Source: Chloroflexota bacterium
Lineage (GTDB): Bacteria > Chloroflexota > Anaerolineae > JAAEKA01
Reading direction: 5' to 3'
NCBI GenBank assembly: GCA_034717495.1
Contig: JAYELL010000033.1
Coordinates: 26,802-76,731 of the forward strand
Length of the DNA: 49,930 nucleotides
In this document: positions 1 through 49,930 of the stretch, piece by piece
Layout: each line of letters begins with the position of its first letter
Numbering within the stretch: the stretch's first letter is position 1
Program-made: the position numbers and the translations under genes
The notes under the pieces: generated by a model
Seen by the model: only the letters and a program-made list of their open reading frames with translations
Database searches by the model: none
Told to the model about the DNA's origin: nothing

Positions 1-60
1 CCCAAACAACCCCCCCCCCCCGCGGCCCGGGGGGGGGCCCCCCCGCGGCTGTGTGTAGCC
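1..60. other. low-complexity C/G homopolymer edge
   Basis: The first ~50 bases are runs of C and G around two CCGCGG sites, unlike anything else in the window. No coding signal. It looks like a contig terminus or a misassembled homopolymer. Positions 61-126 after it hold no recognisable gene, terminator or repeat. Confidence 0.6.
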
Positions 61-126
61 TCCGTTGGGATCAGCCGGGAAAGTGACAAGACGACGGCTG
101 AAGCCTGGACTCCTTGTTCCGTTCCC

Positions 127-720
127 CTACCTCTCTGAATCGAAGATCCAGGTAACCGCCCCAGCCAGGTCGTCGGCCACCGGGACCAACTCGTACCCCG
201 CCGCCCGCAGCTGCACCAGTTGCGATTCTCCCCGGCCTGTGCGAACCATCACTGGCCTGCACCCGGCACGCAGGCCGGCTTCAATGTCGGTGACAGCATC
301 TCCCACCAAAAAAGAGGCTCCCAGATCGATATCCATATCTTTTGCCGCCTGCAGCAGCATGCCCGGTCTCGGTTTGCGGCAGGTACAATCATCCTCGGGC
401 CGGTGGGGACATGCATACACGGCGTCGATGCGCCCTCCCTCGGAGCGGATACGGGCCACGAGGGCATCGTTGATCGCGTTCATCTCTTCCATCGTCAGAA
501 TGCCCCGGCCTACCGGAGATTGATTGGTAATGACCACGATCGCCAGGTCGCTGGCAGCCAGGCGTTCCAATGCCGGGAAAACGCCCGGCAGGAATTCCAC
601 ATCGGCCCAGGAGCGCACATAGTCGGCCCGGTTCTCGTTGATCACCCCATCCCGGTCCAGAAACACGGCACGTCGCCCGCCCCCATTGACCGTAGACCAT
701 TGACCACTGACAATCGACAA
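127..720 (-). CDS. gmhB: D-glycero-D-manno-heptose 1,7-bisphosphate phosphatase (HAD family)
   Basis: Cytoplasmic HAD phosphatase that removes one phosphate from heptose 1,7-bisphosphate in nucleotide-activated heptose synthesis. The HAD motif FLDRDGVIN is near residues 20-28 (D22 nucleophile, D24 acid/base). The Cys/His zinc-binding loop typical of GmhB (CPHRPEDDCTC followed by RKPRPGM) and the late acidic motif GDAVTDIEAG are also present. I chose the TTG start at 720: GAGGAG lies 7 nt upstream (728-733), overlapping the gmhA stop. The open frame continues to an ATG at 768 inside gmhA but lacks a ribosome site there. Length from TTG is 197 aa, normal for the family. Residues 1-14 before the HAD core are encoded by a repeat-like sequence (683-722). 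It is the last gene of the operon in this window; the matching nucleotidyltransferase (HddC or HldE type) is not here and may lie past the left edge. Confidence 0.88.
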   Translation of the reverse strand: MSIVSGQWSTVNGGGRRAVFLDRDGVINENRADYVRSWADVEFLPGVFPALERLAASDLAIVVITNQSPVGRGILTMEEMNAINDALVARIRSEGGRIDAVYACPHRPEDDCTCRKPRPGMLLQAAKDMDIDLGASFLVGDAVTDIEAGLRAGCRPVMVRTGRGESQLVQLRAAGYELVPVADDLAGAVTWIFDSER

Positions 721-722
721 TT
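683..722. repeat. TTGACC/TCAATGG-type dispersed repeat at the gmhB 5' end
   Basis: A short degenerate direct repeat with two ATTGACC copies (685-691 and 699-705) followed by CACTGACAATCGACAAT. It covers the gmhB start region and encodes its first residues. A related string (CAGTGGTCAA plus ATTGTCAG) recurs at about 23763-23786. Such GTCAATGG-like elements are common intergenic repeats in environmental genomes; family assignment is by eye only. Confidence 0.45.
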
Positions 723-724
723 TT

Positions 725-1351
725 TCACTCCTCGGGATATGCATCCTGGGCGCTGGCAAGCAATGCATCGCCGGAGGGCGGTTCCATGCGTATCCGCCTG
801 CGCAGGGCGAAAAGCAAGCCGTGGCAGATCACGGAAAAAACATCCTCGACCTGTTCCATGCCGTGACTGGGCACCTGAATCGTCACATCACTCAGTTGCA
901 GCAACCCACCTCCATCGAATCCGCATATACCGATTGTGGAGGCGCCTGCCTGGCGAGCCAGCCTGATCGTGTTCAGGACGTTGGCCGAGTTGCCACTGCC
1001 GCTGAAACCGATCACCAGGTCCCCCGGCTCGACGAAGTTGCGCAACTGTTCCGCCATGCCCGTTTCGTAGCCATCATCGTTGCTCCAGGCCATGAGCGCG
1101 GGCACATTATCGACCAGGGACATGGCGCGGAAGCGATGGCGGCCAGCCACGTTGGTTCCCTTGTTCAGGTCGCCGGCAAAGTGGGATGCGATGGCAGCGC
1201 TGCCACCGTTTCCGCAGACAAAGACACGAGCCTGCCGGCGCCAGGCATCCAGCAACTGTCCTGCTGCCGCATCGATCTGTTCAGCAGAAAGCTCGTCAAG
1301 CAACAGCGACACATCCCGTAGATAGGTGTTGATCCAGTTTATCGAGTCCAT
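725..1351 (-). CDS. gmhA: sedoheptulose 7-phosphate isomerase / SIS-domain phosphoheptose isomerase
   Basis: Isomerises D-sedoheptulose 7-phosphate to D-glycero-D-manno-heptose 7-phosphate, the first committed step to activated heptoses. The 208-aa protein is a single SIS domain. The phosphate loop GNGGSAAIASHFAGDL lies at about residues 48-63 and the second Ser/Gly loop FSGSGNSANV at about 116-125. A C-terminal helix with HGMEQVEDVFSVICH resembles the GmhA His-containing helix. Its stop overlaps the ribosome site of gmhB, so the two are translationally linked. The gap to the upstream glycosyl-phosphate transferase is only 33 nt. Another SIS isomerase function is possible in principle, but the adjacent heptose kinase and phosphatase make GmhA the best call. 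Confidence 0.88.
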   Translation of the reverse strand: MDSINWINTYLRDVSLLLDELSAEQIDAAAGQLLDAWRRQARVFVCGNGGSAAIASHFAGDLNKGTNVAGRHRFRAMSLVDNVPALMAWSNDDGYETGMAEQLRNFVEPGDLVIGFSGSGNSANVLNTIRLARQAGASTIGICGFDGGGLLQLSDVTIQVPSHGMEQVEDVFSVICHGLLFALRRRIRMEPPSGDALLASAQDAYPEE

Positions 1352-1384
1352 AGGGTTCTTTCGAGTAGTGAGGTCCCGGGAGAA

Positions 1385-2863
1385 TCAGCGGTCCGGCATC
1401 TGCGCCTTGCCTCGTTCGAGGCGCAATACGCGCTGCGCTGTCTGAAGAAGGATCTGCAGATCAAGCCAGATCGTCCAATTGCGAATGTAGTACATGGTTA
1501 AGCGCATCTCGTCGGCCAGGGTGCGTTTTTCGCCTACAGCCCAGGGGCCTGTGATCCCCGGCTTGACAGTGAGCAGATTGGGCAGCCAGGTTGAATGCAC
1601 GTCTGCCTGTCCAACCGATACCGTTCTGGGCCCAACCAGACTCATCTCGCCCCGCAGGATATTGATCAGCTGAGGCATTTTGTCAAGGCCGGTATTGAAC
1701 AGGAATCGCTGCAGACCAGAGACCTGTGTGGCTGCTGCAACGCCGGACGCCATATCCCTCTCGCTTTCAACGGTCCCAATCAACGGATGGGCAAACAGGG
1801 GTCGCGGCGTGTGCCCCAAGCCGGTGTGGAACTTCCAGGTCGTGAACGTGCCACCGCCCGACGCCAATACCCGATGCCGCTCCAACGCGGGACCCTTTTT
1901 ATTCCACCTGAGCGCCACGCCAATCAAGCCCATGAGCGGCAATGCTATCACCAGGTTGAGCGCTGCCAGACCGTAATCGAGGCCGGACTTCAACAGCGCA
2001 TCGAAGCCTGTGATGCGTTGCCGGTTGACCAATAATAGTGGCACGTGGGCCTCGTGGGTCACCTGGACGCCCGTCGTGAGGATCTCGTAAAATCCGGGCG
2101 ACAGCCTGATCTCGAAAGGTACCTCATCGCCAGCCAGACTGGCATCCTGCATAATCTCCTGGAACGTTTCCCAGGCCACGGCATTGCTGACAACGACGAC
2201 CTCGGCAACATCGTACTGGGCAGCCACATCCTGAAGGCGGTCGGGGCCACCGAGTACCCGAAGCGAGCAATCGTCCTGCGGCCCGCTCTCCGTCAGTTTT
2301 ACCATGGCACCGGCTGGCAGGAAGTCATCGATGAAACCGACGATCTCAACGCCGGCTGACGAGGCCGCCCGAAACTGGCGGGCGATGGCCATGCCCTGCT
2401 CATTGGCACCAACGATCAACGTACGCGTGCGCAGGTGCCCCTGGCGGCGCAGCCAGTAGATAATTTGGCGGAACAGAAAACGGCCTGCACCGACGAAAAG
2501 AACGCCAAAGAACCATAACAAGATCAGCCAACCCCGGCTGAGGGTAGCAATCCGCACCCAGTATCCGAGCATGATGACCGCCACAATGGCATACATGCCC
2601 GATTTGGCGATGTCGATGTAAACATCGAGGCCACCAAGCACGGTGCGCACGTCGTAGAGATTGTTGGCGGCAAAGATCACCAGCCAGATGGGCACAATCA
2701 GAAGGCTGACGCGAAGATAGATGGCGAACTCCTCGAAAGCCCGCTCCGGCAACAGGCCACTGCCGATGCGCAACCAATAGGCTGCCAGCAGTGCCAGCGC
2801 AACCGCTATGCCATCGATGACGACCAAAGCGACCTTTATCCGCCGCTTGCTTTTTTCGGTCAT
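1385..2863 (-). CDS. polyprenyl-phosphate glycosyl-1-phosphate transferase (WbaP/CpsE-like, long form)
   Basis: Membrane enzyme that starts glycan assembly by moving a sugar 1-phosphate from a nucleotide sugar to polyprenyl phosphate. The 492-aa protein begins with hydrophobic helices (about residues 10-130). A Rossmann-like CoA-binding/nucleoside-sensing domain follows (TLIVGANEQGMAIARQFRAA), then the C-terminal bacterial sugar transferase domain with LDKMPQLINILRGEMSLVGP and KPGITGPWAV. I place the start at ATG 2863, which overlaps the heptose kinase stop as ATGA and has GAGGTG just upstream. The open frame continues upstream as an antisense artefact of the kinase gene. The spacer in the catalytic domain (ALERHRVLASGGGTFTTWKF) is shorter and less canonical than usual. 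It is one of two initiating transferases in the operon. Confidence 0.85.
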   Translation of the reverse strand: MTEKSKRRIKVALVVIDGIAVALALLAAYWLRIGSGLLPERAFEEFAIYLRVSLLIVPIWLVIFAANNLYDVRTVLGGLDVYIDIAKSGMYAIVAVIMLGYWVRIATLSRGWLILLWFFGVLFVGAGRFLFRQIIYWLRRQGHLRTRTLIVGANEQGMAIARQFRAASSAGVEIVGFIDDFLPAGAMVKLTESGPQDDCSLRVLGGPDRLQDVAAQYDVAEVVVVSNAVAWETFQEIMQDASLAGDEVPFEIRLSPGFYEILTTGVQVTHEAHVPLLLVNRQRITGFDALLKSGLDYGLAALNLVIALPLMGLIGVALRWNKKGPALERHRVLASGGGTFTTWKFHTGLGHTPRPLFAHPLIGTVESERDMASGVAAATQVSGLQRFLFNTGLDKMPQLINILRGEMSLVGPRTVSVGQADVHSTWLPNLLTVKPGITGPWAVGEKRTLADEMRLTMYYIRNWTIWLDLQILLQTAQRVLRLERGKAQMPDR

Positions 2864-3993
2864 CCGGGCACCTCGCCCAACAATTGGGAATTGACGATCA
2901 GGTTTGACGCCGCAGCCGGCCGGTCGACGGCCTCGCGAATCAATCCGGGCCGGTGCCCATGCGGCGCAGTGCGGGAAATGGTGAGGCCGGCGTTCATCAG
3001 CACGCGCGCACCGGTGTTGTCGAAGCGAAAATCCATGCGGCGCAGGCCCAGTTTCTCCAGAGCCTGGGTGACAGCCAATTGGTATTCCGGTTCGCAATAG
3101 AGCATCAGGAATCCGCCGCCGCCAGCCCCGGTGATCTTGCCGCCAATTGCGCCCAAGGACCGGGCCGCATCGTAGCTCTCATCGATCAGCGCGTTGCTGA
3201 TTCCGGGAGCGAAACGTTTTTTGTGCATCCAGTTTTCGTGAAGAAGTTGGCCAAAGGCAGTCAAGTCGTCTCGTAGCAAACTCTCTTTCACATCGGCCAC
3301 CATGCCCTTGACACGATGAAGTGCTTCCACCGTTTTTGAACCGGTCTTGTGACTGGCATCGGTCTGCTTTTTCAGGATATCCGCCGAGTTGCGCGAGCTG
3401 CCCGTGAAAAAGAGCATGAGATTGTCCTGAAGTCGCTGGCGGGTATCCAGGGTGACATCGAGCGGAGTGACAGTTGTCCCATACCTGGTGAAAACAATCT
3501 CGTTGAGCCCGCCAAATGCCGCGGCGTACTGATCCTGCCTGCCAATGGGCATGCCCATCTTTTCGATTTCCATCTCACAGGCCAGTTCCGCCAGTTCCGG
3601 TTTTTTTAGATGCTCTCCCGAGGCGATGCTCAAGGCCTTGATAATAGCCACCGTCACCGTGCTGGATGAGCCCAGGCCAGTGCCGGGCGGGATCTCAGAA
3701 GCCAGGAACATCGATAAGCCCCGGTCGATGCCAAAGTGGTGCAGGATCGTTCTTGGCAACGCCAATATTCCATCGTCCGCCCGTTCGCCACCCAGAGAGT
3801 CCTGGCGAAAGAAGGTGCTGTAATCGGAGGATGCAACCTGCAGGGAATCGCCATCGTAGACCCGCAGGATCGCGTAAAAGTATTTGTCGATGGTCGTGTT
3901 AATTACAATACCATCATGTTGATTGAAATAGGCCGGCAGGTCTGTGCCTCCTCCGGCCAAACTGATGCGCACGGGCGCTCGGGCAATTAACAT
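2860..3993 (-). CDS. hddA: GHMP kinase, D-glycero-D-manno-heptose 7-phosphate kinase-like
   Basis: Predicted to phosphorylate heptose 7-phosphate at C1 with ATP, between the GmhA and GmhB steps. The 377-aa protein shows GHMP motif 1 at the N-terminus (APVRISLAGGGTDLPAYF), the ATP loop PPGTGLGSSSTVTVAII at about residues 100-116, and the C-terminal motif 3 GGKITGAGGGGFLMLY. The GGGTD start and the STTIDKY-like stretch (NTTIDKYFYA) match the HddA/fucokinase-type subgroup. An HddA-type kinase normally gives the alpha-1,7-bisphosphate and leads to GDP-heptose; that branch is inference from subgroup resemblance. The last ~40 residues are Pro/Arg rich and not part of the fold. The gene is coupled downstream by an ATGA overlap and follows the NTase gene after 23 nt. 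Confidence 0.82.
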   Translation of the reverse strand: MLIARAPVRISLAGGGTDLPAYFNQHDGIVINTTIDKYFYAILRVYDGDSLQVASSDYSTFFRQDSLGGERADDGILALPRTILHHFGIDRGLSMFLASEIPPGTGLGSSSTVTVAIIKALSIASGEHLKKPELAELACEMEIEKMGMPIGRQDQYAAAFGGLNEIVFTRYGTTVTPLDVTLDTRQRLQDNLMLFFTGSSRNSADILKKQTDASHKTGSKTVEALHRVKGMVADVKESLLRDDLTAFGQLLHENWMHKKRFAPGISNALIDESYDAARSLGAIGGKITGAGGGGFLMLYCEPEYQLAVTQALEKLGLRRMDFRFDNTGARVLMNAGLTISRTAPHGHRPGLIREAVDRPAAASNLIVNSQLLGEVPG

Positions 3994-4016
3994 TGAACTA
4001 TCTCACAGATCGGCTT

Positions 4017-5246
4017 TCATTTCGACAACATCGTTACAGATCGACGAGCAAGCCGGCGTGCCTGGAATCCAAGTCGTTGGCTACGGCTCATCTCTCTGGT
4101 TCCAATACCAAGACTGCCCTCTGGCGGCGGAAACATTCGAAACCGAAACTCCTGCCACATGGCTGCAGGTCGATCCAACAGCAACACTTCGATCATTGCC
4201 AGCCGCGTCCAGCCTTCCTTGTCATCCATCTCCGGCACAGCCAGCATATCTTCCGGCAGGATGGTCGACAAAACGCGCCGGCGAAGCAACGATGGACAGG
4301 TTGCGTCGAGCACGCCTGGCGGGACGGGCGAGTCCAGCAGGTCACTGGAAAGCGACAGGGCAGCATACAACAGCGTGCTTATGCCAGCAGATTGGGAACT
4401 GGCCACGATATACTCCCAGTCCAGCAGGGTGTCAAAGCGGCGAATCAACTCAGCCGCATCGCACAGCCACCGCAGCCCGACGAACCTGTGCTTACGCAGG
4501 TGCATGGCCTGGTGCAGCAACATATCCTCGGGCGAGAACCTGGTGGCCGGAGTCCCTTCGATTGCAAAGATCTCCGAGCGCCGCCGCAACAATGCATAAT
4601 CGAGCGGAATCAGCCCACGAGGCGACAGAGCCCAATGCACCTCCACGGCCAACGGTTGCTCGGTCAGCAAACGACCATGTAAGTTCAGGGCGTAGCCATT
4701 GGCCAGATGAAAATCGACGAAATCCTTTTCAGGATCAAGGAACCCGAGGGACTGCATCACGCGACATGCATCCTCCAGGTCACGCTTTTCGACAAGCAAG
4801 TCGATATCGATGGAGGGGCGCAAGGTGAAGTCACCGTATACCATATCGGCCAGAGCAATGCCCTTGAGGTAAACGGGGTGGATTCCTGCTTCTTCCAGCC
4901 TATTCAGCACCAGCACGGCCTGTCTGGCCTGCACCATCATATCGAAGGAAATCTGGCGGGCGCCATCGGTGATCCGTTGCCGCGGCTTTTCGGGAACTGC
5001 TTCGACCAGGTCCAGCGTTGCCAGATTGTGTCGCACGAGACCGGTCACTTCGTGCAGTTCTGCCAGCCTGGCCAATGAAGTCCAGTCCACCGGCCCCTGA
5101 ACCAGAGCGCGGATACGGCGGGTCTCATCGGAGGTCAGTACCGTCCTGCACAGCAACAATAGTAGCTCCGAGGTCGCCGCCCCGGACGTCCTGTCGATCT
5201 CGGATGCGGATGATGTGTGTGAAGGATACATAAGCATCAGGCCCAT
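4017..5246 (-). CDS. NTase-fold protein (uncharacterised nucleotidyltransferase family, PF14907-like)
   Basis: The 409-aa protein contains the nucleotidyltransferase-like signature YLKGIALADMVYGDFTLRPSIDIDLLV near residues 125-150, quoted in parts: YLKGIALADMVYGD, then LRPSIDIDLLV with the D-I-D metal pair. It resembles the family often found in polysaccharide clusters and annotated only as nucleotidyltransferase family protein. A helical C-terminal half follows (HQAMHLRKHRFVGLRWLCD). No product is known for this family; a role in glycan modification or regulation is guessed from context. The start could also be one of two further Met codons within the first six residues. Spacing of 36 nt to the epimerase places it in the same transcript. 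Confidence 0.75.
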   Translation of the reverse strand: MGLMLMYPSHTSSASEIDRTSGAATSELLLLLCRTVLTSDETRRIRALVQGPVDWTSLARLAELHEVTGLVRHNLATLDLVEAVPEKPRQRITDGARQISFDMMVQARQAVLVLNRLEEAGIHPVYLKGIALADMVYGDFTLRPSIDIDLLVEKRDLEDACRVMQSLGFLDPEKDFVDFHLANGYALNLHGRLLTEQPLAVEVHWALSPRGLIPLDYALLRRRSEIFAIEGTPATRFSPEDMLLHQAMHLRKHRFVGLRWLCDAAELIRRFDTLLDWEYIVASSQSAGISTLLYAALSLSSDLLDSPVPPGVLDATCPSLLRRRVLSTILPEDMLAVPEMDDKEGWTRLAMIEVLLLDRPAAMWQEFRFRMFPPPEGSLGIGTREMSRSQRLGFQARRLARRSVTMLSK

Positions 5247-5282
5247 CGAGCTGGCAAGAACCGCTTTCCTCTACCAGCCGGA

Positions 5283-6401
5283 TCAGGCACCGGCGATACG
5301 AACAGTCCCTAACTGCTTCATAACCTCTTCAGCCCCCGCATAGTAATCTCCGAGACCAGGCTGCTGCCAGGCCCAGGCCGCATACTCGGCAATAATCTCA
5401 CCTAGCGAGGTTTCTGGTTCCCAACCCAGAGCGCGCAGTCTGCTGATATCGGAGACGATATGCCGCGTGTCGCCAAATCGGTATTCACCGGGCACTTCTG
5501 GATGCAAGTCCACATCAAGCACATCGGCAACCAGTCCTCCGTATTCTAGCACGGTCACCGGGTGTGCGCCACCTACGTTGAATACCTGGCCGTCAGCCCG
5601 CTCATCCTCCAGAACCAGAACGTTGGCCCGGGCCACATCGCCCACGTAGACATAGTCGCGCAACTGGCCACCATCCTCGTAGGCGACCGGCCGTTGCCCC
5701 GCCAGCATCCGAGTGACGAATATGCGGCAGATACCGGAGTAGGCATTGCGAAAGCTCTGGCGGGGACCCTGAGTGATCGAGTAACGCATGGCCGCCGAAG
5801 CAATGCCATAGCGCCCTCCCAGGTTGATGGCGATCATCTCCTGGGTGTACTTCGACATGGCATATTGGTTGTGGGGCCTGACAACAGCTTCATCTGTCAG
5901 AGAATGACTCATCGGGCCACCGCAGACGGGACAGCTTACCTCCCACCTGGAGGCCATCAGTTGCTCCTCCGGACGCAGCAACGGATATTGTATGCCGTGG
6001 TCAGCACATTGATACTTGCCCTCGCCATACACTGCCTGGCTGCTGGCAACGACAACCTTCTCGATCGGCAGGCGCTCCGCCACGATGAGTTCGTAGATCA
6101 ACGCCGTACCGGTGGCATTGATATCGAAGAACTTGCTGAAGTCTGTCAGGTAATCCTGGTAGGCTGCGAGATGAAGCACCCAATCGATGCCTTCCAGGGC
6201 CCGGCGCACCACCTCCCGATCCCGCACATCCCCATGGATGAATTCCACGTCGGCCGGAAGATAGTCCGGCACCTGGCCAGGGATGTGCACCGGTGGCATG
6301 AGCGCGTCCAGCACCCGCACAGTGTAACCCTTTTCCAGCAGCAGGTCGACTGTGTGGGAGCCGATGAAACCGGCTCCACCGGTAACCAGTATCTTCGTCA
6401 T
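5283..6401 (-). CDS. NAD-dependent nucleotide-sugar epimerase/dehydratase with zinc-knuckle-like insertion
   Basis: Extended SDR enzyme of 372 aa acting on a nucleotide sugar in the cytoplasm. The NAD-binding motif TGGAGFIGSH is at residues 7-16; the catalytic YAMSK follows an SSQ/AVYGEG strand. Between them is an insertion with CPVCGG (about residues 155-165), a two-cysteine knuckle plus a second region before the active site. This insertion is characteristic of a subgroup annotated as dTDP-L-rhamnose 4-epimerase or UDP-glucose 4-epimerase-like; exact substrate unknown. The ATG at 6401 follows an AAAGG site. It lies 18 nt after the short sugar transferase stop and is cotranscribed with it. 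Confidence 0.8.
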   Translation of the reverse strand: MTKILVTGGAGFIGSHTVDLLLEKGYTVRVLDALMPPVHIPGQVPDYLPADVEFIHGDVRDREVVRRALEGIDWVLHLAAYQDYLTDFSKFFDINATGTALIYELIVAERLPIEKVVVASSQAVYGEGKYQCADHGIQYPLLRPEEQLMASRWEVSCPVCGGPMSHSLTDEAVVRPHNQYAMSKYTQEMIAINLGGRYGIASAAMRYSITQGPRQSFRNAYSGICRIFVTRMLAGQRPVAYEDGGQLRDYVYVGDVARANVLVLEDERADGQVFNVGGAHPVTVLEYGGLVADVLDVDLHPEVPGEYRFGDTRHIVSDISRLRALGWEPETSLGEIIAEYAAWAWQQPGLGDYYAGAEEVMKQLGTVRIAGA

Positions 6402-6419
6402 AACAACCTTTCGTCCTGC

Positions 6420-7154
6420 CTAACCAGCACCCTTTCCGATCAACATCACAAAGGGCGTTTTGATCATGATCCGGAGGTCCAGCCAGATCGAACGGCGCCT
6501 GATATAATCGAGGTCGATCTCGACCATCTCGCTGAAACCAACCTGACTGCGCGCCGTGACCTGATAAAGCCCGGTGATGCCTGGTGTCACACTCAGGCGC
6601 TGCCTGGCCCAGTCGTCATAGTGTTCGTACTCGTAAGGCACCGGCGGCCGGGGACCTACCAGGCTGATTTGGCCCATCAGCACGTTCAACATCTGGGGCA
6701 CTTCGTCGATACTCAACTTGCGCAGCCAGCGTCCGATCGAAGTTACCCGTGGATCGTTGACAACCTTGAAGATCCGCTGGCCACTTTCATCCTCCCCGAA
6801 GGCTGCATCGCTTTTTACGAACTGCTCCAGCCATTCCTTGTGAGCCGTGTTGTCGCTGTCGGCAGCCATGGTGCGAAACTTGTAGTAGCGAAAAGGCACG
6901 CCTCCTTTTCCAACTACGGTACCGCTATAGAACACTGGCCCCTTGGACGTGAACTTTATCATCAGACCAATCAGCAGCCAAATCGGACTGCCCAGGAAGA
7001 GAACCAGGAGGGAAAGCCAGACATCAACCGCGCGTTTTATGGGTCTATACCCGGGCGGTGCGTTTTGGTCCGCCCATTCGGCACTAATCAGTTGTGTTGT
7101 GTCAGTCGTCGCTTCCATTTTAGCAGTACCCGGCATCACGGGAGAACTTGTCAC
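6420..7154 (-). CDS. short bacterial sugar transferase (undecaprenyl-phosphate sugar-1-P transferase, PglC/WcaJ C-terminal type)
   Basis: Starts or branches glycan synthesis on polyprenyl phosphate at the inner membrane face. Of its 244 residues, the first ~35 are a soluble lead. A hydrophobic re-entrant helix follows (VWLSLLVLFLGSPIWLLIG), then the catalytic domain with FRYYKFRTM, LSIDEVPQMLNVLMGQISLV and GPRP, and VTPGITGLYQV. It lacks the multi-helix and CoA-binding domains of the larger transferase at 1385-2863. The ATG overlaps the upstream glycosyltransferase stop as ATGA. Two distinct initiators in one operon suggest either two glycans or different first sugars. Substrate cannot be read from sequence. 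Confidence 0.87.
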   Translation of the reverse strand: MTSSPVMPGTAKMEATTDTTQLISAEWADQNAPPGYRPIKRAVDVWLSLLVLFLGSPIWLLIGLMIKFTSKGPVFYSGTVVGKGGVPFRYYKFRTMAADSDNTAHKEWLEQFVKSDAAFGEDESGQRIFKVVNDPRVTSIGRWLRKLSIDEVPQMLNVLMGQISLVGPRPPVPYEYEHYDDWARQRLSVTPGITGLYQVTARSQVGFSEMVEIDLDYIRRRSIWLDLRIMIKTPFVMLIGKGAG

Positions 7155-8356
7155 CTGCTCCAGCTCAACACCCTGTAATAAAACGCCTCCAGTTTCTCCG
7201 TCAAGACGCGCCAGTCGAATTCCTCCTCCGCTGTTCGGCGGGCATTTTCACCCATTTCCCGGCAGTTCTCGGGATCTGCCAGCAGGTCAAGAACCGCCCC
7301 GGCAAACTGTTGGGGATCGTCATTGCCTGCCAGCACGCCAGGGCGGCGCCGTTGCCAGAGATCCTCCAATACATCAAGCCGGGTACTCACGGTGGGCCGG
7401 CCGGAGGAAAGATAATCGTTGGCCTTGCTGGGCCAGATTCCATTGTTGGCTACCGTGTCCAGCAGGGGCAGAAGCAGCAGATTGCTCGCGCTGAGATAGG
7501 CTGAAACCTGCTCGTACTTGATCCATCCCGTCTCGATCAAATAGTCCCCGGCGCCACGTTGCCAGGCCGGAGCCAGATCAACCTTGTGATTGCCGATCAG
7601 CAACACCTTGATATCCTGACCACTTCGCCGGCGGATAGCTTCCATGATATCCAGTAGAAAGGGCAGGTTTTTGTGGCGCAACACCCCAAGATATCCCAGA
7701 TAAATGCCATCCTTGCTCAAACCGACCTGGCGACGGGCCTCGAGCATGTCCATGGGAACGATTCCCTCCAGGTCGCAGCCCTGGGCCAGTTCGATGATGC
7801 GATCATGAGGAACCCCTTTTTGCAGCGCTCGCTCGTAGAGAGGTTGGCCCAGTGCAGTTGCGCCATCTGGATAGCCTCGAAAGGCCTCCTCGAAAAAGGT
7901 CTCCACCGGCGCCATCGCCGTCCGCACCACCGGATTGGATCGTTCGCTGTTGGTGCCGCCCCTGCCCCACCAGTCGCACCAGTCCAACACCATGGGCATT
8001 TTCCGGGCTCGCTGGGCGTAAATGGCAGGCAAAACAACGGCAGGCCGGCTGTCGAAGCCATGCACCATATCCCACCGGTCGCCCCGAATGAAGTTCATGC
8101 GGTTAAGGCTGTTCCAGGGATCCCAGCCTGAGCGACCCATGCCCCACAGCATATCGGGGCCTTCCACCATCCGCAGGCCACCGTCGACGACCTTCTCCTG
8201 GAATCCGCGCCGGGCGTCCGGTGAGATCGTGAGCAGGGTAACCTCATGGCCGCGGCGGGCCAGATGGCGAGCAAAATGATAGGTTCGGAAAAAGGTACCG
8301 CCACCTTTCCAGACAACATTGTGGTTCAGGATCAGGATGCGCAGGGGATCGGTCAT
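7151..8356 (-). CDS. GT4-like glycosyltransferase
   Basis: GT-B fold glycosyltransferase of 401 aa. The N-terminal domain begins with RILILNHNVVWKGGGTFFR, the glycine-rich acceptor loop of GT4 enzymes. The C-terminal domain has LGYLGVLRHKNLPFLLDI, a ribose/phosphate site region and WPSKANDYLSSGRPTV, where the usual E-x7-E is replaced by K-A-N-D, as seen in some GT4 subgroups. It probably adds one sugar from a nucleotide donor to the lipid-linked chain. ATGA overlaps couple it to the genes on both sides. Donor and linkage unknown. Confidence 0.83.
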   Translation of the reverse strand: MTDPLRILILNHNVVWKGGGTFFRTYHFARHLARRGHEVTLLTISPDARRGFQEKVVDGGLRMVEGPDMLWGMGRSGWDPWNSLNRMNFIRGDRWDMVHGFDSRPAVVLPAIYAQRARKMPMVLDWCDWWGRGGTNSERSNPVVRTAMAPVETFFEEAFRGYPDGATALGQPLYERALQKGVPHDRIIELAQGCDLEGIVPMDMLEARRQVGLSKDGIYLGYLGVLRHKNLPFLLDIMEAIRRRSGQDIKVLLIGNHKVDLAPAWQRGAGDYLIETGWIKYEQVSAYLSASNLLLLPLLDTVANNGIWPSKANDYLSSGRPTVSTRLDVLEDLWQRRRPGVLAGNDDPQQFAGAVLDLLADPENCREMGENARRTAEEEFDWRVLTEKLEAFYYRVLSWSR

Positions 8357-9855
8357 TGAAGATAGCCCAACCCTTCCAATTGGCGCCGGGTCTCATCATC
8401 CAAACCAAGACCCGCTGCCTGCTGATCGCTGATCCGGGCATAGGCATGGCATTGCTCCAACCAGTCAGCGAGCAGACCGCGCATACCATCCGCAACCTCC
8501 GGAAAGCCCCCGATGACATTGTGTTGTTCCCCGGGATCAGCCTTAAGATCGAAGAGCATTTCCCGATCGGCCATCTGTCGGCGCATATAGAACATAGGAT
8601 TGCGCACCAGTTTTTTGACCATTTCGGGATTGGTGAGGTGTTGCCAGTATCCCTGCATTCGCCGCTGCCAACCTGTAGTTTGCGAACCATGCTGCTCGCC
8701 ATCAAGGGCAGCCGGCGGTGCAACCTTCAGGTACTTCCATCTCTCCGTACGTACGGCCAGAAGCCGGTTGTTGGCAATGGAGGACTGAGTCTCGGCATAG
8801 ACGGCTCGATCCGACTCTGACACGCCTTCCAATACCGGCAGCAAGCTTTTCCCCTGCATTTCGCTCGCTTCCTCTGCCATGCCCAGGACATCCAGGATCG
8901 TCGGTGCAATATCGGTCAACTGCACCAATGCACCGCAGGACTTCCTGACGTCGGCAGGCACCCTCTTTTTTCCTCGAGGCATCTTGATCAGCAACGGCAC
9001 GTGCATTACCTCATCGTAGGCCAGATGCCCATGTACGAAATCGCCGTGTTCCCCGAAGGCCTCACCATGGTCACCTGCCACAACGATCAACGTATCGTCG
9101 AACACCTCCAGTTCCCTCAAGCGCTGCAACAACAGCCCGAATTGGGTGTCAGTGTAAGCGATCTCGCCATCGTAAAGGTCCAGGAGACGCTGAACGTCCG
9201 CCTGATTGCGCACCTGGCGCACGCTTTCTGCGCTGCCATCGATCCGGCCACCATATCCTGGATCCGACCATCGATCGAAACCGGACGGCGGGTAATAGGG
9301 ATCGTGCGGGTCCAGGGCCCAGAGAAACAGAAACCAGGGTTTTTCCTGACCGGTTGCCCCGTCCAGCCAGGTGAAGGCATGCTCGTTGACATCCTCGGCC
9401 AAAGGCAATACGACCGTCGTGTCCTGCTCGAAGTAAAGCTTCCAGGCGCCGGTATTGCTGACCTCGCGCCGGGCCACCAGGGATGGATCCTTGTAGAGAT
9501 CGTTGAAATGATCAAAACCGATGGCAAAGCCCAGCGATGAGGAGACATTGCCAATGGTGCTCACGGCCGCCGTCTGGTAACCGGCTGCCTGCAGCAGTTC
9601 CGGCAGGCGTGGCACAGCCTTCAAAAACAGGTCACTGCGGGTGCGAACCCCATGGGCCGGCGGATAGCACCCACTGAGAATCGAGGCCGCTATTGGCTTG
9701 GTCCAGGTACTGGGAGCGAAGGCACGAGAGAAGCGCACGGTCTCCGATTCGGCCGCCAGACGGTCGATGTTCGGCGAAGTCTCCCTTCCATAGCCATGGC
9801 ATCCCAGATGGTCGGCGCGCAGGGCGTCGACGATGTAGACCAGAACGTTGATCAT
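8353..9855 (-). CDS. sulfatase-fold (AlkP superfamily) hydrolase/transferase with Thr at the nucleophile position
   Basis: The 500-aa protein opens with VLVYIVDALRADHLGCHGYG (metal-binding Asp) and has GDHGEAFGEHGDFVHGH (second metal site) and a C-terminal LGYLQ end. In sulfatases the sequence C/S-x-P-x-R precedes the x-S-x-L-x-G strand; here the aligned string is TKPIAASILSG, so the nucleophile position is Thr and no formylglycine Cys or Ser is present. Thr is used by phosphodiesterases and by phosphoglycerol/phosphoethanolamine transferases of this superfamily, so a role in phospho-decoration of the glycan is more likely than sulfate removal (inference). There are no obvious membrane helices or signal peptide, so it may act in the cytoplasm. 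It overlaps its neighbours by 4 nt on both sides. Confidence 0.78.
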   Translation of the reverse strand: MINVLVYIVDALRADHLGCHGYGRETSPNIDRLAAESETVRFSRAFAPSTWTKPIAASILSGCYPPAHGVRTRSDLFLKAVPRLPELLQAAGYQTAAVSTIGNVSSSLGFAIGFDHFNDLYKDPSLVARREVSNTGAWKLYFEQDTTVVLPLAEDVNEHAFTWLDGATGQEKPWFLFLWALDPHDPYYPPSGFDRWSDPGYGGRIDGSAESVRQVRNQADVQRLLDLYDGEIAYTDTQFGLLLQRLRELEVFDDTLIVVAGDHGEAFGEHGDFVHGHLAYDEVMHVPLLIKMPRGKKRVPADVRKSCGALVQLTDIAPTILDVLGMAEEASEMQGKSLLPVLEGVSESDRAVYAETQSSIANNRLLAVRTERWKYLKVAPPAALDGEQHGSQTTGWQRRMQGYWQHLTNPEMVKKLVRNPMFYMRRQMADREMLFDLKADPGEQHNVIGGFPEVADGMRGLLADWLEQCHAYARISDQQAAGLGLDDETRRQLEGLGYLQ

Positions 9856-10970
9856 CCAGATACAGACCTGTAGAGCTCCAATAATCGTTCCACGTAGATA
9901 GAGATGTCGTATTCCGCTAGTGCCTGCCTGCGGTTTTGGTTTCCCATGCGATCGCGGAGATCGGGATCGTCCAGCAATGCAGTGATCGCACCGGCCAGGG
10001 CTGTCACATCCCCTGGTGGCACCAACAGGCCATTGCGCGGCTCCTCAAAAATGTCAGGAATGCCGCCCACAGGCGTTGTTACTACCGGAAGGCCGGCAGC
10101 CATGGCTTCCAGCACGGCGATCGGAAGACCCTCGGCAAAGGAGGGAAGCACCAGTAAGCTCGATTCCTGCAGCAGTTTCAGCTTGTCATCGCCGCGCACA
10201 AAGCCGGGAAAGACCACCGCCTCTGGAAAGGCAACTGCCTCTCGCAGCAGGTCGGGTGGCGGTTCGCCGCCGCAAATAACCACCTTCACGCCCGGATGGG
10301 CCGCGGCAACCTGGGGCACGGCGGCTATCAGGTCCCGCACACCCTTGCGCCGGGAGAAATCGCCCAGAAAGAGTACCTGGTTGGGCAATCGGGTTTCGGG
10401 ATTATCCGGTGGCCTGATCAGCTGGCAATCCACCGGGTTTGATAGCATCACTACCCGCTGTACGAACCCGGGCCCGGCATCCGCAATCTCAACCAAAACA
10501 GGCTGCCAGCCGGGCGAAAGCACAATGACCCTGGTCGCGCTGCGCAACGTCCAACGGACAAGACGCCTGCTGACGGCGCTACCGCCGTCGAAAAACGACG
10601 TCGCGGCACTTGCATCCCCTGGCAAATGCCAGTGAAACAGTACCGGCACACCTGACCAGCTCCCCAGAGCCAGATAAAGCGCGTGGCGATAGAAGCTGGT
10701 GCCGTCTCCGACATGCAGATGCATGACGTCCACGGACCGTCCCAGCAGATCGGCGGCCGTCTGCCACAGCGTCGCGCCGAAACGCCGTAGCTTGGCGATG
10801 GAACCGTGGCGAGTGCCTTCAGCCAGGTAGGTCAAGCAACAGCCTTCAGAGAGGCTCGAGTCCAGAATGGTTCCGGTCACGGCAGAGATTCCGCCGTAGA
10901 TCCTTGGCACAGGGCCAATCATCAAGACTCGAAGTCCGGTCTCCGAAACCAGGGGCATGGGGTTTGTCAA
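9852..10970 (-). CDS. GT4 family glycosyltransferase
   Basis: The 372-aa GT-B enzyme starts with VLMIGPVPRIYGGISAVT (acceptor-side glycine loop). The C-terminal donor domain contains VLFLGDFSRRKGVRDLIAA and the classical EGLPIAVLEAMAAGLPVV, where the two Glu of E-x7-E bind the nucleotide sugar. It likely extends the lipid-linked oligosaccharide. Start: the frame opens with TTG at 10970 (AGGTT upstream); an in-frame ATG lies four codons later at 10958. It follows the O-antigen ligase gene after a 76-nt gap that holds no clear terminator, and its stop overlaps the next ATG. Confidence 0.87.
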   Translation of the reverse strand: MTNPMPLVSETGLRVLMIGPVPRIYGGISAVTGTILDSSLSEGCCLTYLAEGTRHGSIAKLRRFGATLWQTAADLLGRSVDVMHLHVGDGTSFYRHALYLALGSWSGVPVLFHWHLPGDASAATSFFDGGSAVSRRLVRWTLRSATRVIVLSPGWQPVLVEIADAGPGFVQRVVMLSNPVDCQLIRPPDNPETRLPNQVLFLGDFSRRKGVRDLIAAVPQVAAAHPGVKVVICGGEPPPDLLREAVAFPEAVVFPGFVRGDDKLKLLQESSLLVLPSFAEGLPIAVLEAMAAGLPVVTTPVGGIPDIFEEPRNGLLVPPGDVTALAGAITALLDDPDLRDRMGNQNRRQALAEYDISIYVERLLELYRSVSG

Positions 10971-11046
10971 TTCAACCTGGCCGGACGAGCGAGACAGGTC
11001 ACGCGATTTGATAAGGTCGAAGGTGTTAAAAACCCATGGGCCCAGC

Positions 11047-12552
11047 TCATGGATCGCCAGTCAAGCTGCCGGGCGCCGGGTCCTGGTCCTCAGGAAGCAT
11101 GTATCTATCGATTGCCATGACAAGCCCGGCCATGATCCAGAAATAGACCGCTACCGTGGGCTGGGAAAAGACGTTGTCTCCCATGGCACCGACAAACATG
11201 CCGACAGTGCTGATCAAAAAGGCAAGGCCCAACAGCCGAAGCATTCGATCGGGCGCTTTCCGGTAGACGCGGAACCCCACGATGACCAGCACAACGAGGG
11301 TAGCAATGAAGGCCAGCGTACCGATCAGGCCCACATCCAGCATGAAGCCAAGAATCTCGTTGTGGGGACGGTTGCCAACCAGAAACTTCTCCCGCCGCCA
11401 ATAAAGGCCTCCGGACGCGGGCCCCGCCTGAAGAATGTAGTAATTCTCGAAGGCTTTCATGCCCAGCCCACCCAGAAGGCTCAACGGATTGCTGGTGATC
11501 CATTCGGTTGCGAAACGCCAAACATCGAGGCGACCGAAAAGGGTACTATCACTTTCGGAAACCTGGGTAACGCGGTTGAGCAGAGGCGCAAATGCGACCA
11601 ACGCCACACCCGCAACCAACGGAATGGAAAAGAGCAATTGGCGGAAGCGAGCCTTTTTCTCCAACAAACCCAGAACAAGAAGGGAAGCCACCATGGCAAT
11701 CCATGCACCGCGAATAAACGTCAAAACCAGGGCCACGACAGCAGCCAGCATCAACGCAAATAGCAGCGGCCGGCTGAACCACCATGAAACGTCCGAGCAG
11801 TCACCCAACTGATCGGTGTCCTCGCCTCGCTCGGCAAGGAAAAGAACCAGCAGCAACGGGATGATCAACACCAGATAGTACGCCAGTGTGAAAGGCCCGC
11901 CTGCCAGACCATAGATACGGTTAAAGACCGCGCCCGCCCAGATGATTTGACCTCCGCCGGTTGCCGCCTGAAAAAAGCCGATCAAAATGGGTATTAGCGC
12001 CGAAACCACCAGGGCCAAAACCATTCGTCTGACCTGCACCCGGGTACGGATCGTGTCGACAATCAACCAGACCAGCGCGTAATAGCCAACAAAGCGAAAA
12101 ATGCCCTTGATAGATTCCAGTTTCACCGGGGTCCAGATCAAAGTCACGATGGGCACCGCAAGAAAGATCAGATAGGGCACCGAAATGGGCAGTCCACCCA
12201 CGGGCTTGCGATCAATCAGAATCCGGAGTAAGGTTCCGACGAGCAGCAAGGACATCAGCACGATGTCCGGGCTCAGGCGTACCCCGCCAAACGAGATATC
12301 GACGCTGTTCAGGTTGACGGCAAACAGGGTGTAGAAGATCAGTGCCCATTCAGGCCGCATGACAACAGCGGCGATCCAGATGATCCCTGCGGCGGCAGCC
12401 AGCAAAAATAGGGCCAGCCTGGGGGATTGGAAATAACCCAGAAACAGGCCAATCATGACCGCGCCAGCCAATCCTGCCGGTATCAACAACCAGGCGGGAT
12501 GGAAACGAAAGCTGCGGGGGCCTGCTGAGCGACCAATTTGAGCGTTGAACAC
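11047..12552 (-). CDS. O-antigen ligase / polymerase family membrane protein (Wzy/WaaL-like)
   Basis: Polytopic membrane protein of about 501 aa with roughly 11-12 hydrophobic helices. In the C-terminal half it has the periplasmic-loop segment NRPHNEILGFMLDVGLIG, the Wzy_C-type HN motif, and RGAWIAMVASLLVLGLL before it. Such proteins join or polymerise lipid-linked glycan units outside the membrane. The open frame extends to 12696 but that part lies inside the upstream gene. The GTG at 12552, 16 nt after the upstream TAG and preceded by GGGACGG, is the first plausible start; the next Met is within the first membrane helix. Ligase and polymerase roles cannot be told apart from sequence. Confidence 0.82.
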   Translation of the reverse strand: MFNAQIGRSAGPRSFRFHPAWLLIPAGLAGAVMIGLFLGYFQSPRLALFLLAAAAGIIWIAAVVMRPEWALIFYTLFAVNLNSVDISFGGVRLSPDIVLMSLLLVGTLLRILIDRKPVGGLPISVPYLIFLAVPIVTLIWTPVKLESIKGIFRFVGYYALVWLIVDTIRTRVQVRRMVLALVVSALIPILIGFFQAATGGGQIIWAGAVFNRIYGLAGGPFTLAYYLVLIIPLLLVLFLAERGEDTDQLGDCSDVSWWFSRPLLFALMLAAVVALVLTFIRGAWIAMVASLLVLGLLEKKARFRQLLFSIPLVAGVALVAFAPLLNRVTQVSESDSTLFGRLDVWRFATEWITSNPLSLLGGLGMKAFENYYILQAGPASGGLYWRREKFLVGNRPHNEILGFMLDVGLIGTLAFIATLVVLVIVGFRVYRKAPDRMLRLLGLAFLISTVGMFVGAMGDNVFSQPTVAVYFWIMAGLVMAIDRYMLPEDQDPAPGSLTGDP

Positions 12553-12568
12553 TGGATGATCCGTCCCG

Positions 12569-14251
12569 CTATTCTCGCAAATAACCGAGGCCGGCCAATT
12601 GCTCGCGGATGGCTGCCTCTTCATCTGCCGACAACTGTACCCCGTCCGCGGCGGGTTGCGTCTCGTATTCCTCGAAAGCCACCGGCTTTCGTGCATCCGG
12701 CGAGAAGAGGTCTATGAGAACGTTGCCGTCCATGGCGGGTGAGATTGGCAAGCCCATCGAGTACAGAATGGTGGGCGCCATGTCGACAATGTTCGCTCCT
12801 TCCAGCCACTCTCCCTGGCGGACTCCCGGTCCTGCTGCCACGAACAACCCGGTGGGGTGGTGGCTCGCGCTGTACTCGCTGAGCTGATCCATCGGCATGG
12901 GCGTTACCAGGGGTCCATCGATCGCAGCACCGCCGGTGTAGTCGGCGGTCAACTCAACCAGTATATCCGGAATATCGTCCAGGTAGGGTCCTTCAAAGAG
13001 TTCCTCGCGCCGGGATGCCCTGGCAACGATCGGGACGCCGGTATCGGGATCGGTCAGCTCCGCCAACATCTCGACCAGGTGCTCACAGAGGCGCTCGTAT
13101 TCATCGCCAGGCGACACAATGCCCTCGGATTGTCTCCCTACCATGTTGACGACAATCCCCTCGACGGAGGGGAATATCTTGAACCGGTACACCTGGGTTT
13201 CCGACCAGTCGACATTGCTGAGATTCATATGCCTGGCAAACAGGTTGGCCCGCATCCCGGCAGGCATCCGGTGCCGCAGCCTTTCGCGCCATTGGGTGGG
13301 CAGGTTACGGCGCAATCCGCTAACCATCCTGTTGAACCGACGCGATTTACCGGAGGTGCCAGCTCGCCTGCGAAGCAGCCCCTGTCCGGCCAACCACGCG
13401 TTCAAATGTACTTGCCGGTGGGGATAGGGTCCCATGCCATGGTCCGACATCACGAAAATGGTTGTCTCGCCCGGTTCGGGGATGGCTTCGAGCAACCGGC
13501 CGATTTCCCGATCTGCCACCTCATATTGGTGATTGATGACCTGGCCGAACTGTTGCGCCCCTTTTGCATCGTAGGCGGGATAATCGGGGTCGGCATATTT
13601 CCAGAACAGATGCGGGATGTTATCGGTACTGTTCCATACGATCAGGAAGAGGTCGAATTCCTGTTCATTTAGGGCATCAAGCGAAATATCGGTATACTTC
13701 TGCACCCAATAATCGGCAGCTCTGGCCGTTTCCTCCGGGGACAACGAGAAGTTGAAATTATCAGGCATCTCGTCCCAACGCCCCAAGTCCCGCGCCATCG
13801 ATTCAGGATACACCTGAGGCGCCGGGCCGAACGGCCTGGGAAAGCCGCTGACCAGGAAGCCGTTGACCGCAAAGGGCGGATAGGTCATCGGCACCCCGAC
13901 AGATCCGACCCGTCCACCTCGCTGGCTCACCAGTTCAGGAAGACTTCGCCCCTGATAGTCGCCACTGGTGGCAAACTCGTCCCGGTAGCCGCCATAGGTA
14001 CTCAGGTCGAACTTTCGAAACTGGTAGACCCCGTGTCGGCCTGGGTTCTGTCCGGTCAGAAAGGTCACCCAGGCAGCGGCCGAGATCGGAGGCACGGTAG
14101 ACGCCAGCGGACCTGCCGTGCCCCGGGCAACCAATCGGGCCAGATTGGGCATGCAACCCGTTTCCATCAGGGGTCGGGCGATATCCCAGGTCGCACCGTC
14201 GAGACCGATGACAATGACCGGGGAAAGGGGTACAACTGTCGGCTTCTGCAT
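12569..14251 (-). CDS. AlkP-superfamily phosphodiesterase/phosphohydrolase (type I phosphodiesterase-like)
   Basis: The 560-aa predicted metalloenzyme has VIVIGLDGATWDIARPLM (first metal Asp), the nucleophile region VPPISAAAWVTFLTGQNPGR (Ser or Thr in the ISA segment), MSDHGMGPYPHRQVHLN (second metal site) and a late ASHHPTG histidine. This pattern matches the predicted AlkP phosphohydrolase/phosphomutase group (COG3379-like). No signal peptide is evident. It is the first gene of the glycan operon. I chose ATG 14251 because a good promoter (14261-14289) puts the transcription start about 3 nt upstream. The frame opens further up at a TTG (14374), but that stretch contains the promoter. Substrate unknown; a phosphorylated glycan or lipid carrier is a guess from context. 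Confidence 0.78.
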   Translation of the reverse strand: MQKPTVVPLSPVIVIGLDGATWDIARPLMETGCMPNLARLVARGTAGPLASTVPPISAAAWVTFLTGQNPGRHGVYQFRKFDLSTYGGYRDEFATSGDYQGRSLPELVSQRGGRVGSVGVPMTYPPFAVNGFLVSGFPRPFGPAPQVYPESMARDLGRWDEMPDNFNFSLSPEETARAADYWVQKYTDISLDALNEQEFDLFLIVWNSTDNIPHLFWKYADPDYPAYDAKGAQQFGQVINHQYEVADREIGRLLEAIPEPGETTIFVMSDHGMGPYPHRQVHLNAWLAGQGLLRRRAGTSGKSRRFNRMVSGLRRNLPTQWRERLRHRMPAGMRANLFARHMNLSNVDWSETQVYRFKIFPSVEGIVVNMVGRQSEGIVSPGDEYERLCEHLVEMLAELTDPDTGVPIVARASRREELFEGPYLDDIPDILVELTADYTGGAAIDGPLVTPMPMDQLSEYSASHHPTGLFVAAGPGVRQGEWLEGANIVDMAPTILYSMGLPISPAMDGNVLIDLFSPDARKPVAFEEYETQPAADGVQLSADEEAAIREQLAGLGYLRE

Positions 14252-14260
14252 AGCCGCGGA

Positions 14261-14289
14261 ATTGTACCACGCAGCCAATGATGTGCCAA
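14261..14289 (-). promoter_or_regulatory. sigma-70-like promoter of the glycan operon
   Basis: Minus-strand TTGGCA (14284-14289), 17-nt spacer, TACAAT (14261-14266). The expected start point is at about 14254, leaving only 2-3 nt before the ATG at 14251, so the first mRNA would be leaderless. No ribosome site precedes that ATG. Confidence 0.65.
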
Positions 14290-14430
14290 GAACATGGTTG
14301 TACCGTCGGGGCATCCCCAATAAAGAAGCCAGCGAAAAGGTTGTGATGTCCACAAGGGTTGCTCGACCTGCCAACCCCTATCTTTGACCCGCTCCAGCTT
14401 CTGCGGTATGATCAACCTCGATGAGTTCAC

Positions 14431-14588
14431 CGAAGGTCTGCGTGATCAGCCTTCCTCTGTCCGGTCTAACGGGAAGGTCGAAATGAACCGCAGATCAACG
14501 CTGATATACGCTGATCAGACACCAGAAAAGAAAAGAGAGGATCAGCGACCATCTGCGCCGAAGGTCTGCGTGATCGGCGTTTCTCTGG
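14431..14588. repeat. dispersed repeat-like block (GCAGAT/CTGATC motifs)
   Basis: A 17-nt string CGAAGGTCTGCGTGATC occurs twice (14431-14447 and 14559-14575), and similarity continues for ~13 nt after each copy. Between them lie AACCGCAGATCAACGCTGAT and related CTGATC/GATCAGCG strings. This resembles the ACGCAGAT family of intergenic repeats. It fills most of the 229-nt gap upstream of the alpha/beta hydrolase; no gene was seen. Confidence 0.5.
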
Positions 14589-14617
14589 CTTGTCCAGGTT
14601 AGTACCTACCAACTACC

Positions 14618-15421
14618 ATGAAAAACGAGCACAACTCGGACCCAACCGTCGATCTCTTCTACAGCGAAAGTGGCGTCGGACAGCCGCTGGTCCTGCTCCA
14701 TGGCCTGGGCGGCACCGGCAATGACTGGGAACTCCAATTGCCTGCTTTTGCACCCAGATACCGGTCCCTCTCTGTCGACTTGAGAGGCCACGGTCGCTCG
14801 CCCAAGCCCAAGGGCCCCTACCACATAACCCAGTTTGCCGGCGACGTGGTCAAGCTGTTAAAGAACGTTGACGCCTATCCTGCCCATGTGTTGGGTCTTT
14901 CCCTGGGAGGTGCCGTCGCTCAACAGTTGGCTATCGATTATCCAGACGCGGTGCGCAGCCTGGTCCTGGTCAATACCCTGCCTCGCTTCGTATCATCGCA
15001 ATGGCGCTACCGTTTGATGGGTGCCCGTCGCTTCGCCAACCTCTATTTCCAGGGCATGGACAAGGTGGCCGAAGATGTGGCTGAACGATTGTTTCCAATG
15101 CTGGAACAGGCACCCTTGCGAACGGAGGCTATTTCCAGACTGGCCACCAATGATATGTCGGCCTATCGAGCGAGCATCTGGGCGGTCGCCCGCTTCGATG
15201 TCACCTTGTTATTGGACTTGATTGACTGCCCCGCGCTGGTGGTTGCCGGCGACCGGGACATCACAATACCCCTGGAACCAAAGGTTGCCCTGGCCGACAG
15301 CCTGCCAAACGCCAAATTCACCATGGTCTATGACTCTGGGCACGCGACACCTATTGACCAGCCCGAAGTATTTAATCAGGCTGTGTTGGATTTCCTGGAG
15401 TCGACAGGTGCCGGCGGTTGA
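14618..15421 (+). CDS. alpha/beta-hydrolase fold protein
   Basis: The 267-aa single-domain hydrolase has the oxyanion-hole motif HGLGG at residues 28-32 and DLRGHGRS. The nucleophile elbow GLSLGG carries Ser95, an acidic residue sits in VVAGDRDITIP (about 213), and the catalytic His is in DSGHATPIDQP (about 242). The order and length fit the esterase/3-oxoadipate enol-lactonase-like group. Substrate cannot be determined. It is monocistronic: no gene precedes it on this strand and a strong hairpin terminator follows 28 nt after the stop. An SD is not evident before the ATG. Confidence 0.82.
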   Translation: MKNEHNSDPTVDLFYSESGVGQPLVLLHGLGGTGNDWELQLPAFAPRYRSLSVDLRGHGRSPKPKGPYHITQFAGDVVKLLKNVDAYPAHVLGLSLGGAVAQQLAIDYPDAVRSLVLVNTLPRFVSSQWRYRLMGARRFANLYFQGMDKVAEDVAERLFPMLEQAPLRTEAISRLATNDMSAYRASIWAVARFDVTLLLDLIDCPALVVAGDRDITIPLEPKVALADSLPNAKFTMVYDSGHATPIDQPEVFNQAVLDFLESTGAGG

Positions 15422-15448
15422 ACCTGGACCAGAGTTCGCCGACATGCC

Positions 15449-15476
15449 AGAAGCCCCGGTGATAGCCGGGGCTTCT
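15449..15476 (+). terminator. intrinsic terminator of the alpha/beta hydrolase gene
   Basis: Perfect 11-bp stem AGAAGCCCCGG / CCGGGGCTTCT with a 6-nt loop, followed by TCGTTT. The U-run is short but the stem is very GC rich. It may also serve the convergent small gene at 15506-15697. Confidence 0.75.
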
Positions 15477-15505
15477 TCGTTTAGCAGGCGGGTAATCTAG
15501 GGCAT

Positions 15506-15697
15506 CTAGTGGATTACTTCGTCGTCCAATAATAGCATCAACTGGTCGAGCGTGAACATCGGAAAAAACTCCAATAACTCTTCCAGTGGATAGCCCTGAG
15601 CCAATAGATTTAGAACTAACTCACGAGGTAAATCGTTGTTGCTCTTATCATCTGGCTCGTATGACACCCGCTCCAAGCGGGCATGACGTCGATCCAA
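15506..15697 (-). CDS. small DUF433-like protein (short or truncated)
   Basis: The 63-aa protein has a C-terminal two-thirds (VLNLLAQGYPLEELLEFFPM and FTLDQLMLLLDDE) that resembles the helix-turn-helix part of DUF433, a family that often acts as antitoxin or DNA-binding protein. The usual N-terminal part (a conserved CIRGTRI-like segment) is missing or diverged, so it may be a degenerate member. Expression signals look real: GGAGGG lies 9 nt before the TTG start, and a TTGCTG-17-TATACT promoter lies upstream. No toxin gene sits next to it. It faces away from the M14 peptidase gene. Confidence 0.5.
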   Translation of the reverse strand: MDRRHARLERVSYEPDDKSNNDLPRELVLNLLAQGYPLEELLEFFPMFTLDQLMLLLDDEVIH

Positions 15698-15729
15698 AGT
15701 ACAGGGCCCTCCAATTTTTAGGTTGAGTT

Positions 15730-15758
15730 AGTATAGCATACCCAATTCCCACCAGCAA
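15730..15758 (-). promoter_or_regulatory. promoter of the DUF433-like gene
   Basis: Minus-strand TTGCTG (15753-15758), 17-nt spacer, TATACT (15730-15735). The leader is about 27 nt with a GGAGGG ribosome site. Confidence 0.65.
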
Positions 15759-15782
15759 ACTTATGGTAGAGCATGATTCGGT

Positions 15783-15811
15783 TTGACAATCCGATGGGCG
15801 TATGGTAGCGT
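15783..15811 (+). promoter_or_regulatory. likely promoter of the M14 peptidase gene
   Basis: Perfect -35 TTGACA (15783-15788), 17-nt spacer, weak -10 TAGCGT (15806-15811) preceded by TGG, an extended -10. The leader to the ATG at 15856 is about 38 nt. It is divergent from the DUF433-like promoter. Confidence 0.5.
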
Positions 15812-15855
15812 GGGCACCCGTATTTCTACCCAAAAAATCACGCCCGAGGTATGCC

Positions 15856-17730
15856 ATGATTCGAGTTGCCACAGCATTGTTTTTTGCCTTTCTTCTGATC
15901 ATCCAACCCCTCTCAGCGTTGGCTGCGCCAACACCCCAAGAGGGCCAGCCAGAGCGTTATTATGTCGATATCGACTACAACACGCCATCGCAAGCAGCGA
16001 CTCTTGCCCGACTACTTCCCCACTGGGACGAGGCTCTGGAGGCTGGTTCCACTCGATTGGTCTTGACTCAAGCCGAAATCAATCTGGTGCGCCAGCAGGG
16101 ATATGAGGTGAATATCCTGGGACCTGCACCCCGAAGTCCAGAGGGCTGGCCCGCTTGTTACAATCGCCTTGACAGTTTGTTTGCCTGGCTTCAAAACTTC
16201 GCGGCAACCCACCCAACCCTGGTCGACCTGGTTGACTACGGCGACAGTTGGTGCAAGACCCAGGGCGGCTGCACCACTACCGGCGGGCAATGGATACCCG
16301 GTGATGACCTTTGGGTGGCGCGCATAACCAATGAACTGGCCACCGGCCCCAAGCAAGGCCGGCTTTTCGTCGACGCCGGCATGCACGCCCGCGAGATACC
16401 GACCCCGGAATTGGCCAGGGCTTTCATCGAACTGCTGGTCGATGGCTACGGCACCGACCCTGATATCACCTGGATGCTCGATCAACGGGAGATTTACGTG
16501 GTTCTATCGGTCAACCCCGATGGACGCCGCCTGGTCGAGATGGGTGTGGGTACCGAACCTCCCTTTACCGGCAACCCCTGGTATTGGCGCAAGACAGGCA
16601 ACAACAGCTATCCCGATTCCAGTACCTGCAGTTGGCCGCCCACCTCAAGCAACCACTATGGCACCGATCCCAACCGAAACCATGTTTTCAAATGGGATGA
16701 GCCCGGGCATAGCGACTATGTGTGCGCTCAAACCTATCGTGGTCCTGGTCCTGCCTCCGAACCGGAGATCGACGCCTATGAAACCTTCGTGCGTTCCATC
16801 ATTCCTGACCAGCGCGGCGAAGGCGATAACGACCCGGCTCCGCCCGATACCACCGGATTCCTGATCAACCTGCACAACGTGGTGAGCGGGGGTATCATCC
16901 TGGTTCCCTGGGGCTGGACCACGGCGCCAGGACCCAACAACAGTCAATTGGAAACCATTGCAGCCAAGATGGGCACCTACAACGGCTATGGTTGGAGCCA
17001 TTCCCTCTATGCCGTCAGTGGCAACACCCGCGATTGGGGCTACGGTGAACTGGGCATCCCCTCTTACACCATCGAGCTCGACGGCAACGACTTTTTCACC
17101 TCCTGTTCGCTGCTCCCCGGAATCATCGACAACATGCTGCCCCTCTTGACCTACGCAGCCAGCATTTCGGACCTTCCCTACCAGCGGGTCTACGGTCCAG
17201 ACGCCCGCAACATGGCCGTCAGTCCGGGTCTGGTCACCAGCGGAGAGACCTTTGATCTTTCATCCGAGATCAACGACAGTCAGAACGGCAACCAGCCTGT
17301 GGCGGCAGCCGAGTATTACCTGGTGCCCCAGGGGGCAGGAGTGCCAGGGGCGCCAGGCAGTGGTATGCCAATGTCCCCAACGGATGGCAGCTTCAATTCC
17401 CCGGTCGAATACGCCGGGGCCGTCGTCGATACCGCAGGCCTGGGGCGCGGGCACTACCTTGCTCTGGTGCGCGGCCTGGACAGCGGCGGCAACTGGGGGC
17501 CCCTTTCTGCTCAGCGGATCAGGGTTGAGTGTTTCTTCGCCGATATGGATTGCAGTGGGCTGGTGGATGTCAACGATGTAATCCTCACCGCGAACGCCGT
17601 ACAACGCGCCTGGACCCAGGGATTCTTCAGCGACATCTTCGACATCAACCATGCAGGCAGTGGCGACGGCGTCCTGGACATTGTCGACATTCAAACGGTA
17701 GCAGCCCTGTTTGGATCCCCTGCTCCGTGA
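15856..17730 (+). CDS. secreted M14 zinc carboxypeptidase with C-terminal dockerin-like module
   Basis: Exported metallopeptidase that should remove C-terminal residues from peptides. The 624-aa protein begins with a signal peptide (MIRVATALFFAFLLIIQPLS, cleavage near ALA-AP). The M14 domain has the zinc ligands H177 and E180 in GMHAREIPTPE, H340 in NLHN, and the catalytic Glu407 in YTIELDGND. A beta-rich linker follows (about residues 455-560). The C-terminus holds two calcium-loop repeats, DMDCSGLVDVND and DINHAGSGDGVLD, typical of type I dockerin. Start ATG 15856 has GAGGT 7 nt upstream; the frame opens earlier at 15802 without such a site. Its TGA overlaps the GTG of the next membrane gene. 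Confidence 0.88.
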   Translation: MIRVATALFFAFLLIIQPLSALAAPTPQEGQPERYYVDIDYNTPSQAATLARLLPHWDEALEAGSTRLVLTQAEINLVRQQGYEVNILGPAPRSPEGWPACYNRLDSLFAWLQNFAATHPTLVDLVDYGDSWCKTQGGCTTTGGQWIPGDDLWVARITNELATGPKQGRLFVDAGMHAREIPTPELARAFIELLVDGYGTDPDITWMLDQREIYVVLSVNPDGRRLVEMGVGTEPPFTGNPWYWRKTGNNSYPDSSTCSWPPTSSNHYGTDPNRNHVFKWDEPGHSDYVCAQTYRGPGPASEPEIDAYETFVRSIIPDQRGEGDNDPAPPDTTGFLINLHNVVSGGIILVPWGWTTAPGPNNSQLETIAAKMGTYNGYGWSHSLYAVSGNTRDWGYGELGIPSYTIELDGNDFFTSCSLLPGIIDNMLPLLTYAASISDLPYQRVYGPDARNMAVSPGLVTSGETFDLSSEINDSQNGNQPVAAAEYYLVPQGAGVPGAPGSGMPMSPTDGSFNSPVEYAGAVVDTAGLGRGHYLALVRGLDSGGNWGPLSAQRIRVECFFADMDCSGLVDVNDVILTANAVQRAWTQGFFSDIFDINHAGSGDGVLDIVDIQTVAALFGSPAP

Positions 17731-19052
17731 CCCAAGACCTCAGCCAGCGTCACATCTTTAGATTTTGGATTCCCCTGGCTGCCATGTGGGTCCTGATGGC
17801 CCTGGAGCAGCCATTTCTTGGCGCGGTCATTGCCCGGCTGGATGATCCAAAACTCAACCTGGCCGCCTATGGCTTGACCTTCTCCCTGGCTCTCCTGGTG
17901 GAAAGTCCTGTCATCATGTTTCTGACAATGGGTACCGCCCTCGCCCGGGATCGTCAATCCTACCGGCTGTTGATGCAGTTCACCCATTTCATGGCATGGA
18001 GCCTGACGGCATTACACCTGTTGATCGGACTGACACCCATCTACGGCATGATCGTTGGGGGGCTGGTAGGCGCGCCGGCCGAGGTTGTCGAACCCAGCCG
18101 CACTGCGTTTCTGTTCATGACCCCGTGGGCCGCTGCCATTGCGTACCGCCGCCTGTGGCAGGGGGTATTGATCCGATTTCAGCGCACCGGTCAGGTAGCG
18201 ATCATTACGGCGGTCCGCGTGGCCGCGACAGTGCTGGTTGCCGTTGTCGGTCTTCAGAACGGCTCCATTGCCGGGGCCAACCTGGCATCGCTCTGTGTCG
18301 TCGCCGGGGTCCTTGTCTCGGCCATGGCAGCCTGGTTCTACGTGCGACCGGTGGTGCGTCTCCATCTTGCGCAGGAAAAGAAGGTCGGAACGCCCTTAAC
18401 CTGGCCCAGCCTGCTGCGTTTCTACACGCCGCTGGCCATGACATCGTTTATCACGCTTGCCGGTCAACCCATCATCAGCCTCGGTCTCAGCCGGGGACCG
18501 AGGGCTTTGGAATCTCTGGCCGTCTGGCCGGTGATCAACGGGCTGCTTTTCCTTTTCCGCAGCACCGGCGTTGCCTTCCAGGAGGTGGTGGTTGCCCTGT
18601 TGAAGGACGAAGCGAGCTACCGTGCCCTGCGCCGTTTCGCCCATAGACTTGCCATGGGGCTCAGCGGGCTGCTGGCCGTCATCTGCCTCACCCCCCTGGC
18701 CAACGCCTGGTTTGTCGGCGTGGCAGGCCTGTCACCCGAGTTGGCGTCGATCGCCAGGATTCCGGCGATGCTTCTCATCCTGGTGCCCGGGTTGACAGCC
18801 CTAACCTCGTGGCAACGTGGCGTGCTGATACACTTTGGCCGCACTTCCCCAATCACTGTGGCGACAGCACTCAACATCGGCCTGCTGCTCATCACAATCC
18901 TGCTTGCCACCTCCCTCCTCCCATTGCCAGGAGCCATTATTGCTGCCCTCGCGCTGACGCTCTCGTTGTCCGCAGAGGTGGCCTTCCTTACCCGCAAAGC
19001 CCACGGCACGCTCCGTCGCAGCCACACCGGTGCGGCGATCAACCGATCTTGA
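17727..19052 (+). CDS. ANKH/MATE-like polytopic membrane protein (MOP-type fold)
   Basis: The 441-aa protein has about 12 hydrophobic helices in two similar halves. Each half starts with an F-W/Y-x-P-L-A motif: FWIPLAAMWVLMALEQP at residue ~11 and FYTPLAMTSFITLAGQP at ~233. These motifs and the segments LAAYGLTFSLALLVESPV and RTAFLFMTPWAAAIAY resemble the animal progressive ankylosis protein ANKH and the wider MATE/MOP flippase superfamily. The transported substrate is unknown. It could export a small anion such as pyrophosphate/ATP or flip a lipid-linked glycan; neither is proven. GTG 17727 overlaps the peptidase TGA (GTGA), so the pair is cotranscribed. The open frame starts earlier but that part is antisense-like translation of the peptidase gene. 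Confidence 0.6.
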   Translation: MTQDLSQRHIFRFWIPLAAMWVLMALEQPFLGAVIARLDDPKLNLAAYGLTFSLALLVESPVIMFLTMGTALARDRQSYRLLMQFTHFMAWSLTALHLLIGLTPIYGMIVGGLVGAPAEVVEPSRTAFLFMTPWAAAIAYRRLWQGVLIRFQRTGQVAIITAVRVAATVLVAVVGLQNGSIAGANLASLCVVAGVLVSAMAAWFYVRPVVRLHLAQEKKVGTPLTWPSLLRFYTPLAMTSFITLAGQPIISLGLSRGPRALESLAVWPVINGLLFLFRSTGVAFQEVVVALLKDEASYRALRRFAHRLAMGLSGLLAVICLTPLANAWFVGVAGLSPELASIARIPAMLLILVPGLTALTSWQRGVLIHFGRTSPITVATALNIGLLLITILLATSLLPLPGAIIAALALTLSLSAEVAFLTRKAHGTLRRSHTGAAINRS

Positions 19053-19116
19053 AAAAGGTCATGTGAATTGGGTGTGTTTCATCCTCCCCGCCCTCTGCAC
19101 TTATCCAGGTCAGGAG

Positions 19117-20118
19117 TCAGGCAAAAAGCTCGCGCAGGGACTGGTGGTCGTAGCCGGCGCCCAACCCGGTCATGAGCAGCACCCGCGACTTTTGGGGATT
19201 CAGATCGTTGGCGAAGATTGCACCCGCCTTGAGCAACGCCGTGCCACCCCCCGCGTAAGCGTAGATGGGACGAACACCCCCAAAAGGGACCCTGGTGGAA
19301 ATCACAACCGGAACACTCCGATACAAGGCTTCCAATATTCCCTGATACAAGGCCTCGTTCACATTGCCGGCGCCCACGCTGGAGATTACCAGGCCAGCGG
19401 CGCCACGATCCAGCGCCGCCCGCAGGGCAAACTCATCCACACCGGCGTACATAGGGATGATGTCCACTCTGGGCAACGACGATGGCAGCGGGACATGCAC
19501 GTGGGGAGTCCAGATGTGGCTGAACTGAACAAGACCGTCGCCCACGATGCCCAGATCGGGTTCCAGAACAGACTCGAAGGCATCAACATCGGAGGTGTCA
19601 ATCTTGGTACCCCGTCGCGCAGAGTGAATTTCCCCATGCATCACGATCAAGACGCCCCTGTCCCGTGAGCCCGAATCGACGGCCACTGCAGCAGCCTGCA
19701 GGATATTGGCAGGACCATCGGGATCGGGATCCGTGGCCGCGCGCATGGCGCCAGTGAACACGATGGAAATCGGGCTCGGGACCGTGATGTCAAGGAAGAA
19801 GGCGGTCTCCTCCATAGTATCGGTGCCATGGAGGATTACGATGCCATCAGGTTGTTCTTCGGCAAGCACTGCTGAAACCCGTTGGGCCAGGCCGCACCAA
19901 TGCTCGGGACGCATTCGCTCGCTGGGAATGTTGGCAAAGTCCTCAACCCGCACCTGGGCAACCCTATCCAGGCCGGGCGCCGCCGCCACCAGGTCGCGTC
20001 CTTTCAGGGCAGGCACAGGCCCGCCGGCCCGCTGTTCGGTCCGCATGGCGATAGTGCCACCGGTAGCCATCACACATATGCGGGGAAGCGACCGGGGAAA
20101 GATAGCATTGTCGTTCAT
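19117..20118 (-). CDS. L-asparaginase family amidohydrolase (type I/II fold)
   Basis: Hydrolyses asparagine (or a related amide) to aspartate and ammonia. The 333-aa protein has both family signatures: ATGGTIAMRTE near residue 17 with the first catalytic Thr, and ILHGTDTMEETAFFLD with the second Thr-Asp pair at about residues 95-110. Length is standard. No signal peptide, so it is probably cytoplasmic. ATG 20118 fits the family N-terminus; the frame extends to 20247 but that part carries no conserved sequence and contains the promoter. The promoter TTGCCC-17-TAGGAT ends only 10 nt before this ATG. The gene is convergent with the ANKH-like gene (64 nt between ends, no clear terminator). Confidence 0.88.
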   Translation of the reverse strand: MNDNAIFPRSLPRICVMATGGTIAMRTEQRAGGPVPALKGRDLVAAAPGLDRVAQVRVEDFANIPSERMRPEHWCGLAQRVSAVLAEEQPDGIVILHGTDTMEETAFFLDITVPSPISIVFTGAMRAATDPDPDGPANILQAAAVAVDSGSRDRGVLIVMHGEIHSARRGTKIDTSDVDAFESVLEPDLGIVGDGLVQFSHIWTPHVHVPLPSSLPRVDIIPMYAGVDEFALRAALDRGAAGLVISSVGAGNVNEALYQGILEALYRSVPVVISTRVPFGGVRPIYAYAGGGTALLKAGAIFANDLNPQKSRVLLMTGLGAGYDHQSLRELFA

Positions 20119-20128
20119 GGCGACAGGA

Positions 20129-20157
20129 ATCCTAACCCAGATTGCCAACCTGGGCAA
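20129..20157 (-). promoter_or_regulatory. promoter of the asparaginase gene, near-leaderless
   Basis: Minus-strand TTGCCC (20152-20157), 17-nt spacer, TAGGAT (20129-20134). The ATG (20118) begins 10 nt after the -10 box, so the leader would be about 3-4 nt. Confidence 0.55.
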
Positions 20158-20208
20158 GAGAGGATGCCGCGACAATAACTTTGAGCGACCCACATGGTTT
20201 GACGCGGA

Positions 20209-20230
20209 GATCGCATCCTCAGATGCGATC
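20209..20230. other. 9-bp perfect inverted repeat between divergent genes
   Basis: GATCGCATC CTCA GATGCGATC. It sits midway between the divergent asparaginase and DUF2085 promoters and has no T-run, so it is more likely a regulator site or DNA hairpin than a terminator. Confidence 0.5.
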
Positions 20231-20254
20231 TTGAACTGCAAGCGCATCCAAGGA

Positions 20255-20284
20255 TTGCTTTCAAAAGAAGATACAGGGTATAAT
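20255..20284 (+). promoter_or_regulatory. promoter of the DUF2085 gene
   Basis: TTGCTT (20255-20260), 18-nt spacer, perfect TATAAT (20279-20284). Leader of about 24 nt to the ATG at 20315. Confidence 0.65.
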
Positions 20285-20314
20285 CAAACTGCTTGACAGT
20301 ATTGGAACCCTTCG

Positions 20315-21166
20315 ATGGACAAGAGCCCGGACAAATTCGATCCTCAGGAACGCCACGCGGCCAACGATGGTCTCAAGGAATCGCCAGGTGCGGGCGATCG
20401 GATTCTGTTGTTGGCAGGAATCGCGATCATCGTTGCCACGCTTTTCCTCTCTCCTGGCGGCTTGCTCGACAAGGCTGACCACGTCGGATATGCCGTCTGC
20501 CACCAGATTCCAGTTCGCTCCTATTTTTTCGGTGACCGGCAACTTCCCCTCTGTGCCCGCTGCAGTGGCCAATATCTGGGTGCCCTCTTCGGACTGGTTT
20601 CAATGATTGCCATGGGACGGGGGCGCGCCGGCCGGATGCCGCCGACTCCCATCGTCGTTATCCTGGCGGGTTTCATCGCTATCTGGGCCTTCGATGGCCT
20701 CAACTCCTATTTGACCCTGTTTCCCGGTGCCCCCCACCTATACGAACCCAGTAATTTTCTGCGCGTAACCACTGGCGGGCTGCAAGGGGTAGCATTGATT
20801 GCTCTTGTATGGCCCTTTTTCAACGTAAGCCTTTGGGCAAAAACCTCACCTCGCTCCAGCATCGGCAGGTTGCGGGAAGTCGGCCTGCTGCTTGTTGTCG
20901 TTGCATTGATCGTCGCGCTTGTCAACAGCGAGTTTGCGCCGCTACTCTATCCTTTGGCTCTCTTGAGCGTAGCCGGAACCCTGATCATGCTCACATTGGT
21001 GAACACCATGATCGTTGTTCTTGTCCTCAAAAAAGATGGCGCAGTGCGAAATTGGCGCGAGGCGCTGCCACTTGTGGTGGCAGGACTGGCACTGTCATCT
21101 GTTGGCCTGTTGATCATCGTTCTGGGCCGCTCGTGGTTGACTGACATGTTTGGCCTTCCCTTATAA
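20315..21166 (+). CDS. DUF2085 family membrane protein
   Basis: The 283-aa integral membrane protein has about seven hydrophobic segments. The DUF2085 core is clear: CHQIPVRSYFF (about residues 62-72) and QLPLCARCSGQYLGALFG (about 78-95), giving the conserved Cys-His and Cys-x-x-Cys set after the first membrane helix. The family has no established function; the cysteines suggest metal or redox chemistry. An N-terminal ~28-residue hydrophilic lead precedes the first helix. It has its own promoter and is followed by a 222-nt gap, so it is probably monocistronic. Confidence 0.82.
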   Translation: MDKSPDKFDPQERHAANDGLKESPGAGDRILLLAGIAIIVATLFLSPGGLLDKADHVGYAVCHQIPVRSYFFGDRQLPLCARCSGQYLGALFGLVSMIAMGRGRAGRMPPTPIVVILAGFIAIWAFDGLNSYLTLFPGAPHLYEPSNFLRVTTGGLQGVALIALVWPFFNVSLWAKTSPRSSIGRLREVGLLLVVVALIVALVNSEFAPLLYPLALLSVAGTLIMLTLVNTMIVVLVLKKDGAVRNWREALPLVVAGLALSSVGLLIIVLGRSWLTDMFGLPL

Positions 21167-21388
21167 GTAGTTTCCCACATACATCCTCAAAGCCGCAACC
21201 AACCTTTCGATCATCCGTATAGAGTATTGAGAGCTGAGAATGGCGCCCGCCTGGGATGGCCCATCGACAGCAGCACTCATCGCCTGATCGAATGAGTGTG
21301 TGTTTGCAGACAGGGAAATCACCCGCTGGCCCCTGGCTGGTTTGAACAGGTCAGCCACGGTTGCATGGTTTTTTTCGAGGAGGATATG

Positions 21389-22162
21389 ATGGATATTGGT
21401 TTGGCCTTCAGTTATATGTTTTCGGATCCGAAGTGGCTGAGTAAGCTGCTGATTGGTGCCGTCATCATTCTTGGCAGTTTTCTTTTGAGCCCCATTCTGG
21501 TCGGAATATTGGGGTTCTTCGTCGTCGCCGGCTACACCCTGGAAGTGCTTCGCAACGTCCGGAAAGGCTCTCAGTCACCCCTTCCCGAGTGGCGGGATCA
21601 CTGGGGTCAATGGCTGGTGCTGGGTATTAAGCTCGCCATAGTGGTTCTCGTATGGTCGCTTCCGGGCATTGCTCTCGGCATCCCGGGCAGCATCGGCAAT
21701 ACCATTGCCGCAGAAGGTGGCAGGGCAGCCTGGTTCGGCTTGACGATCGGCGCCTTCTTCAGCTGTCTTTCCCTGCTCTGGTACATCATTGTTGCCCTCG
21801 TCAGCCCGGCACTGTACATCCGCATGGCCGAAACTCAAGACATCTCCAGCGGTTTCGAATTCAACGAGATACTCCAGTTCACCCGCAACAACATCGCGGA
21901 CATCCTGGTAGCGGTGGTTGTCATCTTTATCCTGGGTTTGGTTGCTGCCTTCGCCGGTACGGTAGTGGGAACCATGTTGTGTGTGATCGGATTGGCCATC
22001 ACCCTGCCCGCCGTGGGTCTCTATGTCAACCTGGTTCAGTCGCACCTCTACGCTCAGATTGGGAACGACAAGGGGCGACGCCAGCCGGCAACCCCAGAGC
22101 CAACCCAGCCGGCAGAACCGGTGACGGCCGAAGTCGTCGATACCGGCGCGGCCAGCCAATAA
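21389..22162 (+). CDS. DUF4013 family membrane protein, copy 1
   Basis: The 257-aa protein has the DUF4013 layout: MDIGLAFSYMFSDPKWLSKL at the start, a first membrane helix, VVAGYTLEVLRNVRKG, PLPEWRDHWGQWL, then four or five further helices and a Pro/Glu/Ala-rich cytoplasmic tail. Function of the family is unknown. GAGGAGG lies 5 nt before the ATG at 21389; a second ATG one codon upstream (21386) is too close to that site. It is a paralogue of the next gene in the same orientation. An inverted repeat just after it probably ends its transcript. Confidence 0.83.
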   Translation: MDIGLAFSYMFSDPKWLSKLLIGAVIILGSFLLSPILVGILGFFVVAGYTLEVLRNVRKGSQSPLPEWRDHWGQWLVLGIKLAIVVLVWSLPGIALGIPGSIGNTIAAEGGRAAWFGLTIGAFFSCLSLLWYIIVALVSPALYIRMAETQDISSGFEFNEILQFTRNNIADILVAVVVIFILGLVAAFAGTVVGTMLCVIGLAITLPAVGLYVNLVQSHLYAQIGNDKGRRQPATPEPTQPAEPVTAEVVDTGAASQ

Positions 22163-22188
22163 CATCTGGTCGCTCGGCCGCAACTTGC

Positions 22189-22236
22189 AATCGACAGGAT
22201 TTGCGGATACTTTCAGCAAACCCTGTCGATTTTGCC
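22189..22236 (+). terminator. hairpin after DUF4013 copy 1
   Basis: Inverted repeat AATCGACAGGATTTGC (22189-22204) and GCAAACCCTGTCGATT (22216-22231) with one mismatch and an 11-nt loop, followed by TTGCC. Likely a terminator although the T-run is weak. Confidence 0.5.
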
Positions 22237-22244
22237 TCCTGAGA

Positions 22245-22273
22245 TTGTGTTACCGGCAAGCTTGCGCTATAAT
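22245..22273 (+). promoter_or_regulatory. promoter of DUF4013 copy 2
   Basis: TTGTGT (22245-22250), 17-nt spacer, TATAAT (22268-22273). The gene has AAGGAG just before its ATG (22318). Confidence 0.6.
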
Positions 22274-22317
22274 GATCGGGTCAAGTTGAGGACCTGGATC
22301 GCTCGCAAGGAGAAATC

Positions 22318-23088
22318 ATGGATATCGGCAAGTCTTTCACTTATATGTTTGAGGATCCCGATTGGATTAGCAAGCTCGCGATCGGCACAGCGGTGCTGAT
22401 CATCAGCGCTCTGCTGTCACCTATTCTCATCGGGGTATTGGGTTATTTCATTGTTAGCGGCTACGGACTCGACGTTCTTGCCAATGTACGTGGCGGTGAC
22501 AAGACCCCCATGCCCGCCTGGAAGGACAAATGGGGTGAATGGCTCATCAAAGGCTTCAAAGTTTGGGTCGCAACCATTGTCTGGGCTCTTCCGGCAATCC
22601 TGCTTGGGATATTCATCTTTTTTGGCGGCGTAATCGCTGGCAATGAAGGGGGAGAGGCCATCGGAGCGGTCATCATGGCCTGCTTTGGCTGTCTCAGTCT
22701 GCTCTGGGCACTGGTGGTTTTCGTGGCATCGCCCGGCATCTACATTCGACTTGCAGAAACAGGCGAATTGAGTGAAGCACTCCACTTCGGCGACATCATC
22801 GAGTTTACGCGGGATAACCTGGGTGAGGTCCTGATAGCGATCATCGTGACCTTTCTGGCCTCGATGGCCGTCTCTCTGGTCGCGGGAATGGTCGGTTTGC
22901 TGCTCTGCGGCATCGGGGTGTTGATCCTCGGGCCTTTGGCTCAGCTGATCATCATGCTCATCCAGATGCATCTGTACGCGCAGGTCGGCACCGGAACGCT
23001 GGATATGGTTGAATACGAGCCCGACGACCTGGCGCCAGCGAACGATACATTGACAACACCGTTGGAACCGGCGCCAGAAGCTCAGTAA
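22318..23088 (+). CDS. DUF4013 family membrane protein, copy 2
   Basis: The 256-aa paralogue of the preceding gene has the same order of landmarks: MDIGKSFTYMFEDPDWISKL, a helix, IVSGYGLDVLANVRGG, PMPAWKDKWGEWLIKG, helices, and a hydrophilic acidic tail. The two copies are well diverged but clearly a tandem duplication (inference from shared motifs and length). It has its own TATAAT promoter, unlike a simple operon partner. CAAGGAG sits 6 nt before the ATG. Function unknown. Confidence 0.83.
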   Translation: MDIGKSFTYMFEDPDWISKLAIGTAVLIISALLSPILIGVLGYFIVSGYGLDVLANVRGGDKTPMPAWKDKWGEWLIKGFKVWVATIVWALPAILLGIFIFFGGVIAGNEGGEAIGAVIMACFGCLSLLWALVVFVASPGIYIRLAETGELSEALHFGDIIEFTRDNLGEVLIAIIVTFLASMAVSLVAGMVGLLLCGIGVLILGPLAQLIIMLIQMHLYAQVGTGTLDMVEYEPDDLAPANDTLTTPLEPAPEAQ

Positions 23089-23251
23089 CAGCCGGTTGAT
23101 CCTTTTTGCAGTAACCAGAAGGTTCTTCAGCGTTGATTGAAGCGCTCGCCAAGGTATCGACCTCGACGACATGAGCCCCGCTGTTTGCATGGCCCGCATG
23201 CTCCGGCGACGACAAGACGGCACGACTGGCTGTCACCTTCCTGATGCAGGT

Positions 23252-23614
23252 CGTCCACGAATGGGGTCACGAATACACGAATAGGATCGTGGGGATGGTG
23301 GGTGCGTGTTGGCGCGGGAGTTTGCATGATGCTATGTGCCCGGTCAACCACGAATGGGGAAGATGGGGCGGCCGTCCACGAATGGGGTCACGAATGCACG
23401 AATGGGATCGTGGGGATGGTGGGTGCGTGTTGGCGCGGGAGTTTGCATGATGCTATGTGCCCGGTCAACCACGAATGGGAAAGATGGGCAGGCCGTCCAC
23501 GAATGGGGTCACGAATGCACGAATAGGATCGTGGGGATGGTGGGTGCGTGTTGGCGCGGGAGTTTGCATGATGCTATGTGCCCGGTCAACCACGAATGGG
23601 GTGGTGGCGGGGGG
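23252..23614. repeat. three tandem copies of a 121-bp repeat
   Basis: GTCCACGAATGGGGTCACGA recurs at 23253, 23374 and 23495, an exact 121-bp period. Each unit has several CACGAAT words and a conserved core GGATCGTGGGGATGGTGGGT through TTTGCATGATGCTATGTGCC. Copies differ by a few bases only. Open frames here exist in three phases because 121 is not a multiple of 3; I read it as noncoding. Confidence 0.9.
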
Positions 23615-23897
23615 CGGCATTCGTGTATTCGCGCCGTCGCACGCCAGCAGGCGTACCGTGACGCTAGCAAGCGGTGCGAGAGCTAGGTAAGGCCGCCGAG
23701 AGGTGTGAGCTAGGCAATTCGCGGACGGCCACGAAACAACCGAGGCCATCCGTCGATATCCCAGTGGTCAACGATCAATTGTCAGAGCGAAGCGATGGGC
23801 TTCCCAAACTGGGAAGGGGAGCCCGAAAAGTAGTGCCATCCCGTCTCCCCTCCCCGGTTCGGGGAGGGGCTGGGGGAGGGGTCATGTCTGGAATTGC
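23615..23897. other. intergenic repeat debris and G/C-rich hairpin
   Basis: No gene. It holds ATTCGTGTATTCG at 23619-23631, the exact reverse complement of 23270-23282 in the tandem array. An inverted near-copy of GGCCGTCCRCGAAT lies at 23716-23730 and a TCAATTGTCAG-type repeat at about 23763-23786. A perfect 10-bp hairpin CCCCTCCCCG-GTT-CGGGGAGGGG (23847-23869) is of the kind often dispersed between genes. Confidence 0.55.
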
Positions 23898-24017
23898 TTG
23901 TTGGCGACATTCTTCCCAAGAAACACGCGCTTCACCGAGTTTCTTTCCATAAGAATGAACCCGCCGCGTGGATTCATGGCGGAGCTTTCGAGAAACCCCT
24001 TTGGAATTGCTGTCGGA

Positions 24018-24047
24018 TTGACCCAGGCAGTGACGGCATGCTACAAT
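24018..24047 (+). promoter_or_regulatory. promoter of uvrC, leaderless
   Basis: TTGACC (24018-24023), 18-nt spacer, TACAAT (24042-24047). The ATG begins 6 nt later at 24054, so transcription should start at or within a base of the start codon. No ribosome site precedes it. Confidence 0.7.
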
Positions 24048-24053
24048 AGCGCC

Positions 24054-25952
24054 ATGTCCCGCCAAAACTCCGATTCCCTTCAGGCCAAACTGGATAGCCT
24101 GCCCACCGAGACCGGTGTTTACCTGATGAAGAATGACAGGGGCCAGGTACTGTACGTCGGCAAAGCCAAAAACCTGCGTTCGCGGGTCCGCTCCTACTTT
24201 CAGGGCTCAGCCCAACACACCAGCAAGACCGTACGCCTTGTCTGCGAAATCGGGGACATCGACTGGATCCTCGTGCCAACCGAGGTCGATGCGCTCATTC
24301 TTGAGAACACCCTGATCAAGCGTCACATGCCGCGCTTCAACGTGATGCTCAAGGATGACAAGACCTATCCTTATGTCAAAATCCACTGGCAGGATGTCTT
24401 TCCCAAGGTCTCGGTAACGCGCAAGGTCCTGCGGGATGGTGCAAGATACTACGGTCCGTTCACATCAGGTTTCGCGGTGCGCCAGACCCTGGACAACCTG
24501 CGCCGCGTCTTTCCCTACCTGACCTGCAGCCGCGAGATTACCGGCCAGGACCAGCGAGCCTGTCTCTACCATGACATCAAATTCTGTGCGGCGCCCTGCA
24601 TCGGCAAGGTCGACAGGGATGAATACCGGGGGATCATGCAGGGACTGGCCGATTTCCTGGAAGGCAAAAGCGACGAAGCCATTGCCGCGCTGGAAGAACG
24701 CATGCGCTCGGCAGCCGGCGCTCTGCAGTTCGAGCGCGCGGCCATCTACCGGGACCAGGTCGAACTGGCCCGCAGAATCGTATCGCGCCAGCAGATGGTT
24801 TCTACCTCGCTGGTGGACCAGGATGTGGTCGCCTTTGCCAACGACGATGGCGGCACGGAAACGGCCTTCCAGGTGTTTTTCGTGCGGCGCGGCAAGCTGA
24901 TCGGCCGGGAAACCTTTTTTCTGCCCCAGACATCCGACGAGGAGCCATCGGAGCTTCTGGCATCTTTCCTGACCCAATTCTACGACGACGCAAGCAATGT
25001 GCCTCCCGAGATTTTGCTGCCCCTTAAGCCCGCGGGCAGCGATGTCATTGCCCTCTGGCTGAAGGAAAAACGAAGCGACACCCGTCGCAGAAAATCAGCC
25101 TTCCGGCTGCGGGTACCTCGAAAAAAGGATGCCAGGGAACTGGTCAAACTGGCGGAGAACAATGCCTTCGAAGCCCTCCGTTCCGCCAGGGCAATCCGCC
25201 AGGCCGACAAGAGCAAACAGGTGCAGGCCTTGCAGGAGCTACAGGTCGCCCTGGGCCTTGAGGTGCCGCCCGGCCGAATCGAGTGTTATGACATATCGAC
25301 CCTGCAGGGTACGAACACGGCCGGCAGCATGGTGGTTTTCGCCGAGGGCACGCCCCGCAAATCTGACTACCGGCGTTTCAAGGTCCGCGGCCGAGGCGCG
25401 CTTGGAGAACCCGACGATTATGCCGCCATGAAAGAGGTGCTTCGACGGCGCTTCCGCCGCGTCGTGGAGCCTGATGTTCAGGAACCGGGCGCGAAGGTTC
25501 GCAGCAGTAGCGCCGTCTGGACCATTCTGCCCGATCTGGTAATCGTGGATGGCGGGAAAGGTCAACTTGGTATCGCCATCGAGGTACTGAAGGAGTTCGA
25601 TCTGTTGGACCAGGTGCCTGTGGTTGGGCTGGCAAAACAGCGGGAGGAACTATTTCAGCCGGGGAAATCCCGGCCGATCCTGTTGCCCCGGGATTCAGAA
25701 GGCCTGTACCTGGTACAACGCATTCGAGACGAGGCTCACCGCTTCGCCGTCACCTATCATCGAAACCTGCGTCGCAAAGCCAGCGTCTCTTCCGTCCTTG
25801 AGAAGATCGCTGGCGTGGGCCCCAAGCGACGTCAGGCCTTGCTCAGGCAATTTAGCTCCGTCGATCGCATCCGTGAGGCCGACGTGGAGGAACTGGCCGC
25901 GGTTCCGGGCATGACCCTGGCAGCGGCGCGTGCCCTCAAGGAACAGCTGTGA
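24054..25952 (+). CDS. uvrC: excinuclease ABC subunit C
   Basis: Dual-incision nuclease of nucleotide excision repair. The 632-aa protein has the GIY-YIG nuclease at the N-terminus (TGVYLMKNDRGQVLYVGKAK), the four-cysteine-like segment around CLYHDIKFCAAPC, and the UVR motif (ALEERMRSAAGALQFERAA). The RNase H-like second nuclease shows CYDIS, GSMVVF and VDGGKGQLGIA, and two helix-hairpin-helix repeats form the C-terminus (KIAGVGPKRRQALL, AAVPGMTLAAARAL). I set the start at ATG 24054: the GIY-YIG domain follows directly and a promoter lies 6 nt upstream. The frame opens earlier at 23898 but that part is upstream of the promoter. GTGA overlap with rtcA. Confidence 0.95.
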   Translation: MSRQNSDSLQAKLDSLPTETGVYLMKNDRGQVLYVGKAKNLRSRVRSYFQGSAQHTSKTVRLVCEIGDIDWILVPTEVDALILENTLIKRHMPRFNVMLKDDKTYPYVKIHWQDVFPKVSVTRKVLRDGARYYGPFTSGFAVRQTLDNLRRVFPYLTCSREITGQDQRACLYHDIKFCAAPCIGKVDRDEYRGIMQGLADFLEGKSDEAIAALEERMRSAAGALQFERAAIYRDQVELARRIVSRQQMVSTSLVDQDVVAFANDDGGTETAFQVFFVRRGKLIGRETFFLPQTSDEEPSELLASFLTQFYDDASNVPPEILLPLKPAGSDVIALWLKEKRSDTRRRKSAFRLRVPRKKDARELVKLAENNAFEALRSARAIRQADKSKQVQALQELQVALGLEVPPGRIECYDISTLQGTNTAGSMVVFAEGTPRKSDYRRFKVRGRGALGEPDDYAAMKEVLRRRFRRVVEPDVQEPGAKVRSSSAVWTILPDLVIVDGGKGQLGIAIEVLKEFDLLDQVPVVGLAKQREELFQPGKSRPILLPRDSEGLYLVQRIRDEAHRFAVTYHRNLRRKASVSSVLEKIAGVGPKRRQALLRQFSSVDRIREADVEELAAVPGMTLAAARALKEQL

Positions 25953-27064
25953 ATCTGCTGACCATCGACGGCAGCTATGGTGAAGGAGGCGGACAGATTT
26001 TACGTAGCGCCCTCAGCCTTGCAGCCATTCTTGGCAAGGGGGTGCACATCGTCAACATCCGAGCGGGACGAAACAAGCCCGGCCTGCGCCCCCAGCATGT
26101 CCAGGCGGTAAAGGCAGCAGCGGCACTTTGCAGTGCGACGACCACCGGTGCCCGGCAGCACAGCCGGGAACTGATCTTTGAGCCGCAATCAGCGCCACGA
26201 GCCGCTAACTATCGCTTTGAAATAGCGACCGCCGGATCGGCGACGCTGGTACTGCAGACCATGCTCGTGCCCCTGGGCCTGGCCGATGGCCCTTCCCGGG
26301 TTCGTGTGTCGGGCGGCACTCACGTCGCGTGGAGCCCTCCCTTCCAGTATCTGGAGCAGGTATATCTGCCAGCGATTGCGCCCCTTGGTTTTCAGGCGAA
26401 ACTTGAACTGCCAAAGTGGGGCTTGTTTCCCAGGGGTGGCGGAGAGATTAGGGGCCTCGTCCAGCCCGTTGCTGAGACAACGGATTCCGGCATGGACAGG
26501 CACGTTGACCAACCTTCAGGCGGCGACCTGCCCCAGCCCGGGTGGACACTGTCGCGAGGAGAGTTGGCGGAGCTGCGACTGCTATCGGCAGCCTCCAATG
26601 TTGGCAACCAAGTGACCGCCAGGCAGGCCAAGCAGGCCTACAATCGCCTGGCTGATGCCGGATTCAAGGCCCAGACCAGGCTGGTCAACCCGCGGTCCAC
26701 AGGACCAGGTACCTGCCTGTTCCTGTTGGCCACGTATAGCGGCGGCGGACGGGCTGGTTTTACCGGCTACGGCAGGCTCGGTTATCCAGCCGAGCGGGTG
26801 GCCGATGATGCCGTCGACGCCTTTTTAGCATTTCATCGGACCGGATCCACCGTGGATCCATACCTGGCGGATCAGTTGATCCTTCCGCTGGCCATGGGCG
26901 AACACAGCTTGAGTTTCACGACCAGCGAGATTACCAGTCACCTCCTGACCAACGCATGGGTCGTTTCCAGGTTTCTGGGCGATCGTTTCGAGATCGAAGG
27001 CAACCAGGGCCATCCCGGCCGTGTCAAGGTTGTCGGCCGGTCAAACCGGGCGGCTCACCACTGA
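25949..27064 (+). CDS. rtcA: RNA 3'-terminal phosphate cyclase
   Basis: Converts 3'-phosphate ends of RNA to 2',3'-cyclic phosphates using ATP. The 371-aa protein has the family start IDGSYGEGGGQILRSALSL, the AGRNKPGLRPQHV segment, and the catalytic His331 within the C-terminal SHLLTNAWVV motif, where AMP is attached. A short insert at about residues 172-190 (TDSGMDRHVDQPSGGDL) extends the usual loop. GTG 25949 overlaps the uvrC stop, so translation is coupled. No RtcB ligase is seen nearby. The grouping with UvrC and RNase Z suggests a general nucleic-acid maintenance operon. Confidence 0.92.
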   Translation: MNLLTIDGSYGEGGGQILRSALSLAAILGKGVHIVNIRAGRNKPGLRPQHVQAVKAAAALCSATTTGARQHSRELIFEPQSAPRAANYRFEIATAGSATLVLQTMLVPLGLADGPSRVRVSGGTHVAWSPPFQYLEQVYLPAIAPLGFQAKLELPKWGLFPRGGGEIRGLVQPVAETTDSGMDRHVDQPSGGDLPQPGWTLSRGELAELRLLSAASNVGNQVTARQAKQAYNRLADAGFKAQTRLVNPRSTGPGTCLFLLATYSGGGRAGFTGYGRLGYPAERVADDAVDAFLAFHRTGSTVDPYLADQLILPLAMGEHSLSFTTSEITSHLLTNAWVVSRFLGDRFEIEGNQGHPGRVKVVGRSNRAAHH

Positions 27065-27081
27065 ACCGATAGAAGAATCTT

Positions 27082-28059
27082 ATGTTCGAAATCATTTTTT
27101 TGGGAACCTCTGCCTCGGCGCCGACGATTCAACGGGGCCTTTCCTCGGCCGTGATACTGCATCGCGAGTATCGTTTCATGATCGACTGCGGCGAGGGCAC
27201 CCAACGCCAACTGCTCCGTTCCGGCCTGGGCTTCAAACGACTGGATCGCATCCTGCTCACCCACGGCCATCTGGACCATATCCTTGGCTTGGGTGGATTG
27301 GTATCAACCTTCGGACGCTGGGAGATGATCCCGAAAATGGACATCTACGGCGGCCGCTGGGCGCTTCAGAGAGTCGGCGACCTGCTGCGGGTCGTTTTTG
27401 GCGCCGTCGATAATTTGCCCATGAACGTCCGGCTTAATCCGGTGGAGCCTGGTACCCTCTTTGAAGACAGCAAATTCAGACTGAGCGCTTTCCCGGTTTC
27501 CCATCGAGGACCCGGGTGCTTTGGCTACATCTTCCAGGAAAAAGAACGCCGGCCTTTCCTGGCAGACAAAGCAGCAGCCCTGGGTGTGCCGCCGGGCCCG
27601 GTGCGCCGCGATCTGGTCCAGGGCAAGCCAATCACCCTTTCCGATGGCCGGGTCATCGAACCACAAGATGTTCTGGGACCAACCACCGCGGGCACCAAGT
27701 TGGTCTATGTGGGAGATGTCGGGCGTACTGATAACCTGTTGGATGTGGTTGAAGGGGCAAACGCGCTGGTCATCGAGGCCACCTACCTCGAGGAAGAGGC
27801 CCAGATGGCACGGAAATTTGGGCACCTGACGGCGGCGCGCGCCGCCACTCTGGCCAGGGAAGCGCAAGTTGACAGCTTGATTCTCAATCATCTCTCCCGC
27901 CGATACTCAGCGCGCCATGTCCTGGCCGAGGCCAAACCGATCTTCGACAATGTGACCGTCGCCAACGACTTCGATCGATTCCGAATTGTCAGAGGGGAAC
28001 CTGCTACGTTGGTGCTCTCCGGGCGGTCTCGCCAGCGACGGAAAGATAAAGACAGCTAG
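27082..28059 (+). CDS. rnz: ribonuclease Z
   Basis: Endonuclease that trims tRNA 3' trailers. The 325-aa metallo-beta-lactamase fold protein has [13 protein letters not shown] at about residue 60 (zinc ligands), [24 protein letters not shown] (metal Asp) and the late ligand region [15 protein letters not shown] plus [10 protein letters not shown]. Length and motif order match the short bacterial form. The ATG follows the rtcA stop by 17 nt, in the same operon. The C-terminal tail is basic ([11 protein letters not shown]). Confidence 0.93.
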
Positions 28060-28165
28060 CGACACTCAAGTCAGACACCCCTGAATAAGGTCGATTATTA
28101 ACGCAGAGACGCAAAGGCGCAGAGATTCTTGAATGATGCTTCGGTGTTTTCCAAAATCGAGGCCA
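28060..28165. repeat. convergent gap with ACGCAGAG-type repeat
   Basis: Between rnz and the GH30-like gene. It contains AACGCAGAGACGCAAAGGCG followed by CAGAGATTCTT (about 28100-28130), a form of the GCAGAG dispersed repeat known from many environmental genomes. No terminator hairpin was recognised. Confidence 0.45.
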
Positions 28166-29584
28166 TTACTTCTCTGCGATCAACCAGTTGAGGCTACCGC
28201 CGGCCAAGATCAATTCGACATGGCCTTCGCTGCCATCGACGCGCCCCAGGTCGGCACCTGTCTCACCTTCGCTCGTGCTCAGGTGCCGCAATGCCGTTTC
28301 CGGCACACCGACTATGCGAACCGCTAAAGGCTCGGCACCCGGATTGACCAGGTTGACCAGGAAACCGTGCGGCGTCCGTGCGGCAAACCACAGTAGGCTT
28401 TCCGTGTTATCCGAGGTCGCGACGATCTCAGTGCCAGGAGGAAGGTATTCGGCAAACTGGCGCAGGATCTCGAAAGATGGATAGGGCTGGACGCCGTCAT
28501 TGAGAGGATAGTCGTCGCCCATCATTTCCCAATAGAGAATCCTGGATGCGCCGCTCATCTTCAGCAAGCGGCTATAGATGTTTGCCAGTCGCAGCGCGTA
28601 TTCCCAGGTGGGAAACACCTCGGGCGTCGACCAGAGAAATGCGCCCCAGCCTGCTTCCGAAATCCACACGTCCAGGCCCTCTTCTGCGGCAAAATCGCGA
28701 ACCCCTTTGAATTTGCTGTCGTCGCTGTCCGAATCCCAGCTGTGGACGGCAAACGGGCCCAGATAGGATCGCACGTCCTCCGCGCGCCAGATGGACCTGG
28801 CGAAGCTCACACTGCCGTCCAGGTTGCTGACGTCGGCCAGCAGCCACCGCGTATGCAGATCAAGGGCCTCAAAGCGCGGCCCCGCCTCGCGAAGCAGCGT
28901 GACGATCTCGGCCGGAATCAGGCTGACGTAGGCCCCGATATCTGGTTCGTTGAAAGACACATAGTCCACGTCGACGCCATAGCTGTCCCGAGCAGTGATC
29001 AGCCACGCTGCGATCGATTCTACCACCTCTGGATAGAGATCGTAAGGCATGAACCTGGTCCTCTCCTTCTGCGGGTTCGAAACCAGCCAGTCGGGCACAT
29101 CCCATACAGTGGCGATCAGTTGGCTGCCCTGTGCCTGAAGGTGCTGCATCAACTCGAACGTCGCGTGATTGTAGCCATCGTCGTGAAAGGCATCCCAGTT
29201 GAAATTGAGCGGATCGTCATCGTCGTTTACCGGCTCCCAATCCTCAAGGCCGATACGAACGCGCGCGGTTCGTACCGGCAGATTTGCCAGGTTGTATCGG
29301 CTCACATCCTCCAGGGGCTCGGTGGTCTGCGCAAACTGCGTGATGAAATTGCCACCGCTGACATCTTCGATAGCCTGCCAGGTCTGTCCGGGGTCAACAT
29401 AGAAGATGGTCAAACCATCGCTGACCTCTGTTTCAGCCGGTGAGCTTGTCGCGGTTGGTTCTGCTACCGCCTCAATGGCAACGATGGTTGGGTCCGGCGC
29501 TGGACTCGCAATTCCAGCAGCCTGGCAGCCAGTCAGGCTAAGAACTATTGAAGCGGCAGAGAGCAGGTATTTTCTTGTGTTCAT
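28166..29584 (-). CDS. GH30-like (clan GH-A) glycosidase lipoprotein
   Basis: Predicted surface-anchored glycan hydrolase. The 472-aa protein begins with a lipoprotein signal (SIVLSLTGCQAAG, lipidated Cys at residue 20) and a Ser/Thr/Glu-rich linker. The TIM barrel has YVSFNEPDIGAY (acid/base Glu) and VWISEAGWGAF (nucleophile Glu), and a small beta domain lies at the C-terminus. This layout fits GH30 or GH39 relatives; substrate is probably a xylan or other plant glycan given its neighbours (inference). Its ATG overlaps the stop of the broken GH43 gene (ATGA), so it was the last gene of that operon. It appears complete while the genes before it are damaged. Confidence 0.78.
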   Translation of the reverse strand: MNTRKYLLSAASIVLSLTGCQAAGIASPAPDPTIVAIEAVAEPTATSSPAETEVSDGLTIFYVDPGQTWQAIEDVSGGNFITQFAQTTEPLEDVSRYNLANLPVRTARVRIGLEDWEPVNDDDDPLNFNWDAFHDDGYNHATFELMQHLQAQGSQLIATVWDVPDWLVSNPQKERTRFMPYDLYPEVVESIAAWLITARDSYGVDVDYVSFNEPDIGAYVSLIPAEIVTLLREAGPRFEALDLHTRWLLADVSNLDGSVSFARSIWRAEDVRSYLGPFAVHSWDSDSDDSKFKGVRDFAAEEGLDVWISEAGWGAFLWSTPEVFPTWEYALRLANIYSRLLKMSGASRILYWEMMGDDYPLNDGVQPYPSFEILRQFAEYLPPGTEIVATSDNTESLLWFAARTPHGFLVNLVNPGAEPLAVRIVGVPETALRHLSTSEGETGADLGRVDGSEGHVELILAGGSLNWLIAEK

Positions 29585-30440
29585 GGCCCATCCTCGCTAA
29601 GATCGCGATAGTTAAACCAGTCGAAGTAGGCCTTTGCACTGCCTGGCAAGCCGGCGCCGGTGGCATACATCGCCAGGTAGACACCGGTGAACATGCCGCC
29701 AACCTCGCTGGATAGATAGCGAGTCTCCCCCCTGGCCAGCGCTATGGACGGTTCTCCCGGAACTGCGCAGCGCAAGGTATACCAGTCCCGGTCAGCCTCG
29801 ATGGCCAGCTCCACTGGACCCGAAGGGATCGGCGCCTGAGCTACAATCTGCTGCAAACTGCCGATTCGTCTCCGGACGATGATCTGTCTCTGACCGGTGC
29901 GACGGGTTACGGCGATCTCATAGTGGTGCCTGTCATTCATGAACGCCGTCAGACCGGCTTCCTGCTCGTCAACTTCGGGTTCGAAATCCAGGAATGCGGC
30001 TGCGCGACACTTGAAGTGCCGTTGGCGACGCCCTACAAACGTGGGGGAGGTGCGATCGTCCAGGGTCTCGGCGTCACAGGTCAGACGCAGCCAGCCTGGC
30101 CGGTCGCTGAGAGAATAGTTGTCTGATTTGCCACCAATTCCCATCATGGGCCTGCACCAGATCTCCGTGGCCCGTTGCCTGGATCGGGCTGTCCAGGCTG
30201 CGATGGCTTAGAATGGGATTGCGGGGACAGCTCTCGAAGGGACCCCAGGGATTGTCAGCGCGCCCGATAGCGACCATGTGCCCATATTCAGTGCCACCTT
30301 CCGCTGTAAGCAAGAAGTAATGGTCGAACGCCCGGTACAGATGAGGTCCTTCAGGTGATTTACCGCCACTTCCTTGCCAGATCACACGGGGCGCCGTGAT
30401 GACCTGACCGGTTCTAAGGTCGATCTCGCCCAGCCGCTGG
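29581..30440 (-). pseudogene. remnant of a GH43 beta-xylosidase/arabinofuranosidase
   Basis: Two pieces of one GH43 gene in different frames. The first (about 30128-30440) keeps GEIDLRTGQVI, GSGGKSPEGPHLY with the catalytic acid Glu, LLTAEGGTEYGHM and IQATGHGDLV. It then breaks near DGNWW. The second (29581-30127) restarts at DNYSLSDRPGWLRL and covers the C-terminal beta-sandwich (SPTFVGRRQRHF, AGLTAFMNDRHHYEIAVTRR). The N-terminal third with the general base and roughly 100 residues between the pieces are absent. No product can form a whole enzyme. At its 5' side it is fused out of frame to a cut GH42 gene. Confidence 0.8.
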
Positions 30441-31353
30441 CGCCACTCTGTTGCTCCATCATCCAGAAGGGGCCCTTCTTGAGTCCTCGCATGGTATCGT
30501 GGCCCAGCGCCATCCTGCTGGGATCGTCGGGAAAGACCTCTTTCCAGAAACCACGCGGATAGTTGTCCCAACTGACCATATCCAACGGGCGGGCCAGATC
30601 GAAATAGTCCAGGCGATCGTAGCCAAAACCCATGAGGTTGTGGGAAATAAACTGATCCGGACATCGCTCGCGAATGGCATCGATTTGCTCCTGCTGGTAC
30701 AACACATACGCATCAGAGCTGTAGCGTTTGAAATCGAGTGCCAGGCCCGGGTTGTGGGAATAGGAGGTCGTCAACGGCACCGGTATCTCCGACCAACTGC
30801 TGTATACGTGGCTCCAGAAGCGGGTGCCCCAGCGCTCGTTGAGTTCGTCGAGCGAGCCATAACGCGCCTGAAGCCAGGTCTGAAAAGCCTGGCGACAGGT
30901 CGCACAGTAGCAGGGATCACCGAACTCGTTGTCGATCTGCCAGCCGATCACCACGGAATTGCCGGCAAAATGCGCCGCCATCTGTTGAGCAACACGGCGG
31001 GAATAGGCCAGGTATCCCTGATGGGATGGGCATGTGTTGCGCCGGCTGCCGTATCCCACCCGTTGACCATCGGCAGTGGTTCGCAGAATATCTGGAGAAC
31101 TGGCAATCAGCCAGGGTGGTGGTGATGCCGTCGGAGTGCCCAGAATAACCTGGATCTTTTCGGCAGCCAGGATGGCAATGGCCCGATCGAGCCAGTCAAA
31201 CTCGAAGCGACCATCATCAGGTTCCATCAAAGACCAGGCTAATTCGGCCAGGCGAACCACGTTGAACCCTGCCTCAGCCATCATGGCGGCATCGACCGGC
31301 CAACGAGCCTCAGGCCAATGCTCGGGATAGTAATCTACGCCGAAATGGAACAT
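30430..31353 (-). pseudogene. 5' half of a GH42 beta-galactosidase, truncated by fusion
   Basis: The N-terminus is a normal GH42 barrel: FHFGVDYYPEHWPEARWPVD, acid/base Glu in GWQIDNEFGDPC with the CYCATCRQAF cysteines, and nucleophile Glu in FWMMEQQSGASGW. Similarity stops at about 30430. The frame then runs into unrelated residues and stops at 30382, while the sequence in another frame continues as GH43. About 308 of the usual ~650 residues remain; the trimerisation and C-terminal domains are lost. Start ATG 31353 is 1 nt after the UroD-like stop, showing the ancestral operon order. Confidence 0.8.
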
Positions 31354-31354
31354 T

Positions 31355-32443
31355 TCATGCCTCGTAGCTGCCTAATTCCTTGCCGCGGTCGAGAAAATAG
31401 CGGTAACTGTCATAGCTCACATCAACCGGAATGGAATGATCGCTGTGCAGGACATAGCCGAATCCCTCCTTCACAACCGGGATCTTGCTCTTGAGCTCTT
31501 CGGCGATCACATCCTCGTCGTTGGTGTACAGGACGCGAACGTCCATGCCACCCATCAACGACAACCGTTGGCCAAACGCCCGGTGCAGTTCCAGTAGATC
31601 CATGCCAGCCTTGACCTCGATAACCTGCAGGCAATCGACGCCGGCCTCGATCATATCAGGCAGCAAGGGAGCGATATATCCGCAGGAATGCATGATCACC
31701 GGCAACCCTTTCCCGTGAGCCCAGTCGATGGTCCTGATGTGTCCCGGCTGGATCATGCTCCGGTACATATGGGGAGAGAAAAAGGGATGTTGTTTGAAAC
31801 CCATGTCCTCGTAGTACCAGATACCATCGGGATATCCCTCCTGGGCGAACAGCATCTCCTGGAGTTCGATGGTCACCTGCGAGTAGACCGCCACCATATC
31901 ACCAATCCAGTCGGGATCCAGCGCCATACCGATCAACAGGTTCTCATGGCCGACGACCGGATGCATCAGTTCAAACACGTTGACGCCTGACCAGCAGAAA
32001 AAGCGATCGGCCTCGGCAGCCTGCCGTCTGGCCATCCGATAACCCTCGAAGTCGATGCGGCGCGGGTCTGTGGTCAAGCGTGGTTTTGCATAGGTTTCCC
32101 AGCTTTGGCGGTCACGAACCAGATAGTCCACATGCTCAGGTGTTGTCTGGTTCACCTTGTGCCAGCGCAGCACAGCGCCATTGCCGTCCCGTTGAACGTA
32201 GGTCGTATCCGTTTCGCTCAACAGTTCAGGCTCAAAATCCAGGTCGGCAACGAAGTTGAAGGACCAGAAAAGCGCCATATCCAGGTCGAAGTGATCCTCC
32301 ATCGATTCGTTCGCGCCAATATGGCCAGCCTCCCGCCAGTTCCCAGGTGTGTCGTCCCAGAAATGTTCGAATACGCCAATGCGATCGACCGGCTGGTGCT
32401 GGATGATGTTAGCGATTCTTTCTCTGCCGGTGAGGGTCTCCAC
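31355..32443 (-). CDS. uroporphyrinogen decarboxylase-fold protein
   Basis: The 362-aa protein has the URO-D/methyltransferase fold: TGRERIANIIQHQPVDRIGV at the start, YYEDMGFKQHPFFSP in the middle, GLPVIMHSCGYIAPLLPDMI with the His-x-Cys zinc pair, and GGMDVRVLYTNDEDV. The HSCG motif is typical of corrinoid-type methyltransferases and of UroD-like proteins in sugar-degradation clusters, rather than true haem-pathway HemE. Function is unknown. GTG 32443 has GGAGGAG upstream. The gene looks complete despite lying between two damaged stretches. Confidence 0.78.
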   Translation of the reverse strand: METLTGRERIANIIQHQPVDRIGVFEHFWDDTPGNWREAGHIGANESMEDHFDLDMALFWSFNFVADLDFEPELLSETDTTYVQRDGNGAVLRWHKVNQTTPEHVDYLVRDRQSWETYAKPRLTTDPRRIDFEGYRMARRQAAEADRFFCWSGVNVFELMHPVVGHENLLIGMALDPDWIGDMVAVYSQVTIELQEMLFAQEGYPDGIWYYEDMGFKQHPFFSPHMYRSMIQPGHIRTIDWAHGKGLPVIMHSCGYIAPLLPDMIEAGVDCLQVIEVKAGMDLLELHRAFGQRLSLMGGMDVRVLYTNDEDVIAEELKSKIPVVKEGFGYVLHSDHSIPVDVSYDSYRYFLDRGKELGSYEA

Positions 32444-32496
32444 GGTTAGTCGTCTCCTCCCTGTCGAGTTGCGGGCAAGGCTTCATAATGCATCGA

Positions 32497-32740
32497 TCAG
32501 CCTTTCAGGCCGCTGGTAACCACTCCCTTGAGGATATGCTTCTGGGCAAAAAAGAATACGATCACCATAGGCAGGATATAGATAACAGCGGCATCCTCCA
32601 ACTCCCGCGGAAATCCGAGGAAAAACTGGCGAAACAGGAAGATAAAAAAGGAGCTGCCCGCGAACGCTTCCAGAATCCAGGGCCAGTAGGTATTGGTCAA
32701 ATGCAGGCGGGCATACAGGATGAACTGGGGAATCAGGGTC
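32497..32740 (-). pseudogene. remnant of a MalG-type sugar ABC transporter permease
   Basis: About 80 codons remain. TLIPQFILYARLHLTNTYWP through RQFFLGFPRELEDAAVI is the middle of a carbohydrate permease, ending at the EDAAVI of the EAA loop. It is joined in frame to YILPMVIVFFFAQKHILKG and VVTSGLKG, the normal C-terminus. The roughly 65 residues usually between are missing (junction near 32580). The N-terminal half is also missing and replaced by binding-protein sequence (junction near 32739). Confidence 0.8.
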
Positions 32741-33259
32741 GGGAACGGGTAGCCCGGCCTCTTCGAAGTGGGCCTTGTTGGCAAAGATCGTCATATCGGG
32801 CGATGCATCCTTGCACATGCCGCAGATCTTGCCCGAGCCGGTTTCCAGGGGACCTTCGGCCATGTAATACTTGTTGAACGCGGCCAGATCGTCGATATTG
32901 ATCAGCTCGCTGGCTTCGAAGTAGGGAGTCAGATCGTAGAGAATCCCCCTCGCCAGGAACTGCGGAATCGATGGCGCCTGAATCCGATAGAGGTCCGGAG
33001 GCGAGCCGGCAGCATACATGGCAAAGAAACGAGTCTGTTCGGAAGCATCTGCAAATTCGATCTCGATGCCCGGATGGTCATCCTCGAACTGGGCTTCCAT
33101 TTCCTCGGTTAGCTCATGCCTGAAATGCATGACCACAACCGTGCCCGAGGCCGGTTCTGGTTCCGGCTGAGCGACCGGTTTTTCCTCGGCAGGCTCGGCT
33201 GGAGCCGGTTCTGCCGGGGCAGGGGCGGCGGGTGGCACTGCGGGCGCGCAGGCTACGGC
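32738..33259 (-). pseudogene. remnant of a sugar-binding lipoprotein of an ABC transporter
   Basis: The N-terminal part of an extracellular sugar-binding protein. AVACAPAVPPAAP keeps the end of a lipobox (Cys at 33248-33250), then comes a Pro/Ala/Glu linker, and TVVVMHFRHELTEEMEAQFE to FANKAHFEEAGLPVPD covers the first ~150 residues. The signal peptide is gone: the frame meets two stops right before the lipobox, the first being the LacI stop. At the 3' side it runs into permease sequence. The first permease gene and most of the binding protein are deleted. Confidence 0.8.
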
Positions 33260-33262
33260 TCA

Positions 33263-34378
33263 TCATCGAACGAGGGTCACGTCATCGGCTACCTCCAAAG
33301 GGCTGGTTGGACCAAAAAGGGTTCCTGGATACAAGGAACTCTCCCGAACAATCAGCTCTGGCTGCAAAACAACGGTTCTTGACTCAGGCAAGTCGCCACC
33401 TTTCTTCACCGTCTCGATCAGGTCGACCAACTCGGAGACACCCATTCGACCGTGGGTAGGCTGATCCTGCCAGACGGTGCTAAGGGGGGGACAAAGATGG
33501 GCCACCTCGGGGATTCCGTCGAATCCGACCAGCCCCAGGTCCGCAGGTATCTTGATCGACCACTCACTGGCCACCTTGTAGACGCTGATGGCCATCTGGT
33601 CATTGGCAACGAACACGGCATCCATGTCGGGATAACTCTCCAATAATGCTCGGATGGCCTGCTCACCGCTTGCAGAGGACCAGTTTCCCTCCGCGCGGTG
33701 CTGCTCGTCAACCGCGACACCGACCTCCAGCAGGCAATCTTTCCAGCCCGCCAGGCGCTGGCGCGCAGCCCACCAATCCAGTGGTCCGGCGATGTGCCCG
33801 ATCCGGCGATAGCCTTGATCGAGAAGATGTTGGCTTGCTCGAAAGGCGCCCAGGTAGTTGTCGATGATGACGCTGGCCGAACCAGGCTGCGCCTCGGTTG
33901 ACAGGGTGAGCAAAGGAACAGGAAGCTCAGTCCGATGCTCGAGGATCCATGCCATGTTGTCCCCTACCTCGGGCACGGTCCAAATGATACCATCCACATG
34001 CCGCGCCAGCAGGGAACGTATGATCGGCTCGAAATCCTGAACCTGAAAACCGGGCAATTCCTTTAGCAGAATTGCGTAGCCCCTCTCTTCCGCTTCCTGA
34101 GTAATCCCGTAAAGCGTCCTGGAGGGGCCAATATACTGAAGGCCGGCGGTGACCACGCCCAGGGTATAACTTCGCCGCCGGCTCAGGCTTTGAGCCAGCT
34201 GACTCGGTTGATAGTCCAGACGATCCATGACCTCACGCACTCGTTTGCGGGTCTTCGGCGCCACATCGGGCCGATCATTCAATACCCGGGAAACGGTTTG
34301 TTTGGAAACACCAGCCTCTCTCGCAACTTCTCCGATTGTTACCTTGTGGAGCTTGCCCATTTCTGCAACCTGTGCCAT
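33263..34378 (-). CDS. LacI-family transcriptional regulator
   Basis: Represses or activates sugar genes in response to a ligand. The 371-aa protein has an N-terminal helix-turn-helix TIGEVAREAGVSKQTVSRVL, a hinge around RLDYQPSQLAQSL, and a periplasmic-binding-like effector domain (YTLGVVTAGLQYIG, VFVANDQMAISVY, LGLVGFDGIPE). ATG 34378 gives a short lead; ATG 34360 is an alternative. The frame opens far upstream, but that region contains the promoter and operator. It sits at the head of the damaged transporter/GH operon and faces the rhamnosidase gene. The operator at 34381-34412 overlaps its own transcription start. Confidence 0.88.
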   Translation of the reverse strand: MAQVAEMGKLHKVTIGEVAREAGVSKQTVSRVLNDRPDVAPKTRKRVREVMDRLDYQPSQLAQSLSRRRSYTLGVVTAGLQYIGPSRTLYGITQEAEERGYAILLKELPGFQVQDFEPIIRSLLARHVDGIIWTVPEVGDNMAWILEHRTELPVPLLTLSTEAQPGSASVIIDNYLGAFRASQHLLDQGYRRIGHIAGPLDWWAARQRLAGWKDCLLEVGVAVDEQHRAEGNWSSASGEQAIRALLESYPDMDAVFVANDQMAISVYKVASEWSIKIPADLGLVGFDGIPEVAHLCPPLSTVWQDQPTHGRMGVSELVDLIETVKKGGDLPESRTVVLQPELIVRESSLYPGTLFGPTSPLEVADDVTLVR

Positions 34379-34380
34379 AA

Positions 34381-34412
34381 TACTGTTACCGGTTCCGGGA
34401 CCGATAACAGTA
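34381..34412. promoter_or_regulatory. 32-bp operator palindrome for the LacI regulator
   Basis: TACTGTTACCGGTTCC (34381-34396) and GGGACCGATAACAGTA (34397-34412) are reverse complements at 14 of 16 positions. It covers the -10 edge and start point of the regulator promoter, so binding would block it. It also lies upstream of the rhamnosidase gene and may control both directions. Confidence 0.7.
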
Positions 34413-34437
34413 TACCACGAACCGGACAGTTGGTCAA
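34409..34437 (-). promoter_or_regulatory. promoter of the lacI-type operon
   Basis: Minus-strand TTGACC (34432-34437), 17-nt spacer, TATACT (34409-34414). Very close to consensus. Confidence 0.72.
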
Positions 34438-34494
34438 GACCATCGATTCGATCCACGACACAAACGTGGCTTTGAAGCCTCAGGAGATCCGCGC

Positions 34495-37218
34495 ATGACA
34501 TCCGATGATCGCACCGTCCAACTAACCTGCGAATACAAGTCCAATCCTCTCGGAATCGACGAGCCAGGTCCCCGCCTGAGCTGGCAAATGCAGTCAACCC
34601 GGCGAGGCGCCCGACAAACAGCCTTTCAAGTCCGCGTGGCCCGATCGGCCGGGGCCCTGAAGGATAACAGCGATTCTCTCTGGGATAGCGGCAAGATCGC
34701 CAGTGATCGATCAATTCATGTAGCCTATGCCGGTACCTTGTTGGCCTCGGGTGAACAAGCGTGGTGGCAGGTCAGAGCGTGGAACGAACTGGACCAGGTC
34801 ACCCCATGGAGCGATCTGGCCTGGTGGGAGATGGGTCTTCTGGAACGCCACGATTGGCAGGCGCAATGGATCCAGGGGCCTCTGGTCGGCGGCCGCTGGT
34901 CTTCCATTCCGGCACCCTTCTTTCGCAAGCCCTTCCACCTGGAGAAGCCGATCCAGACCGCCCGCCTTTATGTCACGGCTCTTGGGGTATACGAGTGTCA
35001 GATCAATGGGCGGCTTGTCGGCAGCGATGTGCTGATGCCCGGCTGGACCGATTTCCACAAACGGGTCCGCTATCAGGTTTACGATGTGAACAACCTGCTG
35101 GTACCCGGCGATAACGTGATCGGCGCAATCCTGGGCGATGGCTGGTATTGTGGCCATCTGGAATGGCGGGGGCGTCAGCTTTACGGTGACCGGCCCAGGC
35201 TCCTGGCACAGCTCGTGATAGATCACGACGATGGCAGCCGCTTGCTTGTCACCAGCGACCAGACCTGGCGCACGGCGGTAGGACCGCTGTTGGAGGGGGA
35301 TCTCATCATGGGCGAAAGCTACGACGCCCGGCTCTCCTTCCCCGGCTGGTCAAGCCCCGATTTTGACGATTCCGGCTGGTTGCCCGCCCAGGTCTTCGAT
35401 GACCCTGGTATCGCATTGGTCGCCACCGCCGGCCCACCAATGCGCCGCCACGGGGAATTGCATCCGATTTCTCAGCCCCAGGAGGTGCTGGCATGGCCCT
35501 CCTCTCATTGGCTCTTCGACTTCGGACAGAATCTGGTCGGGCGCGTCCGCCTCAAGGTGCAGGGCCTTGCCGGGACCACCATCACCCTCCGCTACGGCGA
35601 GATGCTCGATGAAAATGGCAAACTCTACACGGAGAACCTGCGAACCGCACGCCAGACGGACCACTACACCTTGAACGGGGATGGCGAAGAGCTTTGGCAG
35701 CCTCGCTTCACCTTCCATGGCTTTCGCTACGTCGAAGTACAGGGGTATCCCGGCAAACCCCCGGACGACCTTCTCAGCGCGGTCGTCCTGCATTCCGACA
35801 TGCCCCGAACTGGCAGCTTCGAATGCTCCAATCCACTGGTCAATCAACTGCAACACAACATCCTCTGGGGACAGAAGGGCAACTTCCTGGATGTTCCCAC
35901 CGACTGTCCCCAACGAGATGAACGACTGGGATGGACCGGTGATGCTCAGGTGTTTGTTCAGGCAGCAACCTTCAATATGGATGTTGCCAGCTTCTTCACA
36001 AAATGGCAGCAGGACCTGGCAGATTCCCAGCTTTCCAATGGCGGCATTCCCGCCGTAGCTCCCTCCACGCCCAAGACATCGTTCGAAGGGGGACAGGCAT
36101 GGTCGGATGCGCTGCTGATCTGTCCATGGACGATATATCTCACCTATGGGGATCGCCGGCTGCTCGAACGGCATTATGACTCGTTTATTGCATTCATGGA
36201 TTTCCTGGTGGCCGACAGCCCCGATCTGGTCAGGGGAGATCCGACGCGAGGCGAATGGACGGCCAACAACCAATGGCTGGCTGGCGGTTTCGGCGATTGG
36301 CTGGCCATGGACGACAGCGGGGAAAGGATTGGTGGCACATCCAAGGCGTTGATCGGAACCGCCTTTTTCGCCCACAGTGCCCATCTTTTGTCTCAGATTG
36401 CCCGCACCCTGGGCAGAATCGATGATGCCCATCGATTCGACCAGTTGTCGCAGAAGGTGCGCCAGGTGTTCATCGATCGATTTGTCACTGAGGAGGGCGA
36501 CCTGGTCGGCCAGACCCAAACCGCTTATGTGCTGGCCTTGCACTTCGACCTGTTGCCCAAAGAGCTTCGACCCGGTATCGTTGATGCCCTTGTCGCCGAC
36601 ATCCAGCGACGCCAGATGCACCTCTCGACTGGCTTCGTTGGCACCCCCTACCTGCTTCATGTACTGAGCGATGAAGGCCATATCGATATCGCCTATTCAC
36701 TACTGCTGCAGACCACGATTCCCTCGTGGCTGTACCCGGTAATCCAGGGCGCCACCACGATCTGGGAGCGCTGGGATGGGTGGACCCAAGACAACGGCTT
36801 TCAAGACCCGGACATGAATTCCTTCAACCACTATGCCTATGGGTCGGTGGGCACCTTCCTCTATCGCGCTGTCGCTGGCATCGATGTCGATCCAGCCCGC
36901 CCTGGCTTCAAACACATCCTCTTGCGGCCTCACATCGGCGGCCATCTTGAACATGCCAGGGCCAGCTATCAGTCACCTTACGGGCTCATCGAAAGCGGAT
37001 GGCGCGTGGATGGCGATCGACTGCATTGGCAGGTCAGCGTGCCTCCCAATGCCACGGCAACAGCCTTCGTGCCCACAATAGATACCACCCATGTCCTGGA
37101 AAGCGCAATCCCGGTAACTCAGGCCGAAGGCCTATCGGTTGTCGGCATAGAGTCCGACGCCCTGGTCGTCACACTGGGTTCAGGCCAGTTCGAATTCGAA
37201 TCAAGGTTGAGAACATGA
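34495..37218 (+). CDS. alpha-L-rhamnosidase (GH78)
   Basis: Releases terminal L-rhamnose from plant glycosides or pectin. The 907-aa protein has an N-terminal beta domain starting LTCEYKSNPLGIDEPGPRLS, two further beta domains (ARLYVTALGVYECQINGRLV; GESYDARLSFPGW), then the (alpha/alpha)6 barrel. The barrel carries the conserved DCPQRDERLGWTGDAQVF and the barrel-side WERWDGW. Length is standard and no frameshift was seen. There is no signal peptide, so it is cytoplasmic and would act on imported oligosaccharides. AGGAG precedes the ATG by ~8 nt. It is the first gene of the intact rightward arm of the LacI locus. Confidence 0.93.
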   Translation: MTSDDRTVQLTCEYKSNPLGIDEPGPRLSWQMQSTRRGARQTAFQVRVARSAGALKDNSDSLWDSGKIASDRSIHVAYAGTLLASGEQAWWQVRAWNELDQVTPWSDLAWWEMGLLERHDWQAQWIQGPLVGGRWSSIPAPFFRKPFHLEKPIQTARLYVTALGVYECQINGRLVGSDVLMPGWTDFHKRVRYQVYDVNNLLVPGDNVIGAILGDGWYCGHLEWRGRQLYGDRPRLLAQLVIDHDDGSRLLVTSDQTWRTAVGPLLEGDLIMGESYDARLSFPGWSSPDFDDSGWLPAQVFDDPGIALVATAGPPMRRHGELHPISQPQEVLAWPSSHWLFDFGQNLVGRVRLKVQGLAGTTITLRYGEMLDENGKLYTENLRTARQTDHYTLNGDGEELWQPRFTFHGFRYVEVQGYPGKPPDDLLSAVVLHSDMPRTGSFECSNPLVNQLQHNILWGQKGNFLDVPTDCPQRDERLGWTGDAQVFVQAATFNMDVASFFTKWQQDLADSQLSNGGIPAVAPSTPKTSFEGGQAWSDALLICPWTIYLTYGDRRLLERHYDSFIAFMDFLVADSPDLVRGDPTRGEWTANNQWLAGGFGDWLAMDDSGERIGGTSKALIGTAFFAHSAHLLSQIARTLGRIDDAHRFDQLSQKVRQVFIDRFVTEEGDLVGQTQTAYVLALHFDLLPKELRPGIVDALVADIQRRQMHLSTGFVGTPYLLHVLSDEGHIDIAYSLLLQTTIPSWLYPVIQGATTIWERWDGWTQDNGFQDPDMNSFNHYAYGSVGTFLYRAVAGIDVDPARPGFKHILLRPHIGGHLEHARASYQSPYGLIESGWRVDGDRLHWQVSVPPNATATAFVPTIDTTHVLESAIPVTQAEGLSVVGIESDALVVTLGSGQFEFESRLRT

Positions 37219-37282
37219 AGAGAAGCGCAGCGCTTATGGCGCCATCCCATTGCGTCATCCCATACGGAAGGAGCATCTTTCC

Positions 37283-38533
37283 ATGGTGAATCCACCCTTT
37301 ACCCTCGGCGTCAACTACTGGCCTCGGCGCAAGGCTATGTTCTGGTGGTCCAATTTCGACTCCCGGGAAATCCGGGAGGAGTTTAGCCTGATTGCTGATT
37401 TGGGCATGTCGATGGTGCGCATCTTTTTACTCTGGGAGGACTGGCAGCCAACACCCGACAGTGTCAACCAGGATGCGTTGAACAACCTGGAGATCGTCTG
37501 TGACATCGCCCAGAACCTTGACCTGTCCCTCAATGTCACCTTTTTCACCGGTCATATGAGCGGGCCAAGCTGGGCACCAGGGTGGATGTTACTTCCGAAT
37601 CAGACCATGCCTGCGCACATCCGCCAGGTGGTCAGCGATGGAAAAATCGTAGATTGTGCCTACCGGAACCAGTACAGCGATTCCATGCTGCTCAATGCCT
37701 CCGACCTGATGGTGGAAACCGTGGTCGCGCGCTTCAAGGATCATCCGGCGGTCGGCGTCTGGAATCTTGGCAATGAACCTGACCTGTTCGCCCTCCCGGA
37801 CAATGCAGCTCAGGGTAAAAGTTGGACGCGGCACCTTACGAGCCTGATCAAAAGCATCGATCCAGCAACCCCTGTAACCTGCGGACTGCACGTCAATAGC
37901 CTTTTCGAAGACAACGGTCTCCGGATCAGCGACGTTTTCGCCGAAGTGGATTTCCCCGTGATGCATGGTTATCCCATGTACGTCGACTGGGCTCGCGGTC
38001 CACTGGACGCCTGGTATGTGCCATTTCTCTGCGCCCTGACCTCCGCACTCTCCGGTGGAAAGCCCACCCTTATGGAGGAGTTGGGCGGCTGCACCGAAGC
38101 CCCAGGGAAACCATCCTCCGTTTGGGCCTGGACCGAATATGGGAAACCAAGAACGCAATTCATGGCAGCTGAGGGTGAATTCGCTGATTATGTAGAGCAA
38201 TTGTTACATAACTTGCCACAGGTCGGTGCTTCGGGGGCAGTCTTCTGGTGTTTCGCAGATTACCACCCCGACCTGTGGGACCGCCCCCCCTGCCTGGAAG
38301 CCTGGCACGAGCGTTTCTTTGGCCTGATGCGCCCCGACGGCTCCCTGAAACCCCATGCCGAAGTCATCAAGCGCTTCGCTACATCCCGACCCACCGTGCA
38401 ACCGCCTCGCTATTCGATCGATCTGGATATCACCCCGGACCAGTACTATCACGATCCTCTGAAATACGTGCAGCGCTTCTATGCCGAGTTCCTTTCCCAG
38501 GTAGGCCAACCATTTCCTGTGCCTGCCGTTTGA
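37283..38533 (+). CDS. GH5-like (clan GH-A) glycoside hydrolase
   Basis: The 416-aa TIM-barrel protein has the start FTLGVNYWPRRKAMFWWSNF, acid/base Glu in VGVWNLGNEPDLF (about residue 170) and nucleophile Glu in KPTLMEELGGCTE (about 270). The relative spacing fits clan GH-A cellulase/mannanase-type enzymes (GH5 or a related family). The substrate is not readable. No signal peptide. ATG 37283 follows GGAAGGAG by 11 nt; an earlier in-frame ATG (37250) lacks such a site. It follows the rhamnosidase after 64 nt and probably shares its transcript. Confidence 0.8.
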   Translation: MVNPPFTLGVNYWPRRKAMFWWSNFDSREIREEFSLIADLGMSMVRIFLLWEDWQPTPDSVNQDALNNLEIVCDIAQNLDLSLNVTFFTGHMSGPSWAPGWMLLPNQTMPAHIRQVVSDGKIVDCAYRNQYSDSMLLNASDLMVETVVARFKDHPAVGVWNLGNEPDLFALPDNAAQGKSWTRHLTSLIKSIDPATPVTCGLHVNSLFEDNGLRISDVFAEVDFPVMHGYPMYVDWARGPLDAWYVPFLCALTSALSGGKPTLMEELGGCTEAPGKPSSVWAWTEYGKPRTQFMAAEGEFADYVEQLLHNLPQVGASGAVFWCFADYHPDLWDRPPCLEAWHERFFGLMRPDGSLKPHAEVIKRFATSRPTVQPPRYSIDLDITPDQYYHDPLKYVQRFYAEFLSQVGQPFPVPAV

Positions 38534-38588
38534 ACGTTGGGAGAGGTGCCAAGACACTCACTGGAGTTACTCACACAAGGAAAGTTGA

Positions 38589-39890
38589 TTGCTCATGAAG
38601 GAATCGATCACTGCAGTGCTTCTGGGAGCCGGCCAACGCGGAGCCGATTCCTATGGCCCCTATGCCCTCGAATATCCTCAAGAACTTCGATTCGTTGCGG
38701 TCGCCGAGCCCGACCCAATCCGGCGAACACGATTTGCCGAGGCTCACGGAATCCCGAGCGAGCGCCAGTTCACCACATGGGAAGAGGTCGCTTCCCGGCC
38801 ACAATTGGCCGATGCTCTCTTCAATTGCACCAAGGACCAGATGCATTACGCGTCCACAATGGGCGCCCTGGATACCGGCTATGATGTCCTGTTGGAAAAG
38901 CCCATGACCAACCGGTTGACTCCCACCGTTCAACTGGTTCAGCATGCCGAAAAACTGGGACGTCTGTTACAGGTCTGCCACGTCCTGCACTACACGACCT
39001 TCTTCTCCACCTTGCACGACATTCTGGAAAGCGGAAAGCTCGGCGACATCATCACGGTGGAGCACCGGGAAAATGTCGAGACCTATCACATGGCCCATAG
39101 TTTCGTCCGGGGAAACTGGCGCAACGCAGCGGAATCGAGCCCCATGATCCTCTCCAAATGCTGCCATGATCTGGATATCCTCACCTGGAATTTCGGTCAC
39201 GGCCCCGAACGGCTGCAATCCTTCGGATCACTCCTGCACTTCCGACGCGATATGGCGCCAACCGGTGCCACTCAGCGCTGTACCGATGATTGCCCGGTGA
39301 GCGAGCAATGCCCCTTCGATGCACGCCGTCTTTATCTGGACATGGACCGGACAGGTTGGCCGGTAACGATGATCACCTCGGATCTGAGCTACCAGGGACG
39401 GCTTCAAGCGCTGGAAAGTGGCCCCTATGGGCGCTGCGTTTTCCACTGCGATAACACCGTGGTCGATCATCAAACGGTCAACCTTGAGTTTCCCGGCGGT
39501 GCGACCGCTGTTCTATTCATGCAAGGCCATTCGCACGAGGAAAGTCGCACCTTGCGTTACGACGGTACACGAGCCACGCTGCGCGGCAAGTTCACTTACA
39601 GGGGTGGTGTCATCGAGATCCACGACCATGTGACCGGCGCAATGGAGGTAATTCCCTGTGACGCTACCATGAGCGGCCACAGCGGAGGTGACTTCGGCAT
39701 GGTGTCTGCCTTCCTGGAAACCATTCGAGGCAACGCAGCGCCCCTGACAAGGGCGCGCGTTGCGCTCGAAAGCCATATGATGGCCTTCGCGGCCGAAGAG
39801 TCCCGGAAAAAGGGCAAAGTAGTCGATATGGCGGTGTTTAGACGCCGCGCCGAAGAAGTAGCGTTGTCTGAGCAACAGGCCGGCAACTGA
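38589..39890 (+). CDS. Gfo/Idh/MocA family oxidoreductase
   Basis: NAD(P)-dependent sugar or polyol dehydrogenase-like protein of about 433 aa. The Rossmann motif AVLLGAGQRGADSYG is at the N-terminus and the catalytic motif VLLEKPMTN at about residue 100. The segment SKCCHDLDILTWNFG holds the conserved His/Asp. A cysteine-rich insert, RCTDDCPVSEQCPFDARRLY, is characteristic of one subgroup; it could bind a metal. Start: TTG 38589 has AAGGA 7 nt upstream; ATG 38595 two codons later is the alternative. It probably completes rhamnose or uronate catabolism in this arm (inference). Confidence 0.85.
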   Translation: MLMKESITAVLLGAGQRGADSYGPYALEYPQELRFVAVAEPDPIRRTRFAEAHGIPSERQFTTWEEVASRPQLADALFNCTKDQMHYASTMGALDTGYDVLLEKPMTNRLTPTVQLVQHAEKLGRLLQVCHVLHYTTFFSTLHDILESGKLGDIITVEHRENVETYHMAHSFVRGNWRNAAESSPMILSKCCHDLDILTWNFGHGPERLQSFGSLLHFRRDMAPTGATQRCTDDCPVSEQCPFDARRLYLDMDRTGWPVTMITSDLSYQGRLQALESGPYGRCVFHCDNTVVDHQTVNLEFPGGATAVLFMQGHSHEESRTLRYDGTRATLRGKFTYRGGVIEIHDHVTGAMEVIPCDATMSGHSGGDFGMVSAFLETIRGNAAPLTRARVALESHMMAFAAEESRKKGKVVDMAVFRRRAEEVALSEQQAGN

Positions 39891-39927
39891 GACTCGCCAT
39901 CACCGGTCAAAATTCTCCCTGAGCAAT

Positions 39928-39956
39928 TTGCCCCTGGTTTTCCCCTGTGGTATACT
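39928..39956 (+). promoter_or_regulatory. promoter of rpsB
   Basis: TTGCCC (39928-39933), 17-nt spacer, TATACT (39951-39956). The start point should be at about 39963, giving a leader of roughly 147 nt. Confidence 0.7.
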
Positions 39957-39962
39957 GCCAGG

Positions 39963-40109
39963 CCGAGCGCGCTTTGCGCGCTCAAATTACGCACGCCACT
40001 CGCGGTCGTCTAAATCCGGCTGCGTGCTCCGTATTCCGCGGTACGGGGTAAACTGGATTACACGCGAGGGCGAACGACTAAACGCATTTTTCAGGAGGTA
40101 TCTCGAACC
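39963..40109 (+). promoter_or_regulatory. structured rpsB leader, candidate S2 autoregulatory element
   Basis: First hairpin GAGCGCGC-TTT-GCGCGCTC (39965-39983). Then a nested stem: CTCGCG (39999-40004) with CGCGAG (40063-40068), inside it AATCCGG (40013-40019) with CTGGATT (40053-40059), and inside that CCGTA (40029-40033) with TACGG (40042-40046). AGGAGG follows at 40093-40098. Pairing is by eye. Ribosomal protein leaders often bind their own product; whether this one binds S2 is untested. Confidence 0.5.
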
Positions 40110-41183
40110 GTGGCAGTAGTAAAAATGAAAGACCTGCTCGAAGCAGGCGTCCACTTTGGACACCGTACCCGCCGGTGGCATCCCAAGATGAAACCCTACC
40201 TTTTCACCGAGCGAAATGGTATCCATATTATCGACTTGCAGCAGACGATGCGGCAGATTGAGGCCGCCTACCAGCGTACCCGCAGTGTGGTCGCGTCAGG
40301 TGGCACTGTGCTCTTCGTCGGCACAAAACGTCAGGCCCAACAGAATGTCCAGGAAGCTGCGGAAAAGGCCGGCATGCCCTACGTCAATCAAAGATGGCTG
40401 GGTGGTACCCTTACCAACTTCCGCACCATCCGCCAGCGTGTCGATCATATGATCAAGCTGGAGCAACAAAAGGAACGTGGTGATTTCGATCTCTTGATCA
40501 AAAAGGAAGCCCTGCAGCAGCAACGGGAGATCGATAAGCTGCAACGGCGTCTTGGTGGCCTGCGTGATATGCGCCGCCTTCCTGATCTGGTATTCATCAC
40601 CGATATCAATCGCGAAGACATTGCAGTTCGGGAAGCCAGCAAACTCGGTATCCCGATCATCGCCATGGTCGACACCAACGTCAATCCCGATCCCGTTGAC
40701 CTGGTGATCCCGGCTAACGACGACGCGATTCGCGCCATCAAACTGATCACCAATGTCATATCGCAGGCAGCCCAGGAAGGTCGCCACATGCGTGAGGTGA
40801 TCGAGGCCGATGAGGAGGAAGACTACAAGGCCGTAATCGACGAAGAGATCCAGGAACCTGAGATCTATCTCGGTCCCTCTACCCTGGCGAAACTCGCCAG
40901 CGGCGTGGGCGCTGCCAGTGACACCCCTGAGACAAAGGTGGTCGAGGTGGTCGCCGAAACCGAAACAACCGAAATAGTTGAAGAGACCGAAGTAGAAGGT
41001 GAAGTAATCGAAGAGACCGAGGTGGTAGAGCAAACCGAGGTGGCCGAGGAAGCTAAAAAAGAGGTGATCGCGGAAACCGAGGTCGACGAGGTGGCTGAGG
41101 TGGTCGAAGAAGTCGACGTGAATGAGAAAGAAGAAACAGCCACCGAGGAGCAGGAAGAAACCGAAGCGGTTGAAACTGCCTGA
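40110..41183 (+). CDS. rpsB: 30S ribosomal protein S2 with acidic C-terminal tail
   Basis: Core 30S protein needed to seat S1 on the ribosome. Residues 1-250 are a normal S2 ([63 protein letters not shown]). Residues ~271-357 are an extra tail made almost only of Glu, Val, Thr and Ala (for example [11 protein letters not shown]). This makes the protein 357 aa against a usual ~230-260. GTG start at 40110, with AGGAGG 11 nt upstream. A hairpin follows it before tsf. Confidence 0.96.
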
Positions 41184-41208
41184 GCAGCTCTTTTTTACGT
41201 AGTAAACG

Positions 41209-41239
41209 AGGGCACCGGTGAATTTACCGCCGGTGCCCT
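41209..41239 (+). terminator. hairpin between rpsB and tsf
   Basis: 10-bp perfect stem AGGGCACCGG / CCGGTGCCCT with an 11-nt loop, then AATTG. The T-run is short, so it may be a partial terminator or attenuator adjusting tsf level relative to rpsB. The rest of 41184-41414 shows no gene. Confidence 0.6.
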
Positions 41240-41414
41240 AATTGCGAAAAGTTAACCAGGCGCGGCACAGCCAGAAACCCCATCCCCCTCCAGCGGCAGA
41301 GAACAGGAAAAACAAGCAACTGTACCCTGTCGCCAGGTCTGGTCTTCCGCGGTAGCCTTAGGTCTGGGGCAACAAGCTGTGACTGCCTGACGAACAAGAT
41401 ACAGGAGAAAAACG

Positions 41415-42008
41415 TTGACAGTTACAACAGCGATGGTAAAAGAACTGCGAGCTGCCACCGGCGCCGGCGTCCTTGACTGCAAGAACGCGCTGACTGAAGC
41501 CAATGGCAACTTCGACGAAGCGGTTGAGTTTCTGCGCAAGCAGGGACTTGCCACGGCCGCCAAGAAAGCCAGTCGCGAGGCCAATGAAGGCCTGATCGGC
41601 AATTATGTCCACATGGGATCCAAAGCCGCATCCATGATCGAGGTCAACTGTGAGACCGATTTCGTGGCACGGACTGATGACTTCCAGCAGCTTGTCAAGG
41701 ATCTTGCGATGCAGATCGTGGCGCTCAAGCCCATCTATGTCAGTCGCGAGGATATCCCGGAAGAGGTCCTGCAAAAGGAACGAGAGATCTATGCAGCTCA
41801 GATGGCTGACTCGGGCAAGCCTGATCATATTCTCGATAAGATTGTCGAAGGAAAACTGGAGAAATACTATCAGGAAGTCTGCCTGGTAGACCAGCCCTTC
41901 GCCAAGGATGACTCGATGACCGTCGATGACCTGGTCACCCGGGCGATCGCCAAACTAGGCGAAAACATCGTCATCCGCCGCTTCACCCGCTACGAAGTAG
42001 GCGAATGA
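41415..42008 (+). CDS. tsf: elongation factor Ts, short form
   Basis: Guanine nucleotide exchange factor for EF-Tu. The 197-aa protein has the N-terminal UBA-like domain ([19 protein letters not shown]) and the core [17 protein letters not shown], followed by a single C-terminal half ([19 protein letters not shown]). The length matches the short Thermus-type form rather than the ~280-aa enterobacterial one. TTG start at 41415 with AGGAG 7 nt upstream. It follows rpsB after a terminator-like hairpin. Confidence 0.95.
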
Positions 42009-42021
42009 GACAGGTTTGATA

Positions 42022-42053
42022 GGCCGGAGGCCATGGCAGAATGGCTTCCGGCC
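42022..42053 (+). terminator. hairpin after tsf
   Basis: 13-bp stem GGCCGGAGGCCAT / ATGGCTTCCGGCC with one mismatch and a 6-nt loop, followed by CAACTTT. Likely terminator or attenuator. Confidence 0.6.
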
Positions 42054-42072
42054 CAACTTTAGCAGTTAGTAG

Positions 42073-42117
42073 CTGTTTGAAAAAGGGTCGAACCCATGGA
42101 CAAGGCTTTTCAAACAG
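42073..42117 (+). promoter_or_regulatory. stem-loop in the pyrH leader
   Basis: CTGTTTGAAAAAG (42073-42085) pairs with CTTTTCAAACAG (42106-42117) with one bulged A. The loop carries GGGTCGAACCC, which can fold on itself. It ends 34 nt before the pyrH start. It could be a regulatory leader or a copied hairpin element. Confidence 0.45.
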
Positions 42118-42151
42118 TGTCTTCGACACCAGCAGTTCAGGAGAAAGTGCC

Positions 42152-42928
42152 TTGAGCGAGCCCAAGTTTAGTCGTATCCTTCTTAAGATAGGTGGCGAAT
42201 CGCTGGCTGGTCCCGAGGGTTATGGAATAGACCCTGAGCGAGCTGTTGATCTTGCCTATAAGGTCAAACAAGTCACGGATCTCGGTGTAGAGGTGGCCCT
42301 TGTCCTGGGTGCCGGCAATATCTGGCGTGGCAAAACCGGCCTGGCCCATGGCATGGAACGGGCCACCGCCGATCACATGGGGATGCTGGCCACGGTGATG
42401 AACGCCCTGGCCCTACAGGATGCTCTTGAACGTATCGGCGTAATCACGCGGGTCCAGACGTCCATCGAAATGCGTTCTCTGGCTGAGCCGTACATTCGAT
42501 TGCGAGCCATCCGTCATCTTGAGAAAGGCAGGGTCGTGATCATCGGTGCCGGTACCGGAAACCCCTATTTCACCACCGACACTGCGGCAGCCCTGCGAGC
42601 AATGGAGGTGGGCGCCGATGTCCTGATCAAAGCCACCAAGGTTGACGCCGTCTACGATGACGATCCCCTGGAAAACCCCGATGCAACCCGGTTTGAGTTC
42701 CTGCCCTATCTCGATGCACTCAATCTTCGGGTGGGGGTGCTGGACAGCACAGCCATTACCCTTTCCATGGAGAATCACATGCCCATCTACGTGGTTGACT
42801 TGTGGCAGCCAGGCGTGTTAGAATCGGTGGTGATGGGCGAGCAAGTTGGCACCATCATCGCAGATGAAGCAGTTTGGCAAGAGCGACAGCCAGCCACGAC
42901 CAACAGCCAGGAGCGCCAACGACGATGA
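42152..42928 (+). CDS. pyrH: UMP kinase
   Basis: Phosphorylates UMP to UDP; hexameric, feedback-regulated. The 258-aa amino-acid-kinase fold has [52 protein letters not shown], the [20 protein letters not shown] loop and [13 protein letters not shown]. Start TTG 42152 has CAGGAGA ~9 nt upstream; the frame opens further up through the leader hairpin, which is not conserved protein. The last ~20 residues are a Gln/Arg-rich extension ([15 protein letters not shown]). Its TGA overlaps the frr ATG. Confidence 0.94.
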
Positions 42929-43482
42929 TTGACGACATCCTTCTTAACGCCGAAGATCGCATGGAGAAATCCATCGAGTCCCTGAACTTTGACCTTCGTA
43001 CCATCCGTACAGGACGCGCAACTCCCGCGCTGGTGGAACATATCCCTGTAGACTACTATGGCGCACCGACACCGTTGAACCAACTGGCAGTCATCGGTGT
43101 GCCCGAACCGCGCCTCATTGTGATTCGCCCCTTCAACCCTGGCGACATTGGCGACATCCAAAAGGCCATTTTGCGCTCCGATCTGGGAATCACACCCTCT
43201 AACGACAGCAAGGTGATTCGTCTGGCAATCCCACAGCTGACCGAAGAACGTCGCAAGGAATTGGTGCGCCAGGTGGGAAAACGGGTGGAAGAAGCCCGGA
43301 TTTCGATCCGCAACATCCGCCGGGATGCCAATGAGGAACTCAAGTCAGCCGAAAAATCCAAGGATATCCCGGAGGACGACTTCTATTGGGGTCGAGACGA
43401 AATCCAGGAACTGGTCGACCGAATGATCGAACAGATCGATGGGATCGGTGAGGCCAAGGAGAAAGAGATCCTGGAAATCTGA
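42925..43482 (+). CDS. frr: ribosome recycling factor
   Basis: Splits post-termination ribosomes with EF-G. The 185-aa protein has the tRNA-mimic layout: a coiled helix with [62 protein letters not shown], and the helical C-terminus ([12 protein letters not shown]). The Glu/Asp-rich loop [17 protein letters not shown] is typical. ATG 42925 overlaps the pyrH stop (ATGA); AGGAG lies 11 nt upstream inside pyrH. Length is standard. Confidence 0.96.
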
Positions 43483-43505
43483 TCCAGTTTCCCGGAAGCG
43501 GACCT

Positions 43506-44249
43506 ATGACCTCGAACGACGAGACCAACGGTACACAGGTGATGGCGGGACAACTGCGGATTCCCCATCATGTCGGTATCATTATGGATGGCAATGGCCG
43601 CTGGGCGCAAGAGCAGGGATTGCCCCGCTTTATGGGCCATAGAGCCGGTACCGACAATATTCGTCAGGTCCTGGAGGCATCTGTTGGGTTCGGGATCAAA
43701 GTGCTCACCATCTACGCGTTTTCGACGGAAAACTGGGGCCGACCACCGGCGGAAGTGCGAGGCCTGATGCGGCTGCTCAGCCGCACGATCGAAGAGCAAC
43801 TCCAGGAACTCCATGAAAACGGCGTCCAAATCCGCCACAGTGGTAGTCTCGTGGGCATTTCCGAGCCACTGAAAAAGCAGATCACCCGGGCTCTGGAACT
43901 GACCAGCAACAACGACCGGATCATTCTCAACGTCGCGTTCAACTATGGCGGTCGAGCCGAGATCATCGACGGCATCCGGCGCGTCATCGAGGATGGCCTT
44001 GCCCCGGAACAGATCACCGAGGACATCTTCAGCCATTACCTCTACACCCACGATCTTCCAGATGCCGATCTGATCATCCGCACGGGCGGCGAGTACCGGT
44101 TAAGCAACTTCCTGATCTGGCAGGCAGCTTACGCCGAATACTACGCCACACCCACCTACTGGCCAGATTTCGACGAGGCCGAATTGAGAAAAGCCCTTGA
44201 AGCTTTCAGCGATCGGGACCGGCGCTTCGGCCATGTCCAGGTGACCTGA
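43506..44249 (+). CDS. uppS: undecaprenyl diphosphate synthase (cis-prenyltransferase)
   Basis: Makes C55 undecaprenyl diphosphate, the carrier for cell wall and surface glycan units, at the membrane. The 247-aa protein has [18 protein letters not shown] with the catalytic Asp, [24 protein letters not shown] and the C-terminal [20 protein letters not shown] and [13 protein letters not shown]. The lipid carrier it makes is what the glycan operon of this window would use. It follows frr by 23 nt; the ribosome site is weak (GGAAGCGG). A ~15-residue polar lead precedes the core. Confidence 0.95.
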
Positions 44250-44252
44250 CCC

Positions 44253-45050
44253 GTGCTCCGCACCCGCGTCCTCAGTGCCGCCGTCTTGATGGTCGTCGTG
44301 GCTGTCCCTGCGGTCCTTGGTGGCCTGCCTTTCTTTGCACTGATCGCTGCCGTGGGCGTCCTCGCCACCTGGGAACATGTCAACCTCTTTCGGCAAGGTG
44401 GCTATGAGCCAAGCCTTGTCCTCGCAATCATCCTTACCCTGTTATTCATTGTCCAGGGCCAGTGGAGCGATCTCTTTCCGCTGAGCCTGGTGTTGACCGT
44501 GGCGGTCATCGGGTCTATCTTCTGGAGTCTCTTTCACAATTCCGAGACCCCTGCTACCGACTGGGCCATCGCGCTGGCTGGTTCCCTTTACCTGGGCTGG
44601 TTGCTCAGTCAATTCGTCCGCCTGCGCGCTCTTGAAGATGGCCTTTTCTGGCTCCTGGTGGGAGCAATCGCTATCTGGGCGGCCGACGTAACCGCCTATT
44701 TTGCCGGTCGCGCCTTCGGACGGCATCCCTGGTGGCCCAGGCATAGTCCCAAAAAAACCTGGGAAGGCTACCTTTCAGGCGCGGTTGCCAGCACACTTTC
44801 CAGCGCCCTGCTTGGTCACTGGCTACTGGGCCTTGGCTGGCTCGAAGGCGCTGCACTGGGTTTACTGATTGGGTTGGTCGCGCCGCTGGGTGATTTGGCT
44901 GAGTCGATGATTAAGCGCCAGGTAGGCGCCAAAGACTCCAGCAATCTGATCCCCGGCCACGGCGGCATCCTCGATCGCATAGATAGCCTTCTGGTAACGA
45001 TCCCTCTGGTATTTTTCTGGGCATCGCTGATGCCGCGTTGGCCAATCTAA
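44253..45050 (+). CDS. cdsA: phosphatidate cytidylyltransferase
   Basis: Makes CDP-diacylglycerol from phosphatidic acid and CTP in the inner membrane. The 265-aa polytopic protein has about 7-8 helices and the family signature near the C-terminus: PLGDLAESMIKRQVGAKDSS, NLIPGHGGILDRIDSLL, with the metal-binding Asp residues. GTG start at 44253, 3 nt after the uppS stop, so the pair is cotranscribed. The upstream segment AADVTAYFAGRAFGRHPW is also conserved. Confidence 0.93.
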   Translation: MLRTRVLSAAVLMVVVAVPAVLGGLPFFALIAAVGVLATWEHVNLFRQGGYEPSLVLAIILTLLFIVQGQWSDLFPLSLVLTVAVIGSIFWSLFHNSETPATDWAIALAGSLYLGWLLSQFVRLRALEDGLFWLLVGAIAIWAADVTAYFAGRAFGRHPWWPRHSPKKTWEGYLSGAVASTLSSALLGHWLLGLGWLEGAALGLLIGLVAPLGDLAESMIKRQVGAKDSSNLIPGHGGILDRIDSLLVTIPLVFFWASLMPRWPI

Positions 45051-45120
45051 TCTGTCAGCCCGCCCTTGTCATTATCCGTAGTTCAGCCGACCATCCCCGG
45101 TCAATCTGAGGAAGGACTCA

Positions 45121-46584
45121 ATGACTACAGCACAAGTTGCCGTTGCGCCACCCCCTCAACCGTCTCGCCTTTCCGTCCTGTCGTGGGCCCTTTACGACCT
45201 GGCCAACACGATCTTCTCCATGAACATCGTCTCCCTCTATTTCGGCCTTTGGGTCGTCAATCAGATGGGAGGCAATGACGCCGATTACGGCAATGCCAAC
45301 AGCATCTCGATGGCGTTGATGTTTTTCACCGCGCCGATTTTGGGTGCGCTTTCTGATCAGGCGGGGCGTCGCATGCCCTTCCTCATTGTCACAACCCTGC
45401 TCTGCGTGGGCTTCACCGCGCTGCTGGGAACCTGGGGACTGATGATCAGCCTGTTGCTCTTCATCGTCGCAAACTACATGTTCCAGGCCGGCCTGATCTT
45501 CTACGACTCGTTATTACCCGTCGTCAGCACCGAGGAAAACCGGGGGCGAGTTGGCGGCCTGGGGATCGGCCTGGGTTACATGGGCTCCTTCATTGGCGTG
45601 GGAGCCGGACTGCTGCTCCTGGACAGGATTGGCTACACAGGAATCTTCCGCCTGACCGCAGTTCTCTTTCTGGTCTTTGCCATACCTTGTTTCATCTTCG
45701 TCAAGGAACGGACAACCCGGGGGAAACGCGGCCTGGTTGAAATCGGACGGGCAGCGATCAATCAAACCTATGTCCAGGGCTTTCGAAGAATCAACAACTG
45801 GACTCGCTACTTCGGACTCTGGGCTGTTCTGGGCATCCTGCAGGGTTTGCTGGTTACCGGATTGCTGGCACTGGCAGGGAGCCAGGTCGCCTGGTGGTAT
45901 CCGATCATAGGTATCGGTGTCGGCCTGGTCCAATCGATTATCCTGATGCCCGTGGTAGGCCCCGTCCTGCACGCCACCCGTTACGAGGGGCTACCCCGTT
46001 TTCTTTTGGGGCGGGTCTTCTACACCGATCCTGTCAACACGGTAATCGTATTCATGGGCATCTACGTCACTAACGAGGTCGGCTTCAGCGATGATCAGGC
46101 CCAGTACCTGCTGCTCATATCCATTGTCTTCGCCGTGATCGGAGGTCTGCTGTGGGGAGTGGTCGTCGATAAGATCGGTCCCAAACGCAGCCTCAACATG
46201 GTGCTGGTGCTCTGGATGGTGGTGTTGGCCCTGGCTGCCTTAATCGCCATGATGGACCTGTCTCCCTGGCTGTTTTGGGTCGTAGGCACCCTGGCAGGGA
46301 TTGCTCTGGGCGGCACCTGGGCCGCCGATCGTCCCTACATGCTGCGACTGGCTCCACCCCGTTTCATCGGTGAATTCTATGGGCTGTACAGCATGGTGGG
46401 CCGCTTTGGCAGCATCATCGGTCCCTTCATGTGGGGCTACATTGCCGAAACCATCGGGCTGGGACGACCGATGGCCATCCTTAGCCTGCTGGTTTTCATC
46501 GTCATCGCTTTCGTGATCCTGCAGGGAATCGACGAATCGCCAAGAGACTGGCCCGCAGAGTTGAAGGAATCGGTGTCCACCTGA
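45121..46584 (+). CDS. MFS transporter, UMF1 (Atg22-like) family
   Basis: The 487-aa protein has about 12 membrane helices. The start LSVLSWALYDLANTIFSMN is the UMF1/Atg22 hallmark, followed by MFFTAPILGALSDQAGRRMP (MFS loop 2-3) and NRGRVGGLGIGLGYMGSF. Family members are linked to amino-acid or solute efflux, but the substrate is not known here. GAGGAAGGA lies just before the ATG. The 70-nt gap after cdsA has no clear promoter. It may be read through from the rpsB-cdsA genes. Confidence 0.88.
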   Translation: MTTAQVAVAPPPQPSRLSVLSWALYDLANTIFSMNIVSLYFGLWVVNQMGGNDADYGNANSISMALMFFTAPILGALSDQAGRRMPFLIVTTLLCVGFTALLGTWGLMISLLLFIVANYMFQAGLIFYDSLLPVVSTEENRGRVGGLGIGLGYMGSFIGVGAGLLLLDRIGYTGIFRLTAVLFLVFAIPCFIFVKERTTRGKRGLVEIGRAAINQTYVQGFRRINNWTRYFGLWAVLGILQGLLVTGLLALAGSQVAWWYPIIGIGVGLVQSIILMPVVGPVLHATRYEGLPRFLLGRVFYTDPVNTVIVFMGIYVTNEVGFSDDQAQYLLLISIVFAVIGGLLWGVVVDKIGPKRSLNMVLVLWMVVLALAALIAMMDLSPWLFWVVGTLAGIALGGTWAADRPYMLRLAPPRFIGEFYGLYSMVGRFGSIIGPFMWGYIAETIGLGRPMAILSLLVFIVIAFVILQGIDESPRDWPAELKESVST

Positions 46585-46627
46585 GCGCAAGGGGCCCGAC
46601 GCTCTCTGCAAGCCACCAAACCTGACT

Positions 46628-46657
46628 TTCACTTGTCGACCGTTCCTGTGTTATAAT
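46628..46657 (+). promoter_or_regulatory. promoter of glpX
   Basis: Strong -10 TATAAT (46652-46657) with an upstream TGT, an extended -10. The -35 is weak: TTCACT at 46628-46633, 18 nt away. Leader of about 55 nt. Confidence 0.55.
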
Positions 46658-46718
46658 CGGCCCGCGTCAAAGCTGACCCGGGATCATGTCCGATGGATCA
46701 TCAAGGAGGAGTTCATCC

Positions 46719-47729
46719 ATGGCTGAACAACCCGATCGCAATCTCGCTTTAGATCTTGTCCGCGTAACCGAAGCCGCTGCCCTGGCAGCCTCCCGCTGGA
46801 TGGGTCGTGGCGACAAAATTGCCGCCGATCAGGCCGCCGTCGATGCCATGCGTTTGATCCTTAACTCCATCGATATGAACAGTATCATCGTAATCGGGGA
46901 AGGGGAAAAGGACGAAGCGCCCATGCTCTTCAACGAAGAGGAGTTGGGCACCGGCGCAGGGCCCGAAATGGACATTGCTGTCGACCCCATCGATGGTACC
47001 ACCTTGACGGCCAAGGGTGGCTCAGGAGCGCTGGCCGTGGTGGCTCTTTCCGAACGGGGCAGCATGTACTCACCAGGCAGTCTGGTTTACATGGATAAGA
47101 TTGCAGTTGGGCCTGAAGCCAGCCACGTGATCGATATCAACCAACCGGCCGCCTACAATCTGCACGCGGTCGCTCACGCCGTCGGAAAACAGGTTGACGA
47201 CCTTACAGTAATGATCCTGGACCGCCCTCGCCATGAAGAACTTATCGGCCAGGTGCGCGACGTCGGGGCGCGCATCCGTCTCATCGCAGACGGGGATGTG
47301 GCTGGCTCCATTGCAGCAGCCAGTCCGGACACGGGCATCGATGTTCTACTGGGAGTCGGCGGCTCACCCGAGGCAGTCATCACGGCAGCAGCACTGAAAT
47401 GCATGGGAGGCGGCATGCAGTGCAAACTCTGGCCCCGCAACGATGACGAACGACGCTATGCCGAGCAGCATGGACACGACCTGAACAAGGTGTTCGGAAT
47501 CGATGACCTGGTTGCCAGTGACAATGTCTTTTTCGCCGCCACCGGCATCACCGACGGCGAACTCCTTGAAGGTGTCCGCTACATGCGCGGCGGTGCCAGC
47601 ACCTCTTCTATCGTCATGCGCTCCAGGTCGGGCACGATCCGGACCATCGTCTCGCAGCACCGCTGGGATAAACTGATGCGTATCAGCCAGATCAGTTACG
47701 CCAGTTCTGATCTCGCCATGCCAGATTGA
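46719..47729 (+). CDS. glpX: fructose-1,6-bisphosphatase class II
   Basis: Gluconeogenic phosphatase. The 336-aa protein has the GlpX motifs IIVIGEGEKDEAPML, DIAVDPIDGTTLTAKGG (metal-binding Asp residues), VMILDRPRHEELI and GVGGSPEAVITAAAL, and the C-terminal GGASTSSIVMRSRSGTIR. AAGGAGGAG lies 8 nt before ATG 46719; an earlier ATG at 46686 overlaps that site region and is less likely. It has its own promoter and a ridA gene follows at 48 nt. Confidence 0.95.
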   Translation: MAEQPDRNLALDLVRVTEAAALAASRWMGRGDKIAADQAAVDAMRLILNSIDMNSIIVIGEGEKDEAPMLFNEEELGTGAGPEMDIAVDPIDGTTLTAKGGSGALAVVALSERGSMYSPGSLVYMDKIAVGPEASHVIDINQPAAYNLHAVAHAVGKQVDDLTVMILDRPRHEELIGQVRDVGARIRLIADGDVAGSIAAASPDTGIDVLLGVGGSPEAVITAAALKCMGGGMQCKLWPRNDDERRYAEQHGHDLNKVFGIDDLVASDNVFFAATGITDGELLEGVRYMRGGASTSSIVMRSRSGTIRTIVSQHRWDKLMRISQISYASSDLAMPD

Positions 47730-47777
47730 ACTTGGTTTTCCACCGACACAAACTCTCTTTCGATACGGAGAAGAATC

Positions 47778-48161
47778 ATGGACCGCGAAATAATCAAGAC
47801 GACGGCAGCGCCTGCCGCGGTTGGCCCTTACTCGCAGGCAGTTCGGGTGGGAGACCTGGTATTCACCGCTGGACAGATTGGAATCGATCCCCAAACCGGC
47901 GACATGGCTGAAGGGCTGGAAGCGCAGACTCGACAGGTGCTATCCAATCTCAAGGCTGTGCTTACAGCGGCGGGAAGCAGTGTCGACGGTGTCGTCAAGA
48001 CCACCGTGTACCTTCAAAACATGGCGGATTTCACCGCCATGAATGCCATTTACGGCGAGGTTTTCGCCAGCGCGCCACCTGCCAGATCGACGGTGCAGGC
48101 GGCAGGCCTGCCCCTGGGCGCCTTGGTCGAAGTCGAGGCCATTGCCCTGTGTGAGAAATAG
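47778..48161 (+). CDS. ridA: RidA family enamine/imine deaminase
   Basis: Hydrolyses reactive 2-aminoacrylate and related enamines from PLP enzymes, forming trimers in the cytoplasm. The 127-aa protein has AAVGPYSQAVRVGDLVFTAG, GIDPQTGDM and the C-terminal signature PPARSTVQAAGLPLGALVEV with the substrate-binding Arg at ~105. Length is standard. GAGAAG precedes the ATG by ~6 nt. It is probably cotranscribed with glpX. Confidence 0.95.
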   Translation: MDREIIKTTAAPAAVGPYSQAVRVGDLVFTAGQIGIDPQTGDMAEGLEAQTRQVLSNLKAVLTAAGSSVDGVVKTTVYLQNMADFTAMNAIYGEVFASAPPARSTVQAAGLPLGALVEVEAIALCEK

Positions 48162-48206
48162 GCAATTGAGGGTATGATCGCGTCCCTCTTCCGAACAATC
48201 TTCTGC

Positions 48207-48235
48207 TTGCCATTTGAAAGATTATCCGTTATAAT
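48207..48235 (+). promoter_or_regulatory. promoter of the S1 gene
   Basis: TTGCCA (48207-48212), 17-nt spacer, TATAAT (48230-48235). Near consensus, as expected for a ribosomal protein gene. GGAGGAGAAG lies at 48250-48259. Confidence 0.72.
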
Positions 48236-48271
48236 CATGCGACACTCTTGGAGGAGAAGCATTAAAACCAT

Positions 48272-49930
48272 ATGAATGATTCCAGCAAAGTTGTACCGGT
48301 CCCGGAAGAGGACATGGCTGAAGGGGCTAGCGCAACCACGCCTGAAGCCGAGGCCGAATCGCAGGTGAACTCGACGGACGTCACTGAGGCCACCTCTGTT
48401 GAGCCGAACGGCGAAGCCATGCCTGAGGAAATCGTCGCTGAAGAAGCCGAAGCGGTTGCCGAAGCAGAGGTTGAAGTGGAAGTCGAGGCAGAGGTAGTCG
48501 CCGAGGCGGAAGCTGAGGTCGAGGCTGAAGCCGAAGCGGTTGCCGAAGCAGAGGCTGAAGTGGAAGTCGAGGCAGAGGTAGTCACCGAGGCGGAAGCTGA
48601 GGTCGAGGCTGAAGCCGAAGCGGTTGCCGAAGCAGAGGTTGAAGTGGAAGTCGAGGCAGAGGTAGTCGCCGAGGCGGAAGCTGAGGTCGAGGCTGAAGCC
48701 GAAGCAGAGGTTGAAGCGGCAGATGAAGATGATGTAGAATTCGATCTCGAGTCCATCGAGTCCACGGAAATCTCAATGGAAGAATTCGTGGCAGATTTCG
48801 AATTCAAGCCGCTGCGCTCCGGTGAAATCCGCGACGGCGTCGTCGTTAGCATTACCCCCAGCGAGATTCTGGTCGACGTTGGTGCCAAGTCCGAGGGCTT
48901 CATCCACAACCGTGAGATGGAGCGCATGGGCAAGGAATACCGGGAAAGCCTCAACGTGGGCGATCCGGTCGTCGTTTATGTGGTCCGGCCCGAAGACCGC
49001 GATGGCAATGTTGTTTTGTCTCTCAGCCGCGCCCAGCAGGAACGCGATTGGCGTGAAGCAGAGGTATTCCTGGAGTCTGGCCAGATATTTGAAAGCAGCG
49101 TAATTGGCTTCAATCGCGGCGGAGTTATCTGTCGTTTGGGCAAAGTACGCGGCTTCATCCCCGCTTCCCAGTTGGTCACAAAACCCGAACGTCCGGCCGA
49201 AGGTGGCGAAGAGGACCGCTGGTCCGGTCTGGTTGGCGAAAATCTGTGGCTGAAGGTCGTTGAGTTGGATCGTCGACGCAACCGCCTGATTCTCTCCGAG
49301 CGACTGGCCGTTCGCGACCGTCGGCGCCAAAAAAAGGAAGAGTTGCTCAGTGAGTTGAAGAAGGGCGACGTCCGAAAGGGCCGCGTTAGCAGTCTGGCGA
49401 AATTCGGAGCATTTGTCGACCTGGGTGGTGCTGATGGTCTGGTCCACGTTTCCGAGCTTTCCTGGTCCCGGGTCAACCACCCCAGCGAGGTCGTCAGCGT
49501 CGGCGACGAGGTTGAGGTCTATGTGTTGAACGTCGACCCGGAACGCCGGAGGATTGGTCTGAGCATGCGGCGCATCGAGCCCGAACCGTGGAGCGTCGTG
49601 CATGATCGCTATGCCGTGGGTCAGATCGTGGACGGCGTGATCACCAAGCTAGCCAGCTTTGGTGCCTTTGCCCGCATCGACGGTATGATCGAAGGACTGA
49701 TCCACATCTCCGAACTGGCCAACCATCGAGTGACTCATCCTAAAGAGGTGGTCAGCGAGGGCGATGCCTTGAGTCTTCGCATTATTCGCATCGACCCGGC
49801 CCGCCGGCGCATGGGTTTGAGCCTCAAACGCGCTACCGAGGATGAGTATGCCGAGTTGGACTGGCGCGAAGGGGAAGATAATGTCGAGCCAGTCACGGCC
49901 GAGAAGGACGAGGATGAAGTAACGGACAGC
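48272..49930 (+). CDS. rpsA: 30S ribosomal protein S1-like, partial, with acidic repeat N-terminus
   Basis: The reading frame runs from ATG 48272 to the right edge without a stop (553 codons). The first ~175 residues are very acidic, mostly Glu/Ala/Val, and from residue ~58 are built from 28-residue repeats. Four S1 RNA-binding domains follow: R1 from [20 protein letters not shown] (~179), R2 from [18 protein letters not shown] (~270), R3 from [20 protein letters not shown] (~370) and R4 from [19 protein letters not shown] (~455). A tail rich in Glu/Asp begins at the edge. The four-domain form is common outside proteobacteria. GGAGGAG is ~17 nt from the ATG, longer than usual. Antisense open frames here are shadows. 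Confidence 0.9.
48443..48718 (+). repeat. 84-bp in-frame tandem repeats in the S1 gene
   Basis: GAAGCCGAAGC recurs at 48443, 48527, 48611 and 48695: three full 84-bp (28-codon) units and a partial fourth. Each unit codes Glu/Ala/Val-rich sequence such as [20 protein letters not shown]. Copies differ at a few positions (for example GTAGTCGCC vs GTAGTCACC). Confidence 0.9.

Follow-up and report, generated by a model that had tools for sequence, protein, structure and literature searches.

Priming transferases control the entry of scarce undecaprenyl phosphate into surface glycans. A run of glycan genes that holds two such transferases raises the question of whether both of them work. We asked this of a Chloroflexota locus within the window, which is the whole stretch of DNA that was analysed (49,930 nucleotides). 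The locus is a run of twelve genes, all in one direction on the minus strand (127-14374). A sequence-only reading had described it as an operon that makes a heptose glycan, with two initiators and no flippase. The named relatives of the locus were mostly MAGs of the Anaerolineae/Caldilineales (Chloroflexota).

Layout of the gene run

The first gene of the run encodes a type I phosphodiesterase-family protein (12569-14374, start codon provisional; PF01663, E 5e-37). It is followed by genes for a Wzy_C O-antigen ligase/polymerase family membrane protein (11047-12696; PF04932, E 6e-15) and for two GT4 glycosyltransferases (9852-10970, PF00534, E 2e-38; and 7151-8356, PF13692 and PF00534), with a sulfatase-family protein (8353-9855; PF00884, E 3e-42) encoded between the two. 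A short phosphoglycosyl transferase (PGT) with an Asp-Glu dyad in the motif SIDEVPQ comes next (6420-7154; PF02397, E 8e-59). Genes of this part of the run overlap by four bases at 7151-7154, 8353-8356, and 9852-9855. Further along lie an SDR-family NAD-dependent epimerase/dehydratase (5283-6401; PF01370, E 3e-44), for which no model was above its cut-off among the NCBIfam matches listed, and an NTP_transf_5 protein (4017-5246; PF14907, E 2e-56). The run closes with an HddA-type GHMP kinase (heptose 7-phosphate kinase, 2860-3993), a long PGT homologue with a degenerate active site, which we propose to be a pseudo-PGT (1385-2863; PF13727, E 2e-11, and PF02397, E 8e-35), a GmhA-type SIS isomerase (sedoheptulose 7-phosphate isomerase, 725-1351), and a GmhB-type HAD phosphatase (heptose 1,7-bisphosphate 7-phosphatase, 127-768). 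The Pfam matches (PF00534/PF13692 and PF04932) bear out the GT4 enzymes, of which there are two, and the ligase/polymerase named in the sequence-only reading. The NTP_transf_5, SDR epimerase, sulfatase-family, and phosphodiesterase-family genes were absent from that reading.

A scaffold gap of 10 N directly precedes the start of the window, and beyond it lies an enolase gene on the opposite strand. The same GmhB-enolase neighbourhood was found in four relatives (L053, L054, L055, and L082), so operon genes hidden in the gap are unlikely. From the window leftwards to the contig start, the genes were those for enolase, sulfur transfer/tRNA, FabF, Pth, Mfd, and others (names assigned partly by eye). 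Neither the HddC-type guanylyltransferase nor the flippase that had been suggested for this side of the window was found there.

Active site and lineage of the long transferase

The long transferase (1385-2863) is a protein of 492 aa for which WbaP was the best match in both sequence (8t53, E 5e-27) and fold. An AlphaFold2 model based on a 40-sequence alignment had a mean pLDDT of 83.9, with residues 351-376 below 50. Its transferase domain matched PglC (8e37) at VIA Z 19.3 and 3.1 Å over 177 residues; the whole model matched WbaP (8t53) at VIA Z 21.0 with an rmsd of 15.6 over 383 residues, domain placement being different or uncertain. The transferase fold is thus kept in the predicted structure, as is the DX12P motif of the re-entrant helix (D296, P309) in the sequence. 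The structure matches listed were mostly Rossmann folds aligned to residues 143-282 and were silent on the ligand of the DUF.

In place of the Asp-Glu dyad, the long transferase has D394-K395. The counterpart of PglC Arg88 is F389 (by alignment it precedes the Asp by five residues, the spacing of the PglC numbering), and that of PglC Arg145 is Lys446, a conservative change; these equivalences derive from alignment spacing and the WbaP alignment rather than from a superposed active site. According to PMC10519829, both arginines matter for undecaprenyl phosphate binding and the dyad is present in all superfamily members; PMC12802240 gives the dyad, Lys59, Arg88, and Arg111 as conserved among monotopic transferases. 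Each of the six family genomes has an orthologue with the Asp-Lys pair, at 67-72% identity to the long transferase. The short transferase (6420-7154), by comparison, is a small-type monotopic PGT with PF02397, the Asp-Glu dyad, and no DUF, and it was aligned to WbaP 30us at E 7e-41. The earlier count of two initiators fails because the long transferase is missing the catalytic Glu as well as further residues of the active site. From these residues we infer that the long protein lost catalysis, and the short transferase is likely the sole initiator of the operon.

The wider comparison comprised 111 loci with a long transferase: all 95 matches of a search of the class (298 genomes, 83 of which had a match; E up to 1e-55) and 16 of 46 further named loci, the others having been left out as duplicate contigs (27) or as distant (three, L177-L179). 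The scan pattern contained the degenerate motif, so the 16 added loci are biased to it. The class sample alone held 30 degenerate loci (29 with HddA upstream, one cut) and 65 loci with the intact dyad, hereafter D-E (19 with HddA downstream, 46 with none within 6 kb), where 'none' can mean 'not seen' as some loci are short contigs.

Among the 111 long transferases, 65 were D-E and 46 were without the Glu, with D-K in 34, E-K in four, D-R in three, H-V in three, and D-H in two. The position of PglC Arg88 was Arg in 65/65 D-E versus 10/46 degenerate sequences and that of Arg145 in 63/65 versus 2/46. The degenerate sequences retained the Asp (46/46) and Pro (44/46) of DX12P and the counterpart of PglC D168 (46/46). 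They formed one clade with support of 1.0, and did so again when the tree was built from the N-terminal part only, with support of just 0.50. In a tree rooted on an outgroup of two sequences, the D-E sequences did not group as a clade, as expected if D-E is the ancestral state. The loss of the dyad, judged from these trees, was old and probably single. Three degenerate loci came from MAGs labelled Desulfobacteraceae, Bacillota, and Armatimonadetes (L169, L172, and L175, respectively), which are possibly misbinned.

Gene order differed between the two types of locus. Of the 46 degenerate loci, 43 had HddA within the 5 kb upstream and none had it downstream; the other three were cut by the contig start. 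Measured between gene centres, it lay within 2.3 kb in 41 loci, at 3.1 kb in L155, and at 5.0 kb in L097. In D-E loci, HddA was found within 6 kb downstream in 19/65 and within 6 kb upstream in none; one locus (L191) had it 6.8 kb upstream. In 30/46 degenerate versus 0/65 D-E loci, a same-strand gene for a short transferase lay at most 8 kb upstream. Fisher tests overstate these co-locations, since the degenerate clade is one lineage and its counts are not independent. No short transferase was seen in the 8 kb upstream of the other 16 degenerate genes, and about six of these loci (L090, L091, L166, L168, L171, and L172) had more than 7.7 kb of upstream sequence, so the partnership is not universal. 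What consistently accompanies the degenerate gene is HddA, not the short transferase; NTP_transf_5 was within 6 kb of the long transferase in five of the 46. Heptose genes were present within 6 kb of the D-E gene in 32/65 loci, and the heptose link is therefore not special to the degenerate clade. Synteny and monophyly taken together therefore place the active and the degenerate lineages in different slots of heptose operons.

The degenerate gene is under purifying selection, as whole-gene dN/dS in seven close pairs was 0.046-0.185 and transferase-domain dN/dS in the six unsaturated pairs was 0.083-0.206. Mean pairwise identity in the transferase domain was 0.615 within D-E and 0.439 within the degenerate clade; in the N-terminal part, it was 0.393 and 0.427, respectively. 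The D-E relatives thus conserve the transferase domain most, whereas the degenerate clade conserves both parts about equally.

That selection also acts on the transferase domain fits an unlikely but serious alternative to loss of catalysis, in which the long protein remains active as a transferase but by a changed chemistry, a Lys or Arg replacing the Glu-Mg2+ function and the donor being a nucleotide-heptose or another substrate. What makes an enzyme with Lys for Glu conceivable is that the second dyad residue is basic (K or R) in 41/46 sequences; the residue before it is still Asp in 39/46 (Glu in four), although both dyad residues are missing in three (L167, L168, and L173). The long transferase retains Asp394, Lys344, and Arg413, 10/46 sequences keep the Arg88-type residue, and the linkage to HddA is constant, but the Arg88 position is not Arg in 36/46 and the Arg145 position is not Arg in 44/46, with replacements that vary between lineages.

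Heptose supply, activation, and export

The sequence-only reading had described GmhA, HddA, and GmhB as a heptose supply line. GmhB was above the curated NCBIfam cut-off (NF006506, 181.5 bits, cut-off 178); the GmhA-type protein (PF13580; TIGR00441, 104 bits, cut-off 209) and the HddA-type kinase (NF049969, 196 bits, cut-off 600) had these names as their best matches, both below cut-off. The four best solved structures for the kinase were the heptose kinase 3k85 (E 8e-57), the sugar kinases 4usk/4usm, and the putative heptose 7-phosphate kinase 4n3o; fucokinases came next, at E values of 2e-21 or weaker. In two relatives (L088 and L089), a single protein of 671 or 675 residues with SIS, NTP_transferase, and HAD domains, i.e., a GmhA-HddC-GmhB fusion, lies beside HddA, and in two others (L095 and L096) an HddC-like nucleotidyltransferase is fused to GmhA. 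HddC-like nucleotidyltransferases were found near the long transferase in 12/46 degenerate and 13/65 D-E loci. Because the heptose genes travel together and relatives have HddC-like genes and fusions, a nucleotide-heptose pathway is the natural reading. The synteny of GmhA, HddA, and GmhB across the class and the fusion in two relatives agree with the earlier description, and the assignment of the three genes as a putative heptose supply line is well supported.

An improbable alternative is that the kinase acts on a non-heptose sugar and that the cluster encodes something other than a heptose pathway. The sub-threshold scores of HddA and GmhA would allow it, as would the presence of GmhA near the long gene in only 18/46 degenerate loci, but most genomes without a cluster copy have GmhA elsewhere (22 of the 24 genomes searched had a match), the closest solved structures of the kinase are heptose kinases, and the GmhA-HddC-GmhB fusion adjoins HddA in both relatives that have it. 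The four genomes of genus g2 carry their GmhA elsewhere in the genome. Loss of GmhA in G001-G004, which have no cluster copy, was considered and rejected, a copy at 68-73% identity being encoded elsewhere.

A dedicated HddC was searched for in the host genome, where ten PF00483 matches were detected, none of them on the contig of the window (C33). The best match to the HddC model NF049965 was 113 bits against a cut-off of 300, and 0/32 genomes had a match above it. Nine of the ten host proteins (all but the one on C101) and one neighbouring kinase were compared with NCBIfam, and none was above the HddC cut-off. The host PF00483 match closest to a relative's HddC-like protein was a three-domain protein on contig C47, with 42-44% identity over the first domain. 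Single-domain NTP transferases with a weak NF049965 match in three other genomes (G002, G004, and G119) were also rejected as candidates, as by eye they sit in other polysaccharide clusters, without HddA.

No flippase was encoded in the run (127-14374), as had been noted before, and this arrangement turned out to be ordinary for the group. Four PF01943 proteins were above cut-off in the host genome, all on other contigs; parts of a Wzx/Wzy-dependent pathway are thus present, with Wzy_C in the operon and the Wzx family (PF01943) elsewhere in the genome. In 110 of the 111 related loci, no ORF resembled the host's four PF01943 proteins, which were the only queries, so that diverged flippases could escape; the exception was a D-E locus (L182) with one Wzx-like ORF. 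Pfam matches of ten ORFs from relatives included Wzz, Wzy_C, and others, and no flippase. Given the location of the PF01943 genes on other contigs and one positive locus in 111, an unlinked flippase is the rule in the group as far as tested. The suggestion that the heptose is not destined for LPS is consistent with the absence of LpxC, a single marker with no match in the host genome (95.6% complete) and matches in 4/14 control genomes, these four being diderms.

Proposed role and comparison with known systems

Taking these results together, we propose that the product of the operon is a heptose-containing surface glycan linked to undecaprenyl. GmhA, HddA, and GmhB would produce heptose 1-phosphate, which a nucleotidyltransferase encoded elsewhere in the genome would activate. 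The short transferase would be the only working initiator. The long one, a pseudoenzyme in this reading, keeps its membrane bundle of four helices, a DUF of the nucleotide-binding type (PF13727), and the transferase fold with its re-entrant-helix motifs, but neither the catalytic Glu nor the Arg that orients undecaprenyl phosphate. Its DUF may sense a nucleotide or nucleotide-heptose, and the protein may scaffold or gate the short initiator or other enzymes of the heptose glycan.

The WbaP DUF, according to PMC10942596, is a dimer interface that responds to UMP/UDP, a nucleotide-sensing role that was only recently assigned to the DUF of large transferases. Short monoPGTs are without the DUF, and a large transferase of Myxococcus is activated by a partner protein, as given in PMC12802240. 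A non-catalytic large-type protein next to a small-type enzyme that has no DUF suggests a division of labour in which the small one primes and the large one provides a membrane scaffold and nucleotide sensing. For the long transferase of this locus, we hypothesize such a partner role, and the reading of it as a pseudoenzyme, i.e., a non-catalytic partner in an undecaprenyl-linked heptose-glycan operon with the short transferase as sole working initiator, has in our judgement about an even chance of being correct. We extend the reading more tentatively, and with somewhat greater doubt than belief, to a Chloroflexota-centred PGT lineage that lost catalysis long ago and now serves as a non-catalytic subunit linking nucleotide-heptose supply to priming by a separate small transferase.

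It is very unlikely that each transferase is an ordinary, active initiator with a glycan of its own: PF02397 is present in both and the long one resembles PglC and WbaP in fold, but the dyad given as universal in the superfamily in PMC10519829 is missing from 46/46 clade members. The idea of a decaying pseudogene persisting by chance, which the degenerate active site and its lineage-specific replacements might evoke, can practically be dismissed, as the frame is open in 46/46 loci, dN/dS is well below 1 in 7/7 pairs, and the gene is kept in 6/6 genomes of the family at 67-72% identity.

The pseudoenzyme reading, if true, would mean that a superfamily whose members have all been credited with the Asp-Glu dyad includes a branch of pseudoenzymes; the literature searched, mostly outside subscription papers, contained no account of a dyad-less PGT. 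A conserved dyad-less branch beside heptose genes would lend itself to telling the catalytic role of large transferases apart from their regulatory one. Initiator annotations in Chloroflexota also call for caution, as the genes concerned may not encode enzymes.

The long transferase shares with the large monotopic PGTs (WbaP 8t53; WcaJ, EpsZ) the four-helix bundle, the PF13727 DUF, PF02397, and DX12P. It differs from these in having other residues in place of the dyad Glu and of the PglC-type Arg88 and Arg145, and its gene adjoins that of a separate short transferase, downstream of HddA. With the small monotopic PGT PglC (8e37, 8g1n), the long transferase has the fold of the transferase domain in common; PglC, however, is an active enzyme consisting of the catalytic core only, and the dyad-keeping small type in the window is the short transferase (6420-7154). 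The GDP-D-glycero-D-manno-heptose pathway (GmhA-HddA-GmhB-HddC) serves the Campylobacter capsule and the S-layer glycans of Gram-positive bacteria. The present operon likewise has GmhA-, HddA-, and GmhB-type genes together, and some relatives have an HddC-like gene in theirs; unlike in that pathway, there is no HddC-like gene in the operon or the part of the contig read here. A further parallel is EcpK, a pseudokinase reportedly needed for exopolysaccharide synthesis in Myxococcus, which belongs to another enzyme family and acts at another step but likewise represents a pseudoenzyme kept in a polysaccharide pathway.

Heptose genes at the window edge and in relatives

A scaffold gap of 10 Ns (L006:19792-19801, in the locus around the window) immediately precedes window position 1, and both of its flanks are GC-rich and of low complexity. 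A short sequence at ~675-725, further copies of which were detected at four other sites in the genome, falls within the N-terminal extension of the GmhB open reading frame (127-768). Because this repeated sequence sits in the extension, the true start of GmhB is probably later than that of the reading frame.

In relatives, SIS, NTP_transferase and HAD domains were found in one protein at two loci (L088:2999-5014 and L089:7101-9128), and these three-domain proteins are GmhA-HddC-GmhB fusions. In genus g2, GmhA was located apart from the cluster (G004:C51, locus L224; G001:C243, locus L221), where it adjoins a different large transferase, of the Asp-Glu type. In L083, the stretch containing an NTP_transf_5 gene and the heptose cluster also includes a Radical SAM/PqqD/SPASM protein (L083:14745-16223).

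Possible further transferases lacking the Asp-Glu dyad

Additional dyad-less transferases may exist. Two PF02397-like proteins, both only distantly similar, possess LDK (Cupriavidus, L178:8560-10062) or LEK (Nostocaceae, L179:8446-9264) instead of LDE, the motif holding the dyad.

Other proteins in and beside the operon

The glycan operon includes one sulfatase-family (8353-9855) and one phosphodiesterase-family protein (12569-14374). On the opposite (plus) strand, 3 kb past the operon's first gene, a membrane protein (17529-19052) matched ANKH (PF07260, E 7e-8); it is possibly a MOP-type transporter. In the SDR (5283-6401), a CPVCGG stretch that resembles a zinc-binding insert precedes the YxxxK region.
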